NCBI GenBank assembly: GCA_016209985.1
Contig: JACQVB010000128.1
Location: 1 to 44,359, forward strand
DNA: 44,359 bases
Source: Gemmatimonadota bacterium
GTDB lineage: Bacteria; Gemmatimonadota; Gemmatimonadetes; Gemmatimonadales; GWC2-71-9
Direction: 5' to 3'
The notes beneath the pieces are model-generated. The model saw only the letters and a list, made by a program, of their open reading frames with translations. It was not told the DNA's origin and did no database searches. The position numbers and the translations under genes are program-made. Shown piece after piece: positions 1 through 44,359 of this stretch (the stretch's first letter is position 1; the number at the start of each line of letters is the position of its first letter).

Positions 1-55
1 CTCATGCCGCGACCCGCCGACCCGCCCACCCGCCGACCCGCCGTCGGGGCACATC
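1..55. repeat. Low-complexity CCCGCC/CCGACC-rich run
   Basis: Short overlapping units of the type CGACCCGC and CCCACC repeat through the first 50 bases, directly before the porB start. One frame is open through it and would encode a Pro/Arg-rich linker. Another frame ends at a TGA at 66-68, inside porB, so it could be the tail of an upstream overlapping gene such as porA. The window is too short to decide. Confidence 0.4.
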
Positions 56-1045
56 ATGCCAACCCTGAAGACGCTCGCCACCAACGAGTCCAATGAGCTT
101 CGTTTCCGCGGCGGCCACTCGCTGTGCCAGGGATGCGGCATCCCCCTGGTGGTGCGCACCGTCCTCAACACCATCCAGACGCCAGTGGTGGTCATCAATG
201 CGACCGGCTGTCTGGAAGTGGCGACGACCCGCTACCCGACGACTGCGTGGAACGTGCCCTGGCTGCACGTCGCCTTCGCGAACGCGAGTGCGGCGGCGAG
301 CGGCGTCGAGGCGGCGTATCGGTCCCTGGTGCGACGTGGTGCGTTACCGAGCAAGCAGCCGATCACCTTCGTCGTGTTCGGAGGAGACGGCGGGACCTAC
401 GACATCGGACTGCAATCACTGTCCGGCGCCCTCGAGCGCGGGCACCGCTTCCTGTATGTCTGTTATGACAACCAGGCGTACCTGAACACCGGTGTGCGGC
501 GCTCCGGCGCGACGCCGTTCGGCACCAGCACCTCGACCAGTCCGGCTGGGATCGAGAGCTTCGGGAAGCAGCAGAACCGGAAAGACCTCACCGCGATCGT
601 GGTCGCGCACCATGTGCCGTACGTCGCGCAAGCGGCGATATCGCACTGGCAGGACCTGTCGGAGAAAGTGGCGCGGGCGACCTCGTTCGATGGCCCTTCG
701 TTTCTCAACGTCCTCACTCCCTGCCAGCTCGGCTGGGGGCATCCGGCGCGCGACTCGGTGCGGATCGCGCGGCTCGCGGTTGGCACCTGCGTCTGGCCGC
801 TCTTCGAGGTGGTGGCCGGACGCTACCGGCTCACGTATCGGCCTCGCCGCATACCGGCGGTGGCGGAGTGGCTCAAAGAACAGGGCCGGTTCCAGCGCCT
901 GTTTCTCCCCGTCAACGCCGAGCGACTCGCGGCCGTCCAGCGGGATGTGGACCGGGAGTGGACGAGGTTACTGGAACGCTGTCGTCAGGATGAGGGATGG
1001 TTCGCGGAGCAACCGAATGGCGGTCCTCTCGGGCTAGACTCGTGA
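56..1045 (+). CDS. porB: Pyruvate:ferredoxin oxidoreductase, beta (TPP-binding) subunit
   Basis: This 329-residue protein matches the beta subunit of multi-subunit (archaeal-type) pyruvate:ferredoxin oxidoreductase, which holds thiamine diphosphate and the proximal 4Fe-4S cluster. Seen near the N-terminus is CQGCG, then NATGCLEVATTRYP with another family cysteine. The TPP motif follows (GGDGGTYDIGLQSLSGALERG to YDNQAYLNTG), then the STSTSPAG segment typical of PorB. Length is normal for the family (about 300-330). The alpha, gamma and delta subunits would lie upstream, outside the window. No strong ribosome binding site is visible before ATG 56, and the frame stays open upstream, so the start is provisional. 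It converges on the antiporter gene with a 10-bp gap. It is a third 2-oxoacid:ferredoxin oxidoreductase beside the two in the minus-strand operon. Confidence 0.9.
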   Translation: MPTLKTLATNESNELRFRGGHSLCQGCGIPLVVRTVLNTIQTPVVVINATGCLEVATTRYPTTAWNVPWLHVAFANASAAASGVEAAYRSLVRRGALPSKQPITFVVFGGDGGTYDIGLQSLSGALERGHRFLYVCYDNQAYLNTGVRRSGATPFGTSTSTSPAGIESFGKQQNRKDLTAIVVAHHVPYVAQAAISHWQDLSEKVARATSFDGPSFLNVLTPCQLGWGHPARDSVRIARLAVGTCVWPLFEVVAGRYRLTYRPRRIPAVAEWLKEQGRFQRLFLPVNAERLAAVQRDVDREWTRLLERCRQDEGWFAEQPNGGPLGLDS

Positions 1046-1055
1046 GGTCCCGCAG

Positions 1056-2480
1056 TCAGCTCCGAAAGAAGAGCAGCCACACGATGACAAAAACGGGAAT
1101 CAGGATTGGCAGGGAGTATTTCCAGATGTATCCCACGAACGTGGGGCAGGCGACTCCCGCCTGCTCGGAGATGGACTTTACCATGAAGTTCGGGCCGTTT
1201 CCGATGTAGGTGTTGGCCCCGAAGAACACCGCCCCCATCGAGATCGCCAGCACGTAGCGCCAGCTCTCGGCGGTCAGCGGCAGGGCCCCGACAGCCAGGG
1301 AGGCCGCGGAGTCGAGTGGCGCGGTCCCGATCATCGCATAGACGTGCGCGGGATTGTCCACCTGCGCGCCATGGAGGCCGAATGCGGCGGTCAGGAAGTT
1401 GAGATAGGTCGGCGCGTTGTCGAGCACGCTCGAGAGGGTGCCGGTGGCCCAGAAGTATTGCCCGTAGGTGACTATGCCGAGGCTCTTGGCGTGGAGCTCC
1501 AGCCAATCCAGCGCCGGCACCATGGTGGCGAAAATGCCGGCGAACAGGATCGCAACCTCCTTGATCGGCAGGAAGTTGAAGTCGTTCTTCCCGTGGATCT
1601 CGCTGCGGGTCGTGATGTAGGAGCCCGCCGCCGCCGACCACATGATGATCTCCCGCAACATCCGGGGATGCTCCGGCACGAACACCGCGACCAGGATCAC
1701 CAGCAGGAACACGCTGTTGTGCAACCCGGAGAACTCTCGCTGGTCGGGTTTCGCCTCCTCCAGACGCTCCTGTACGCTCGCCCGGCGGAAATTGCGGGAA
1801 TCGATGGCGTAGAAAGCGAGCAGGAGCAGGCCCATGGCAAGCAGCCAGGGCTGCCAGGCGCGGGTGATGACCCAGAAGAACGGGATCCCCTTGAGGTACC
1901 CGAGGAAGAGAGGCGGGTCGCCGATCGGCGTCAGCGCGCCGCCGACGTTGCTGACCAGGAAGATGAAAAAGACGACATGATAGGACTGGATACGGTGGCG
2001 ATTGGCCCACAGGTAGGGCCGGATCAGGAGCATCGAGGCGCCCGTCGTGCCCAACAGGTTCGCGATCACGGAGCCGAAGGCCAAGAGCAGCACGTTCTCG
2101 TGCGGCGCGCTGAGCCCGCGGATTCGCATATGGATTCCGCCCGATACCACAAACAGCGAGCCGATCAGCGAGATGAAGCTGACATACTCGTACCCGGTGT
2201 GCAGAACGCGGGGACCGTGCCCCAGCACGAACACGTAGTAGCACACCACGGCGGCACCGAGGCCCAAGGCCACCCGGGGATAATTGCGCTCCCACCAATG
2301 GCGATTGATGAACGGCACGACGGCAATCGCTGCCAGGAGGGTCACAAAGGGCAAGGCGAGCCAGAGGCCTACTTCGGGAGCGTGGCCGGGCTCGTGGTCC
2401 ACGAAATTGAACGTGGCGACGAGCGCGGCGACTCCGACGATCGACGCGACGACTCCCCAGGGGCGCATCGTTCCCTTCAT
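1056..2480 (-). CDS. NhaD-type Na+/H+ antiporter (ion transporter superfamily)
   Basis: This 474-residue polytopic membrane protein of the CitMHS/NhaD/ArsB ion-transporter superfamily should exchange Na+ for H+ across the inner membrane. There are roughly 12 hydrophobic segments. Characteristic stretches are NLLGTTGASMLLIRP, SNVGGALTPIGDPPLFLG and LDNAPTYLNF, which match the half-helix motifs of NhaD-like antiporters. Length fits NhaD (about 470-480). It is the last gene of the kor-rnf operon, 31 bp after apbE. That placement suggests it balances the Na+ or H+ gradient made by Rnf. An anion or arsenite permease of the same superfamily is the alternative; the GDPP motif and the rnf context favour an antiporter. 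Confidence 0.8.
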   Translation of the reverse strand: MKGTMRPWGVVASIVGVAALVATFNFVDHEPGHAPEVGLWLALPFVTLLAAIAVVPFINRHWWERNYPRVALGLGAAVVCYYVFVLGHGPRVLHTGYEYVSFISLIGSLFVVSGGIHMRIRGLSAPHENVLLLAFGSVIANLLGTTGASMLLIRPYLWANRHRIQSYHVVFFIFLVSNVGGALTPIGDPPLFLGYLKGIPFFWVITRAWQPWLLAMGLLLLAFYAIDSRNFRRASVQERLEEAKPDQREFSGLHNSVFLLVILVAVFVPEHPRMLREIIMWSAAAGSYITTRSEIHGKNDFNFLPIKEVAILFAGIFATMVPALDWLELHAKSLGIVTYGQYFWATGTLSSVLDNAPTYLNFLTAAFGLHGAQVDNPAHVYAMIGTAPLDSAASLAVGALPLTAESWRYVLAISMGAVFFGANTYIGNGPNFMVKSISEQAGVACPTFVGYIWKYSLPILIPVFVIVWLLFFRS

Positions 2481-2511
2481 GCGCCAACCTCTCGTCCGCT
2501 CATTCGGGCAG

Positions 2512-3513
2512 TTACGCGACCTGTGACTGGACGATGTGGGCTGCGCCGGAGCGACGCCCTAGCAGGTGCTCGGCGGCTTTTGCGGGGATGCCGAACAGCG
2601 TGGTAGCCGCCGCATCTGCCGCCATGCAGTTGTCGGCCCTGACGCTGATGCTGTGTAGCGGGGTGATCCGGGGCTCGGCCGTGGCCGGGTCGAGCAGGTG
2701 GTGGTATCGCCGGCCGCGATAGTCGAAATACTGGAAATAGTCCCCCGAGGTGGCCACCGCCTGGTTGGACAGCTCCAGCGTCGTGGTGATCCGCTCGGGA
2801 TCGCTCGCGGAGCGTACGCCGATGTTCCATGGATTGCCGTCTGCCGATTCACCGAGCGCATAAAGATCGCCACCGGCGTTCACCAACGCATCGCGAACGC
2901 CCCAGTCTCGCAGCGTGAGGACCGCCGCGTCCACGGCGTAGCCCTTGGCGATGCCTCCCAGATCGATCTGTACCTCCCGATCGGTGAAGCGAACGGCCGG
3001 GCGGCCCGACCAGGTGTCGAGGTCGATCGCGCGATAGAATCTCCGGTTGGCCAGCCTCCGAACGGCCGTGGCCGGGGGCGGCTCGTGACGGTGACCGACG
3101 TCCCAGGTCGCGACCACCGCGCCGACACCCGGATCAAAAGCGCCGTCGCTCGCCTCCGCCCAGTCCAGGGCAGCCCGAAGCACGCGGGCGGTCTCGCGGC
3201 TAAGCAGCACCGCCTCGCGGCCGGCTGTGAGGTTGGCCCGGCCCACTTCCGACGTGGCACTGAAGCGGCTCATGAGTCGCTCGACCCGGTATACGTCCTC
3301 CACCGCCGCGTCCATGGCGGCATGGGCGAATTGCCGGTCCCGGTGAGCCACGGCGATTTCCACCACCGTGCCCATCGCCGGAACAGTGCGGTGCACCAGC
3401 ACCCGCTGCCGCCGCACCCAGGGTATGGTCGAAACAACGAACGCGCCCACGCCCAGCGCCAGGAATTGCCGGCGGGAAGGACGGCGTCCCTTGCTGGTTT
3501 CGAATTCGGTCAT
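2512..3513 (-). CDS. apbE: FAD:protein FMN transferase (ApbE)
   Basis: ApbE moves FMN from FAD onto a threonine of RnfG and RnfD on the outer face of the inner membrane. The 333 residues begin with a twin-arginine-like leader (SRRQFLALG, 13-21) followed by a hydrophobic stretch, so export is expected. Family motifs are present: DPGVG at 127-131, GGIAKGYAVD at 186-195, NAGGD at 212-216, ATSGDY at 254-259, HHLLDP at 271-276 and ADNCMAADAAAT at 293-304. These form the FAD and Mg2+ site. The start overlaps the stop of the preceding NqrM-like gene by 4 bp. The acceptor TGAT motifs are encoded in the same operon, so the role is well supported. Confidence 0.95.
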   Translation of the reverse strand: MTEFETSKGRRPSRRQFLALGVGAFVVSTIPWVRRQRVLVHRTVPAMGTVVEIAVAHRDRQFAHAAMDAAVEDVYRVERLMSRFSATSEVGRANLTAGREAVLLSRETARVLRAALDWAEASDGAFDPGVGAVVATWDVGHRHEPPPATAVRRLANRRFYRAIDLDTWSGRPAVRFTDREVQIDLGGIAKGYAVDAAVLTLRDWGVRDALVNAGGDLYALGESADGNPWNIGVRSASDPERITTTLELSNQAVATSGDYFQYFDYRGRRYHHLLDPATAEPRITPLHSISVRADNCMAADAAATTLFGIPAKAAEHLLGRRSGAAHIVQSQVA

Positions 3514-3695
3514 GCCTCAACTCCTCTAGAAACCCCGTTATCCCCGGCCTCGGGGCGGCGCCGGCAAGCTCCACAGCCGCCATGATCGTCGCCGACGGAG
3601 CAGTCGCCGCAGCCCGCTCCCGCGTCCTGCCGCCAAAACAGCGTGAATCCGGCGAACAGTGCCGCGCAGACCAGGATCACCAGGATCTCGGTCAT
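3510..3695 (-). CDS. NqrM-like four-cysteine single-pass membrane protein
   Basis: This 61-residue protein has one N-terminal membrane segment (about residues 4-20) and two CxxC pairs, C29/C32 and C41/C44, in a Gly/Asp-rich tail. That layout matches NqrM (DUF539), a small protein needed to deliver iron for the Fe-Cys4 centre between NqrD and NqrE; NqrM genes lie beside apbE in nqr operons. Here it sits between rnfA and apbE, overlapping each by 4 bp. RnfA and RnfE are the NqrE/NqrD homologues, so the inferred job is metallocentre assembly in Rnf. It is shorter than typical NqrM (about 70-85) and the call rests on architecture and context, not on an alignment. Confidence 0.65.
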   Translation of the reverse strand: MTEILVILVCAALFAGFTLFWRQDAGAGCGDCSVGDDHGGCGACRRRPEAGDNGVSRGVEA

Positions 3696-4270
3696 CCAGA
3701 GCTCAGCAGGCCGGCGAAGCCCATGAAGGCGAGCGAGAGGCTGCCGGCGATGAGCAGAACCAGAGCGGTTCCCCGGACCGGTTGCGGGATGTTTGCCAGC
3801 TCGGAGCTTTCCCGGATTGACGCCATCAGTACCAGCGCCAGCGTGAGTCCGGCACCCGCTCCCACCGCGAAGGACAGCCCTTCGAGAAAGTCGTATCCTC
3901 GGCTGGTCTGGAAAATGGCGAGACCCAGAATGGCGCAGTTGGTGGTGATGAGCGGCAGGTAGATGCCCAGTTCCCGGAACAGGACTGGGCTCACTTTCTT
4001 GATCACCATTTCAACGATCTGTACCAGCGACGCGATCACGACGATGAACGAGATCAGCCGCAGGTACGGGGCGTAGACCAGCACGAAGGTGTTGAGCACC
4101 CACACGCACACGGCGGTCATCACCAGCACGAAGGTGTTCGCTGCCCCCATTCGCAACGCCGTGGCGATGCGGTTGGATACGCCGATGAAAGGGCAGAGTC
4201 CCAGGAACAGCATCAGGGTGAAGTTGTTCACCACCATCGCCGAGACGAAGATCCAGGTCAGCTCGCCCAT
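3692..4270 (-). CDS. rnfA: Rnf complex membrane subunit RnfA
   Basis: RnfA is an integral membrane subunit of the ion-translocating ferredoxin:NAD+ oxidoreductase and, with RnfE, holds an intramembrane iron-sulfur centre. The 192-residue protein has six hydrophobic segments. Both conserved half-sites with the cysteines are seen: NNFTLMLFLGLCPFIG near residue 25 and LPLITTNCAILGLAIF near residue 110. Length matches the family (about 190-195). The start codon shares one base with the rnfE stop (TAATG), and the stop overlaps the NqrM-like gene, so translation is coupled. RnfA and RnfE are paralogues; this one is assigned RnfA by its short N-terminus and the TTNCAILG motif. Confidence 0.93.
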   Translation of the reverse strand: MGELTWIFVSAMVVNNFTLMLFLGLCPFIGVSNRIATALRMGAANTFVLVMTAVCVWVLNTFVLVYAPYLRLISFIVVIASLVQIVEMVIKKVSPVLFRELGIYLPLITTNCAILGLAIFQTSRGYDFLEGLSFAVGAGAGLTLALVLMASIRESSELANIPQPVRGTALVLLIAGSLSLAFMGFAGLLSSG

Positions 4271-4992
4271 TACGCCACCTTTCCGACCGTCGGTGCGCAG
4301 GCCGGTTCATTGACCGGCACGGCACGTCCTGCCTTCCGCTGCCGCCACCAGCCGACCACGAGGAGCAGGGCGCCCAGGGTGAGAAATCCGCCCGGCGGCA
4401 GCACCATGATGACCCACGGCTCGTACGACGGCCCGAAGAGGCTGCGGCCGAGCAAGGTCCCACTCCCGAGGATTTCCCGGATCGTGCCCATGAGCAGCAG
4501 CGTGAGGATGAACCCGAATCCCATGCCGAGGGCGTCCAGCGCCGAGCGGCCCACGGATTGCCTGGACGCGAATGCTTCCGCCCGAGCCAGGATGATGCAA
4601 TTGACCACGATCAGCGGCACGAATGCGCCGAGGCTCTTGTGGATTGCTGGGGCCACCGCCTCCAGCGTCATGTCGGCCACCGTTACGAATGTGGCGATGA
4701 TCAGGACGAAGGTGGCAATCCGAACCTGATCCGGCACCCACCGCCTGATCCCGGAAACCAGTACGCAGGAGCCGACCAGGACGAACAGGGTGGCCAGACC
4801 CATGGCGATGCTGTTGGCGACGCTGTTGGTCACCGCCAGCGTGGGACACATGCCCAGTACCTGAACCAGGACCGGGTTCTCCTTCCACACGCCCCGCAGC
4901 AGATCCTCCCGCGGTGCCACCGGCCGGCGGGCGCGAGGCGCCACCGGTGCCCCGTGCGTCATGGAGGCCGGCTCGACGGCGCCGTGGGTCAT
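4270..4992 (-). CDS. rnfE: Rnf complex membrane subunit RnfE
   Basis: RnfE pairs with RnfA in the membrane core of Rnf. This 240-residue protein begins with a polar Pro/Ala/Arg-rich stretch of about 30 residues, then the family start LLRGVWKENPVLVQVLGMCP with its first cysteine. The second half-site VPLIVVNCIILARAEAFAS follows. The N-terminus carries MTHGA twice (residues 1 and 11), so an internal ATG ten codons in is possible. ATG at 4992 overlaps the rnfG stop as ATGA and is preferred. RnfE proteins are usually 200-235 residues, so the leader makes this one slightly long. It has six predicted membrane spans and the C-terminal GWWRQRK typical of a cytoplasmic end. Confidence 0.93.
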   Translation of the reverse strand: MTHGAVEPASMTHGAPVAPRARRPVAPREDLLRGVWKENPVLVQVLGMCPTLAVTNSVANSIAMGLATLFVLVGSCVLVSGIRRWVPDQVRIATFVLIIATFVTVADMTLEAVAPAIHKSLGAFVPLIVVNCIILARAEAFASRQSVGRSALDALGMGFGFILTLLLMGTIREILGSGTLLGRSLFGPSYEPWVIMVLPPGGFLTLGALLLVVGWWRQRKAGRAVPVNEPACAPTVGKVA

Positions 4993-5654
4993 TGAGTGGC
5001 GTTCCGGGCGTAGGCGTCCATGATCGGACCGAGGCGGGCGATGGTCTGGTTGATCGCGCGGATCACCGTGCGCGATGAGATGGTGGCACCGGTGATCATG
5101 TCCACCTGGCTGGCGTCGCCTGCTTTGCCGCTTCCCCGCTTGACGCCGTTCAGGGGTACGGCGGCTCCCTCGAATTCCCCGATGAAGGCAGAGTCCTTGA
5201 GGATCTTGTCTCCCAATCCCGGCGTTTCCTTGCTTTCCAGGACCTTCATGGCCATGAGGTGGCCGGTCTTCGGGTCGTAACCGAAGATCAGCCTGATCAC
5301 GTCCTGGAAGCCCGGCTCCGCGGCGGCAACGGCGAATCCCACGGAGCCGCCGTTACCCCGATGCCCGAGGTAGACCTGCTCGAGCTTGGTTCGATCCAGG
5401 CCGGCGGCCGGCTCGGTCTCCAATTTGCCGTCCACGAGGTAGAGAGTGTCGTACGAGTCGGGCTCCTTCAGCACCTCGTTGATCGCCTGCCTCAGCACCT
5501 CGGCCTTGTGGGCCTGGATCGATGGCTGGGTCCACCGGAAAACGACCACGATGAGCAGGCCGGCCAACGCACCCAGACCACCCAGGGTGGTGACCAGGCG
5601 CGACGTGCGGACATCGGCCGCCGCGGGCTGGCCGGTTCCGGCGGGGTCGGTCAC
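4989..5654 (-). CDS. rnfG: Rnf complex FMN-binding subunit RnfG
   Basis: RnfG is a membrane-anchored, outward-facing flavoprotein carrying FMN bound covalently to threonine. The 221-residue reading has one membrane helix (about residues 21-40) and an FMN-binding domain with ETPGLGDKI (about 143-151) and DMITGATISSRTV. The TGAT motif is at 188-191, so Thr191 should be the ApbE target. The start chosen is GTG at 5652-5654, which overlaps the rnfD stop as GTGA. The frame stays open far upstream, but that part runs antisense to the conserved RnfD reading and is rejected. The stop overlaps rnfE by 4 bp. Confidence 0.92.
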   Translation of the reverse strand: MTDPAGTGQPAAADVRTSRLVTTLGGLGALAGLLIVVVFRWTQPSIQAHKAEVLRQAINEVLKEPDSYDTLYLVDGKLETEPAAGLDRTKLEQVYLGHRGNGGSVGFAVAAAEPGFQDVIRLIFGYDPKTGHLMAMKVLESKETPGLGDKILKDSAFIGEFEGAAVPLNGVKRGSGKAGDASQVDMITGATISSRTVIRAINQTIARLGPIMDAYARNATQ

Positions 5655-6658
5655 CGCACCCCCGTTACTCGCCCCGTCCCGAAGACGCGCGGCTGGGTGA
5701 CGCGGTTGATGAAGGGGACCATGGCGTTCATCAGGAGGATGCCGTACATGACGCCCTCGGCCAGCCCCCCCCAGATTCTGATCACGACCACCAGCACGCC
5801 GATGCCGGCGCCGAAGATCCAGCTTCCCAGGTTGGTCACCGGCGACGTGACCATATCGGTGGCCATGTAGGTCGCGCCCAGCACCAGACCGCCGGAAAAC
5901 AGCATGAAGGCCGGTGCGGGGAACCGTGGCGCATCGAGGAGGTGGAGCATCTCCGCCAGGATGGCCACCGCGGCGAAGACGCTCACCGGGATTCGCCAGT
6001 TGAGGTAGTTCTTGAGCGCGAGATACGTCCCGCAGAGCAGGATGACCAACGCGGAGGTTTCTCCCAGCGATCCGCCCGTGGTGCCGAAGAACAAGTCGGA
6101 GACCGGTGTCCCGGCGTGCTCGAACTTCATCAGGCCGAGCGGTGTTGCTCCAGTGATCGCGTCGGTGGCTCCGGCGCTCATCAGCGGCAGCGCGAGGTTG
6201 TCCCCCCGCAGTTCCCACCAGGTGCCGCCCGGCTTGGGCCAGGTCGTCAGTGCGACGGGGAACGCCGCCTGGAGAAACGCGCGGCCCAGGAGCGCGGGGT
6301 TGAAGACGTTCTGTCCCAGCCCGCCGAAGATCAGCTTACCGAAGCCGATGGCGAAGGCACCGCCCACGAACGCCATCCAGATCGGCAGGCCGGCCGGTAG
6401 CGTCAGGCCGAGCAGGATGCCGGTGATCATGGCGGACCCGTCGAGCAGGGTGCGGCCCTTCCCGAACCAGAACTCCGTGACCAGCGCTCCCAGTGTGGCG
6501 GCGGCCACCACCAGCAGCGCGCTCACACCGAAGAAGTAGCTCGCGGCAGCGAGGACCGGCCCGAGACTCGCGACCACCGTCCACATGATTCGTGGAGTGG
6601 AATCGGGGGTCGAGAGATGCGGTGAGGCGGTGACGACCAACGGGTTGGATGAGCTCAT
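5651..6658 (-). CDS. rnfD: Rnf complex membrane flavoprotein subunit RnfD
   Basis: RnfD is the NqrB-like membrane subunit of Rnf, with covalent FMN on a threonine and probably part of the ion channel. This 335-residue protein has about ten hydrophobic segments. The flavinylation motif ITGATPLG sits at 168-175, so Thr172 is the expected FMN site. A second GAT lies just before it at 163-165 (SAGAT) and is unlikely to be the acceptor. GGLGQNVFNPALLGRAFL at 112-129 is a strong family signature. ATG 6658 overlaps the rnfC stop as ATGA. Length fits the family (about 310-350). Confidence 0.94.
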   Translation of the reverse strand: MSSSNPLVVTASPHLSTPDSTPRIMWTVVASLGPVLAAASYFFGVSALLVVAAATLGALVTEFWFGKGRTLLDGSAMITGILLGLTLPAGLPIWMAFVGGAFAIGFGKLIFGGLGQNVFNPALLGRAFLQAAFPVALTTWPKPGGTWWELRGDNLALPLMSAGATDAITGATPLGLMKFEHAGTPVSDLFFGTTGGSLGETSALVILLCGTYLALKNYLNWRIPVSVFAAVAILAEMLHLLDAPRFPAPAFMLFSGGLVLGATYMATDMVTSPVTNLGSWIFGAGIGVLVVVIRIWGGLAEGVMYGILLMNAMVPFINRVTQPRVFGTGRVTGVR

Positions 6659-7980
6659 GCCGCGCTCTGCCGCTGGCGGATCGCCACCCGGGCCGCCTGG
6701 AACAGCTGCGGAAGCGGGATGTTCGAGGGGCAGGCGTAGGAGCAGCATCCACACAGCATGCAGTCGGCCAGGTGATTCGCCGTCATCTCGTCGTACCGCC
6801 CCGCCAGGGCCAGGCTGCCCAGCAACTGGGGATTGAGAAATACCGGGCAGGCGTCCAGGCAACGGCCGCAGCGGATGCAGGGGTAGGATTCCTCCGCCTT
6901 GCAGTCGGATTCGGTGAGCACCACGACCCCGGTCGTTCCCTTGAGCAGCGGGACATCGAGGTTGGCCTGGGCGACGCCCATCATCGGGCCTCCGAACACC
7001 ACCTCACGCGCGTCCGGGGTCATCCCGCCGCAGGCGTCCAGCAGATAACGCAGAGGCGTCCCGACCGGCACGATCAGGTTGGAGGGCCGCCGGATGCCGC
7101 GGCCGGTGACGGTCACGATCCGCTCGATGAGGGGCAGGCCGGTCTCGAACACTTCGGCGATGGTCGCCACCGACGCGATGTTCTGCACCACGGTGCCCAC
7201 ATGCAGCGGCAGCTTCCCCGAGGGGACTTCACGGCCCACCAGGGCCCTGATCAGCATCTTCTCAGCGCCCTGCGGATACTTGACCGTGAGCGGCTGCACC
7301 GCGACGTCGATGTCGCCGGGCAGCGAGGATCGCAGCGCCGCGATCGCGTCGGGCTTGTTTCGCTCGATCCCGATCACGGCCCGGCGCACGCCGAGGCACT
7401 GCATCATGATCCGCACGCCCAAGTGCACCCGCTGGGGATACTCCACCATGGTGCGATGATCGGTGGTCAGGTACGGCTCGCACTCGCAACCGTTGATGAT
7501 CAGGACATCGATCGCCTGGTCCTTGGGCGGGGACAGCTTGACGTGGGTCGGGAACGCCGCTCCGCCGAGCCCCACCACCCCCGCTTTGCGTATGGCTTCG
7601 ATCAGTTGCTCGCGAGTGAGTCCCTTCCAGTCCGGGACGATGCGCGGCCGCGGCGCCTGCGGGGAGTATGGCTCGACCGCTATCCGAACGGCCGGAGCGA
7701 AGCTGCCGTCCGGGTGAGGCCATAGGCCCACCGCATCGACCCGTCCGGCGGCCGAGGCGTGGACCGGCGAGGACATCCAGCCATCCGCCTCCGCGACCGT
7801 GTCGCCCCGCTCGACCCGGTCACCCGGCTTGACGATCGCCTTGGCCGGTTTGCCGGTGTGCTGCCGGAGCGGGAGGATCACCTCTTCCGGGTAGGGCAGG
7901 CGGCGGATGGCCGCGCTCCGCGTGAGCGCCTTGAGGTCCGGCGGGTGCACCCCGTGTCGGAAACTGAAGCGCGGGATCAC
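6655..7980 (-). CDS. rnfC: Rnf complex NADH-binding subunit RnfC
   Basis: RnfC is the peripheral cytoplasmic subunit that carries FMN, binds NAD(H) and passes electrons from ferredoxin-side clusters to NAD+. The 441 residues start with the RnfC N-terminal barrel (FRHGVHPPDLKALT), then the biotinyl-lipoyl-like segment with KPGDRV and SPVHAS. The Complex I 51-kDa-like core follows, with GLGGAAFPTHVKL and INGCECEPYLTTD. Two 4Fe-4S motifs close it: CIRCGRCLDAC at 368-378 and CMLCGCCSYAC at 407-417. Length is typical of compact RnfC proteins. It starts 7 bp after the giant oxidoreductase stop and overlaps rnfD by 4 bp. Confidence 0.95.
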   Translation of the reverse strand: MIPRFSFRHGVHPPDLKALTRSAAIRRLPYPEEVILPLRQHTGKPAKAIVKPGDRVERGDTVAEADGWMSSPVHASAAGRVDAVGLWPHPDGSFAPAVRIAVEPYSPQAPRPRIVPDWKGLTREQLIEAIRKAGVVGLGGAAFPTHVKLSPPKDQAIDVLIINGCECEPYLTTDHRTMVEYPQRVHLGVRIMMQCLGVRRAVIGIERNKPDAIAALRSSLPGDIDVAVQPLTVKYPQGAEKMLIRALVGREVPSGKLPLHVGTVVQNIASVATIAEVFETGLPLIERIVTVTGRGIRRPSNLIVPVGTPLRYLLDACGGMTPDAREVVFGGPMMGVAQANLDVPLLKGTTGVVVLTESDCKAEESYPCIRCGRCLDACPVFLNPQLLGSLALAGRYDEMTANHLADCMLCGCCSYACPSNIPLPQLFQAARVAIRQRQSAA

Positions 7981-7987
7981 GCGGTCC

Positions 7988-10900
7988 TCACGCGAACCGT
8001 TCCGCTCGCTTGAGCCACTTGGTCAGGTCCCGCTCCTTGGGATTCAGCGGCGTTCCGGGGTGGATGATCGCGACCGGACACCGCTCGGCGGCAAGCACCA
8101 GCTCGCGGAACGTCCCGGCCCGCGGGTCCTTGATGTACGCCTGCTTCTTGTCGTTGTAGGCGAACAGCTTGTTGTTGAGGTTGGTGCACTCATCGCAGGT
8201 GGTGCACCGCGCCGTGTCGATATAGGCCTCGACGACCAGCTCTTCGGTTGCCTGGGCCGCGGTGACCGTGGCAGGTGCCGCAGCCGGAGCGGCGGGAGCC
8301 GGCGCGGCGGCCTTGGCGGTGGCAGGCTCCGGTGCGACGACCACGGCCGCCCCGCCGTTCCCATCCGCGCCCGAGGTCAGGTCCGTCGGGATCGCCGGTG
8401 CCCGGGCGATCAAGTCCTCCAGCCGGTCGGTGGTGCTTCCGGCGCGCAGCAACGCGTCCGCCATGCGCCGCGCGATGATCTTGGGGAAGCGGGTCCGCAG
8501 GTCCGCCAGCTTGCCCTCGTACTCGCTCTTCATGGCCGCGAGCCGGCGCTCGAATTCGCCTTCCAGTTCCTGCTCCACCACGCCGCGGGCCACCGGCGGG
8601 ACCTCACGTCCCGCCAACTGCTTGAGGAGTGACCAGTACTGCAGCCGCTCCTCCGCGAGCTGCACGATCTCGGTGGACACCAGCGCCCGCCCTAGCTTCC
8701 GGTCGGGCTGCAGCGCGCAGATGAACGGCTTCTTCTCTTCACGTTCTTCCCGGGACAGCCCCAGGAATTCGTGGAACGGCACCAGTTCCTCGGGCGGGGT
8801 ATCGGCCGGAACCCGCCGGAAGTGTTTGCGGAACCGGCTCTCCGTCGCGGCCCAATCGGCGGCGGTGAGCGGAAGCGTCATCACCTGCTCGCGCCCCTCG
8901 TCATCGAGGTAGCGCAGGTCGTAGGCCGGCCAGGGGTCGTCCAGCGACGGGTTGCCGTCCAGGTTGAGGCGATCGGCGAGCGCCGGCCCCTGGTCGGGAT
9001 CGTACACCAGGAGCGGAAACGCCCGAGCTTCCAGGGCGAGACGTGCCGCGCGCGTCGCGGCGTCGTCGCCCAGCCCGTGCTCGGGTGGGCAGGGGCAATG
9101 CAGCACGAAGACCGCGGGTCGCCGCGATTGGAGCCCCCGCAGCACACCGCCCAGCAGATGCGCCGGCGCGGCTTGCGAGCCCTGGAGCACGAACACGTTG
9201 CGGTGCGCGATGGAAATCAGGCCCAGCTCCTTGCGCACCTCCTCCTTACCGTGCTGGTAGGCGCCGAAGGCCGCCATGTCGGACACCTGGCCGGTGAAGC
9301 CGCTGGTGCACGCCTGCCCGCCGGTGTTGGAGTAGACCTGGGTGTCCAGCACGATCACGCGAAGCGGTTTCCCCGACGCCATAAGGCGGGACAGGTTCTG
9401 GAACCCGATATCCAGCATGGCCCCATCGCCTCCGACCGCGCAGATCGGCGGGCACATCCCGAACTCCTCGTCGGTGAACTGCCGCCAGTCGAACCTGGTG
9501 AAGAACGACTCGTGGGTCCTGGCGTCGTACTGGTCCGCCAGCTCCAGTTCCGCCCGGCGCACCTCGATGAACCCGTCGGCCATCTTCCGCATGTGGCCCT
9601 CGAAGATGCCGATGGCGATCGATGGCGCGTCCTGAAACAGATGATTGACCCAGGGGAAGGGATACGGATTGTACGGGTAGGTGCTTCCCCACACCGAGGA
9701 GCAGCCCGTCGCGTTCGCGATCCCCAGGGTCGCGCGGCCCTTCCCGCTCGGGCCGGCGGTGTAACGCCAACGCAAGTCCTTGAGTTGGCCGATCACTCGG
9801 GAGATCCGGTCCACCCGCTCCCGCTTGGTGCCCTCCAGCGGAATCTCCACCCGGCCGGCCTGGGGAACTGCGACCGCTTCCAGGTTGGCGTCCGCCGCGA
9901 GCAACTCGCGGGCTTTGTGGTCCAGCCGGGCAATCAGGTCGTCGAGCCGTTCCACGTGCTTACGGACCCGCGGAATCATCAGGGCGTTGACCGCCGACAG
10001 GACCACGTGCATCGCAGTCTTCTCCCCGCATCCCATACATGCGCCGTCGCCACCGAACATCGAGCGGTAGGTCTCCTTGCGCAGCAGCAGGGAAGACAGC
10101 ACCCCGATGCCCTGTTCGAGGTCGCTCACGTTGATGTAGCGGGGGTTGGTGTCGGGCAGGAGCTGCCACAGCGACAGGTTGCGCCGCAGCTGGTCCACGA
10201 TGGACTCGGTCTGCCGCACCGTGACCAGCGCTCCGTCGGGACAGACCTCGACGCAGAGATTGCAGCCCTTGCACGCCTCCGGATTGATGACGATCGAGAG
10301 CAGCCCGCCCGTTCCCTTGGCGCGCGACTCGGGGACCTCGAAGAACGGCTTGGTCCGTGCCAGCGGGAAGTCGGCCAGCGTCGCGTAGAGCGGCGCGAAC
10401 TCCGCGTCCATGGCCGCCCGGCGCTCGGGATCGGGATTCAGCTTGTCCACTACGATGCGGTAGGCGGCCGAGAGCACCTCGCCGAAGCCGGTGAACGGGA
10501 CGCCGGTGAGGATCCGGTGTGCTTCCCGTGCCAACGGCTTGGCGATCGGGCGCAGCCGGTCGACCGATTGGGTCTGCGAGACCCGGGCGAGGCCGGCCTC
10601 GATGAGCTCGTCGGCCGAGTTCACCAGCGCCGGAATGGCCGCGTCGGGACATTGGACCCAGCACTGGCTGCACCCGGTGCACTTCTCCGCCAGGAAGCTT
10701 GGGACCTCGAAGCGAACATCGGTCATGTCGCGGATGGTGCTGGTAGCCGCGGGAATGGCGCTGAGCGCGGCGAACGGGTCGGCGATCCCGTCCTGCCCGG
10801 TGCGATAGAGATATCCGACCTGTTCCCAGAAACGGCCCGGATTGCCCGTCCCGGGCTCCATGCCGGTGCCGTCGAGCAGTGCGGGCAGCACCGGCAACGC

Positions 10901-13030
10901 GCCCAGCTCCCGTTCCTTGTCCTTGAGCGGTGCCAGATCGAGTGCGCGGACCTCGTCGTAGCCGCGCTGGATGACCCGCAGGTTGTCCTCCACGACCTGC
11001 TGGCCCAGGTGTCCGAACTTCTTCTTGAGCTGGGTCCCGATGCCGGCGAACAACCGCGCGCGGTCCAGGCCTTCCCGGGCCGCGAGCGGGGAAGCGTGGA
11101 AGAAGGCCCCGAGGAACGCCGCGCCCTGCATCCGGTAGCGCAGCTCCGCGTCCGAGGCTTCGGACGTGGCGATCTTGAACCCGTCCAGGTAGAAGACGCT
11201 GATCTTCCGCGCGCGGATCTCGCGCTGCGCGGCCGCGGGGAAGGTCTCCCACAGAGCCTGCGGCTCGAGATCGGTCTGGATGACGAAGACGCCGCCGTCC
11301 GCCAGTCCGGCGACCGGATTGGAGTGCCGGAACACGTTGGGGTCGGGTGACAGCACCACGTCGACGTGCTTCAGCTCGCAGTTGAGCCGCACCGCCTCGC
11401 GCGACAGCGTGGCGTAGAACGTCGTGGGCTGCCCCTTTTTCTCGGATCCGTATTTGGGATTCGCCTTGATCTGCAGTCCCAACAGCTCGGACGCCGTCAT
11501 CGCCAGGTTCTTGCCCATCGTGATCGCGCCCCACCCGCCTACCGAATGGATCCGCACCGCCAGCGATCCCGGCGGCTGCAGGTTGAGGTCCCCCGAGGGC
11601 GGGAGCGCCAGCGAGCTCAGGTGGGGATAACTCTCCAGCAGTTGCTGCTGCCAGATCTGCAGCTTGGGCAGGCGGGTGTCCGGGCGCACGAATTCGATCC
11701 CCAGATAGAACTGGCGCAGGCGCCGGGCGCCTTCCACCATGTTTTCGACCGCCGCCAGCAGGTCGCTTGGCTGGACGTCGCGGCTGCCGAGTCCGAAGCA
11801 GCCGGAGAAGAACTCCGGCACGTCCTCGCTACGGCAGGCGGCGAGCCCGGGGTGCGGCCGGCCGTTCTTGGATCTGCCGTTTTCCACCGCCTGGGACATC
11901 GCGGCGCGGATTTCCCGCAATAGCGGCGGATCGACCGCCAGAGGTTGATCGGTCCGCTCCAGGACGGTCACGGCCCGCTTGCCCCGAAGGAGCTGCGAGA
12001 TCAGATCGGCCGGGAAGGGGCGGAACATCGTGACGTTCACCACGCCCAGTTTGATCCCGCGGGTCTCCCGGAGATGGTCACACAGCGCTTCGGCGTTCCA
12101 CACCACCGACCCCTGCCCCACGAGCACGTAGTCCGCGTCCTCGGTTCGGTAGCCGGTTGCACGGGCATAGCGGCGGCCGGTGAGCGCGGCAAACTCCTCG
12201 AACGCCCGGTCGGCCAGCTGGGCGATATGATCGAAGTAGAAGGGGCGTTGGGCGGCCACGCCCTGTGCGTAGCTGTCCTGGTTCTGCACCACGCCCAGCA
12301 TGGCCGGGTAATCGAGATCGAACAGCTCCGGAATTCTCCGGCGGCGCTCACCGAACACCAGGCGCTGCGCGGGGGTGGGCGAGTCGATCAGGTCGGCAGG
12401 GTCACCCAGGTACTCCCGGATCAGGTCCGGCTCCGGCAGGCGGACCGACTCGATGATGTGGCTAGTGAGGAATCCGTCCTGGGCGCAGATGCCGGGGTTC
12501 AGCGACAGCTCCGCGATTCGATGCGCGATCAGATTCAGGTCGGCGACTTCCTGGACGTTTTTCCCGAAGACCTGAAAGAACCCGGTGTCGTCGACCGCAT
12601 GGTAATCGTCGTGGCCCGCGTGAACGTTGAGCGCGTGCTTGGACATCGCGCTGCAGGCGATGTTGAGCACGTAGGTTAGCCGTTTCCCTGCCGCGGCGTA
12701 CAGCGACTCGTGCATGTAGGCGATGCCCTGGCCGCTCGAGAAGTTGGTGGCCCGGAGCCCTACCAGACTCAACCCCGCCGTCACCGCGGCCGCAGCGTGC
12801 TCGCCTTCGGGCTCGAAAAACAACAGTCGCCGGCCGTTGACGTTGGTCTTGCCCTCGGCGGCCGCCACCGCCCACCCCTCCCCCATCTGGGTCGAGGGGG
12901 TGATGGGATACGCGCCAGCCGCTTCGCTGGCGGCGGTCTCCATACTCACGACCGCAGCGCTGCCATCAACGGCGGTCGGAATGCCGGGGTACTTCGGGGC
13001 GGCCGGAGCCGGGTTTTTCCACAGCTTCAT
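7988..13030 (-). CDS. Giant single-chain pyruvate:ferredoxin (flavodoxin) oxidoreductase with C-terminal ferredoxin-like domain
   Basis: This 1680-residue protein should oxidise pyruvate or another 2-oxoacid with CoA and reduce ferredoxin. The NifJ domain order is clear: pyrimidine-binding domain with YPITPST at 41-47, transketolase-C-like domain (about 270-420), gamma domain (about 490-690), ferredoxin domain with CTGCSQCWVQC at 784-794 and CKGCNLCVEVC at 920-930, then the TPP domain with CMGCG at 998-1002, GDG at 1201-1203 and NTGGQ at 1235-1239. Two things are unusual. About 125 residues separate the two cluster motifs, far more than in classical enzymes. After about residue 1400 there is a charged helical region, an Ala/Pro linker (about 1567-1590) and a last domain with CTTCDEC at 1609-1615 and CP at 1651. 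NifJ is normally about 1170-1200 residues. ATG 13030 overlaps the rnfB stop. Confidence 0.93.
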   Translation of the reverse strand: MKLWKNPAPAAPKYPGIPTAVDGSAAVVSMETAASEAAGAYPITPSTQMGEGWAVAAAEGKTNVNGRRLLFFEPEGEHAAAAVTAGLSLVGLRATNFSSGQGIAYMHESLYAAAGKRLTYVLNIACSAMSKHALNVHAGHDDYHAVDDTGFFQVFGKNVQEVADLNLIAHRIAELSLNPGICAQDGFLTSHIIESVRLPEPDLIREYLGDPADLIDSPTPAQRLVFGERRRRIPELFDLDYPAMLGVVQNQDSYAQGVAAQRPFYFDHIAQLADRAFEEFAALTGRRYARATGYRTEDADYVLVGQGSVVWNAEALCDHLRETRGIKLGVVNVTMFRPFPADLISQLLRGKRAVTVLERTDQPLAVDPPLLREIRAAMSQAVENGRSKNGRPHPGLAACRSEDVPEFFSGCFGLGSRDVQPSDLLAAVENMVEGARRLRQFYLGIEFVRPDTRLPKLQIWQQQLLESYPHLSSLALPPSGDLNLQPPGSLAVRIHSVGGWGAITMGKNLAMTASELLGLQIKANPKYGSEKKGQPTTFYATLSREAVRLNCELKHVDVVLSPDPNVFRHSNPVAGLADGGVFVIQTDLEPQALWETFPAAAQREIRARKISVFYLDGFKIATSEASDAELRYRMQGAAFLGAFFHASPLAAREGLDRARLFAGIGTQLKKKFGHLGQQVVEDNLRVIQRGYDEVRALDLAPLKDKERELGALPVLPALLDGTGMEPGTGNPGRFWEQVGYLYRTGQDGIADPFAALSAIPAATSTIRDMTDVRFEVPSFLAEKCTGCSQCWVQCPDAAIPALVNSADELIEAGLARVSQTQSVDRLRPIAKPLAREAHRILTGVPFTGFGEVLSAAYRIVVDKLNPDPERRAAMDAEFAPLYATLADFPLARTKPFFEVPESRAKGTGGLLSIVINPEACKGCNLCVEVCPDGALVTVRQTESIVDQLRRNLSLWQLLPDTNPRYINVSDLEQGIGVLSSLLLRKETYRSMFGGDGACMGCGEKTAMHVVLSAVNALMIPRVRKHVERLDDLIARLDHKARELLAADANLEAVAVPQAGRVEIPLEGTKRERVDRISRVIGQLKDLRWRYTAGPSGKGRATLGIANATGCSSVWGSTYPYNPYPFPWVNHLFQDAPSIAIGIFEGHMRKMADGFIEVRRAELELADQYDARTHESFFTRFDWRQFTDEEFGMCPPICAVGGDGAMLDIGFQNLSRLMASGKPLRVIVLDTQVYSNTGGQACTSGFTGQVSDMAAFGAYQHGKEEVRKELGLISIAHRNVFVLQGSQAAPAHLLGGVLRGLQSRRPAVFVLHCPCPPEHGLGDDAATRAARLALEARAFPLLVYDPDQGPALADRLNLDGNPSLDDPWPAYDLRYLDDEGREQVMTLPLTAADWAATESRFRKHFRRVPADTPPEELVPFHEFLGLSREEREEKKPFICALQPDRKLGRALVSTEIVQLAEERLQYWSLLKQLAGREVPPVARGVVEQELEGEFERRLAAMKSEYEGKLADLRTRFPKIIARRMADALLRAGSTTDRLEDLIARAPAIPTDLTSGADGNGGAAVVVAPEPATAKAAAPAPAAPAAAPATVTAAQATEELVVEAYIDTARCTTCDECTNLNNKLFAYNDKKQAYIKDPRAGTFRELVLAAERCPVAIIHPGTPLNPKERDLTKWLKRAERFA

Positions 13031-13872
13031 GTGAGGACAACCTCCGCGGCGGCGTTGTGGGACGGCACGAACTGCCGATTCTCCACCCAGGCGATGGCGC
13101 CGGTGGGACAGCGCTGCATCGCCTCGGGTCCCGCGAGCTCGTTCAGGTTGTAGTCCACCACCGCCAACCCATTCACCATTTGGATCACGCCGGGGGCGGC
13201 GTCGAGCACGCATTTGCCGCAGGCGTTACACGCCACTCGACACAGGGCTTCGGCCGCCTCGCCCGCGAGCGGGCTCTTGCACTGAACGATGAGCTTGTGG
13301 TCCAGCGGGAGAATCACGAAGAGGTCGCGGGGGCAGGCCCGCACGCAGTCACCGCAGGCAGTGCATCGCTCCGGGATGACCACCGGAAGCGCCACTTCGT
13401 TCAGGTACATCGCGTCGAAGGTGCAGGCCTTCACGCAGTCGGCGAGGCCAAGGCATCCCCAGGGGCAGGCCTTGCCGCCGCCCGCCACGGCAGCCGCGGC
13501 CCGACAAGTCTGGAGCCCGACGTAGCCGGCGAGCTGCGGCGCCACGTCCGAGCCGCCGGCGCACAACAGCCGCGCGGTCCGGCGATGGACGTCACCCTCC
13601 TCGACGCCGAGATACGCGGCGACGTCCGCGCGGTTGTCGTCGCTGATCACGGTGCACGACGCCGGTTTTGCCGCGCGGGCTACCAGCTTTTCCGCCAGAT
13701 CCCGGCAGCCGGCGAAGCCGCAGGCGCCACAGTTGGTTCCCGGCAGCAAGCCGACCACCGCATCGACGCGCGGATCCTCCCACACCTTGAAACGACGATA
13801 GACCAGCGCGATGAGCACGGCGAAGAGGACGCCGACGGCGGCGAGAATCAGCGCGGAGAGCAGGATCTCCAT
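13027..13872 (-). CDS. rnfB: Rnf complex iron-sulfur subunit RnfB
   Basis: RnfB is the ferredoxin-docking subunit that feeds electrons into Rnf. The 281-residue reading starts with a membrane helix (about residues 4-24). Next comes the NCGACGFAGC motif (47-56) with a later Cys73, which binds one 4Fe-4S cluster. Several ferredoxin-type motifs follow: CPWGCLGLADCVKAC, CTACGDCVRAC and CNACGKC near the end. ATG 13872 lies 1 bp after the preceding stop. A GTG five codons upstream (13887) would extend it and overlap that gene; it is less favoured because the ATG has GGGTGA just before it. rnfB is separated from rnfC by the giant oxidoreductase, an unusual order. Confidence 0.93.
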   Translation of the reverse strand: MEILLSALILAAVGVLFAVLIALVYRRFKVWEDPRVDAVVGLLPGTNCGACGFAGCRDLAEKLVARAAKPASCTVISDDNRADVAAYLGVEEGDVHRRTARLLCAGGSDVAPQLAGYVGLQTCRAAAAVAGGGKACPWGCLGLADCVKACTFDAMYLNEVALPVVIPERCTACGDCVRACPRDLFVILPLDHKLIVQCKSPLAGEAAEALCRVACNACGKCVLDAAPGVIQMVNGLAVVDYNLNELAGPEAMQRCPTGAIAWVENRQFVPSHNAAAEVVLT

Positions 13873-13873
13873 G

Positions 13874-14875
13874 TCACCCGAGATCACTCAGCGACGTCTG
13901 ACTCAACAGCCAGGCGGCCAGCCGGTCGGCCGGGTCGGCGGGGGCACTGGGTGCGGTGGCGGCTCCGGCGGAAGGCTTGGTGACCAGCGCGTGAAGCTGC
14001 CGCAATTCTTCCATCTGTTGAAACGCGCTGCGGCCCCCGATCGCCACCCGCGGCTCGCGCTCCGGCACCCGAAGAACGGAGAGCCGATTCCACAACTCCG
14101 GACCCGCCGCCGGGTCGTGAACGAACCAGGCCGCACTTTCCGAGACCAGGGCGGCCACTCCCGGGCCCGGGTGGTCGGCGAGTCGCTGAACACCCTCCAC
14201 CTCACCGGTCTGCAGCACAAAAGTTCCGGGCGTGATGAGGCGGACCAGCGGCGCCGGCGCCGACGTGCCCCGCACCAGCAGGACGATTCGCACGCCCCCG
14301 TCCAGGAACTCCGCCAGACCCTCGACGTGGAGGTCATCTCCCGCCAGGTCGAGCACCAGCGGCGGAGCCAGCCGGCGTTCGGCCTTGGTCCATCGGTGGA
14401 ACGGGTACACCGCCAGCGACCCCGTGACCTGGGGCGGCGGGAGCTGTCCCGCCTTGGCGCGCTCCGCGACCCGGGCCGCCGCAAACGCCCGGCCGATCTC
14501 GGCGAGCGCCGATGCTACCACCGCGGCCGGATCCTCACCCGCCGGAACCGACCACTGGATCAGGTCGTCTTTGCGGCCGACCAGCTCGACCAGGGTCTCG
14601 TGTGCGCTTTCGACGGCTTCCATCATGCTCGGCTCAATCGGCCCGGAGTTGCCCAGTCGCGCCACAAAACGGTGCAGATCGATCCGCTTCGAGGCAAACG
14701 GCCCCAACTCGGCCTTCACCCTGTCCACCCGCAACTCCTCGGAGGCCTGGTGCGACTCCAGGTAGACGCGGAGCTGTTCGGCTGCCGTCACCAGGGCCGA
14801 TTGGAAAGCGGCGAAGGGCCGGGCCAACGCCCGGAGCGTCGGCTCGAGTCGGGGGTCGGGGGGCTCAGAGGGCAT
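13874..14875 (-). CDS. Uncharacterised cysteine-free protein between korB and rnfB
   Basis: I do not recognise this 333-residue protein. It appears soluble: no signal peptide and no membrane helix. Its N-terminal third is rich in amphipathic helix (FAAFQSALVTAAEQLRVYLE, then a heptad-like stretch to about residue 110). The middle (about 145-270) alternates short hydrophobic strands (LAVYPFHRW, VRIVLLVRG, GTFVLQTG) and suggests an alpha/beta or beta-sandwich domain. The tail is Ala/Pro-rich. It contains no cysteine, which stands out between iron-sulfur subunits and argues against a redox cofactor role. It overlaps korB by 11 bp and ends 1 bp before rnfB. A structural, assembly or regulatory partner of KGOR, the giant oxidoreductase or Rnf is an inference from position only. 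Confidence 0.75.
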   Translation of the reverse strand: MPSEPPDPRLEPTLRALARPFAAFQSALVTAAEQLRVYLESHQASEELRVDRVKAELGPFASKRIDLHRFVARLGNSGPIEPSMMEAVESAHETLVELVGRKDDLIQWSVPAGEDPAAVVASALAEIGRAFAAARVAERAKAGQLPPPQVTGSLAVYPFHRWTKAERRLAPPLVLDLAGDDLHVEGLAEFLDGGVRIVLLVRGTSAPAPLVRLITPGTFVLQTGEVEGVQRLADHPGPGVAALVSESAAWFVHDPAAGPELWNRLSVLRVPEREPRVAIGGRSAFQQMEELRQLHALVTKPSAGAATAPSAPADPADRLAAWLLSQTSLSDLG

Positions 14876-15809
14876 AACGATCCAGTTCCGCGTTGAGGAG
14901 CGCCACTCTCTGGTCGGCAGCTATCGTCGTCGGCCGGCGGGTTTCCTCGTATCGCGGGAGTGTCGGGTTTCGATAGAACAGGCCCAGCCGGAAGGCTCCT
15001 TCGTCGTCGGCCAGCCGGCGAGCAGTATCCAGGTCGGATGGGTCGTGAGGGGTCTTCCGCTGGTACAGTTGGTCCAGCTCCGGCACCACGATGCCGTTCG
15101 GGTGAACCAGAAGCTCGACCTTGCTCGGGTCCCGCACGGCCTGCTGGAAGATCTCAACCGTGTACTGTGGGCAACGCTGCAGGACGCGGACGAACGAGAA
15201 GCCGCGGTGTCGGTAGGCCGCCTGCAGCGTCGCGAACAGGTGCGCCGGCACCCAATCGGCGGTCTGGGCGACGAAAGAAGCGTTGGTCACTCCCAGGGTG
15301 ACCGACAACGGGTTCAGCGGCGGGAGGTAGGCCCCCTGGGGCTGGGTATTGCTGGGATATCCCTTGGGGCTCGTGGGCGAAGTCTGATTCTTGGTGAGCC
15401 CGTACACCTGATTGTCGAGCATCAGCGCTACCATGTCCACGTTGTAGCGGATGGCATGGATCCAATGCGCCGCGCCAATGGAGCAGCAATCTCCGTCCCC
15501 CATCACCACGAAGACTCGCAGGTCGGGACGGTGGAGCTTGATTCCGGTGGCCACCGGCAGCGCCCGTCCGTGGATCCCGTGAAAGCCGTAGGTGTGCAGG
15601 TAGTGTGGGAAGCGGCTGGCGCATCCGATACCCGACACGAACATGGTCTGCTCGGGAGCCAGTTGCTCGCTTTCCAGCAGCCGTTGGACCGCCGTGAGCA
15701 CCGCGTGATCCCCGCAGCCCGGGCACCAGCGCGCCACCGCGCCGGTGTAGTCCTCCAGATCGAATTCGCGATCCTCTTCCATGGTCGTAAAGAGGAGAGA
15801 GCCGGTCAT
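14865..15809 (-). CDS. korB: 2-oxoglutarate:ferredoxin oxidoreductase, beta subunit
   Basis: This is the TPP- and 4Fe-4S-binding subunit of a two-subunit 2-oxoacid:ferredoxin oxidoreductase, most likely for 2-oxoglutarate. The 314-residue reading has RWCPGCGDH with Cys29 and Cys32, SGIGCASRFPHY with a further cluster cysteine, and GDGDCCSIGAAHWIHAIRRY-like TPP-binding sequence at about 107-126. LDNQVYGLTKNQTSPTSPKG then follows. The TPTS/KNQTSPTS loop is typical of KorB/OorB. ATG 15809 overlaps the alpha-subunit stop as ATGA. Branched-chain or indolepyruvate enzymes share the fold; substrate choice is inferred from the KorA/KorB pairing. Confidence 0.9.
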   Translation of the reverse strand: MTGSLLFTTMEEDREFDLEDYTGAVARWCPGCGDHAVLTAVQRLLESEQLAPEQTMFVSGIGCASRFPHYLHTYGFHGIHGRALPVATGIKLHRPDLRVFVVMGDGDCCSIGAAHWIHAIRYNVDMVALMLDNQVYGLTKNQTSPTSPKGYPSNTQPQGAYLPPLNPLSVTLGVTNASFVAQTADWVPAHLFATLQAAYRHRGFSFVRVLQRCPQYTVEIFQQAVRDPSKVELLVHPNGIVVPELDQLYQRKTPHDPSDLDTARRLADDEGAFRLGLFYRNPTLPRYEETRRPTTIAADQRVALLNAELDRYAL

Positions 15810-17752
15810 CGTGTCTTCTCCCCGTTGCGCTGCCCGACACTGGCGCGGATGGCCTGCAGGATGCGGCCCGGACGGAGCGGCTCGCCGGGTACTCGGGTCC
15901 AGCAATCCACGTCCACCAGCGTCTGCGCCCGGAGCAGCCAGCAGAGTTGTCCTCGGCGCCGGTTTTCCTCCGTGATGAAAGGATCATCCGGTTCGTCGCT
16001 GTAGTTGATCTCCACGGTGATCACTTTGCCAAAACGACCGAAGATCTCCGAAAGCCCGGGCTCGAGCGGGGAAAGGAACCGCAGATGCAGCGACGATGCG
16101 GCCAGGCCCTCACGGCGCGCGCGGTCCACCGCTTCTTCGATCGCGCCCTTGGTGCTGCCCCATCCCACGATCAGGAGATCGCCGGAAGGAGGGCCATAGA
16201 CCGATGGCGGCGCCAGCATCTGCTGGAACACCGCCAGCTTGCGGCTGCGCATGGCGGAGCCACGCTGGTGGACGTCGGGGGTGTGGGCCACCTTGCTCGC
16301 TTCATCGTGTGAGAGGCCGGTCACGGTGTGCATGCCGCCGGGCTGGCCGGGAAGGAACCGGTGTGACAAGCCGCTCGCGGGGTCCCACTCGTAGGGTCGA
16401 ACCCCTTCCGGCGCCGGGCCGAGGTCGATAGGCGGTGCCTGCCAGCGGACGTCCAGGGTGGGCCGAGGGAACGGCTGCTGACCGGTGGCGAGATTGGCAT
16501 CCGACAGGATGATCACCGGGCAACGGAACGCCTCGGCGAGCCGCCGGGCGGTGGTCGGGCTGTGAAAACACTCCTCGATGGTGGCGGGCGCGAGCACGAT
16601 CTTGGGCGTGTCACCGGGCTGCCCGAAAACGGCCGCCAGCAAATCCGACTGTTCCACCTTGGTCGGCAGCCCGGTGCTGGGGCCGCCGCGCTGTACGTCC
16701 ATCACCACCAGGGGGATCTCGGTCATGCCGGCCAGACCGATGAACTCGGTCTTCAGGGCCAGGCCAGGCCCGGACGTCACGGTGAACGCCACCTTGCCTG
16801 CATAGGACGCTCCGATCGCGACGCCGCAGGCGGCGATTTCATCCTCGGCCTGGTGAACGACTCCACCGAACTTCTCGAAGATCGCGCCCAGATAGTGCGA
16901 AACCGACGTAGCCGGGGTGATGGGATACATGGCGCACAGCTCCATCCCGGCGGCGACCGCTCCCAGAGCCAGGGCCTGGTTCCCGTTCATGACCACCATG
17001 GCGCGCTCGGGCTTGCTCGCCGGAACCTCCAGCCGGAAAGCGAGGTTCTCACCTGCCCAGCGGTGTCCCAGCTCCAACAGGGCCACATTGGTGTCGCGCA
17101 CTTCCTGCGACTTCTTCCGGAATTGATGCACGACGAGCTGCCGGGCCAGATCGAGATCGCGGGAGTAGAGATGGATCAGCATCCCCAGGACGAACATGTT
17201 CTTGCCGAGCCGCGGCTCGTCGGTGACGCTGAGGCACTGCTCCTCCATCGGGACACCGATCACGCGGTAGGAACGGGTCCCTAGCTCCGCCATGGCCGTT
17301 TCCCAGGCCTGCCGCACCGTTTCATCAGGGTGGCTGGCCCACATGTTTTCGATCAGGATGACCGCATCGGGTGCGAGGGCGTCGAGCCGGTGTCGTGCCA
17401 GGAGCACCTGCTCATTGAAGGCCACTACCAGATTGGTCGCGTCGCCCCAGTTCGTGACCGGCTGGGTCCCCACCCGAATGCGATTTCCGCTAGCGCTGCC
17501 GAGGGTCCGGGGGGGCGGTTGGATCTCCGCCGGAATGATCTCTACCGTCCATATGCCGTTGCCCATGCGGGCGCAGACCGTGCCAAAAATCTGGCCGCAC
17601 TTCTGAGCCCCCTCACCGGCGTCGGAGACGACCTCCAGGGTATGCTCGGGCAACGTGATGGTGGTGGGCTCCATCGTACCCTGAGCAGATCGGTCTTGGG
17701 GCTGGGGAATGACGACTGCGGCGCCATTGGCCGCGGGGAAGCCTTGGGACAC
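15806..17752 (-). CDS. korA: 2-oxoglutarate:ferredoxin oxidoreductase, fused gamma-alpha subunit
   Basis: First gene of the operon. The 648-residue protein has an N-terminal gamma domain (GEGAQKCGQIFG at about 46-57) fused to the alpha pyrimidine-binding domain (MNGNQALALGAVAAG, then AMYPITPATS near residue 285) and a C-terminal transketolase-C-like domain. TSGPGLALKTEFIGLAG and DVQRGGPSTGLPTKVEQSDL are strong KorA signatures. Start choice: GTG 17752 is preceded by GGAAGGCGGAG and is used here. ATG 17674, 26 codons later, fits the usual KorA N-terminus better but has only a weak AGGG before it. With korB it should convert 2-oxoglutarate and CoA to succinyl-CoA and reduced ferredoxin, or the reverse. 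Confidence 0.9.
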   Translation of the reverse strand: MSQGFPAANGAAVVIPQPQDRSAQGTMEPTTITLPEHTLEVVSDAGEGAQKCGQIFGTVCARMGNGIWTVEIIPAEIQPPPRTLGSASGNRIRVGTQPVTNWGDATNLVVAFNEQVLLARHRLDALAPDAVILIENMWASHPDETVRQAWETAMAELGTRSYRVIGVPMEEQCLSVTDEPRLGKNMFVLGMLIHLYSRDLDLARQLVVHQFRKKSQEVRDTNVALLELGHRWAGENLAFRLEVPASKPERAMVVMNGNQALALGAVAAGMELCAMYPITPATSVSHYLGAIFEKFGGVVHQAEDEIAACGVAIGASYAGKVAFTVTSGPGLALKTEFIGLAGMTEIPLVVMDVQRGGPSTGLPTKVEQSDLLAAVFGQPGDTPKIVLAPATIEECFHSPTTARRLAEAFRCPVIILSDANLATGQQPFPRPTLDVRWQAPPIDLGPAPEGVRPYEWDPASGLSHRFLPGQPGGMHTVTGLSHDEASKVAHTPDVHQRGSAMRSRKLAVFQQMLAPPSVYGPPSGDLLIVGWGSTKGAIEEAVDRARREGLAASSLHLRFLSPLEPGLSEIFGRFGKVITVEINYSDEPDDPFITEENRRRGQLCWLLRAQTLVDVDCWTRVPGEPLRPGRILQAIRASVGQRNGEKTR

Positions 17753-17805
17753 GTGCTCCGCCTTCCAGAATCAGCTGCATTTACCAGTGTGATTCGGGTA
17801 AGGGG

Positions 17806-17820
17806 AGGTTACATGAACCT
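17806..17820. promoter_or_regulatory. Inverted repeat AGGTT-ACATG-AACCT in the kor-rnf leader
   Basis: Perfect 5-bp arms with a 5-bp spacer lie between a candidate promoter and the korA start, on the transcribed side. It could be an operator for the operon. Arms this short can occur by chance. Confidence 0.25.
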
Positions 17821-17849
17821 TTATTAAGGAAAACTAAGCTAATCATGAA
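17821..17849 (-). promoter_or_regulatory. Candidate promoter of the kor-rnf operon
   Basis: The stretch 17770-17870 is conspicuously AT-rich compared with its surroundings. On the minus strand TTCATG (17844-17849) and TAATAA (17821-17826) are 17 bp apart, about 70-100 bp before korA. Matches to the sigma-70 consensus are weak. The rest of the 420-bp gap (17753-18172) shows no convincing gene; a 100-codon plus-strand frame in it is Arg/Ser-rich and looks spurious. Confidence 0.3.
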
Positions 17850-18172
17850 CGGCTTCATATTTCGAGGTGCAGACTGCAAACGCAGGACAGAGGCCTCGCG
17901 CGGCCGTTTCTGGGTGAGCCTCGAGCGGACGCGATCACGCTCGAGTCGGCGCGGGTCGCCTGCTGGCCCGGGCCGGCCCTCCCGCAGTTCGAGATTCCAC
18001 GCGAAGAGAACTTCACGGATACCGCCTGGGATCATTCACCCGCATCCCTGTACCCTGAAAGACGACGCGGCGTTGAGCCGTGTCTCCTGGATTCTTGGCC
18101 GCTGCCGCGCGGGCCAAGGGCCTGCTGACCGACGCGCAGCGGGCTAAGGTCGACTCCTGCGCGGGAGGTTCC

Positions 18173-18742
18173 ATGAAGCGGACTTTCGTCTTCTCGGCAC
18201 TGTTTCTCGCGGGAGCCATTGCCCTCGCCGGCCAGACCCGTTCTCCCAACCCCGAGCTCCGCCCCTATGCCGGCGTGTCGCTGCCCATCGGCAACGAAGC
18301 CACCTTCTTGAAGGCGGGCACGCTGTTCGGGATCCAGGGGGCGATCGAGCTCCTCCCAACGCTCACCGTGGTCGGATCGTTCGGCTGGAGCCCCGGGCAG
18401 GACAAGTACTCGGTCTCCGACGTCGGCCTCGACGTGCTCGAATCCAACGCCGGACTGGAAGTGAGCACCACCAAACCGTTCGGCGACGAGTGGCGCATCA
18501 AGCCGTTCATCGGGATCGGGGCAGGGGTGCGCACGTACCGATTTCACGATGTTGCGCTGTCGGACCATACCGGTGCTGCCGGCTACGGAGCCCTCGGCAC
18601 CGAGTTCCAGGTGGGAATCACGGCGCTCAGACTAGAGGCTCGGAATAACGTCTTTCACTATGCCTCACCGTTCGCCGGCGGGATCGCGAGGACCGCCACT
18701 GACGTCGAGTTGAGCGCCGGCATTGCCTATCACCTCCGGTAG
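18173..18742 (+). CDS. Small outer-membrane beta-barrel protein
   Basis: This 189-residue secreted protein has a signal peptide (MKRTFVFSALFLAGAIALAG, cleavage near residue 20) followed by repeated amphipathic beta-strands: LRPYAGVSLPIG, GIQGAIELLPTLTVVGSFGW, RIKPFIGIGAGVRTYRF, FQVGITALRLEARNNV and VELSAGIAYHL. It ends in Leu-Arg, not the classical C-terminal Phe. It resembles the 8-strand outer-membrane barrel superfamily, with no assignable specific function. ATG 18173 is chosen because GGGAGG lies 5 bp upstream. It is followed after 34 bp by the SRPBCC-like gene on the same strand. Confidence 0.75.
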   Translation: MKRTFVFSALFLAGAIALAGQTRSPNPELRPYAGVSLPIGNEATFLKAGTLFGIQGAIELLPTLTVVGSFGWSPGQDKYSVSDVGLDVLESNAGLEVSTTKPFGDEWRIKPFIGIGAGVRTYRFHDVALSDHTGAAGYGALGTEFQVGITALRLEARNNVFHYASPFAGGIARTATDVELSAGIAYHLR

Positions 18743-18776
18743 GCCGGCTGAAAGGGCGGGGGCGAGGAGGCGCGCC

Positions 18777-19361
18777 ATGTTGATCGAACAGTGTCTGCCC
18801 GCATTCGACGTGACCGAGGTCTGCGAGAAGGATGTGGACGCCTCCGCGGCCGAGACGTACGGGGCGATCCGGGTGGCGGATCTTCGTTGCCCCGTCGTCA
18901 ATGCCCCGGTCGCCCTCCGCCAGATTCCCCTGCGTATCGGTCGGGCCCGTCGCCGCGAATCTCCGGCTTCACCGGTGAGACCGGTCCTGCCAGGGACCAT
19001 CGCCGGGGGCGGATTTCACTGGACCCGGCTCGCGGAAGAGCCCGATGTGGAAGTCGTGCTCGGTGCGGTGGGCCGTTTCTGGCAACACGATCATGACGGC
19101 CGGCCGATCACGCGGGAGGAGTTTGTGCCGTTTCAGGAGCCGGGCTACGCCAAGGTGGCGCTCAGCCTGAGTCTGCGGCCCTCTCCGTCGGGCCGGACCA
19201 TCATCCGATACGAGGCGCGTACCGCCACGACCGACGCCGCTGCGGAGCGCACGTTCCGGCGGTACTGGCGCCTGATCCATGAGGATGTGCACGCGTGCAT
19301 GGAAGGCGCGCTGGAGCGGATCAAGGCGGAAGCCGAGCGCCACGTCCTCACGGTGAGCTGA
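18777..19361 (+). CDS. SRPBCC/START-like domain protein (tentative)
   Basis: This soluble protein has 194 residues. Features that suggest the SRPBCC helix-grip fold are the opening FDVTEVCEKDVDASAAETYG (strand, then a helix), a central GGGFHWTRLAEEPDVEVVLG stretch, the strand ALSLSLRPSPSGRTIIRYEA, and a long C-terminal helix (RRYWRLIHEDVHACMEGALE). This fold binds hydrophobic ligands, but no ligand can be named. ATG 18777 has GAGGAGG 6 bp upstream, clearly better than an upstream ATG inside the previous gene. It follows the outer-membrane barrel gene and may share its transcript. Confidence 0.65.
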   Translation: MLIEQCLPAFDVTEVCEKDVDASAAETYGAIRVADLRCPVVNAPVALRQIPLRIGRARRRESPASPVRPVLPGTIAGGGFHWTRLAEEPDVEVVLGAVGRFWQHDHDGRPITREEFVPFQEPGYAKVALSLSLRPSPSGRTIIRYEARTATTDAAAERTFRRYWRLIHEDVHACMEGALERIKAEAERHVLTVS

Positions 19362-19517
19362 ACCGTCGAGGTTGCCAGGCGGGAGGGGGGACGGACCGAT
19401 ACCTCCCGGGACCACGATTCCACCGACTGGGCTGCGGTCGATCGTTTTGCCGGGGAGCTGGCCCTCGCGTTCCAGCCGCTCCCAGCGCCGGCGGGAGCGC
19501 GACCGTAAGGCCCGGTG

Positions 19518-19547
19518 CTGTCGCCTTTCCCGCCGCGGCGGTACAAT
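19518..19547 (+). promoter_or_regulatory. Candidate ferritin promoter
   Basis: CTGTCG (19518-19523) and TACAAT (19542-19547) are separated by 18 bp, about 57 bp before the ferritin ATG. TACAAT matches the -10 consensus in 5 of 6 positions; the -35 is weak. The gap 19362-19603 shows no other feature and no recognisable Fur box. Confidence 0.35.
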
Positions 19548-19603
19548 CCGAATCGCCATTGACGCTATCTCTCAACCTGCTCGTACCGGAGGCGGGATCA
19601 CTC

Positions 19604-20122
19604 ATGCTGATCAGCAAAGAGATGAACGACCAGATGAACGCGCAGATCGGAAACGAGTTCGGGGCCTCAATGCAATACGTCAATATCGCGTCCTACTTCG
19701 ACAACGCCGGTCTTCCCGTCCTGGCGCAGCACTTCTTCCAGCAGTCGGACGAAGAACGGATGCACGCCATGAAATTCGTTCGGTTCCTCCTGGATGCCGA
19801 CGGAACCGTCAAAGTGCCCGCGGTTCCCGCACCGCGTGCTGGGTTTGCTTCGGCGGAGGAAGCCATCTCCCTGGCGCTCGAGTGGGAGCTGGAGGTCACC
19901 AAGCAGATCAACGCCCTGCTCGACCGCGCGTCGAAGGAGCGGGACTACGTGGTGCATGATTTTCTGGAGTGGTTCGCGCGCGAGCAGCTCGAGGAGTTCT
20001 CCAGCATGGACACGCTGCTCAAGATGGTTCGCCGCGCCGGCGAGTCCGGGCTCATGCTGGTGGAAAACGCACTGGCCGCGGGACGGAAGCTCACCGCCAG
20101 CGCGCCGCCCGAGGGGAAGTAG
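19604..20122 (+). CDS. ftn: Bacterial non-haem ferritin
   Basis: This is an iron-storage ferritin of 172 residues that should form a 24-subunit shell, oxidise Fe2+ and store it as mineral. The four-helix-bundle pattern and ferroxidase ligands are visible: Glu in IGNEFGASMQYV (about residue 17), EERMHAMKF with Glu and His (about 50-54), LEWELEVTKQIN (about 93) and EQLEEFSSM (about 128). Length and motifs match FtnA-type ferritin; no haem-ligand Met typical of bacterioferritin is apparent. ATG 19604 is used, with GGAGGCGGGA a short way upstream; ATG 19622 is a possible alternative. It is useful in a cell with so many iron-sulfur enzymes. Confidence 0.92.
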   Translation: MLISKEMNDQMNAQIGNEFGASMQYVNIASYFDNAGLPVLAQHFFQQSDEERMHAMKFVRFLLDADGTVKVPAVPAPRAGFASAEEAISLALEWELEVTKQINALLDRASKERDYVVHDFLEWFAREQLEEFSSMDTLLKMVRRAGESGLMLVENALAAGRKLTASAPPEGK

Positions 20123-20139
20123 TCACCACCTGAGGGGCT

Positions 20140-20571
20140 TTACCCACCGGCCAGGACCGGCACGGTGGCAAAGCCTGCCACCGAGAAGTGCCGGTCGAAT
20201 GTAAAGGCACCTGAGACCCGCCGCGCCCGCATCACCGCGAAACTGACCGCGTCGGTCAGCGTAAACGGCTGATCGTCGTACTTCCGTAGCCAATCGGTAA
20301 CGGCGGATGCCTCAAGCTCGTGATCGACAAAAACCTCCTCGACCAACGGGTCGGACTTTAACGCGTCCAGATGGCCCATCGCGCGCTGAGGGCCGAGGCC
20401 ACGCACCAGATGGAGGTGCAGCTCCGCCAAAATGAGATCGGTAACGAGGAGCGGCACGTGCTCGGCTCGCAGTTGCCGCAGGTACGCGCTGGCCGGCTGG
20501 TGGAATTGATCCCTCGGATGGAAAATCGCGAGCCAAGCCCCCGTATCGACCAGGAGGCGGCGCGCGATCAA
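20140..20571 (-). CDS. vapC: PIN-domain toxin of a VapBC-type pair
   Basis: This 143-residue PIN-domain protein is a presumed Mg2+-dependent RNA endonuclease toxin. Seen are the first catalytic Asp in LLVDTGAWLAIF (Asp9), a Glu in LILAELHLHL (about 50), and TLTDAVSFAVM and GAFTFDRHF with the C-terminal acidic residues. The start is TTG at 20571, not ATG: TTGA overlaps the antitoxin stop, and GAGGAGG lies 4 bp upstream, so the choice is well supported. The overlap couples toxin to antitoxin translation, as usual for type II systems. All catalytic positions are present, so it looks intact. Confidence 0.88.
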   Translation of the reverse strand: MIARRLLVDTGAWLAIFHPRDQFHQPASAYLRQLRAEHVPLLVTDLILAELHLHLVRGLGPQRAMGHLDALKSDPLVEEVFVDHELEASAVTDWLRKYDDQPFTLTDAVSFAVMRARRVSGAFTFDRHFSVAGFATVPVLAGG

Positions 20572-20867
20572 CCACCTCCTCGGTCGTCCGGGCTCGGCTC
20601 CGCTACCCGCCGCACGGGGTAGCCGGTCACCGCGTAGTCGTCGTGTCTCGTCGAGAGATCACCGGGGAGTGCCGGGTTGTCCATGCTGCCAATCAGGCCC
20701 AGGAGCGCATCTCGTTCGCCCGACAGCTCCGCCGCCCAGCGCCGCAACGCCTCCCGGATCACATCGGCTTTCGAGAGCCCAAGTTGGGAGGCTAGCCGCT
20801 CCAGGAATGCCCGGTCACGACTGTCGAGATAGACCTGATAAGGAGTCTTCTTTCTCATGTGCAACAT
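20568..20867 (-). CDS. vapB: Ribbon-helix-helix antitoxin of the VapBC-type pair
   Basis: This 99-residue partner antitoxin lies upstream of the PIN toxin. The N-terminus (KKTPYQVYLDSRDRAFLERL, then GLSKADVIREALRRW to about residue 45) fits a ribbon-helix-helix DNA-binding domain. The rest is Gly/Asp/Pro-rich and probably wraps the toxin. Two starts are possible, ATG 20867 and ATG 20858 (three codons later). Neither has a clear ribosome binding site, because the upstream DNA is taken up by a palindrome that probably serves as its operator. The stop overlaps the toxin TTG. Confidence 0.82.
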   Translation of the reverse strand: MLHMRKKTPYQVYLDSRDRAFLERLASQLGLSKADVIREALRRWAAELSGERDALLGLIGSMDNPALPGDLSTRHDDYAVTGYPVRRVAEPSPDDRGGG

Positions 20868-20873
20868 GTAATG

Positions 20874-20890
20874 TAATCATGAAATGATTA
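20874..20890. promoter_or_regulatory. Palindromic operator upstream of vapBC
   Basis: TAATCAT and ATGATTA form perfect 7-bp arms around GAA, 7 bp before the antitoxin ATG and in an AT-rich island. Ribbon-helix-helix antitoxins normally bind such palindromes to repress their own operon. The operator also abuts the truncated end of the copper-ATPase fragment. Confidence 0.6.
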
Positions 20891-20895
20891 TCATG

Positions 20896-21552
20896 TCAGG
20901 CAGCGACCGTGCGACCATCCAGCGCGCCGACCGGCACGTCTTCCGTGCTGCCGTCCGGCCGGCGGCCGTGCGCCTCGGCCGGCATCAAGCGCACCAGGGC
21001 TTCCAGCGCCCCCGAGGCGCCCATCACCGAGCGCATTTCGATCCAGTGACCCAGCAGCATGATGTCCACCAGCGTGGCCAGCTCCCAGAAAAATCCCTCG
21101 CCCGGCAGCCGGAACACGACGAGACTCGAGTAGACGTAGGCTGTGGTGATCGCCATGCCGACCAGCGTCATCATGCCGGGCCGCCGCGCTCGAAGCTCGC
21201 GGCCCAGTCCCACCAGGAACGGCCAGCCGCCGTACAGGAAGACCGCCGAAGCGCAGAGGAAGAGGAGGAGCTGGTCGCCCCTGAACCGCAGGCGCTCGCC
21301 GAGCCCCAGCCATTGCTGGATCAAGGGGCTGAGGAGGACGACCGGAATGGTCAGGACCAGCGAGAGCCAAAAGCGTCGCCGGAAATCGGCTATCGAGTGG
21401 CCCTGGTGCCGGCCGCCGTGAGCCTCGTGCGCGTGGGCTTCTGGAGATGGCGCCATTGAGGGGCCGTGGCCGGCAGGAACGGGCTCCGGCGCTGCGTGCG
21501 CGATGTGACCCGCCACGCCGCGAGCGTGCCCCGAGTGATCGTGATGGTTCAT
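20896..21552 (-). pseudogene. Truncated CopB-type copper P-type ATPase (N-terminal third only)
   Basis: The 218-residue reading begins with a His-rich metal-binding tail (NHHDHSGHARG, HAHEAHGGRHQGH) and continues with four membrane segments and the sequence GMMTLVGMAITTAYVYSSLV and DIMLLGHWIEMRS. This is the N-terminal part of a CopB-like P1B ATPase. It stops right after STEDVPVGALDG, before the actuator TGE, the CPx helix, DKTGT and the nucleotide-binding domain. A full protein would be about 650-700 residues, so it cannot pump. The break lies next to the vapBC operator, suggesting that arrival of the toxin-antitoxin pair or a deletion removed the rest. ATG 21552 starts the His-rich region. 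Confidence 0.8.
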
Positions 21553-21702
21553 GCGAGGCTCAGTTCTCGGTCGCTGGAACAACGGACGCACCCGCAGGAA
21601 AAGCAGGACACCGAGAGGCATACCCATCCTCTAAAACGTACTCAACGCCCCGGCACCACGTTGAGGGTGCCCGCGCCGGGTCGAGGGGGGAAGGCGTGAT
21701 AA

Positions 21703-21813
21703 CCTCACCCATTCGATCGCCTGCTGATCGCGCAGGCCCTGGAAGAAGGCCTGACCATCCTCACCGCTGACCGGGCATTCGAGCCGTACCGCGTGCCGGT
21801 GGAGTGGATCTGA
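21703..21813 (+). pseudogene. C-terminal remnant of a second PIN-domain toxin
   Basis: An open stretch of 36 codons after an in-frame TAA (21700-21702) reads PHPFDRLLIAQALEEG, then LTILTADRAFEPYRV and PVEWI before TGA. This is the characteristic C-terminal end of VapC/PIN toxins, with the PFDRLLIAQA helix and TADxxF strand. No N-terminal half or start codon is present, and no antitoxin is visible. It is a relic on the opposite strand to the intact vapBC. Confidence 0.75.
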
Positions 21814-21855
21814 GCCACTCACGCACAAACGGTGTCTTTATGTACATTTCTATCT

Positions 21856-21910
21856 GACGCGCGAGACCCGCGTCCCAGACTGAGAGCGGTCCACCCCCTA
21901 CGGCGGACCG
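21856..21910 (+). promoter_or_regulatory. Two consecutive stem-loops in the nadA leader
   Basis: GACGCG and CGCGTC (21856-21861 and 21869-21874) pair around a 7-nt loop. CGGTCC and GGACCG (21887-21892 and 21905-21910) pair around 12 nt. Both lie in the leader of nadA, 60-110 bp before its ATG. A tandem-hairpin leader before nadA recalls the NAD+-I (nadA-motif) riboswitch known from Acidobacteriota, but I cannot match its conserved loop bases, so function is unproven. Confidence 0.3.
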
Positions 21911-21968
21911 AGGCGTTTCCCAACCGGCCCCTCAGCCTTGGTACCTCGACCAATGGGAGCAGTGCCCC

Positions 21969-22934
21969 ATGCAAGCCCTGGAAAGCGAAACCACCGAAGC
22001 CCTCGTGGCGGAGATCCACGCGCTCAAGCAGGAGCGCGGGGCCGCGATCCTCGCCCATAACTACCAGCGCCCCGAGATCCAGGACCTGGCCGACGTCGTG
22101 GCCGATTCCTTGCAGATGGCGCGGCGCGCCACCGTGCTGGATGCCCCGGTCCTGGTGATCTGCGGCGTCCATTTCATGGCGGAGAGCGCAGCCATCGCCA
22201 ACCCCGACAAGCAGGTCCTGATCCCCGACCTGGACGCGGGATGCTCGCTCGCCGCCACGATCCAGGCCAAGGACGTTCGCGCCTGGCGCGCCACCCACCC
22301 GGGTGGTGTCGTAGTCGCCTACGTCAACACGGCCGCACAGGTCAAAGCGGAGTCGGACTACTGCTGCACCTCGGGAAACGCGGTCAGCGTGATCCGCGCG
22401 CTGCCTCCCGGCGTCCCCGTGCTGTTCCTGCCGGATTTCTTCCTCGGCAGCTACCTCAAGCGTGTCACCGGCCGGGAGATGGACATCTGGATGGGGGAAT
22501 GTCACGTCCATGCCGGCATGACCCACGAGACCCTGGAAGAGCGGCGGAATCAATATCCCGATGCCGAGTTCCTGGTGCACCCCGAATGTGGTTGCGTCAC
22601 CAGCGCGATGTACTATGCGGAGGCCGAGGGCGACGTCGCGGCCGGGCGGATGCAGATCGTATCCACCGAGCAGATGATGCGGCGGGCGCGCAGCTCCAGG
22701 AAGCGCCGATTCATCGTGGCGACCGAGACCGGTGTGCTGCACCGCTTGCGCCGGGAAAACCCCGACAAGGAGTTCGTGGCCGCGGCCGAGTCGGCGGAAT
22801 GCCGCTACATGAAGCTCATCACGTTGAAGAAGCTCCGGGATTCTCTGCTGTACCTCCAGCACGAGGTCACCGTGCCGCCACCCATCGCGTCGCGGGCGCG
22901 GCGGGCCATCGACCGGATGCTGGCCATCGGCTGA
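21969..22934 (+). CDS. nadA: Quinolinate synthase A
   Basis: NadA condenses iminoaspartate with dihydroxyacetone phosphate to quinolinate in de novo NAD synthesis. It uses an oxygen-sensitive 4Fe-4S cluster. The 321 residues contain ILAHNYQRPEIQDLADVVAD near the start and the three cluster cysteines in the expected contexts: Cys92 (AGCSLA), Cys207 (HPECGC) and Cys278 (ECRYMK). CTSGNAV, FLPDFFLGSYL and MGECHVHAGM are further family signatures. Length is normal for the family (about 300-350). GGGAG lies 9 bp before ATG 21969. The nadC start follows its stop with no gap. No nadB (L-aspartate oxidase) is seen nearby. Confidence 0.96.
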   Translation: MQALESETTEALVAEIHALKQERGAAILAHNYQRPEIQDLADVVADSLQMARRATVLDAPVLVICGVHFMAESAAIANPDKQVLIPDLDAGCSLAATIQAKDVRAWRATHPGGVVVAYVNTAAQVKAESDYCCTSGNAVSVIRALPPGVPVLFLPDFFLGSYLKRVTGREMDIWMGECHVHAGMTHETLEERRNQYPDAEFLVHPECGCVTSAMYYAEAEGDVAAGRMQIVSTEQMMRRARSSRKRRFIVATETGVLHRLRRENPDKEFVAAAESAECRYMKLITLKKLRDSLLYLQHEVTVPPPIASRARRAIDRMLAIG

Positions 22935-23768
22935 GTGCTGGGGCGGGAGGAAGTGCGGCGCGCGCTGGCCGAAGACCGCGCCGGCGAGGACGCCACCACC
23001 CATCTGCTGGGCACGGCCGCAAGGTCTCCCGCGACCGCACGATTCATTTCCGAGGAAGAGTTCGTGGTCGCGGGCGTGCCGGTGGTCGAAACAGTGTTTC
23101 GTGAGCTGGATGGCTCGGCGGCGTTGGTGGATGCGGCTCCAGAGGGTGGTTGGTGCAGGGCGGATCAGACCATCGTCACGGTGCGCTCGACTGCGAGCGC
23201 CCTCCTCGCCGGTGAGCGCGTCGCGCTGAATTTCCTCCAGCGACTTTCAGGAATCGCCACCCTGACCCGCCGCGCGGTGGATGCGGTGGCAGGGACACCC
23301 GCCCACATCACTCACACACGGAAGACGACTCCCGGCCTGCGCGCCCTCGAGCAATACGCGGTGCGCGCCGGGGGAGGTGTGGACAATCGCGCGTCGCTGG
23401 CGGACGCGGTGCTGTGGAAAGACAACCATTGGGTACTGCTGGGGCGGGAGGGCCGCTCCCTGGCCGCGGCCCTCGCCGCCGCTCCGGATGGCCTACCGGT
23501 GATTGTGGAAGTGGAGAATGAAGAGCAGCTCGAGCAGGCGCTCGCAGCGGGCGTGAAACATCTGTTGATCGACAACCAGCCGCCCGGTCAGGTCTCCGCC
23601 TGGGCCCGCCGTGCCGGTCCGGATGTGATGATTCAGGCTTCCGGCGGAATCACGGCGGAAACGGCGCGCGCGTATGCCGAAGCCGGGGCCGGGCTCATCG
23701 CCATCGGCGCATTGACCCACTCGGTATCCGCGGCGCCGATTCGGTGCGATATCGGCGCCACGGGATAA
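22935..23768 (+). CDS. nadC: Nicotinate-nucleotide pyrophosphorylase (carboxylating)
   Basis: NadC converts quinolinate and phosphoribosyl pyrophosphate to nicotinate mononucleotide. The 277-residue protein shows RVALNFLQRLSGIATLTR, the active-site HTRKTTPGLRALEQYAV (about 121-137), DAVLWKDNHW, IVEVEN and QASGGITAETARAYAEAG. Together these mark the quinolinate-binding and barrel motifs. It starts at GTG 22935, immediately after the nadA stop. GGGAGG is found inside the first codons, not before them, so translation probably depends on coupling to nadA. The start is fixed by the abutting stop and by family length (about 280). Confidence 0.95.
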   Translation: MLGREEVRRALAEDRAGEDATTHLLGTAARSPATARFISEEEFVVAGVPVVETVFRELDGSAALVDAAPEGGWCRADQTIVTVRSTASALLAGERVALNFLQRLSGIATLTRRAVDAVAGTPAHITHTRKTTPGLRALEQYAVRAGGGVDNRASLADAVLWKDNHWVLLGREGRSLAAALAAAPDGLPVIVEVENEEQLEQALAAGVKHLLIDNQPPGQVSAWARRAGPDVMIQASGGITAETARAYAEAGAGLIAIGALTHSVSAAPIRCDIGATG

Positions 23769-23777
23769 GCCGGCGCC

Positions 23778-24251
23778 TCAGAACGCCACGACCGTCGCAG
23801 CGAAGTGCAGCACCCTGGGCCCGACCAGCCGCTCGAAATCCCGATACGCGAGCTTGACCAGCTCGGTGTGCGACCCGGCGTTGAAGCAGATCTGGTTGTC
23901 TTCGGTCAGCGCGTCTGCCACATAGACATCCAACCCCCACAGGTTGCCGAAAGGCGGCATCGCGCCGGGCTCGCAGTCGCTGAACAGGTTCCGGAATTCG
24001 GCTTCGGTGGCGAGTTCCACCCGCTTCGCGCCGCTGGCCTCCCGCAACTGGTGGATATTGACGCGGTGTGAACCGGGCAGTATCGCCATCGCCATCCTGC
24101 CGTCGATCCTCACCATGACGGTCTTCGCCAGCTCTTTCCCGGAGATGTGTGCCGACGCGGCGATCTCCTGCGAGGTGAAAGCCTGAGAGTGGTTGATGCT
24201 CTCGTACTTGACCCCGTTGGCGTCCAGAAACTCCTTGAGCTTCGGAAGCAT
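23778..24251 (-). CDS. YbaK/ProX-type aminoacyl-tRNA deacylase-like protein
   Basis: This 157-residue single-domain protein of the YbaK/EbsC/ProXp family hydrolyses mischarged aminoacyl-tRNAs in trans. Features: HSQAFTSQEIAASAHISGKELAKTVMV with the conserved Lys of the catalytic pocket, MAILPGSHRVNIHQL, and SDCEPGAMPPFGNLWGLDVY, the glycine/proline-rich loop typical of the family. The C-terminus (GSHTELVKLAYRDFERL) also fits. Which tRNA it edits cannot be told from sequence here. It converges on nadC with a 9-bp gap. Confidence 0.87.
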   Translation of the reverse strand: MLPKLKEFLDANGVKYESINHSQAFTSQEIAASAHISGKELAKTVMVRIDGRMAMAILPGSHRVNIHQLREASGAKRVELATEAEFRNLFSDCEPGAMPPFGNLWGLDVYVADALTEDNQICFNAGSHTELVKLAYRDFERLVGPRVLHFAATVVAF

Positions 24252-24404
24252 GAAGGCTCCTTACCGATGCACCAACCGCAAGGTAGGGCGCCGGCGGGTC
24301 AGCCCCCGTGAAGTCCGGATGAAAGGCTCATAAAGCGCGGGCTGATGCGTCCGTACGGGACGCGATGCACATTCTCACCCACCCAACCCCTGCCGGAGAC
24401 GACG

Positions 24405-25556
24405 ATGGATCGTCCGTGCCGTACTGCCACGCTGATCGTTCTGGCCCGACTTTGCCTCGCGAGCCTTGCTCTGGCCCAGCAGCCCGACCCGGGTTTGCGC
24501 CTGCTCACCGAGCTGGTCAATGCCAACGGCGCATCGGGTTTCGAGGGCCCGGTCCGCGACATTCTGCGCCGCGAGTGGCAGGGCCTGCTCCAGGACGTGC
24601 GCGCGGACGGCATGGGCAATCTGCTCGGGACCCTGCCCGGTCCCGGCGGGAGTCCCAAGGTTCTCCTGATGGCCCACATGGACGAGGTCGGGTTTCTGGT
24701 CCGGTACATCGACGAGCGTGGATTCGTTTATATGAACAACGTCGGCGGGTACATCGATCAGAGCGTACTGACTCAGCGGTTCACCATCACGACTCCGCAG
24801 GGGCCGGTGGTCGGCTATACCGGAATGAAGTCAGGCCACATCGTCTCCGCGGACGAGCGCAATCGCCTCGTGCCGCTGCAGGACATGTTTCTGGACATTG
24901 GCGCGCGAAGCCGCGAGGAGGCCGAAAAGCTCGGCGTCCGGCCGGGTCTTCCGGTGACCTACCGGACCGAGCTCGAGCCGTTGAACGGCACCGGCCGCTA
25001 CCTGGCGCGCGCCTGGGACGACCGCATCGGGCTTGCCGCGATCACCGAAGCGCTTCGCCAGGTCAGGAGCCACCCCAACACCATCCAGGTCGCGGCCACG
25101 GTGCAGGAGGAAAACGGCCTGCGCGGCGCGGCAGTGGTGTACCCGAGCACGAATCCCGACATCGTCATCAACCTGGAGATCGGGATCGCCACCGATTTCC
25201 CGCTGCTGACCTCACCCAAGCTGGCGCAGGAGGCCTTGGGGAAGGGGCCGGCGCTCTTCGTGTTCGACGGCAGCATGATCCCCAACAACAAGTTCGTGGA
25301 CTGGATCGTGAAAGTCGCCCGCGAGAGTAACATCCCGATCCAGTTCGAGTCGGTGAGCGGCTATGGCGAAGACGGCTCGATCCTTCAGCGCTCGGCGCAA
25401 GGTATTCCCGCCATCAACCTGGGGGTCCCGACCCGGTATGCCCACAGCCAGTCAGGGGTCATCGATCGAGCGGACTACGACAACACCGTGAAGCTACTGG
25501 TGCAAATGCTGCAGAAGCTGTCGGCTGCCGAGGTACGAAGCATTCGAGAGTTCTAG
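24405..25556 (+). CDS. Secreted M42-family metallo-aminopeptidase
   Basis: This 383-residue M42 (glutamyl aminopeptidase/TET-like) peptidase cleaves N-terminal residues using two metal ions. The catalytic set is visible: LLMAHMDEVGF (His and Asp), ARAWDDRIGLAA (bridging Asp), TVQEENGLRGA (Glu-Glu), an acidic residue in VINLEIGIATDF, and RYAHSQSGV (final His). Most M42 enzymes are cytoplasmic, yet this one begins with a signal-like leader (TATLIVLARLCLASLALAQ) ending near residue 25, so export is likely. ATG 24405 has GGAG 6 bp upstream; an ATG 20 codons earlier would spoil the leader. A perfect hairpin with GCGTCC/GGACGC arms lies upstream at 24347-24363. Its stop overlaps the convergent arsR stop. 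Confidence 0.87.
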   Translation: MDRPCRTATLIVLARLCLASLALAQQPDPGLRLLTELVNANGASGFEGPVRDILRREWQGLLQDVRADGMGNLLGTLPGPGGSPKVLLMAHMDEVGFLVRYIDERGFVYMNNVGGYIDQSVLTQRFTITTPQGPVVGYTGMKSGHIVSADERNRLVPLQDMFLDIGARSREEAEKLGVRPGLPVTYRTELEPLNGTGRYLARAWDDRIGLAAITEALRQVRSHPNTIQVAATVQEENGLRGAAVVYPSTNPDIVINLEIGIATDFPLLTSPKLAQEALGKGPALFVFDGSMIPNNKFVDWIVKVARESNIPIQFESVSGYGEDGSILQRSAQGIPAINLGVPTRYAHSQSGVIDRADYDNTVKLLVQMLQKLSAAEVRSIREF

Positions 25557-25867
25557 GTGGCGTCCGGGTCGCCGCACTGCCCGGCGCGGATGCACTCCAG
25601 AATCGACTTCACCTTCGGCTCTACGATCCAGTAGTAGGCGAACGGCCCGGCGCGCCGCTGGTCCACCACCCCGTGCGCCTTGAGCACCATGAGGTGCTGG
25701 GAGGCGGTCGGCTGCGATACGCCCGCGTACTCCTGGAGCTCGGATACGGTTTTCTCTCCCGACTCCAGGGCTTCGAGCAGCCGGAGTCGCAGCGGATGCC
25801 CGATGCACCGGATCACCGCGGCGGCTCGGCACAGGGCGTCGGGGCTGATCCGCGTGGTCGTCGTCAC
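25553..25867 (-). CDS. ArsR-family transcriptional regulator of the first sulfur module
   Basis: This 104-residue winged-helix repressor has IGHPLRLRLLEALESGEKTV, then SELQEYAGVSQPTASQHLMV as the helix-turn-helix, and a wing at DQRRAGPFAYYWI. Cysteines are at 13, 21, 92 and 98, so N- and C-terminal pairs flank the winged helix. Persulfide sensors such as BigR/SqrR also use one cysteine from each end. No ArsB-type CVC or CadC-type site is apparent. It is the last gene of the SQR-TusE-DsrE2 operon and overlaps dsrE2 by 4 bp, so autoregulation by sulfane sulfur is plausible but inferred. Confidence 0.85.
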   Translation of the reverse strand: MTTTTRISPDALCRAAAVIRCIGHPLRLRLLEALESGEKTVSELQEYAGVSQPTASQHLMVLKAHGVVDQRRAGPFAYYWIVEPKVKSILECIRAGQCGDPDAT

Positions 25868-26379
25868 GTAAAGATGATCTGCCCGCCGCCGGCCTTCTGG
25901 TAGAATTCGCCGACGGTGAGGATCCCGTCGAGCGTGTCGACGAAGTCCTCCGGTTTCAGATCGAACATGTCCACCGATGCTTTGCAGGCGTAGAGCTTCG
26001 CCCCTGAGTCAGCGATCAGCTGGATGAACTCCGGGATCGGTGGGATGTCCAGCGCTTCCATCTTCTTCGCCATCTGCCGGGTGACGAACGCCGGCATCCC
26101 GGGAATGATTCCGAGCAAGGCGGGCAGGCCCAGCGCGGGGTTGCCGACCGTCGCCACCCGCACCTTGTCCATCTTCTTCCGGGTGATGGCATCCAGGCCG
26201 AAGAAGGTGAAGAACACGTCGGCCTCGATTCCTTCCATCCGGGCGCCATTCGCCAGGATGAGTCCCGGATAGATCCCCTCCAGACTGCCTTTCGAAATGA
26301 TGATGGAGACCTTCTTGATCGTCTCAGGCTTCTGCTCCTCGCGGAGAAGCTCCTCCGGAGCCAGGATGGTTGCGCTCAT
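25864..26379 (-). CDS. DsrE2-type sulfurtransferase (DsrE/F/H-like)
   Basis: This 171-residue protein of the DsrE/DsrF-like superfamily, type DsrE2, carries sulfane sulfur on a cysteine. KKVSIIISKGSLEGIYPGLI and FFTFFGLDAITRKKMDKVRV form the N-terminal Rossmann-like half. The conserved cysteine is in SGAKLYACKASVDMF near the C-terminus. A hydrophobic segment (LGLPALLGIIPGMPAFVT) is typical of DsrE2 and may dock at a membrane. It lies between a TusE/DsrC-like gene (16 bp upstream) and arsR. DsrE2 commonly accompanies rhodanese and TusA in sulfur oxidisers; here its likely partners are the TusE/DsrC-like protein and the SQR-like flavoprotein. Confidence 0.87.
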   Translation of the reverse strand: MSATILAPEELLREEQKPETIKKVSIIISKGSLEGIYPGLILANGARMEGIEADVFFTFFGLDAITRKKMDKVRVATVGNPALGLPALLGIIPGMPAFVTRQMAKKMEALDIPPIPEFIQLIADSGAKLYACKASVDMFDLKPEDFVDTLDGILTVGEFYQKAGGGQIIFT

Positions 26380-26395
26380 TGCGTCCTCCTCGTGG

Positions 26396-26713
26396 TCAGA
26401 TACAGCCCTTAGGCTTGGGGATCCCGCCGATCCTGGCGGCGAGCTTCGCGGGTCCCTTGGGGAACAACTGGTAGAGCTCCTTCACCGGAACGCTGGACTC
26501 TTTCCCCAGCGTGCGGATCGAGGGCGCCGAGCCGGTGGTGAGAAAGCGCTCGCGTATGAACTTCACCACCTGCCAGTGCCGCTCGGTCAGGGTCTCGATG
26601 CCCACCTCACGGGCGATCTCCTCGGCCACCGCTTCGTTCCAGTCTTCCGGCCGCTTGAGAAAGCCCTCGGCGTCCCTTTCGAGATCCTTGTACGCCAGCG
26701 TCGTCGTGGTCAC
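26396..26713 (-). CDS. TusE/DsrC-family sulfur carrier protein
   Basis: This 105-residue DsrC/TusE-type protein has DAEGFLKRPEDWNEAVAEEI at the start, TERHWQVVKFIRERF in the helical middle, and the C-terminal arm FPKGPAKLAARIGGIPKPKG followed by Cys104-Ile105. The penultimate cysteine is the sulfur-binding residue. The second cysteine that true DsrC proteins carry about ten residues earlier is absent, which makes this TusE-like or a DsrC-like carrier not tied to sulfite reductase. No dsrAB genes are seen. It lies 20 bp after the SQR-like gene, so it may accept sulfur from sulfide oxidation and hand it to DsrE2. Confidence 0.88.
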   Translation of the reverse strand: MTTTTLAYKDLERDAEGFLKRPEDWNEAVAEEIAREVGIETLTERHWQVVKFIRERFLTTGSAPSIRTLGKESSVPVKELYQLFPKGPAKLAARIGGIPKPKGCI

Positions 26714-26733
26714 GGGTTCTCCTTCAAGGCCCT

Positions 26734-28041
<1,308 letters not shown>

Positions 28042-28083
28042 CACCAGCTCCTCCGGGTTCGGAGAGGAGCATAGCCGAAATCC

Positions 28084-28111
28084 TATATAGCGATATGGAG
28101 ATTGGTGCCAA
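28084..28111 (-). promoter_or_regulatory. Promoter and possible operator of the first sulfur module
   Basis: On the minus strand TTGGCA (28106-28111, 5 of 6 to consensus) and TATATA (28084-28089) are 16 bp apart, about 43 bp before the SQR-like ATG. ATAT-AGCG-ATAT (28085-28096) overlaps the -10 and could bind the ArsR protein at the end of this operon. The gap 28042-28348 holds nothing else recognised apart from the 9-bp tandem repeat at its right end. Confidence 0.5.
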
Positions 28112-28323
28112 GAAATCTTTAGTCTTTCCCTCTGGGAATTCCGGTGCATGTCCCATTGCAGGAACGCACCGGTATCGTCACTTGCGCGGCAACTTTCACG
28201 CTGTTCTCACCAGGGCTAAGCCGAACTGCGCTAGTGTCCTGCTGGTTGATCGCATCCAGCGCATGCCGGGGCCGCAATGCACGCTCGCCCGAACGGGTCG
28301 AACGCGGTCAACAACGTCAACCC

Positions 28324-28341
28324 GAGGTCTCTGAGGTCTCT
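28324..28341. repeat. Tandem 9-bp repeat GAGGTCTCT x2
   Basis: Two perfect adjacent copies of GAGGTCTCT lie 7 bp before a tiny gene. An inverted GGTCTCTGA partner occurs beyond that gene at 28485-28493. Meaning unknown; a protein binding site or chance are both possible. Confidence 0.45.
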
Positions 28342-28348
28342 AAGGAAG

Positions 28349-28465
28349 ATGAACGCCGCCTGGCACGCCAAGCACCCCATGCTGCCAAGGGCAACCCTGG
28401 AGCAGCGCATCTCCTGGCATCTGGAGCACACCAAGCACTGTGCGTGCCGCCCCGATATCCCCTAG
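28349..28465 (+). CDS. Very small conserved-looking His/Cys protein
   Basis: A 38-residue protein starts with MNAAWHAKHPMLPRATLEQR and continues ISWHLEHTKHCACRPDIP. The pattern, with an N-terminal WH..HPM, a central LEQRI.WHLEH helix and a CxCRP end, resembles small uncharacterised bacterial proteins that I have seen under 'hypothetical' names. His and Cys residues (KHCAC) could bind a metal. AAGGAAG lies directly before ATG 28349. Function is unknown. It sits in the gap between the first sulfur operon and a membrane-protein gene, and the codons are not shadowed by a better gene on the other strand. Confidence 0.6.
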   Translation: MNAAWHAKHPMLPRATLEQRISWHLEHTKHCACRPDIP

Positions 28466-28484
28466 GACTCTCTGGCCGCTTACT

Positions 28485-29390
28485 TCAGAGACCACTAGCG
28501 CGGACGAACCGTCCGCCGGGGTGCTCATCCTTCGGATCTTCCCTCACATTGCGCAAGAACAGTCCCACCAGGACGAAGCCGGCGGCGCTGAGAAGCAGGA
28601 ACGGTCCGGCCTCCACGCCCTGAATCTTTCCGTCCTGCAGCAGAGGAACCACGATCCATGCCGGAATGGTCAGGCACATCATGAATCCGAACGTGAGCGT
28701 GAGTGCGGTGAGGACATAACCCCAGGCGTGATCCCGCAACAGGAGAATGCCGCTCGCCAGTGCAAGCGGTACCACCAGTCCGAGGTCGAACGCCTGGCTC
28801 TGAAGGGTGACCATCCCTGCCAGCTCGGGAGGAAACCGCCCGGAGCGCAGGATGGCGGCAATGCGCAATCCCCACAGGACCAGTAGCGCGGAGGACAACA
28901 GAAACGCGAACCCCGCGAAGAAGCGCCGGGGGAACCGGGGTGATACGTGCGACTTCACGTGCGGCGGATCGATGAGCGCAAGAGACACGAACAGGTTCAC
29001 CAGGCTCAACGCAAATATTGCGATGTATACCGGGAAGAGCGGATTCAAGGCCACCATCGTCGCGTATTGCACATAGACGTACGCGAAGTACAATGAGAGC
29101 CCCGTCACCGCCAGCCGTCCCCGCAGCGATCCGCGGTGCGCAAAGAAGAGCGCCAGCACCAACGCCGGAACGCCGATGACGAGGTTAATCGCATCCCACA
29201 CGAGGCCCTCCCGTGCGAGCGGAGCGGGGTCAAAGCGGTAGAGCCCGCTTCCCTGGAGCAGGGCCGGCTCCCCACGTGCGGTCACGAAAGGAATGGGCGG
29301 GCCGTTGGCCGGCGGCAGCAGCGCGCTGCCGGTGGCCACCGCGACGAGCAGCACGATGAGCCAAGGGATAACTGCGATCGCTTTCTTCAA
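28485..29390 (-). CDS. Polytopic membrane protein of unknown function
   Basis: This hydrophobic protein of about 301 residues has seven or eight likely membrane helices: WLIVLLVAVATGSALL, LVWDAINLVIGVPALVLALF, LYFAYVYVQYATMVALNPL, IFALSLVNLFVSLALI, and others. A loop after the first helix (ANGPPIPFVTARGEPAL) is likely outside. I do not recognise the family and see no transporter or enzyme motif. The start is uncertain. TTG 29390 lies 13 bp after the stop of the preceding minus-strand gene and fits the first helix. A GTG at 29456 would overlap that gene by about 50 bp. The stop coincides with a TCAGAGACC inverted-repeat arm. Confidence 0.65.
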   Translation of the reverse strand: MKKAIAVIPWLIVLLVAVATGSALLPPANGPPIPFVTARGEPALLQGSGLYRFDPAPLAREGLVWDAINLVIGVPALVLALFFAHRGSLRGRLAVTGLSLYFAYVYVQYATMVALNPLFPVYIAIFALSLVNLFVSLALIDPPHVKSHVSPRFPRRFFAGFAFLLSSALLVLWGLRIAAILRSGRFPPELAGMVTLQSQAFDLGLVVPLALASGILLLRDHAWGYVLTALTLTFGFMMCLTIPAWIVVPLLQDGKIQGVEAGPFLLLSAAGFVLVGLFLRNVREDPKDEHPGGRFVRASGL

Positions 29391-29403
29391 TGAACGCTCG
29401 AGC

Positions 29404-29996
29404 TCAGAACCGTCCGAAATCCAGACTGACGATCCCAGCGAGACCACTGAGATCACCGTTGGTCAGTCCCGACAGATCGACCCCCCTCACGATCCGGTAG
29501 CTCCCGCTGGCGCTCAGGCGAATCTTCGGAGTGATGTTGAGCGCGAGCCCCGCGCCCGGCTCCGCCACGAAGAGCGCAGAACTACCGGTCAGCTGACCGC
29601 CACCCCCCTGGCGATACTCGGCTCCGCCACCTCCCACGAGTGTGGAAAGGGTCAGATGCACCAGTTTCATGGGGCGCTCGAAGTACGCAACTCGATCCCG
29701 CCATACCCGAACGTGAGGTAGGGGCGTCCGCCTGTCGGCGATACATACGAGACATCGATGTTCTTTCCGGTGAGCCCGTAGGCGCCTCCCCCGATGACGA
29801 AACGGTGATTGATGATCCACCCCCCATGGCCGCCGAGCATGATCCCGAACTGTCCGTTCAGCTCGGTGAACCGCAGGACCGGACCCCCGAACCCACCATG
29901 CGACACGGTGTTGCCCACCAGGGACTCGGGTTCCTGGCCGGTCAGCGGAGTGGCCGAGATGCACCATGCGAGTACCCACGGAACGATGATCTTCAT
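29404..29996 (-). pseudogene. Exported barrel-like protein gene broken by one frameshift
   Basis: Frame one starts at ATG 29996 with a signal peptide (IIVPWVLAWCISATPLTGQ) and runs through strand-like repeats (FGIMLGGHGGWIINHRFVIG, YLTFGYGGIELR) to a premature stop at 29667. The same protein evidently continues in another frame: YFERPMKLVHLTLSTLVGGG, then SALFVAEPGAGLALNITPKI, then LDFGRF at 29404. One base gained or lost near 29675-29690 would join the two into about 195 residues. The C-terminal Phe of the second part is typical of outer-membrane barrels. Either the gene is decayed or the assembly carries an indel here. Confidence 0.75.
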
Positions 29997-30059
29997 GGGT
30001 GCAACGTAGATGCGCTGGCGTGAGGCCGATGTGAACGGGCGGTGAACCTTCCAAGCGCT

Positions 30060-30723
30060 TCAGGAGGCGGCGGCGCTCGCGATCGAGGACTCGTGACGTG
30101 ATCGGTGCCAGAGCCTGGCGGTCGCGGCAATGCCGGCGATCAGTAGACCCAGGTCCTCATGCATCCCCAGGGTGAACGCAGCGTTGGTTCCCACCGCCAC
30201 CCACAGCAGCGGTATGACCAGGAGCCACGAGGGTGGGCGCGGACGTAGCCATAACAGAAGACCGAGCGTCGCAAGGGTGGTGGGACAGGGCAAGCCGAAG
30301 GTGGGGTTGGCGGGGTAACGACGTCCGAGTGCCCATCCGAGCAGCGGGTAGAGGGCGAGTCCGTAAGCAAGCAGTGCACCTCCCACCCATCGGTCGGCGG
30401 CCTTCACTTTGACATCAGGTTGAGGCGAGCGCTTCAGTGCCCCCACCGCGAAGAGTACTCCCTGCAAGAGGAAGGCGATCCCGAAGAGCGCGGCGGCGGG
30501 ATTGATCTGGCGAAAGAAGATCAGGTGGTAGACAACGCCCATCCACGCCCACAGCAGGCCGAGCCCCAACGCAACGAGGCCTGCAGCTCGAGCAGGCCAC
30601 CCGTATGCCAGCACCGCCAGCAACAGGCCGACGGCGAACCAGAAAGAACTGGATCGGCCAGACGGCGCGGTTGTAATCCGCGAACACGCCCAGGAACTGG
30701 CCGACCGTGAATGGAAGAGACAT
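30060..30723 (-). pseudogene. DUF6064-like membrane protein gene with a frameshift
   Basis: The N-terminus MSLPFTVGQFLGVFADYNRA, then VWPIQFFLV, starts at ATG 30723 but runs into a wrong frame near 30645. From there the other frame carries on as FAVGLLLAVLAYGWPARAAG, GLLWAWMGVVYHLIFFRQIN, YPLLGWALGRRYPANPTFGL and PCPTTLATLGLLLWL to the stop at 30060. Joined, this gives about 220 residues with six or seven helices and matches what I recall of the DUF6064 membrane family (function unknown). A single-base indel near 30640-30650 explains it. It is the second broken gene in a row, after the one at 29404-29996. Confidence 0.75.
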
Positions 30724-30920
30724 CAGCAGGACCATTCTCTTGGATCGAACGCAATCTGACCCTCATCGGAGTGAGGCTGCGGTGAACGGGTTGTGAAAAT
30801 GCAGTTACCATGAGAGCGTGCTCGGCCGCATGGCCTCGGCACAGCGTGCAAATGGGTTCCTCGCGGCTCACTCCGATGCAGCGGCACGGGGAAGGACGCG
30901 GATGGTTTGCGTGCGGCAAA

Positions 30921-30936
30921 GTATCCATTTGGATAC
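30921..30936. promoter_or_regulatory. Inverted repeat GTATCC-ATTT-GGATAC
   Basis: Perfect 6-bp arms with a 4-bp spacer lie in the AT-rich gap 30724-30962, upstream of the DUF6064-like gene and after the CDF gene stop. It may be an operator. A second repeat (TGAATC/GATTCA, 30957-30962 and 30970-30975) spans the CDF stop. No gene was seen in this gap. Confidence 0.4.
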
Positions 30937-30962
30937 TCTAACGCATGAACCGTTTCTGAATC

Positions 30963-31655
30963 TCATTCTGATTCATGTGACCCTTCCCACGCCTCCCATC
31001 CCTCCCGGACGATCAACGGCAGCATCGCGAGTGCCGCGATTGGATCGGCCCACCACCATCCCAACAGCGCGTTGAGGGCGAGCCCCACGAGCGTGGTGAA
31101 CGAGAGCCACGCGCACACGATGGTTTCGTGCGCGTCGGCCCGCAGCGCGCGACTGTCCAGCGCCGCTGCGGTCCGCAACTTGGCCCGGGCCAGCAGCGGC
31201 ATCACGATGAGAGACAAGGTTGCGAGGGCGATGCCGACAGGACTCGGCTGCGGCCGATGTCGCGCGAAGAGATCCCGTCCGGCCTCGATCACGATGTATG
31301 CGGCCAGACAAAGGAGGAGGAGACCGGCCCAGCGCGCGGCGCGTTGCTCTACCGTCGCTCGAACCGGCTCCGAGCCCAGCTCGGCACGCAAGCGCCACCA
31401 GAGCAGCACCCCACTCGTGACTTCAATGACCGAGTCCACTCCGAAACTGGTCAACGCCACCGACCCCGCGACGAGGCCGGCCGCGATCGCGACGAGCCCC
31501 TCGACCGCGTTGTATCCAACGGTGAGACCCTCCAAGGTCACCCCGCGCCGGAGGAGAGCCGTCCGCCCGGTCACGGCGTTCCTCGCCTGGGCGTCGCCAC
31601 CGTGTTTCTGTCCCGATTGTCGCCTGGCCGAAGCATGATGGGACAAGCTACCCAC
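30963..31655 (-). CDS. Cation diffusion facilitator (CDF) family transporter
   Basis: This 230-residue membrane protein should export a divalent metal such as Zn2+, Co2+ or Fe2+ by proton antiport. Membrane segment two carries ALTSFGVDSVIEVTSG, with Ser and Asp in the positions of the CDF metal site. The fifth has LRADAHETIVCAWLSF, matching the second site (DAxHE). About five to six helices are visible and the C-terminal cytoplasmic domain is missing, giving the compact CDF form. The start is GTG 31655 with only a weak GGGACG before it; about 25 polar residues precede the first helix, so a later start is possible. It is divergent from the ArsR-rhodanese gene and shares its upstream region. 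Confidence 0.83.
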   Translation of the reverse strand: MGSLSHHASARRQSGQKHGGDAQARNAVTGRTALLRRGVTLEGLTVGYNAVEGLVAIAAGLVAGSVALTSFGVDSVIEVTSGVLLWWRLRAELGSEPVRATVEQRAARWAGLLLLCLAAYIVIEAGRDLFARHRPQPSPVGIALATLSLIVMPLLARAKLRTAAALDSRALRADAHETIVCAWLSFTTLVGLALNALLGWWWADPIAALAMLPLIVREGWEAWEGSHESE

Positions 31656-31728
31656 GTCGTCCCGTGCGGGGCGACTGCTTATCCAGCGGAGCAGGGCGAG
31701 CGGGGAGGTTGTCGTGACTCCGACTCGC

Positions 31729-31778
31729 TTGACTTAGCAGAGACGATGATTCAGTATTCAATAACTCAATTGAATACT
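31729..31778 (+). promoter_or_regulatory. Promoter element and perfect inverted-repeat operator of the second sulfur module
   Basis: AGTATTCAAT (31753-31762) and ATTGAATACT (31769-31778) are perfect 10-bp arms around AACTCA, ending 2 bp before the ATG of the ArsR-rhodanese gene. TTGACT (31729-31734) is a good -35; the matching -10 would fall inside the left arm. ArsR-family repressors bind imperfect palindromes of this kind. The repeat also takes the place of a Shine-Dalgarno sequence, so the mRNA leader is unusual. Confidence 0.75.
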
Positions 31779-31780
31779 AT

Positions 31781-32467
31781 ATGACTCGCACCTTGCACAC
31801 CGGCCGCTCCTTCAAGGACGCCATCTACCAGCAGTTCGCCCGCATCGGCAAGGCCGTCGCCAGCCCCCGCCGTCTGGAGCTGCTCGACCTGCTTTGCCAA
31901 GGCCCCCGCACCGTCGAATCCCTGGCTCAAGAGACCGGACAAAGCGTGGCGAACACCTCCCAGCACCTCCAGGTGCTGCGCGCGGCTCGCCTGCTCACGG
32001 CCGAGAGGGCCGGTCTCTTCGTGACCTATCGGCTCGCCGGCGGGGACGTGAGCGAGTTTTTCCGGACGTTCCGTCGTGTGGCCGAGTCCCATCTCGCCGA
32101 CGTGAATCAGGTGACGCGCGATTTTCTCGACGAGCGGGGGCTCATGGAGCCGGTGGACCGACAAGCCCTGGTTGAACGGGTGCGGTGCGGTGAGGTCACC
32201 GTGTTGGACGTGAGGCCCCGGTCCGAGTACATCGCGGGACACATTCCGGGTGCGGTCTCGGTGCCGCTGCCGGAGCTAAAGCGGCGGCTCGCGGAACTGC
32301 CACACCGTCGCGAGATCGTGGCCTATTGCCGAGGCCCCTTCTGCGTCCTGGCCGTGGAGGCGGTGAAGATGTTGCGCGCCCGAGGCTTCAAGGCCGTGCG
32401 GCTGGAAGACGGCGTCCCCGACTGGCGCGCCCAGGGCTTCAGGGTAGCGGCAGGAGAAAACCCGTGA
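31781..32467 (+). CDS. ArsR-type regulator fused to a rhodanese domain
   Basis: A two-domain protein of 228 residues. Residues 13-105 form an ArsR winged helix (IYQQFARIGKAVASPRRLEL, then SVANTSQHLQVLRAARLL); residues 125-225 form a rhodanese domain (VLDVRPRSEYIAGHIPGAVS) whose active loop is Cys183-RGPF-Cys188. Cys39 (DLLCQG) lies where BigR/SqrR persulfide sensors have their first cysteine. The natural reading is a repressor that senses or processes sulfane sulfur. ATG 31781 follows the operator with no ribosome binding site. The stop overlaps the dsrE start as GTGA. It heads an operon of at least three sulfur genes and probably eight genes overall. Confidence 0.93.
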   Translation: MTRTLHTGRSFKDAIYQQFARIGKAVASPRRLELLDLLCQGPRTVESLAQETGQSVANTSQHLQVLRAARLLTAERAGLFVTYRLAGGDVSEFFRTFRRVAESHLADVNQVTRDFLDERGLMEPVDRQALVERVRCGEVTVLDVRPRSEYIAGHIPGAVSVPLPELKRRLAELPHRREIVAYCRGPFCVLAVEAVKMLRARGFKAVRLEDGVPDWRAQGFRVAAGENP

Positions 32468-32817
32468 GCAAGACGCTGTTCATCCTCAACGACCCACCCT
32501 ACGGGACGGAGCGCAGCTACAACGGCCTGCGCCTGGCTGGGTCACTGGCCAGGCGCGAGGGCGAGCAGGTGAAGGTCTTCCTCATCGGGGATGCCTCTTC
32601 CTGCGCCAAGCGAGGGCAGAGAGTGACCAAGGGCTACTACAACATCGAGACCATGCTGGCGGCGCTCACGCTGCATAAGGCGGACATCGGGGTTTGCGGC
32701 TCCTGCATGGATGCCCGGGGCCTCGCCGACGCCGATCTCGCCGAGGAAAGCCGGCGCAGCAGCATGGACGAACTCACCACCTGGACGCAGTGGGCCGATC
32801 GGGTCCTGGTGTTCTGA
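32464..32817 (+). CDS. DsrE-family sulfur-handling protein
   Basis: This 117-residue protein of the DsrE/DsrF-like fold has KTLFILNDPPYGTERSYNGL, then LRLAGSLARREGEQVKVFLI at the N-terminus, and VTKGYYNIETMLAALTLHKA then DIGVCGSCMDARGLADADL later. The VCGSC pair (about residues 79-82) and Cys43 (SSCAKR) could carry persulfide. Proteins of this kind often accompany SQR-like flavoproteins. The start is GTG 32464, overlapping the stop of the ArsR-rhodanese gene. The longer open frame upstream only shadows that gene. It ends 9 bp before the flavoprotein start. Confidence 0.88.
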   Translation: MSKTLFILNDPPYGTERSYNGLRLAGSLARREGEQVKVFLIGDASSCAKRGQRVTKGYYNIETMLAALTLHKADIGVCGSCMDARGLADADLAEESRRSSMDELTTWTQWADRVLVF

Positions 32818-32826
32818 GGAGGCTTG

Positions 32827-33984
32827 GTGGCTGACCGGAAATCGGTGCTGGTACTCGGCGGCGGAGTAGGTGGCGTGGTCGCGGCTCATCACCTTCGGCG
32901 CTATCTGCCGAGGGACCGTCGCATCGTGCTCATCGACCGTGAGCGCCAGCACCTCTTTCAGCCGTCTCTGCTCTGGCTCATGGTGGGACAACGGGAGCCG
33001 GAGCAAATCCGCCGCCCACTCGATGGGCTCCAGCGGAAGGGGATCGAGGTCGTCAACGGCGAGATCGAACAGATCGACCCGGCCGAGAGGGCGGTGCGGG
33101 TCTCCGGACGGGAGTTGAAGGCCGATGCGCTCGTGATTGCGTTGGGCGCCGATCTTGCGCCCGGCCAGATCTCCGGATTGGAGCAAGCGGGACACAACCT
33201 CTACACCCTGCAAGGCGCGACGGCGTTGCGGGACGCGCTCCGGCAGTTTTCAGGCGGCCGTGTCGTCCTGCTCACCGCCGCTTCGGCCTACAAGTGCCCC
33301 GCGGCGCCTTACGAGGCGGCCATGCTGATCGAGGGCGCGTTCCGGCGTCACGGCGTTCGCGATCGAGCGCAAATCGATTTCTATGCGGCCGAGCCCGGCC
33401 CGATGGGGGTGGCGGGGCCGCAGGTATCGGCTGCCGTCCGCCAGATGGTGGAACAGAGGGGCATCCGGTATCACCCCGAGCCTCAAGTGCAGTCGGTGGA
33501 CAGCACGGCCCGACGGCTCTCGTTCACCAACGGCACCGAGGCCGAGTGCGATCTGCTCGTGTACGTCCCGCCACATCGGGCGCCGAGCGTCGTACGTCAG
33601 AGCGGGCTGGTGGGGGAGAGCGGCTGGGTCAGCGTAGATCGCCATACGCTCGAAACCCGTTTCCCATTCGTCTACGCCGTAGGGGACGTAACCGCGATTC
33701 CCCTCAAGCTTGGCAAGCCCCTGCCGAAGGCGGGGGTGTTCGCCAGTAACCAGGCCGAAGTCGTGGCGCGGAATCTCGCCCGTGCGTGGGTGGGCAGGGG
33801 AGTGAGCGCTCGATTCGAGGGCCACGGCTCTTGCTTCATTGAGGCCGGCGGCGGGAAGGCCGGGTTCGGCAGCGGAAATTTCTACGCCGAGCCAACGCCG
33901 CAGATCAAACTGCACGCGCCGAGCCGGTGGTGGCATCTCGGCAAGGTCTTGTTCGAAAAGCGCTGGCTACGCAGGTGGTTCTAG
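32827..33984 (+). CDS. Second sulfide:quinone oxidoreductase-like FAD flavoprotein
   Basis: This 385-residue SQR-family flavoprotein has VLVLGGGVGGVVAAHHLRRY for FAD, HLFQPSLLWLMVG as in SQR, Cys157 in SAYKCPAAPYEAA at the redox-active position, YAVGDVTAIPLKLGKPLPKA and GHGSCFIEAGGGKAGFGSGN near the end. The C-terminus (RWWHLGKVLFEKRWLRRW) suits membrane binding. It is shorter than and clearly diverged from the SQR-like protein of the first module. GTG 32827 lies 4 bp after GAGGAGG, so it is preferred to TTG 32824. It likely oxidises sulfide or persulfides and feeds the quinone pool, under control of the ArsR-rhodanese protein. Confidence 0.86.
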   Translation: MADRKSVLVLGGGVGGVVAAHHLRRYLPRDRRIVLIDRERQHLFQPSLLWLMVGQREPEQIRRPLDGLQRKGIEVVNGEIEQIDPAERAVRVSGRELKADALVIALGADLAPGQISGLEQAGHNLYTLQGATALRDALRQFSGGRVVLLTAASAYKCPAAPYEAAMLIEGAFRRHGVRDRAQIDFYAAEPGPMGVAGPQVSAAVRQMVEQRGIRYHPEPQVQSVDSTARRLSFTNGTEAECDLLVYVPPHRAPSVVRQSGLVGESGWVSVDRHTLETRFPFVYAVGDVTAIPLKLGKPLPKAGVFASNQAEVVARNLARAWVGRGVSARFEGHGSCFIEAGGGKAGFGSGNFYAEPTPQIKLHAPSRWWHLGKVLFEKRWLRRWF

Positions 33985-33985
33985 C

Positions 33986-34735
33986 GTGCCGGACGTGCTC
34001 GATCCGACCGCCTATCGGAGGTGGTTCGAGTCTCCTCTCGGACTTCGCGTCTGGGCGGATGAACGCAGGGCCCTGACCCGCGTACGGGGAGACCTCAGCG
34101 GGTGTCGGGTCGTCGATGCAGGCGCGGGAGATGGACGCTTCGCAGCAGAGATCTCCGGCGAGGGCGCGAGTGTCGTTGCGGTGGATAGGTCACGCTCCAT
34201 GTTGTCGGCGGCAAGAGCTCGAGCCGTGGCTAGCAACGACAGGCGCGTGCACCTTGTCCAGGCTGACGCTGCCCGGCTCCCCCTCACCAGCAATAGTTGC
34301 GACGCAGCGGTCGCGATCACATTGCTGTGCGTCGCGAACGATCCCCCAGCCATCCTGGCGGAGCTGACGCGCGTGGCCCGGCCGGGTGGGCTCGTCGTCG
34401 TGGGCGAGTTGGGTCGCTGGAGCACTTGGGCGGCGAGCAGGCGCGTGCGTGGATGGTGGCGATGCGGGCTCTGGTCCTCGGCGCGCTTCTGGACTGTGCC
34501 AAAGCTCCGGGCGCTGATACGCCGCAGCGGGCTGCAACCCGGCGCGCGATCCGCGGCCGTGTTCTATCCGCCATGGACCCCGCTCGCCATCCTGCTGGGC
34601 CCGTTTGATCGCTTCCTGGGTCGACTCACCTCGATCGGTGCTGCGTTCATTGCCGTCGCCAGTCGGAAGCCGGTGACGATCTCGGCTGCCGAGGCGACCG
34701 GGGCGCAGAGTCGAAGGGTGGGGAGGGCGACATGA
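33986..34735 (+). CDS. SAM-dependent class I methyltransferase
   Basis: This 249-residue methyltransferase has SAM motif I CRVVDAGAGDGRFAAEI (about 39-55), motif II VVAVDRSRSML, motif III HLVQADAARLPL, and motif IV with AITLLCVANDPPAILAELTR, then VARPGGLVVVGELG. The C-terminal part (FYPPWTPLAILLGPFDRFLG) is hydrophobic and found again, decayed, at 39618-39730. The substrate is unknown; lipid, quinone or thiol are options, and the context of sulfur genes and a lipid-type exporter makes a lipid or thiol attractive. GTG 33986 lies 1 bp after the preceding stop. The stop overlaps the small membrane-protein gene as ATGA. Confidence 0.82.
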   Translation: MPDVLDPTAYRRWFESPLGLRVWADERRALTRVRGDLSGCRVVDAGAGDGRFAAEISGEGASVVAVDRSRSMLSAARARAVASNDRRVHLVQADAARLPLTSNSCDAAVAITLLCVANDPPAILAELTRVARPGGLVVVGELGRWSTWAASRRVRGWWRCGLWSSARFWTVPKLRALIRRSGLQPGARSAAVFYPPWTPLAILLGPFDRFLGRLTSIGAAFIAVASRKPVTISAAEATGAQSRRVGRAT

Positions 34736-35052
34736 TGGGATACTGGGGCATGTGGGGGCCGTGGGTCCTGATCCCCCTACTCATGCTGTTCATCATGCTC
34801 GGTCCAATCCGACACCGCTGGTGGTCCGGTCGCCGGAGAGAAGGGGCTGATGAACGCCGGCCGCTCCATTCTTCTCGGTTGGAGGCGCTTGAAGCGCGGG
34901 AGCAGCAGAGGCAGGATCGAGTCGAGCAACTTGAGGGTCGCGTGGCGGAACTTGAGTCGCGGCTGGATTTTGCCGAGCGGCTCCTGACGCAGACAGGCGA
35001 ATCGCAGGAGCTTCCGCGAGACGCCGACCGTGGTCCGAGGCCGACCTCCTGA
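34732..35052 (+). CDS. Small membrane-anchored coiled-coil protein
   Basis: The 106 residues comprise a single N-terminal membrane helix (GPWVLIPLLMLFIMLG), a basic patch (RHRWWSGRRR) and a long heptad-type helix (LEALEAREQQRQDRVEQLEG, then RVAELESRLDFAERLLTQTG). This is a PspB-like layout: an inner-membrane anchor with a cytoplasmic coiled coil. No specific function can be assigned. It overlaps the methyltransferase by 4 bp and precedes the RND transporter by 20 bp, so it is part of the operon and may be a scaffold for it. Confidence 0.72.
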   Translation: MMGYWGMWGPWVLIPLLMLFIMLGPIRHRWWSGRRREGADERRPLHSSRLEALEAREQQRQDRVEQLEGRVAELESRLDFAERLLTQTGESQELPRDADRGPRPTS

Positions 35053-35072
35053 GCGCCCTACAAGGAGCACCG

Positions 35073-37400
35073 ATGAGACCGAGGCTGACCCCGCAACGGC
35101 TGCCGGAATGGTCGACCCGACATCCGCGGTTGACCATCGCATTGACCGCGGCCCTCACGGCCCTCTTCGCGGCCTGGCTGCCGGGGATGCGCACTGACAC
35201 GGATTCGAAGAACATGCTCCCCGCCACTTCGGATGTGCGGGTGCTGAACGATCGCGTCGACCAGTGGTTCGGCCTCCACAAGGACATGATCGTGGTCGGC
35301 ATCGTCAGGGAGAGGGGGATCTTCGAGCTCGACGCCCTGGAGTCGCTCGAGCGGCTCACCAGCGCGATCGCGGGCCTGCGGGGCGTCGTGAGCGTCGACG
35401 TCACGAGCCTCACGACGGCGGACAACGTGGTGGCCGAAGGGGGAATGCTGCGGGTCGAGCCGCTGCTGCCGCGGGTGCCCGAGACGCCGGAACAGATGGA
35501 ACGCCTGCGGCGATCCCTCATGGGCAATCCCATGGTGGTCGGCCGGCTGGTTTCTGAAGACGGAACGACTACGGCCGTCTACGTGCCGCTCGAGCGGGGA
35601 GCCAACGGCAAGGTGGTCGCCGACCAGATCCGGGACCTTCTGGCGCGGGAGCGGACCGCCGGCCTCCAATACTTCGTCGCCGGAGACCCGGTGGCGCGCG
35701 ACACGTTCGGGGCGGAGATGTTCCGGCAGATGGCGGTATTCGCGCCCCTCGCCGGCTTCGTCATGTTGATCGCCCTCCACTTCATGTTCCGCAGCTTCGC
35801 CCTCTCGCTCTCCATCATGGCAGTGGCCATGGTGGCCAGCTCGTGGAGCATGGGTCTACTGGTCGCCGTCGGCCAGCCGGTGCACATCATGAGCTCCATG
35901 ATGCCGGTCTTCCTCATGGCCATCGCCACCGACAGCATCCACATCTTCAACGAGTTCTACTTCCGCCTGCGGGAGACGTCCGACCGCCGCCAGGCGGTCC
36001 TGGAGACGATGGAGGCCGTGGGGGCGCCGGTGCGCTACACGGCGCTCACCACCGCCGCCGGCTTTGGCGTGCTCGCGCTCGGCGGCATCATCCCGGTGCG
36101 CGTTTTCGGCCTCTTCGTGGGCTTCGGAACGATGGTCATCCGCCTGATGAGCTTCAGCCTGGTGCCGGCCGTGATGATGATCGTCCCGGACCGGACCCTC
36201 GAGACGGCGAGCCGGCGCGAGGACCTCCAGGCGGGGGCTTCGCGGTGGCTCGGGGCGCTCGGCCGTCTGAGTATCAGGCATCCCCTCGCGGTGCTGGCGG
36301 CGGGCGCAGTCCTGCTGGCGATGGTCGCCACCGGCATCCCCAGGATCCGCATCAACAACAACATGATCCACTGGTTCAAGCCGCAGAGCCCAATCGCCGT
36401 GGCCGATCGAGTCATGAACGCGAAGCTGGGTGGCACCTCGCTCCTCCACCTGGTAGCCTCGACGCCGGAGGCCGAAGGGCTCAAGGATCCGGCCCGGCTG
36501 GCCTACGTCGAGGCGCTGCAACGCGAGGTCGAGACCGACGAGGACGTGGGCAAGACGGTCTCGGTGGTTGACTTGGTGAAGCGCGTCAACCGCGTCATGC
36601 AGGAGGACCGACCCGAGCAAGAAGTCCTTCCGGCCACGAGGGAAATCGTGGGGCAATACCTGTTCTTGTTCGGCATGGCAGCGAAGCCCGCTACACTCGA
36701 AAACCTGCTCGATGCGGAGTCACGGCGAGCCAACGTCTGGGTCCAGCTCAAGTCCTGGGATGCCGGTGCCGTGGAGCGGGTTGTCGGGCGGGTCGAGGCG
36801 TACACCAAGAGCCATCCGCCTCCGGCGCTCACTGTGCAGCCAGCCGGGATCGCGTACTTCAACCTGGTCTGGAACCACGAGGTTCTCAAAGACATGGTCA
36901 GGACGTTTCTCGTGGCCCTGGTCGTGGTGCTCGCGATCCTGGTCGTTTCCTTCCGCTCGCTGGCCTGGGGTTTGCTCAGCTTCGTGCCGCTGCTGTTCAC
37001 GATCGCGCTCATCTATGGGGCGGTGGGACTCCTCGGCAAGGACTTCGACATGCCCATCTCCGTGTTGTCAACGCTTTCGCTCGGGATGGCGGTCGACTTC
37101 CCGATCCACTTCATCCGGCGCTACCGCCAGCGGCTCGCCGAAGGCCAGTCCGTCGCGGATGCGCTCGTCTGGACCGTGGCGCGGCCGGGCAAGGGCATCC
37201 TGCGAAACGCCGTACTCTTTTCGCTGGCCTTCGCGGTCATGCTGGCCTCAAGCCTCACCCCCTATATCACGGTCGGCCTTTTCATCATGACGATGATGAC
37301 GCTGTCCGCGGTGTTCACGTTGCTCTATCTGCCGGCCCTCGTCGCCCTGCGGCCGGTCCGGCGAGCGCCGGCCAACGCCGGCTTCGCAAAGGAGGGATAA
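35073..37400 (+). CDS. RND superfamily transporter, MMPL/HAE3 type
   Basis: This 775-residue inner-membrane transporter of the RND superfamily has two repeats of one helix, a periplasmic loop and a five-helix bundle. The first bundle holds GFVMLIALHFMFRSFALSLS and the helix with MPVFLMAIATDSIHIFNEFY. The second has RTFLVALVVVLAILVVSFRS and LSLGMAVDFPIHFIRRYRQR, with the conserved GxAxDxxIH pattern of proton-relay helix four. Such proteins move lipids, hopanoids or hydrophobic compounds. ATG 35073 has AAGGAG 6 bp upstream. A LolA-like carrier and an outer-membrane protein follow within a few bases, giving a full envelope export route. Confidence 0.9.
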   Translation: MRPRLTPQRLPEWSTRHPRLTIALTAALTALFAAWLPGMRTDTDSKNMLPATSDVRVLNDRVDQWFGLHKDMIVVGIVRERGIFELDALESLERLTSAIAGLRGVVSVDVTSLTTADNVVAEGGMLRVEPLLPRVPETPEQMERLRRSLMGNPMVVGRLVSEDGTTTAVYVPLERGANGKVVADQIRDLLARERTAGLQYFVAGDPVARDTFGAEMFRQMAVFAPLAGFVMLIALHFMFRSFALSLSIMAVAMVASSWSMGLLVAVGQPVHIMSSMMPVFLMAIATDSIHIFNEFYFRLRETSDRRQAVLETMEAVGAPVRYTALTTAAGFGVLALGGIIPVRVFGLFVGFGTMVIRLMSFSLVPAVMMIVPDRTLETASRREDLQAGASRWLGALGRLSIRHPLAVLAAGAVLLAMVATGIPRIRINNNMIHWFKPQSPIAVADRVMNAKLGGTSLLHLVASTPEAEGLKDPARLAYVEALQREVETDEDVGKTVSVVDLVKRVNRVMQEDRPEQEVLPATREIVGQYLFLFGMAAKPATLENLLDAESRRANVWVQLKSWDAGAVERVVGRVEAYTKSHPPPALTVQPAGIAYFNLVWNHEVLKDMVRTFLVALVVVLAILVVSFRSLAWGLLSFVPLLFTIALIYGAVGLLGKDFDMPISVLSTLSLGMAVDFPIHFIRRYRQRLAEGQSVADALVWTVARPGKGILRNAVLFSLAFAVMLASSLTPYITVGLFIMTMMTLSAVFTLLYLPALVALRPVRRAPANAGFAKEG

Positions 37401-37402
37401 CG

Positions 37403-38206
37403 ATGCTCAAGCGCGCAGCTGTGGTCATCGCTCTCACGGCCGCCGTGCTCCCTGGGCGGCAGGTTCATGCCCAGGAGCCTCCCAGTGCGGGCACGATCCT
37501 CGCGAAATCCCAGCAGGCATTCTTCTACGCGGGCAGCGACATGAAAGCCCGCGTCCTGATGACCCTCACTTCGGCGAGCGGCCAGAAGCGGGTGCGGGAG
37601 CTCACCATGCTTCGTCGGAACGAAGCCAGGGGAGGAGAGCAGAAGTACTTCATGTACTTCCATCAGCCCGCGGACGTGAAGGGCATGACGTTCCTGGTCG
37701 TCAAGTACGCGCGGAAGGATGACGACCGTTGGCTGTTCGTCCCCGCGATCAACATGGTCAAGCGTCTCGCGGCCCGCGATGCGTCACAGAGCTTCGTCGG
37801 CTCCGACTTCACCTATGAGGACGTGTCGGGCCGCGATCTGGAGGCCGACGGTCACACGCTGCTCCGCGAGGAGAGGGTGGGGAGCCGGGACTGCTACGTG
37901 ATTGAGAGCATCGCCCGGTCGCCCGCCCAGTACAAGCGCAAGCTGGCATGGATCGACCGGAACTCGTTCCTGCCCATCAAGGAAGAGTACTTCGACGCCA
38001 AGGACGAGCTCTTCAAGACGTTCAGCGCGGATGAGGTGGCCGAAGTGGGGGGGGTCCCGACCGTCACCAAGCGGACGATGGTGAACCAGAAGACCGGCCA
38101 CACGACCACGGTGGTGTTCACGGACGTCGCCTACGGCCTCGGCATCGACGCCGACATCTTCTCGGAGCGCTATCTCAGGGAGCCGCCGCGGAAGTGGGTG
38201 CAGTGA
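37403..38206 (+). CDS. LolA-like outer-membrane lipoprotein-sorting protein
   Basis: This 267-residue exported protein has a signal peptide ending near VHA-QEPPS (about residue 23), then a LolA/LppX-like fold: ADVKGMTFLVVKYARKDDDR then WLFVPAINMVKRLAARDASQ, SFVGSDFTYEDVSGRDLEAD, and YKRKLAWIDRNSFLPIKEEY. The hydrophobic half-barrel of this fold shuttles lipids or lipoproteins across the periplasm. Homologues are commonly encoded beside MMPL/HAE3 RND transporters. It starts 2 bp after the transporter stop, with GGAGGG just before ATG. It overlaps the outer-membrane protein start by 4 bp. Confidence 0.9.
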   Translation: MLKRAAVVIALTAAVLPGRQVHAQEPPSAGTILAKSQQAFFYAGSDMKARVLMTLTSASGQKRVRELTMLRRNEARGGEQKYFMYFHQPADVKGMTFLVVKYARKDDDRWLFVPAINMVKRLAARDASQSFVGSDFTYEDVSGRDLEADGHTLLREERVGSRDCYVIESIARSPAQYKRKLAWIDRNSFLPIKEEYFDAKDELFKTFSADEVAEVGGVPTVTKRTMVNQKTGHTTTVVFTDVAYGLGIDADIFSERYLREPPRKWVQ

Positions 38207-39465
38207 GGCGGACCGCTGCGCTCTGGGGGGTGCGCGCCGCGCTGGCGCTGGCTTCGGCGACCTCGGCTCGGGGGCAGACGCCGCTGCACGGCTTCGTGCA
38301 GGGGAGCTATGCGTTGCGAGCCGTTGATGCGGACTGCCCCGCGACCTTCGACTGCGCGGTCATGCGCGCCGAGGAGCGTCTCCAGGTCAAGATCGAGCAG
38401 GCGTCCAGGGACGGGCGCGCGGGGGCGCTCGCTCGCTTGGACCTGTTCCATGACGCATTGCGGGCCCAAGCGGATGTGGAGGTTCGGGAACTCTCCGCCG
38501 ACGTGAACCTCGGGCGCTTCTCGGCGCGTCTGGGGCGTCAGGTCGTGACCTGGGGCCTGGGCGAGCTCCTGTTCGTCAACGACGTGTTCTCGAAGGATTG
38601 GGTGGCATTCCTCACGGGCGCGCCCCTCGAATACCTGAAACTCGGCAGCGACGCTCTCCGCCTGGGAATCTATCCGCCCTTCGCCAACGCAGAGGTCGTG
38701 GTGAGCCCGGTGTTCCAGCCCGACCGGGTTCCATCCGGAAGCCCGCTCTTCTTCTTCGATCCGATGTCCGCGTTGACCAATCGCACAACCGAACGTCCCG
38801 CGGTCGAGCTTGATAACATGCCGGTGGCCGGCCGGCTGTATCGCAGCTTCGGCCGTTTCGAGGCGGCGCTGTATGCCTCGCGTGGCTTTTACGGCACCCC
38901 GGGCGCGCGCCCCGACAACCCCGCGGCTCCCGGCCAGCTCATCCTGTTCCACCCACGGCTTGCAACCTACGGGGCCAGCCTCCAGGGACCTGCCCTTGGT
39001 GGTGTCCTTTCGTTCGAGGGTGGATACTACGAGTCACTGCAGGACCGTCCGGGAACGGACCCAAGCATCGAGAACTCGCAAGCACGGGGACTGCTGGCCT
39101 ACCAGCTTCAGCCGTGGACTGACGGCTCGCTGTCGGTGCAGTACTACGTCGAGGCCATGATGAAGCACGATGCCTACCGGGCATCGCTTCCGCCCGGACT
39201 ACCGGCCCGCGATCGCTACCGGCACGTGGCGAGCTTCCGCCTGCGCCAGCTCGGTCTGCACCAAACGCTGCAATTGGGCCTCTTTGCGCTGCTGAGCCCA
39301 AGCGACCAGGACCTCTACCTGAACCCCTCGGTCCGCTATCAGGTGACCGACGAGCTTTGGGCGGAGGTCGGCGGCAACGTGTTCTCCGGCAAGGAGCCCC
39401 ACACGTTCTTCGGGCAGTTCGAGAAGAACAGCCATGTCTACGTCACGGTGCGCTACGCGTTCTAG
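38203..39465 (+). CDS. Outer-membrane protein (DUF1302-like), partner of the RND system
   Basis: This 420-residue exported protein has a leader (AALWGVRAALALASATSARG) then a long run of beta strands with aromatic ends: LHGFVQGSYALRAVD, ARLGRQVVTWGLGELLFVND, EFYLNPSVRY-like strands near the end, and HVYVTVRYAF. The final Phe is the classical outer-membrane insertion signal. The GRQVVTWGLGELLFVNDVFS motif resembles DUF1302-type proteins, which often follow RND/LolA-like pairs. GTG 38203 overlaps the preceding stop as GTGA; another GTG at 38194 is possible. It closes the RND-LolA-like-outer-membrane triad and the operon that began at 31781. Confidence 0.83.
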   Translation: MRRTAALWGVRAALALASATSARGQTPLHGFVQGSYALRAVDADCPATFDCAVMRAEERLQVKIEQASRDGRAGALARLDLFHDALRAQADVEVRELSADVNLGRFSARLGRQVVTWGLGELLFVNDVFSKDWVAFLTGAPLEYLKLGSDALRLGIYPPFANAEVVVSPVFQPDRVPSGSPLFFFDPMSALTNRTTERPAVELDNMPVAGRLYRSFGRFEAALYASRGFYGTPGARPDNPAAPGQLILFHPRLATYGASLQGPALGGVLSFEGGYYESLQDRPGTDPSIENSQARGLLAYQLQPWTDGSLSVQYYVEAMMKHDAYRASLPPGLPARDRYRHVASFRLRQLGLHQTLQLGLFALLSPSDQDLYLNPSVRYQVTDELWAEVGGNVFSGKEPHTFFGQFEKNSHVYVTVRYAF

Positions 39466-39492
39466 CACAGTCCCGAGGAGTTCACGCCTGGA

Positions 39493-39612
39493 ATGCGCCT
39501 GAAACCACATCGGCACTCACTCGACGCCTCCCCATACGAGCAGTTCGCCCGGATGGACAAGGCGGGCGCGAGCAATGCCCGGGGCGACGCCGGGGACAAA
39601 ACTGAGAGGTAG
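39493..39612 (+). pseudogene. Remnant of an ArsR-rhodanese gene start
   Basis: A 39-codon frame contains SLDASPYEQFARMDKAGAS, which lines up with SFKDAIYQQFARIGKAVAS at the start of the ArsR-rhodanese protein at 31781. DNA matches include GACGCC and GAGCAGTTCGCCCG (against CAGCAGTTCGCCCG). The similarity then stops and the frame ends at TAG 39610. No helix-turn-helix or rhodanese part remains. Together with the next feature it looks like one end of a deleted second copy of that module. Confidence 0.55.
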
Positions 39613-39617
39613 AGCGA

Positions 39618-39730
39618 GCAGCCGTGTTCTATCCGCCATGTACACCGGTCGCCATCTCACTTGGCCCGTTCGATCGCTTCCTGTGCCGACTGACCTCGAT
39701 TGGCGCCGGGTTCATCGCCGTCACGCGTCC
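39618..39730 (+). pseudogene. Remnant of the methyltransferase 3' end
   Basis: Reading GCAGCCGTG onward gives AAVFYPPCTPVAISLGPFDR, then FLCRLTSIGAGFIAVTRPGV. This closely repeats AAVFYPPWTPLAILLGPFDR, then FLGRLTSIGAAFIAVASRKP from the methyltransferase at 33986-34735 (DNA 34558-34670). The 5' part of the gene, including all SAM motifs, is missing. It follows the ArsR-like remnant directly, so a region equal to about 2.7 kb of the intact module has been lost between them. Confidence 0.85.
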
Positions 39731-40015
39731 CGGGGTGCGCGCGGGGAGCAGGCGGACCGCGCCGCGAAGATCCTCGGCGTCCATCGGGTTGTGCTGGGGT
39801 TCCAGGACCGGTTCGAGCGCCTGTTCTTCGGCCACTGCCGGATGGAGGCACCGTGGGAGCGGTTTGACTTCGCCGTGGATGTGACGGCGGTCTACCAGGG
39901 CAAAATCGCCACACTCGCGTGCCACGAGTCCGTCTTCAGCGGCGATCAGGCGCGCCGTTATTCTTCAATCTCGCAGGTAATGATGCCGGCCTCTTTACAA
40001 CACCGCCCGCCGTAA
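39731..40015 (+). pseudogene. Remnant of a PIG-L/LmbE-like deacetylase
   Basis: In a different frame from the methyltransferase remnant, the sequence reads RGARGEQADRAAKILGVHRV, then VLGFQDRF, and later FDFAVDVTAVYQGKIATLAC, then HESVFSGDQARRYSS. The first part resembles the RGERGEQ...A.ILGV region of PIG-L-family N-acetylglucosaminyl deacetylases; the second resembles their C-terminal VDVT...K..AL.CH.S helix. The catalytic N-terminus (HPDDE) is absent and the middle is shortened. The open frame runs over the copA stop, so it is not treated as a gene. Confidence 0.45.
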
Positions 40016-42361
40016 CCGCAGCGCGTTCCCGATCACCGACACCGAGCTGAAGCTCATGGCTGCCGCCGCGATGACCGGCGACAGCAGCACTCCGAAGAGG
40101 GGATACAGCACCCCGGCCGCGATCGGCACGCCGGCGGCATTGTAGACGAATGCGAAAAACAGGTTCTGCTTGATATTGCCCATCGTGCGCCGGCTGAGCC
40201 GCCGTGCTCGCGCGATGCCGCGCAAGTCGCCTTTCACCAGGGTCACCGCGGCGCTCTCCATCGCCACGTCCGTTCCCGTTCCCATCGCGATGCCGACCTG
40301 AGCCTGCGCGAGTGCCGGAGCGTCGTTGATTCCGTCCCCGGCCATAGCAACGACGAGGCCTTCGCTTTGAAAGCGTTTGATCACATCGGCCTTCTGATCG
40401 GGTAACACCTCCGCCCTCACGTCGTCGATGCCCAGCTTGCGGGCGACCGCCTGCGCGGTCTTGCTGTTGTCACCCGTGAGCATCACGATGCGAATACCTT
40501 CCTCATGCAGTGCGCGAATCGCATCGGGTGTGCTCTCTTTGATCGGATCCGCCACACCCAGCAGTCCAGCCAGTGTGCCATCGACCGCGACGAGCAGGAC
40601 GGTCTGTCCTTCCGCGCGCAGGGCATCGGCCTTCTCCGCGAGCGGCGTGTCATCGATGCGCAAGTCGCTGAGCAGCGCGCGATTTCCCAGCGCCACCGCG
40701 CGACCGTCGATGCTGCCGCGCACGCCCTTGCCGGTGATGCTCTCGAAGTTGCTCGCGCTGACCAGCTTCGCGCGGCGCTCCTCCGCGCCTTTCACGATGG
40801 CGGTTCCCAGCGGATGCTCGCTGCCGCGCTCCAACGAAGCGGCCAGTCCCAACAGCGTGTTCTCGTCGGATTTTTCGGTCGGCAAGACCGTCACCAGTTT
40901 CGGCTTCCCCTCGGTGAGCGTGCCGGTCTTGTCGACCACCAGCGTGTCCACCTTTCGCAGCACCTCGATGGCCTCGGCGTTGCGAAAGAGGACACCAATC
41001 GTCGCCCCCTTACCCGTCGCGACCATGATGGATATCGGCGTCGCGAGTCCGAGCGCACAGGGGCAGGCAATAATCAGCACGGCGACGGCGTTCACCAGGG
41101 CGTGAGCCAGGCGTGGATCGGGACCGACGAAAGCCCAGAGGACGAAGGTCACTACCGCGACTCCCACCACGGTCGGCACGAAGTAAGACGAGACCACGTC
41201 GGCGAGTCGCTGGATCGGCGCCCGACTTCGCTGCGCCTCACTCACCATCTGGACGATGCGGGCAAGCAGGGTCTCGGACCCGACCCGCTCCGCCCGCACC
41301 AGGAACGTGCCCGTCCCGTTCACCGTCCCGCCGGTCACCCGGGAATCGGGTGCCTTTTCAGCGGGAATCGGCTCGCCCGTCACCATGGACTCATCTACGG
41401 TACTCCGGCCCTCGGTCACCACGCCGTCCACCGGCACCTGCTCGCCGGGGCGCACGCGCAGCACCCAGCCCACTTGCACCTGATCCAGCGACACATCTTC
41501 TTCGACATCGCTGGAACGCACTACGCGTGCCGTCTTGGGCGCGAGCCGGAGCAGCGCCCGAAGTGCGCTGGACGTCCGGCCCCTTGCCCGCAGCTCGAGC
41601 ACCTGGCCCAAGAGTACGAGGGCCGTGATGACGGCCGCCGCCTCGAAGTACACCGGCACGCGGCCGTCCGGGTTCCGGAAGGCTGCGGGAAAGGCGCCGG
41701 GGAACAGCGTCGCAACGGTACTATAGAGGTACGCGACTCCGACGCCGAGGGCGATCAGGGTGAACATGTTGAGGCTGCGGTTCACCAGCGACGCCCAGCC
41801 GCGCTCGAAGAAGGGCTGGCCGCCCCACAGCACGACCGGCGTGGCGAGCGCAAGCTCCAGCCATTTTCGCCACGCGGGCGACAATACGGACTGCGCGTGC
41901 AGCGACGGAATCATCTCCGCCATCCCGGAGAGCAGCAGAGGCATAGCAAGCGCGACGCTCACCCAGAAGCGGCGCGTCATGTCCACGAGCTCGGGACTCG
42001 GCCCCTCATCGGCCGTAACGGTGCGCGGCTCGAGTGCCATCCCGCAGATCGGGCAGGCGCCCGGGCGGTCCTGGACGACCTCCGGATGCATCGGGCAGGT
42101 GTAGATCGTGCCTTTTGGGGTAGGGGCAGGAGCGGCCTTGCTCGGCCGCGGCTGCACGTACTTGGCCGGATCGGCCCGGAACTTCGCGGCGCACCCGGCG
42201 CTGCAGAAGAAGTGAGACACGCCTTGGTGGTCGACCTTGGCCGCTGCGTGCCGTGGGTCTACGGTCATGCCGCAGACCGGGTCCTTCACCAGATCGGTCA
42301 AGGCGCCGGTGACGTCAGTTGCAGGGCCGGTTTGGGCCGAGTGCTCGTCTCCGTGAGTCAT
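39995..42361 (-). CDS. copA: Copper-translocating P-type ATPase with YHS and CxxC-type metal-binding domains
   Basis: This 788-residue P1B-type ATPase exports Cu+ (or Ag+) from the cytoplasm. Order: YHS domain (27-70, DPVCGMTVD and [11 protein letters not shown]), heavy-metal-binding domain (87-112, YTCPMHPEV and CPICGM), eight membrane helices, actuator TGE at 328-330, ion-site CPC at 433-435, phosphorylation motif DKTGT at 477-481, SEHPLG at 514-519, and GDGIND near 700. All catalytic motifs are intact. Instead of classical CopZ-like MxCxxC domains it carries the YHS/HMBD pair common in mobile metal islands. It is intact while the neighbouring Cus-type genes are remnants. No CueR-like regulator is seen nearby. 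Confidence 0.95.
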
Positions 42362-42454
42362 TTCAGCTCTCCCCTTGATCTGAACACCGGGCGGTTCCCG
42401 GCAGGTATCAGCTTTCCACCGCTTCTTGCTTCCAGATCTGTTCGTCCGTGTCGG

Positions 42455-42955
42455 TCAGGACCGGCGGCGCCACAGATAGTACAGCACCGGAATCACCACC
42501 AGCGTCAGTACAGTGGACGTCACCATCCCTCCCACCATCGGCGCCGCGATCCGCTTCATCACGCTCGCTCCGGTCCCGTGACTCCACAGCACCGGCACGA
42601 GCGGCGCGAGCACCCGCTCGAGGTCTTGCCCGACGCGCTGCATGGTTTCGAGGTCCGGTCCGAAGATCTTGACCGCGAGCGTTGTCCGCACGCCGGTGGA
42701 GAGCATGTCGGTGCGGTTCTTGATCGGCATCGTCCAGGTATTCACCATCCCGGTCAGCCGCAGCGCCCGATCCATCTCTGCCGTCAGCCGGTCCTGGGTC
42801 ATCCCCGGCCGCCACTCCGACTCCGGCTTCAAGTTCACGATGGTTTCGACCATGGACATCGGCGCCCAGTCGGTCGCGGTATTGGCCCGGCCCGCTTTTC
42901 CCCACACCGACTCGACTTCGGGAAACGTCTTGAGAATGCTGTCTTCCACCTGCAA
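42455..42955 (-). pseudogene. CusA-type RND pump remnant with a large internal deletion
   Basis: The 166-codon frame joins two distant parts of a CusA-like heavy-metal RND pump. Its first part (LKTFPEVESVWGKAGRANTA, then SMVETIVNLKPESEWRPGMT, then NRTDMLSTGVRTTLAVKIFG) corresponds to the porter domain near the middle of the approximately 1040-residue protein. After LERVLAPLVP it jumps to WSHGTGASVMKRIAAPMVGG, then MVTSTVLTLVVIPVLYYLWR, the last membrane segment. About 300 residues are missing at that join, and everything before the porter segment is gone. It cannot be functional. Confidence 0.87.
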
Positions 42956-42974
42956 CAGACGAGAGCCACTTCGG

Positions 42975-43034
42975 TCACGGCGCCACCTGGATCACCATGG
43001 TGAGCCCCGCACCACGCCCACCTCCCGCCGCCAT
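42975..43034 (-). pseudogene. Possible C-terminal remnant of an RND adaptor (CusB-like)
   Basis: Directly upstream of the CusA remnant, the minus strand reads GRGAGLTMVIQVAP and TGA. An ending of this type (GLTMVIQVAP) is what I would expect at the C-terminus of the membrane-fusion protein of such a pump, and adaptor genes normally precede cusA. Only about 20 codons remain, so the call is tentative. From 43035 to about 43300 I recognise nothing. Confidence 0.4.
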
Positions 43035-43301
43035 CCGACTCGATTGCTCGTTACGATGTCCCGTGCATAAATTGCGAGGCGATGCGCTCTCTTTTCGTTC
43101 GCCGCCTTTTTACGGTGCTCTACTGGTGGTCACTTCGGGCTATACCTACGAGGGAATCTACGGTTCGGTCCGTCTCGCGGAGCGCGGGCAGACGCGTGAT
43201 GGCCCTTCCCCGACAACCCGTCTCTGGAGTAGGGCCGAATCCGGCGGGAAACGGTGGGCTCGCCCTCGTTTGACCCCGACTGGTCCATCACTCAGGCAAT
43301 C

Positions 43302-43530
43302 GAGATCGCAGTCATCCTCCTAGCGGTCGTTCTTCTTGGGCGGGACGGCGTCGAGGTGGCCTCGGAGCTCCGGCGCGCCGGCAGCCCACACCCATCCTGC
43401 TCCTCACGCCGGGTGACCATGACGCCGTGCACCTCGTGAGGGAAAGCGGGGCCGATGGCTACGTAGCAAACCTTTTCGGTTCGACGAGTTGCTCCGACGG
43501 CTCGATGCTCTGGCGCGCGGAGCCATCTGA
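43302..43530 (+). pseudogene. Response-regulator receiver domain remnant with two frameshifts
   Basis: Reading in three successive frames gives EIAVILLAVVLLGRDGVEVA, then SELRRAG; after a shift near 43385, PILLLTPGDHDAVHLVRESG, then ADGYVA; and after a shift near 43467, KPFRFDELLRRLDALARGAI and TGA (43528-43530). This is the second half of an OmpR-type receiver domain: phosphorylation strand, LLLT strand, and the KPF switch lysine with its final helix. The phospho-acceptor Asp is replaced by Ala (ILLAVVL), and no DNA-binding domain follows. It is clearly dead. Confidence 0.8.
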
Positions 43531-43625
43531 GCTAACGAGTCCCTTGCCGGCTCGAAGCGGCGGCGCGTGGCGTGAAGCTGTCGGGCGCGGTGAAGTAAAC
43601 CTCTCACCCGAACACGGAGCGCTTC

Positions 43626-44129
43626 ATGGCTTCCCGATTCTCCGAACCTCTGATCGCCGCAGCGGCACTTCTCGTGGTGGCCTGCGCCTCCCACCAGTTA
43701 CCCGTTCCGGTCGTTGGGGGGCCCGCGGGCCTCCAGACATTGGTGGGTGACTGGGGCGGCGAATACTGGAGCCCCATCACAGGCCGGAACGGCAGCATCC
43801 GGTTCACGCTCGCGGCGGGACGTGACACGGCGTTCGGTGACATCCTGATGATCCCTCGCGGGTCCAACCAGCCGTTCTCGCGCGAGAACGCGGATCCCAT
43901 GAGTGGGGCGGCCGCGGTACTGACCATCCGGTTCGTGCGGGTCGCGGGGGATTCGGTGCACGGGGTCCTCGATCCGTATCGTGACCCCGACTGCTCCTGC
44001 ACGCTCCGAACGGCGTTCCGGGGGCGGATCGCGACCGATTCCATTGTCGGGACGTTCATCTCCCGCCGGGTGGATCGGGATGAGAGGCCCGCGACCGGCG
44101 AGTGGCGGGTCACGCGGCAGCGGGGTTGA
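43626..44129 (+). CDS. Putative lipoprotein of unknown function
   Basis: This 167-residue exported protein has a signal peptide ending in a lipobox (ALLVVAC-ASHQ), so Cys20 should be lipidated. The mature part reads as a compact beta-rich domain (GLQTLVGDWGGEYWSPITGR, then NGSIRFTLAAGRDTAFGDIL, then TDSIVGTFISRR and GEWRVTRQRG). The pattern, with 'GDWGGEYWS' near the start and 'GTFISRR' near the end, recalls small lipocalin-like or THAP4-like ligand-binding proteins, but this is only a likeness. GGAG lies 6 bp before ATG 43626. Two cysteines (DCSC) occur near residue 122. It overlaps the convergent partial gene by 20 bp. Confidence 0.72.
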   Translation: MASRFSEPLIAAAALLVVACASHQLPVPVVGGPAGLQTLVGDWGGEYWSPITGRNGSIRFTLAAGRDTAFGDILMIPRGSNQPFSRENADPMSGAAAVLTIRFVRVAGDSVHGVLDPYRDPDCSCTLRTAFRGRIATDSIVGTFISRRVDRDERPATGEWRVTRQRG

Positions 44130-44359
44130 CCGCGCCGCGGAGCGGTGTGCCGGACCACCCGTTCGGCGTGTAGCCGCCGAAGTCGAACCGGAGCGGCCGA
44201 ACCCGGCCGTGACCAGTAGCGACAAGGGGTGGGGAAACGACTCGCAGACGGATGCCCCTAATTGCGTGAGCCAGCGGGCGGAAGTTGGGCATGGCACCGC
44301 CGCCGCCCATCATGCTGCCCGTGCCACCACCGCCCATCATGCCGCCCCCGCCCCCGCTC
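44110..44359 (-). CDS. Partial Gly/Met-rich protein, C-terminal part
   Basis: An open frame enters from beyond the right edge and ends at TGA 44110-44112. The visible 82 or so codons start with Gly runs and two MMGGGG blocks, then AMPNFRPLAHAIRGIRLRVV and RPLRFDFGGYTPNGWSGTPL, then RGAVNPAAA. The Met/Gly block could be a linker or a copper-binding tract, which would suit the copper-linked neighbourhood. No family is recognised and the true start lies outside the window. An internal ATG at 44340 is possible. The call depends on an open frame in GC-rich DNA, so it may be spurious. Confidence 0.4.
   Translation of the reverse strand, partial: SGGGGGMMGGGGTGSMMGGGGAMPNFRPLAHAIRGIRLRVVSPPLVATGHGRVRPLRFDFGGYTPNGWSGTPLRGAVNPAAA

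Follow-up and report, generated by a model that had tools for sequence, protein, structure and literature searches.

The window, 44,359 nucleotides of contig JACQVB010000128.1 from a soil-type Gemmatimonadota bacterium, encodes inside an rnf operon a 1680-residue pyruvate:ferredoxin oxidoreductase (PFOR) relative that carries its own ferredoxin-like module at the end of a flexible C-terminal linker. With this leash and the Rnf pump found together, and lost together, in several phyla, the enzyme, here called PFOR-Fd, probably passes its electrons directly to Rnf. Ferredoxin is usually regarded as a freely diffusing pool that links the enzymes reducing it to Rnf. We found no description of a PFOR-Rnf arrangement or of a tether to Rnf among the open-access papers searched, and the main text of a genome survey covering energy conservation across 326 Gemmatimonadota makes no mention of Rnf or ferredoxin (PMC9426454).

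A giant oxidoreductase gene between rnfB and rnfC

The PFOR-Fd ORF runs on the minus strand from 13030 to 7988 and is translated into 1680 aa with no internal stop. Its ATG (13030) overlaps the stop codon of rnfB (ATGA), and rnfC starts 7 bases downstream of its own stop. The gene order on the minus strand is korA, korB, a gene for a 333-aa protein, rnfB, PFOR-Fd, rnfC, rnfD, rnfG, rnfE, rnfA, apbE, with the following assignments:

15806-17752, minus strand: korA, 2-oxoacid:acceptor oxidoreductase alpha with N-terminal gamma domain (PF01558 at 17063-17620; YPITP motif)
14865-15905 (ORF limits), minus strand: korB, 2-oxoacid:acceptor oxidoreductase beta (TIGR02177, PF02775)
13874-14875, minus strand: conserved 333-aa protein between korB and rnfB, no Pfam match (hhalign)
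13027-13887, minus strand: rnfB (family models; adjacent to PFOR-Fd in relatives)
7988-13030, minus strand: giant 2-oxoacid (pyruvate-type):ferredoxin oxidoreductase with C-terminal tethered ferredoxin (ORF, Pfam, relatives)
6655-7980, minus strand: rnfC (TIGR01945, 518 bits, cut-off 246)
5651-6661, minus strand: rnfD, probable start within ORF 5651-6862 (position between rnfC and rnfG, membrane-protein sequence)
4989-5600, minus strand: rnfG domain, residues 207-393 of ORF 4989-6218, limits approximate (TIGR01947)
4270-4992, minus strand: rnfE (TIGR01948)
3692-4270, minus strand: rnfA (PF02508; TIGR01943 at 226.1 bits, slightly below its cut-off of 229.3)
2512-3513, minus strand: apbE, FMN transferase for RnfG/RnfD (PF02424)

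All six rnf genes (rnfA, B, C, D, E, and G, with rnfD identified by position) are thus present and co-linear, and relatives keep this order, including the place of rnfD between rnfC and rnfG and that of korA upstream of korB. Besides PFOR-Fd, the genome holds other 2-oxoacid oxidoreductases and several E1-type 2-oxoacid dehydrogenase genes (PDH/OGDH-like); given the latter, PFOR-Fd would be an additional low-potential route. The rnf genes, which close with apbE, are immediately followed by a CitMHS_2-type transporter gene (window 1056-2480, minus strand), and a cation-coupled carrier of this kind would fit an Rnf ion gradient.

The core enzyme is a distant relative of NifJ

The Pfam domains POR_N, PFOR_II, POR, Fer4s, TPP_enzyme_C, and Fer4_13 all lie on one chain. 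The original prediction, made from the sequence before any database search, had called the NifJ domain order complete, which holds for the first five of these domains; the Pfam EKR domain was not detected in PFOR-Fd. The main elements of the core are:

12398-12931, minus strand: POR_N ThDP-binding domain, residues 34-211, with an intact YPITPS motif (Pfam, E 2.6e-41)
11888-12136, minus strand: PFOR_II domain, residues 299-381 (Pfam, E 6.4e-15)
10955-11539, minus strand: POR gamma-type domain, residues 498-692 (Pfam, E 1.3e-25)
10649-10681, minus strand: first Cx2Cx2Cx3C [4Fe-4S] motif, C784-C794 (invariant in 30/30 relatives)
10241-10273, minus strand: second Cx2Cx2Cx3C [4Fe-4S] motif, C920-C930 (invariant in 30/30 relatives)
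9293-9448, minus strand: ThDP beta-domain motifs GGDGA and YSNTGGQ, residues 1195-1246 (Pfam; motifs conserved)

The ThDP motifs and the cluster cysteines are intact, the latter at exactly the positions that had been predicted (784/787/790/794, 920/923/926/930, 1609/1612/1615, and 1651), and the foreseen gap of about 125 residues between the two internal motifs is one of 125 residues from C794 to C920. Four further conserved cysteines (C998, C1001, C1110, and C1314) flank the ThDP beta-domain motifs and are the probable ligands of the proximal cluster. The enzyme is readily matched to the PFOR structure 6cin (phmmer E 4e-80) and scores 372 bits against the NCBIfam NifJ equivalog TIGR02176, below the cut-off of 911. 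This score and the undetected EKR domain make PFOR-Fd a distant NifJ relative, for which pyruvate would be the likeliest substrate. Ser127 of the window enzyme (codon at window 12650-12652, minus strand) aligns to R114 of the Desulfovibrio africanus enzyme, which we take to be the pyruvate-binding arginine, and 29 of the 30 relatives have Arg at this position. Ser127 may be a real substitution, perhaps with an effect on the activity of the window enzyme or on the substrate that it takes, or an assembly base error.

The C-terminal extension ends in a ferredoxin fold

The usual end of a PFOR falls at about residue 1410-1475 of the chain (an estimate from alignment ends; the solved PFORs have 1171 and 1232 aa). 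The extension beyond it, first put at about 280 residues, is real, with an estimated length of about 205-270 residues, and comprises three predicted parts:

8444-8596, minus strand: 51-residue helix ahead of the linker, residues 1479-1529 (AF2)
8243-8383, minus strand: disordered acidic Ala/Pro-rich linker, residues 1550-1596 (AF2 pLDDT < 50)
7991-8230, minus strand: tethered single-[4Fe-4S] ferredoxin module, residues 1601-1680 (Fer4_13, AF2, Foldseek)

Residues 1540-1600 are 49% Ala and Pro and have a pI of 4.2. The module consists of 80 residues with the ligands C1609, C1612, C1615, and C1651, and residues 1604-1657 match Fer4_13, the 'single cluster domain of Ferredoxin I', above the curated cut-off (E 3.5e-7). 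A C-terminus set behind an Ala/Pro linker, and a cluster-binding fold within it, had both been anticipated from the sequence: AF2 returns the disordered linker followed by a ferredoxin fold (pLDDT 88-96 over residues 1601-1680), and the best Foldseek match of this model in the PDB is 1fxr, ferredoxin I of D. africanus (TMt 0.84, rmsd 0.9 Å over 58 columns). The fold model and ligand pattern therefore lead us to infer a single-cluster [4Fe-4S] ferredoxin. The charges of the module and of RnfB display no obvious complementarity.

All four cysteine ligands of the module are invariant in 30/30 relatives, and identity by column is about 75% in the module as against 34-38% in the linker. The Cx2Cx2C...C signature was found in each of the 47 tethered PFORs examined from five phyla, and the spacer that separates core and first ligand, measurable in 39 of these 47, ranges from 65 to 165 residues. 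With its ligands constant and its spacer length variable, the C-terminal stretch evolves as a tether.

A close relative of PFOR-Fd is encoded in 60 of 298 Gemmatimonadota genomes; the ferredoxin end is visible in 54 of the 60 enzymes, the genes of the remaining 6 being cut by contig ends. An assembly artefact or frameshift is therefore rejected, as the fusion is shared by tens of independent genomes. In one single-contig genome (G125) the gene appears as two distant pieces, but the break lies in runs of N and represents a scaffold gap; the gene of G158 looks split in a similar way.

The spread internal ferredoxin domain is common to giants without a tether

The original prediction also pointed to the wide separation of the two internal [4Fe-4S] motifs. 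This spread domain is present and is due to one insert:

10337-10615, minus strand: helical insert spreading the 2x[4Fe-4S] domain, about residues 806-898 (AF2 pLDDT 84-95)

In a Foldseek search with the insert region (residues 700-1110), PFORs ranked first, though only weakly matched (E 8e-3), and nothing new emerged. The spread domain is unrelated to the tether, as it is found in giants with neither tether nor rnf. These type II giant PFORs, of about 1510-1610 aa where complete and 35-40% identical, share the internal inserts of the window enzyme and occur in Verrucomicrobiota, Acidobacteriota, Planctomycetota, Bacteroidota, Actinomycetota, and others; the spacing in four of them (L037-L040) is akin to that created by the window's insert. 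Among the best 80 tether-less giants, drawn from many phyla, none (0/80) has a C-terminal ferredoxin module and none has a credible RnfB or RnfC neighbour, the sole match (L057) being 21% identical. Since the helical insert occurs equally in these tether-less, rnf-less enzymes, giant size and the spread domain are old and common, and we reject the spread domain as a special feature of Rnf-linked enzymes. It is the C-terminal module, not the spread domain, that sets the window's enzyme type apart.

The tethered enzyme is paired with rnf

It had further been suggested that homologues with the module should neighbour rnf, and of the 48 PFOR-Fd loci read, from five phyla, 45 indeed have the gene inside rnf or next to it. 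RnfB and/or RnfC adjoin it at 30/30 Gemmatimonadota loci, and rnf adjoins it at all 4 Planctomycetota loci mapped, in 7/7 Verrucomicrobiota, in 2/2 Bacteroidota, including the cultured Persicobacter psychrovividus, and in 2/5 Acidobacteriota, the other three genomes of which have rnfC elsewhere.

Presence and absence across whole genomes follow the same pattern. Both the enzyme and rnfC are found in 58 of the 298 Gemmatimonadota genomes, the enzyme only in 2, rnfC only in 6, and neither in 232 (Fisher's test, 3.5e-52, the genomes not being independent of one another). In the two enzyme-only genomes, one gene and one rnfC, respectively, are cut by contig ends. The six rnfC-only genomes belong to another class, with rnfCDGEA and without tethered enzyme or module (L189-L191, from G001, G011, and G005, are loci of this kind), from which it follows that Rnf does not need the tether. 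Among Planctomycetota, rnfC is present in 11 of the 12 Fd+ genomes versus 45 of 187 others. Within one genus (g4), three genomes have both enzyme and rnf and two have neither, so that the two are gained or lost jointly.

The most telling case is one genome, G039, a complete chromosome (99% complete, one contig). Its enzyme (L188 7111-11613, minus strand), a tether-less type I form, is 63% identical to PFOR-Fd and breaks off near residue 1520, where the linker would follow; neither rnfC nor a ferredoxin module was found anywhere in the genome. In the tree this enzyme is nested in the tethered clade as sister to that of L030 (support 0.951): a natural co-loss, in which the tether disappeared along with Rnf.

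The same module on a partner of KorAB

A profile search with the module also finds the ferredoxin fused to a protein of about 700-1350 aa, which we call X-Fd. X-Fd corresponds to the C-terminal half of PFOR (hhalign E 2.6e-92 to residues 935-1680), is without GDG and YSNTGGQ, and is encoded after korA-korB; it is thus a putative catalytically dead, PFOR-derived partner of KorAB. At seven loci (L170, L173-L177, and L179), X-Fd is followed by rnfB, a PFOR-like gene, and rnfC, with rnfDGEA where the contig reaches that far. The PFOR-like gene is clearly related to PFOR (hhalign E 8e-145) and has lost YPITPS, GDG, and YSNTGGQ, so that its product, too, looks catalytically dead; both Cx2Cx2Cx3C motifs are kept in most. 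The 333-aa protein of the window likewise aligns to the X-Fd family (hhalign E 1.5e-14) and to PFOR residues 1148-1365 (E 4.8e-4), with no Cys and no ferredoxin, and by these profile matches is a degenerate relative of X-Fd derived from the PFOR ThDP/beta domain. Dead PFOR folds are plausibly reused as wiring or scaffold.

Five X-Fd loci (L164, L165, L167, L178, and L195) have no rnf and read nfnA-nfnB-korA-korB-X-Fd. Four of them are from Acidobacteriota, in whose genomes no rnfC was found, and the fifth (L178) is from Bacteroidota. NfnAB is an NADH-dependent, electron-bifurcating ferredoxin:NADP+ oxidoreductase. Co-occurrence with rnf and absence without it, as expected of a private carrier for Rnf, therefore hold for the PFOR fusion, while the fusion to the KorAB partner is also found with Nfn. 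As such, the module is not specific to Rnf; carried by PFOR or X-Fd and placed beside Rnf or Nfn, it is a general means of pairing ferredoxin:NAD(P)+ oxidoreductases with enzymes that oxidise 2-oxoacids.

Proposed electron path and alternatives

Most likely, the tether serves as a private carrier that joins a 2-oxoacid oxidoreductase to a ferredoxin:NAD(P)+ oxidoreductase, in this case to RnfB, and we consider it rather probable that PFOR-Fd carries its acceptor on a leash as a private, non-diffusible link to that subunit. In the path that we infer, electrons from the 2-oxoacid would pass via ThDP and the three [4Fe-4S] clusters inside the enzyme, reaching the distal 2x[4Fe-4S] domain. The tethered module, with its single cluster, would swing on its 65-165-residue spacer between that domain and RnfB, and RnfB would feed RnfA/E, G, and D, then RnfC, and finally NAD+, with ion pumping, unless electrons take the opposite course along the entire chain. 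The tether would thereby bring PFOR and Rnf together in a supercomplex or, failing that, keep the local concentration high, and KorAB with the degenerate PFOR partner of the operon would probably use the same outlet. The original prediction was that the tether could be wired to either RnfB or RnfC. In the Rnf complex of Acetobacterium woodii, ferredoxin is thought to dock on RnfB, from which electrons move first to RnfA/E, then to the flavins in RnfG and RnfD, and last to RnfC, direct transfer between RnfB and RnfC being unlikely (PMC11889175). The idea of a tether is thus supported, with RnfB as the likelier partner, and RnfC is disfavoured as a docking site on the same grounds (PMC11889175).

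The tethered ferredoxin might instead act more generally, relaying electrons within the molecule or serving as a hub for docking, so that free ferredoxin or other partners are reduced faster, with Rnf as only one downstream user of a common pool. The module beside NfnAB without rnf, the three PFOR-Fd genes that do not adjoin rnf, and the other 2-oxoacid oxidoreductases of the window genome would suit such a role. We nevertheless regard it as unlikely: the co-occurrence of PFOR-Fd and rnfC is near-perfect, tether and rnf were lost together in G039, not one of the best 80 tether-less giants lies beside rnf, and the partners in both settings are ferredoxin:NAD(P)+ oxidoreductases.

Another alternative differs from the private link to RnfB in direction only. 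Rnf, driven by the ion gradient and NADH, would reduce the tethered ferredoxin and so drive the reductive carboxylation of acetyl-CoA to pyruvate and of succinyl-CoA to 2-oxoglutarate. Rnf is reversible (PMC11889175, PMC12174285), the several E1-type dehydrogenase genes leave no obvious need for a further oxidative route, and both PFOR and KorAB are in the operon; however, these two equally fit as anoxic oxidative enzymes, and we judge the reverse direction improbable. That the C-terminal domain is a vestigial fusion in a passive neighbourhood, as fusions and clustering can be neutral, is hardly credible, being already disfavoured by the invariant ligands, a module that is strongly conserved while its linker evolves fast, the recurrence of the PFOR-Fd/rnf pairing in five phyla, and the fact that the single loss seen accompanies loss of rnf.

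Beyond the private link to RnfB, a broader reading is possible, which we advance tentatively: a general wiring system in which a swinging single-cluster ferredoxin, on a giant PFOR or on a dead KorAB partner, would plug 2-oxoacid oxidoreductases directly into Rnf or NfnAB, giving a supercomplex of soluble enzyme and ion pump. Its wiring would be made of PFOR folds, including dead ones whose iron-sulfur chain is retained.

Relation to known systems and distribution

PFOR-Fd shares with the NifJ-type PFORs of D. africanus and Moorella thermoacetica (TIGR02176) the domain order, the three sets of cluster-binding motifs, and YPITPS/GDG/YSNTGGQ, and differs from them in its two helical inserts, its linker and ferredoxin, and its location inside rnf. 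The module has the single-[4Fe-4S] Cx2Cx2C...CP fold of D. africanus ferredoxin I (1fxr/1dax) but is a covalent C-terminal domain, unlike that free protein. Pyruvate:NADP+ oxidoreductase (PNO) of Euglena and Cryptosporidium is likewise a PFOR fused to its acceptor; that acceptor, unlike the one in PFOR-Fd, is a flavin reductase giving NADPH, with no ion pump. As in the Rnf systems of A. woodii and Clostridium tetanomorphum, rnfB, C, G, E, and A (by family models), rnfD (by position), and apbE are present, whereas here a 2-oxoacid oxidoreductase gene with its own ferredoxin stands between rnfB and rnfC. NqrF of Na+-NQR also has a flexibly linked ferredoxin-like domain that sends electrons into an Rnf/Nqr membrane core, but this domain is [2Fe-2S], NADH-fed, and part of a subunit of the pump itself (PMC10643135).

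A covalently held carrier, if that is what the module is, would mean that low-potential electrons are channelled and protected from side reactions. In PFOR-Fd there would be a concrete candidate, open to isolation, for a supercomplex of PFOR and Rnf, and removal of the tether would make channelled versus free ferredoxin directly testable. The lineages with the tether include the cultured Gemmatirosa kalamazoonensis and P. psychrovividus.

The gene of one of the Gemmatimonadota genomes (G080) is 100% identical to the G. kalamazoonensis copy on NZ_CP007129.1. In both cultured organisms a megaplasmid of about 1.1 Mb carries the PFOR-rnf operon (Gemmatirosa, L030/L047 = NZ_CP007129.1; Persicobacter, L198 = NZ_AP025293.1), and in the tree the Planctomycetota sequences nest among the Gemmatimonadota ones. 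The megaplasmid location and this nesting make horizontal transfer of the operon likely.
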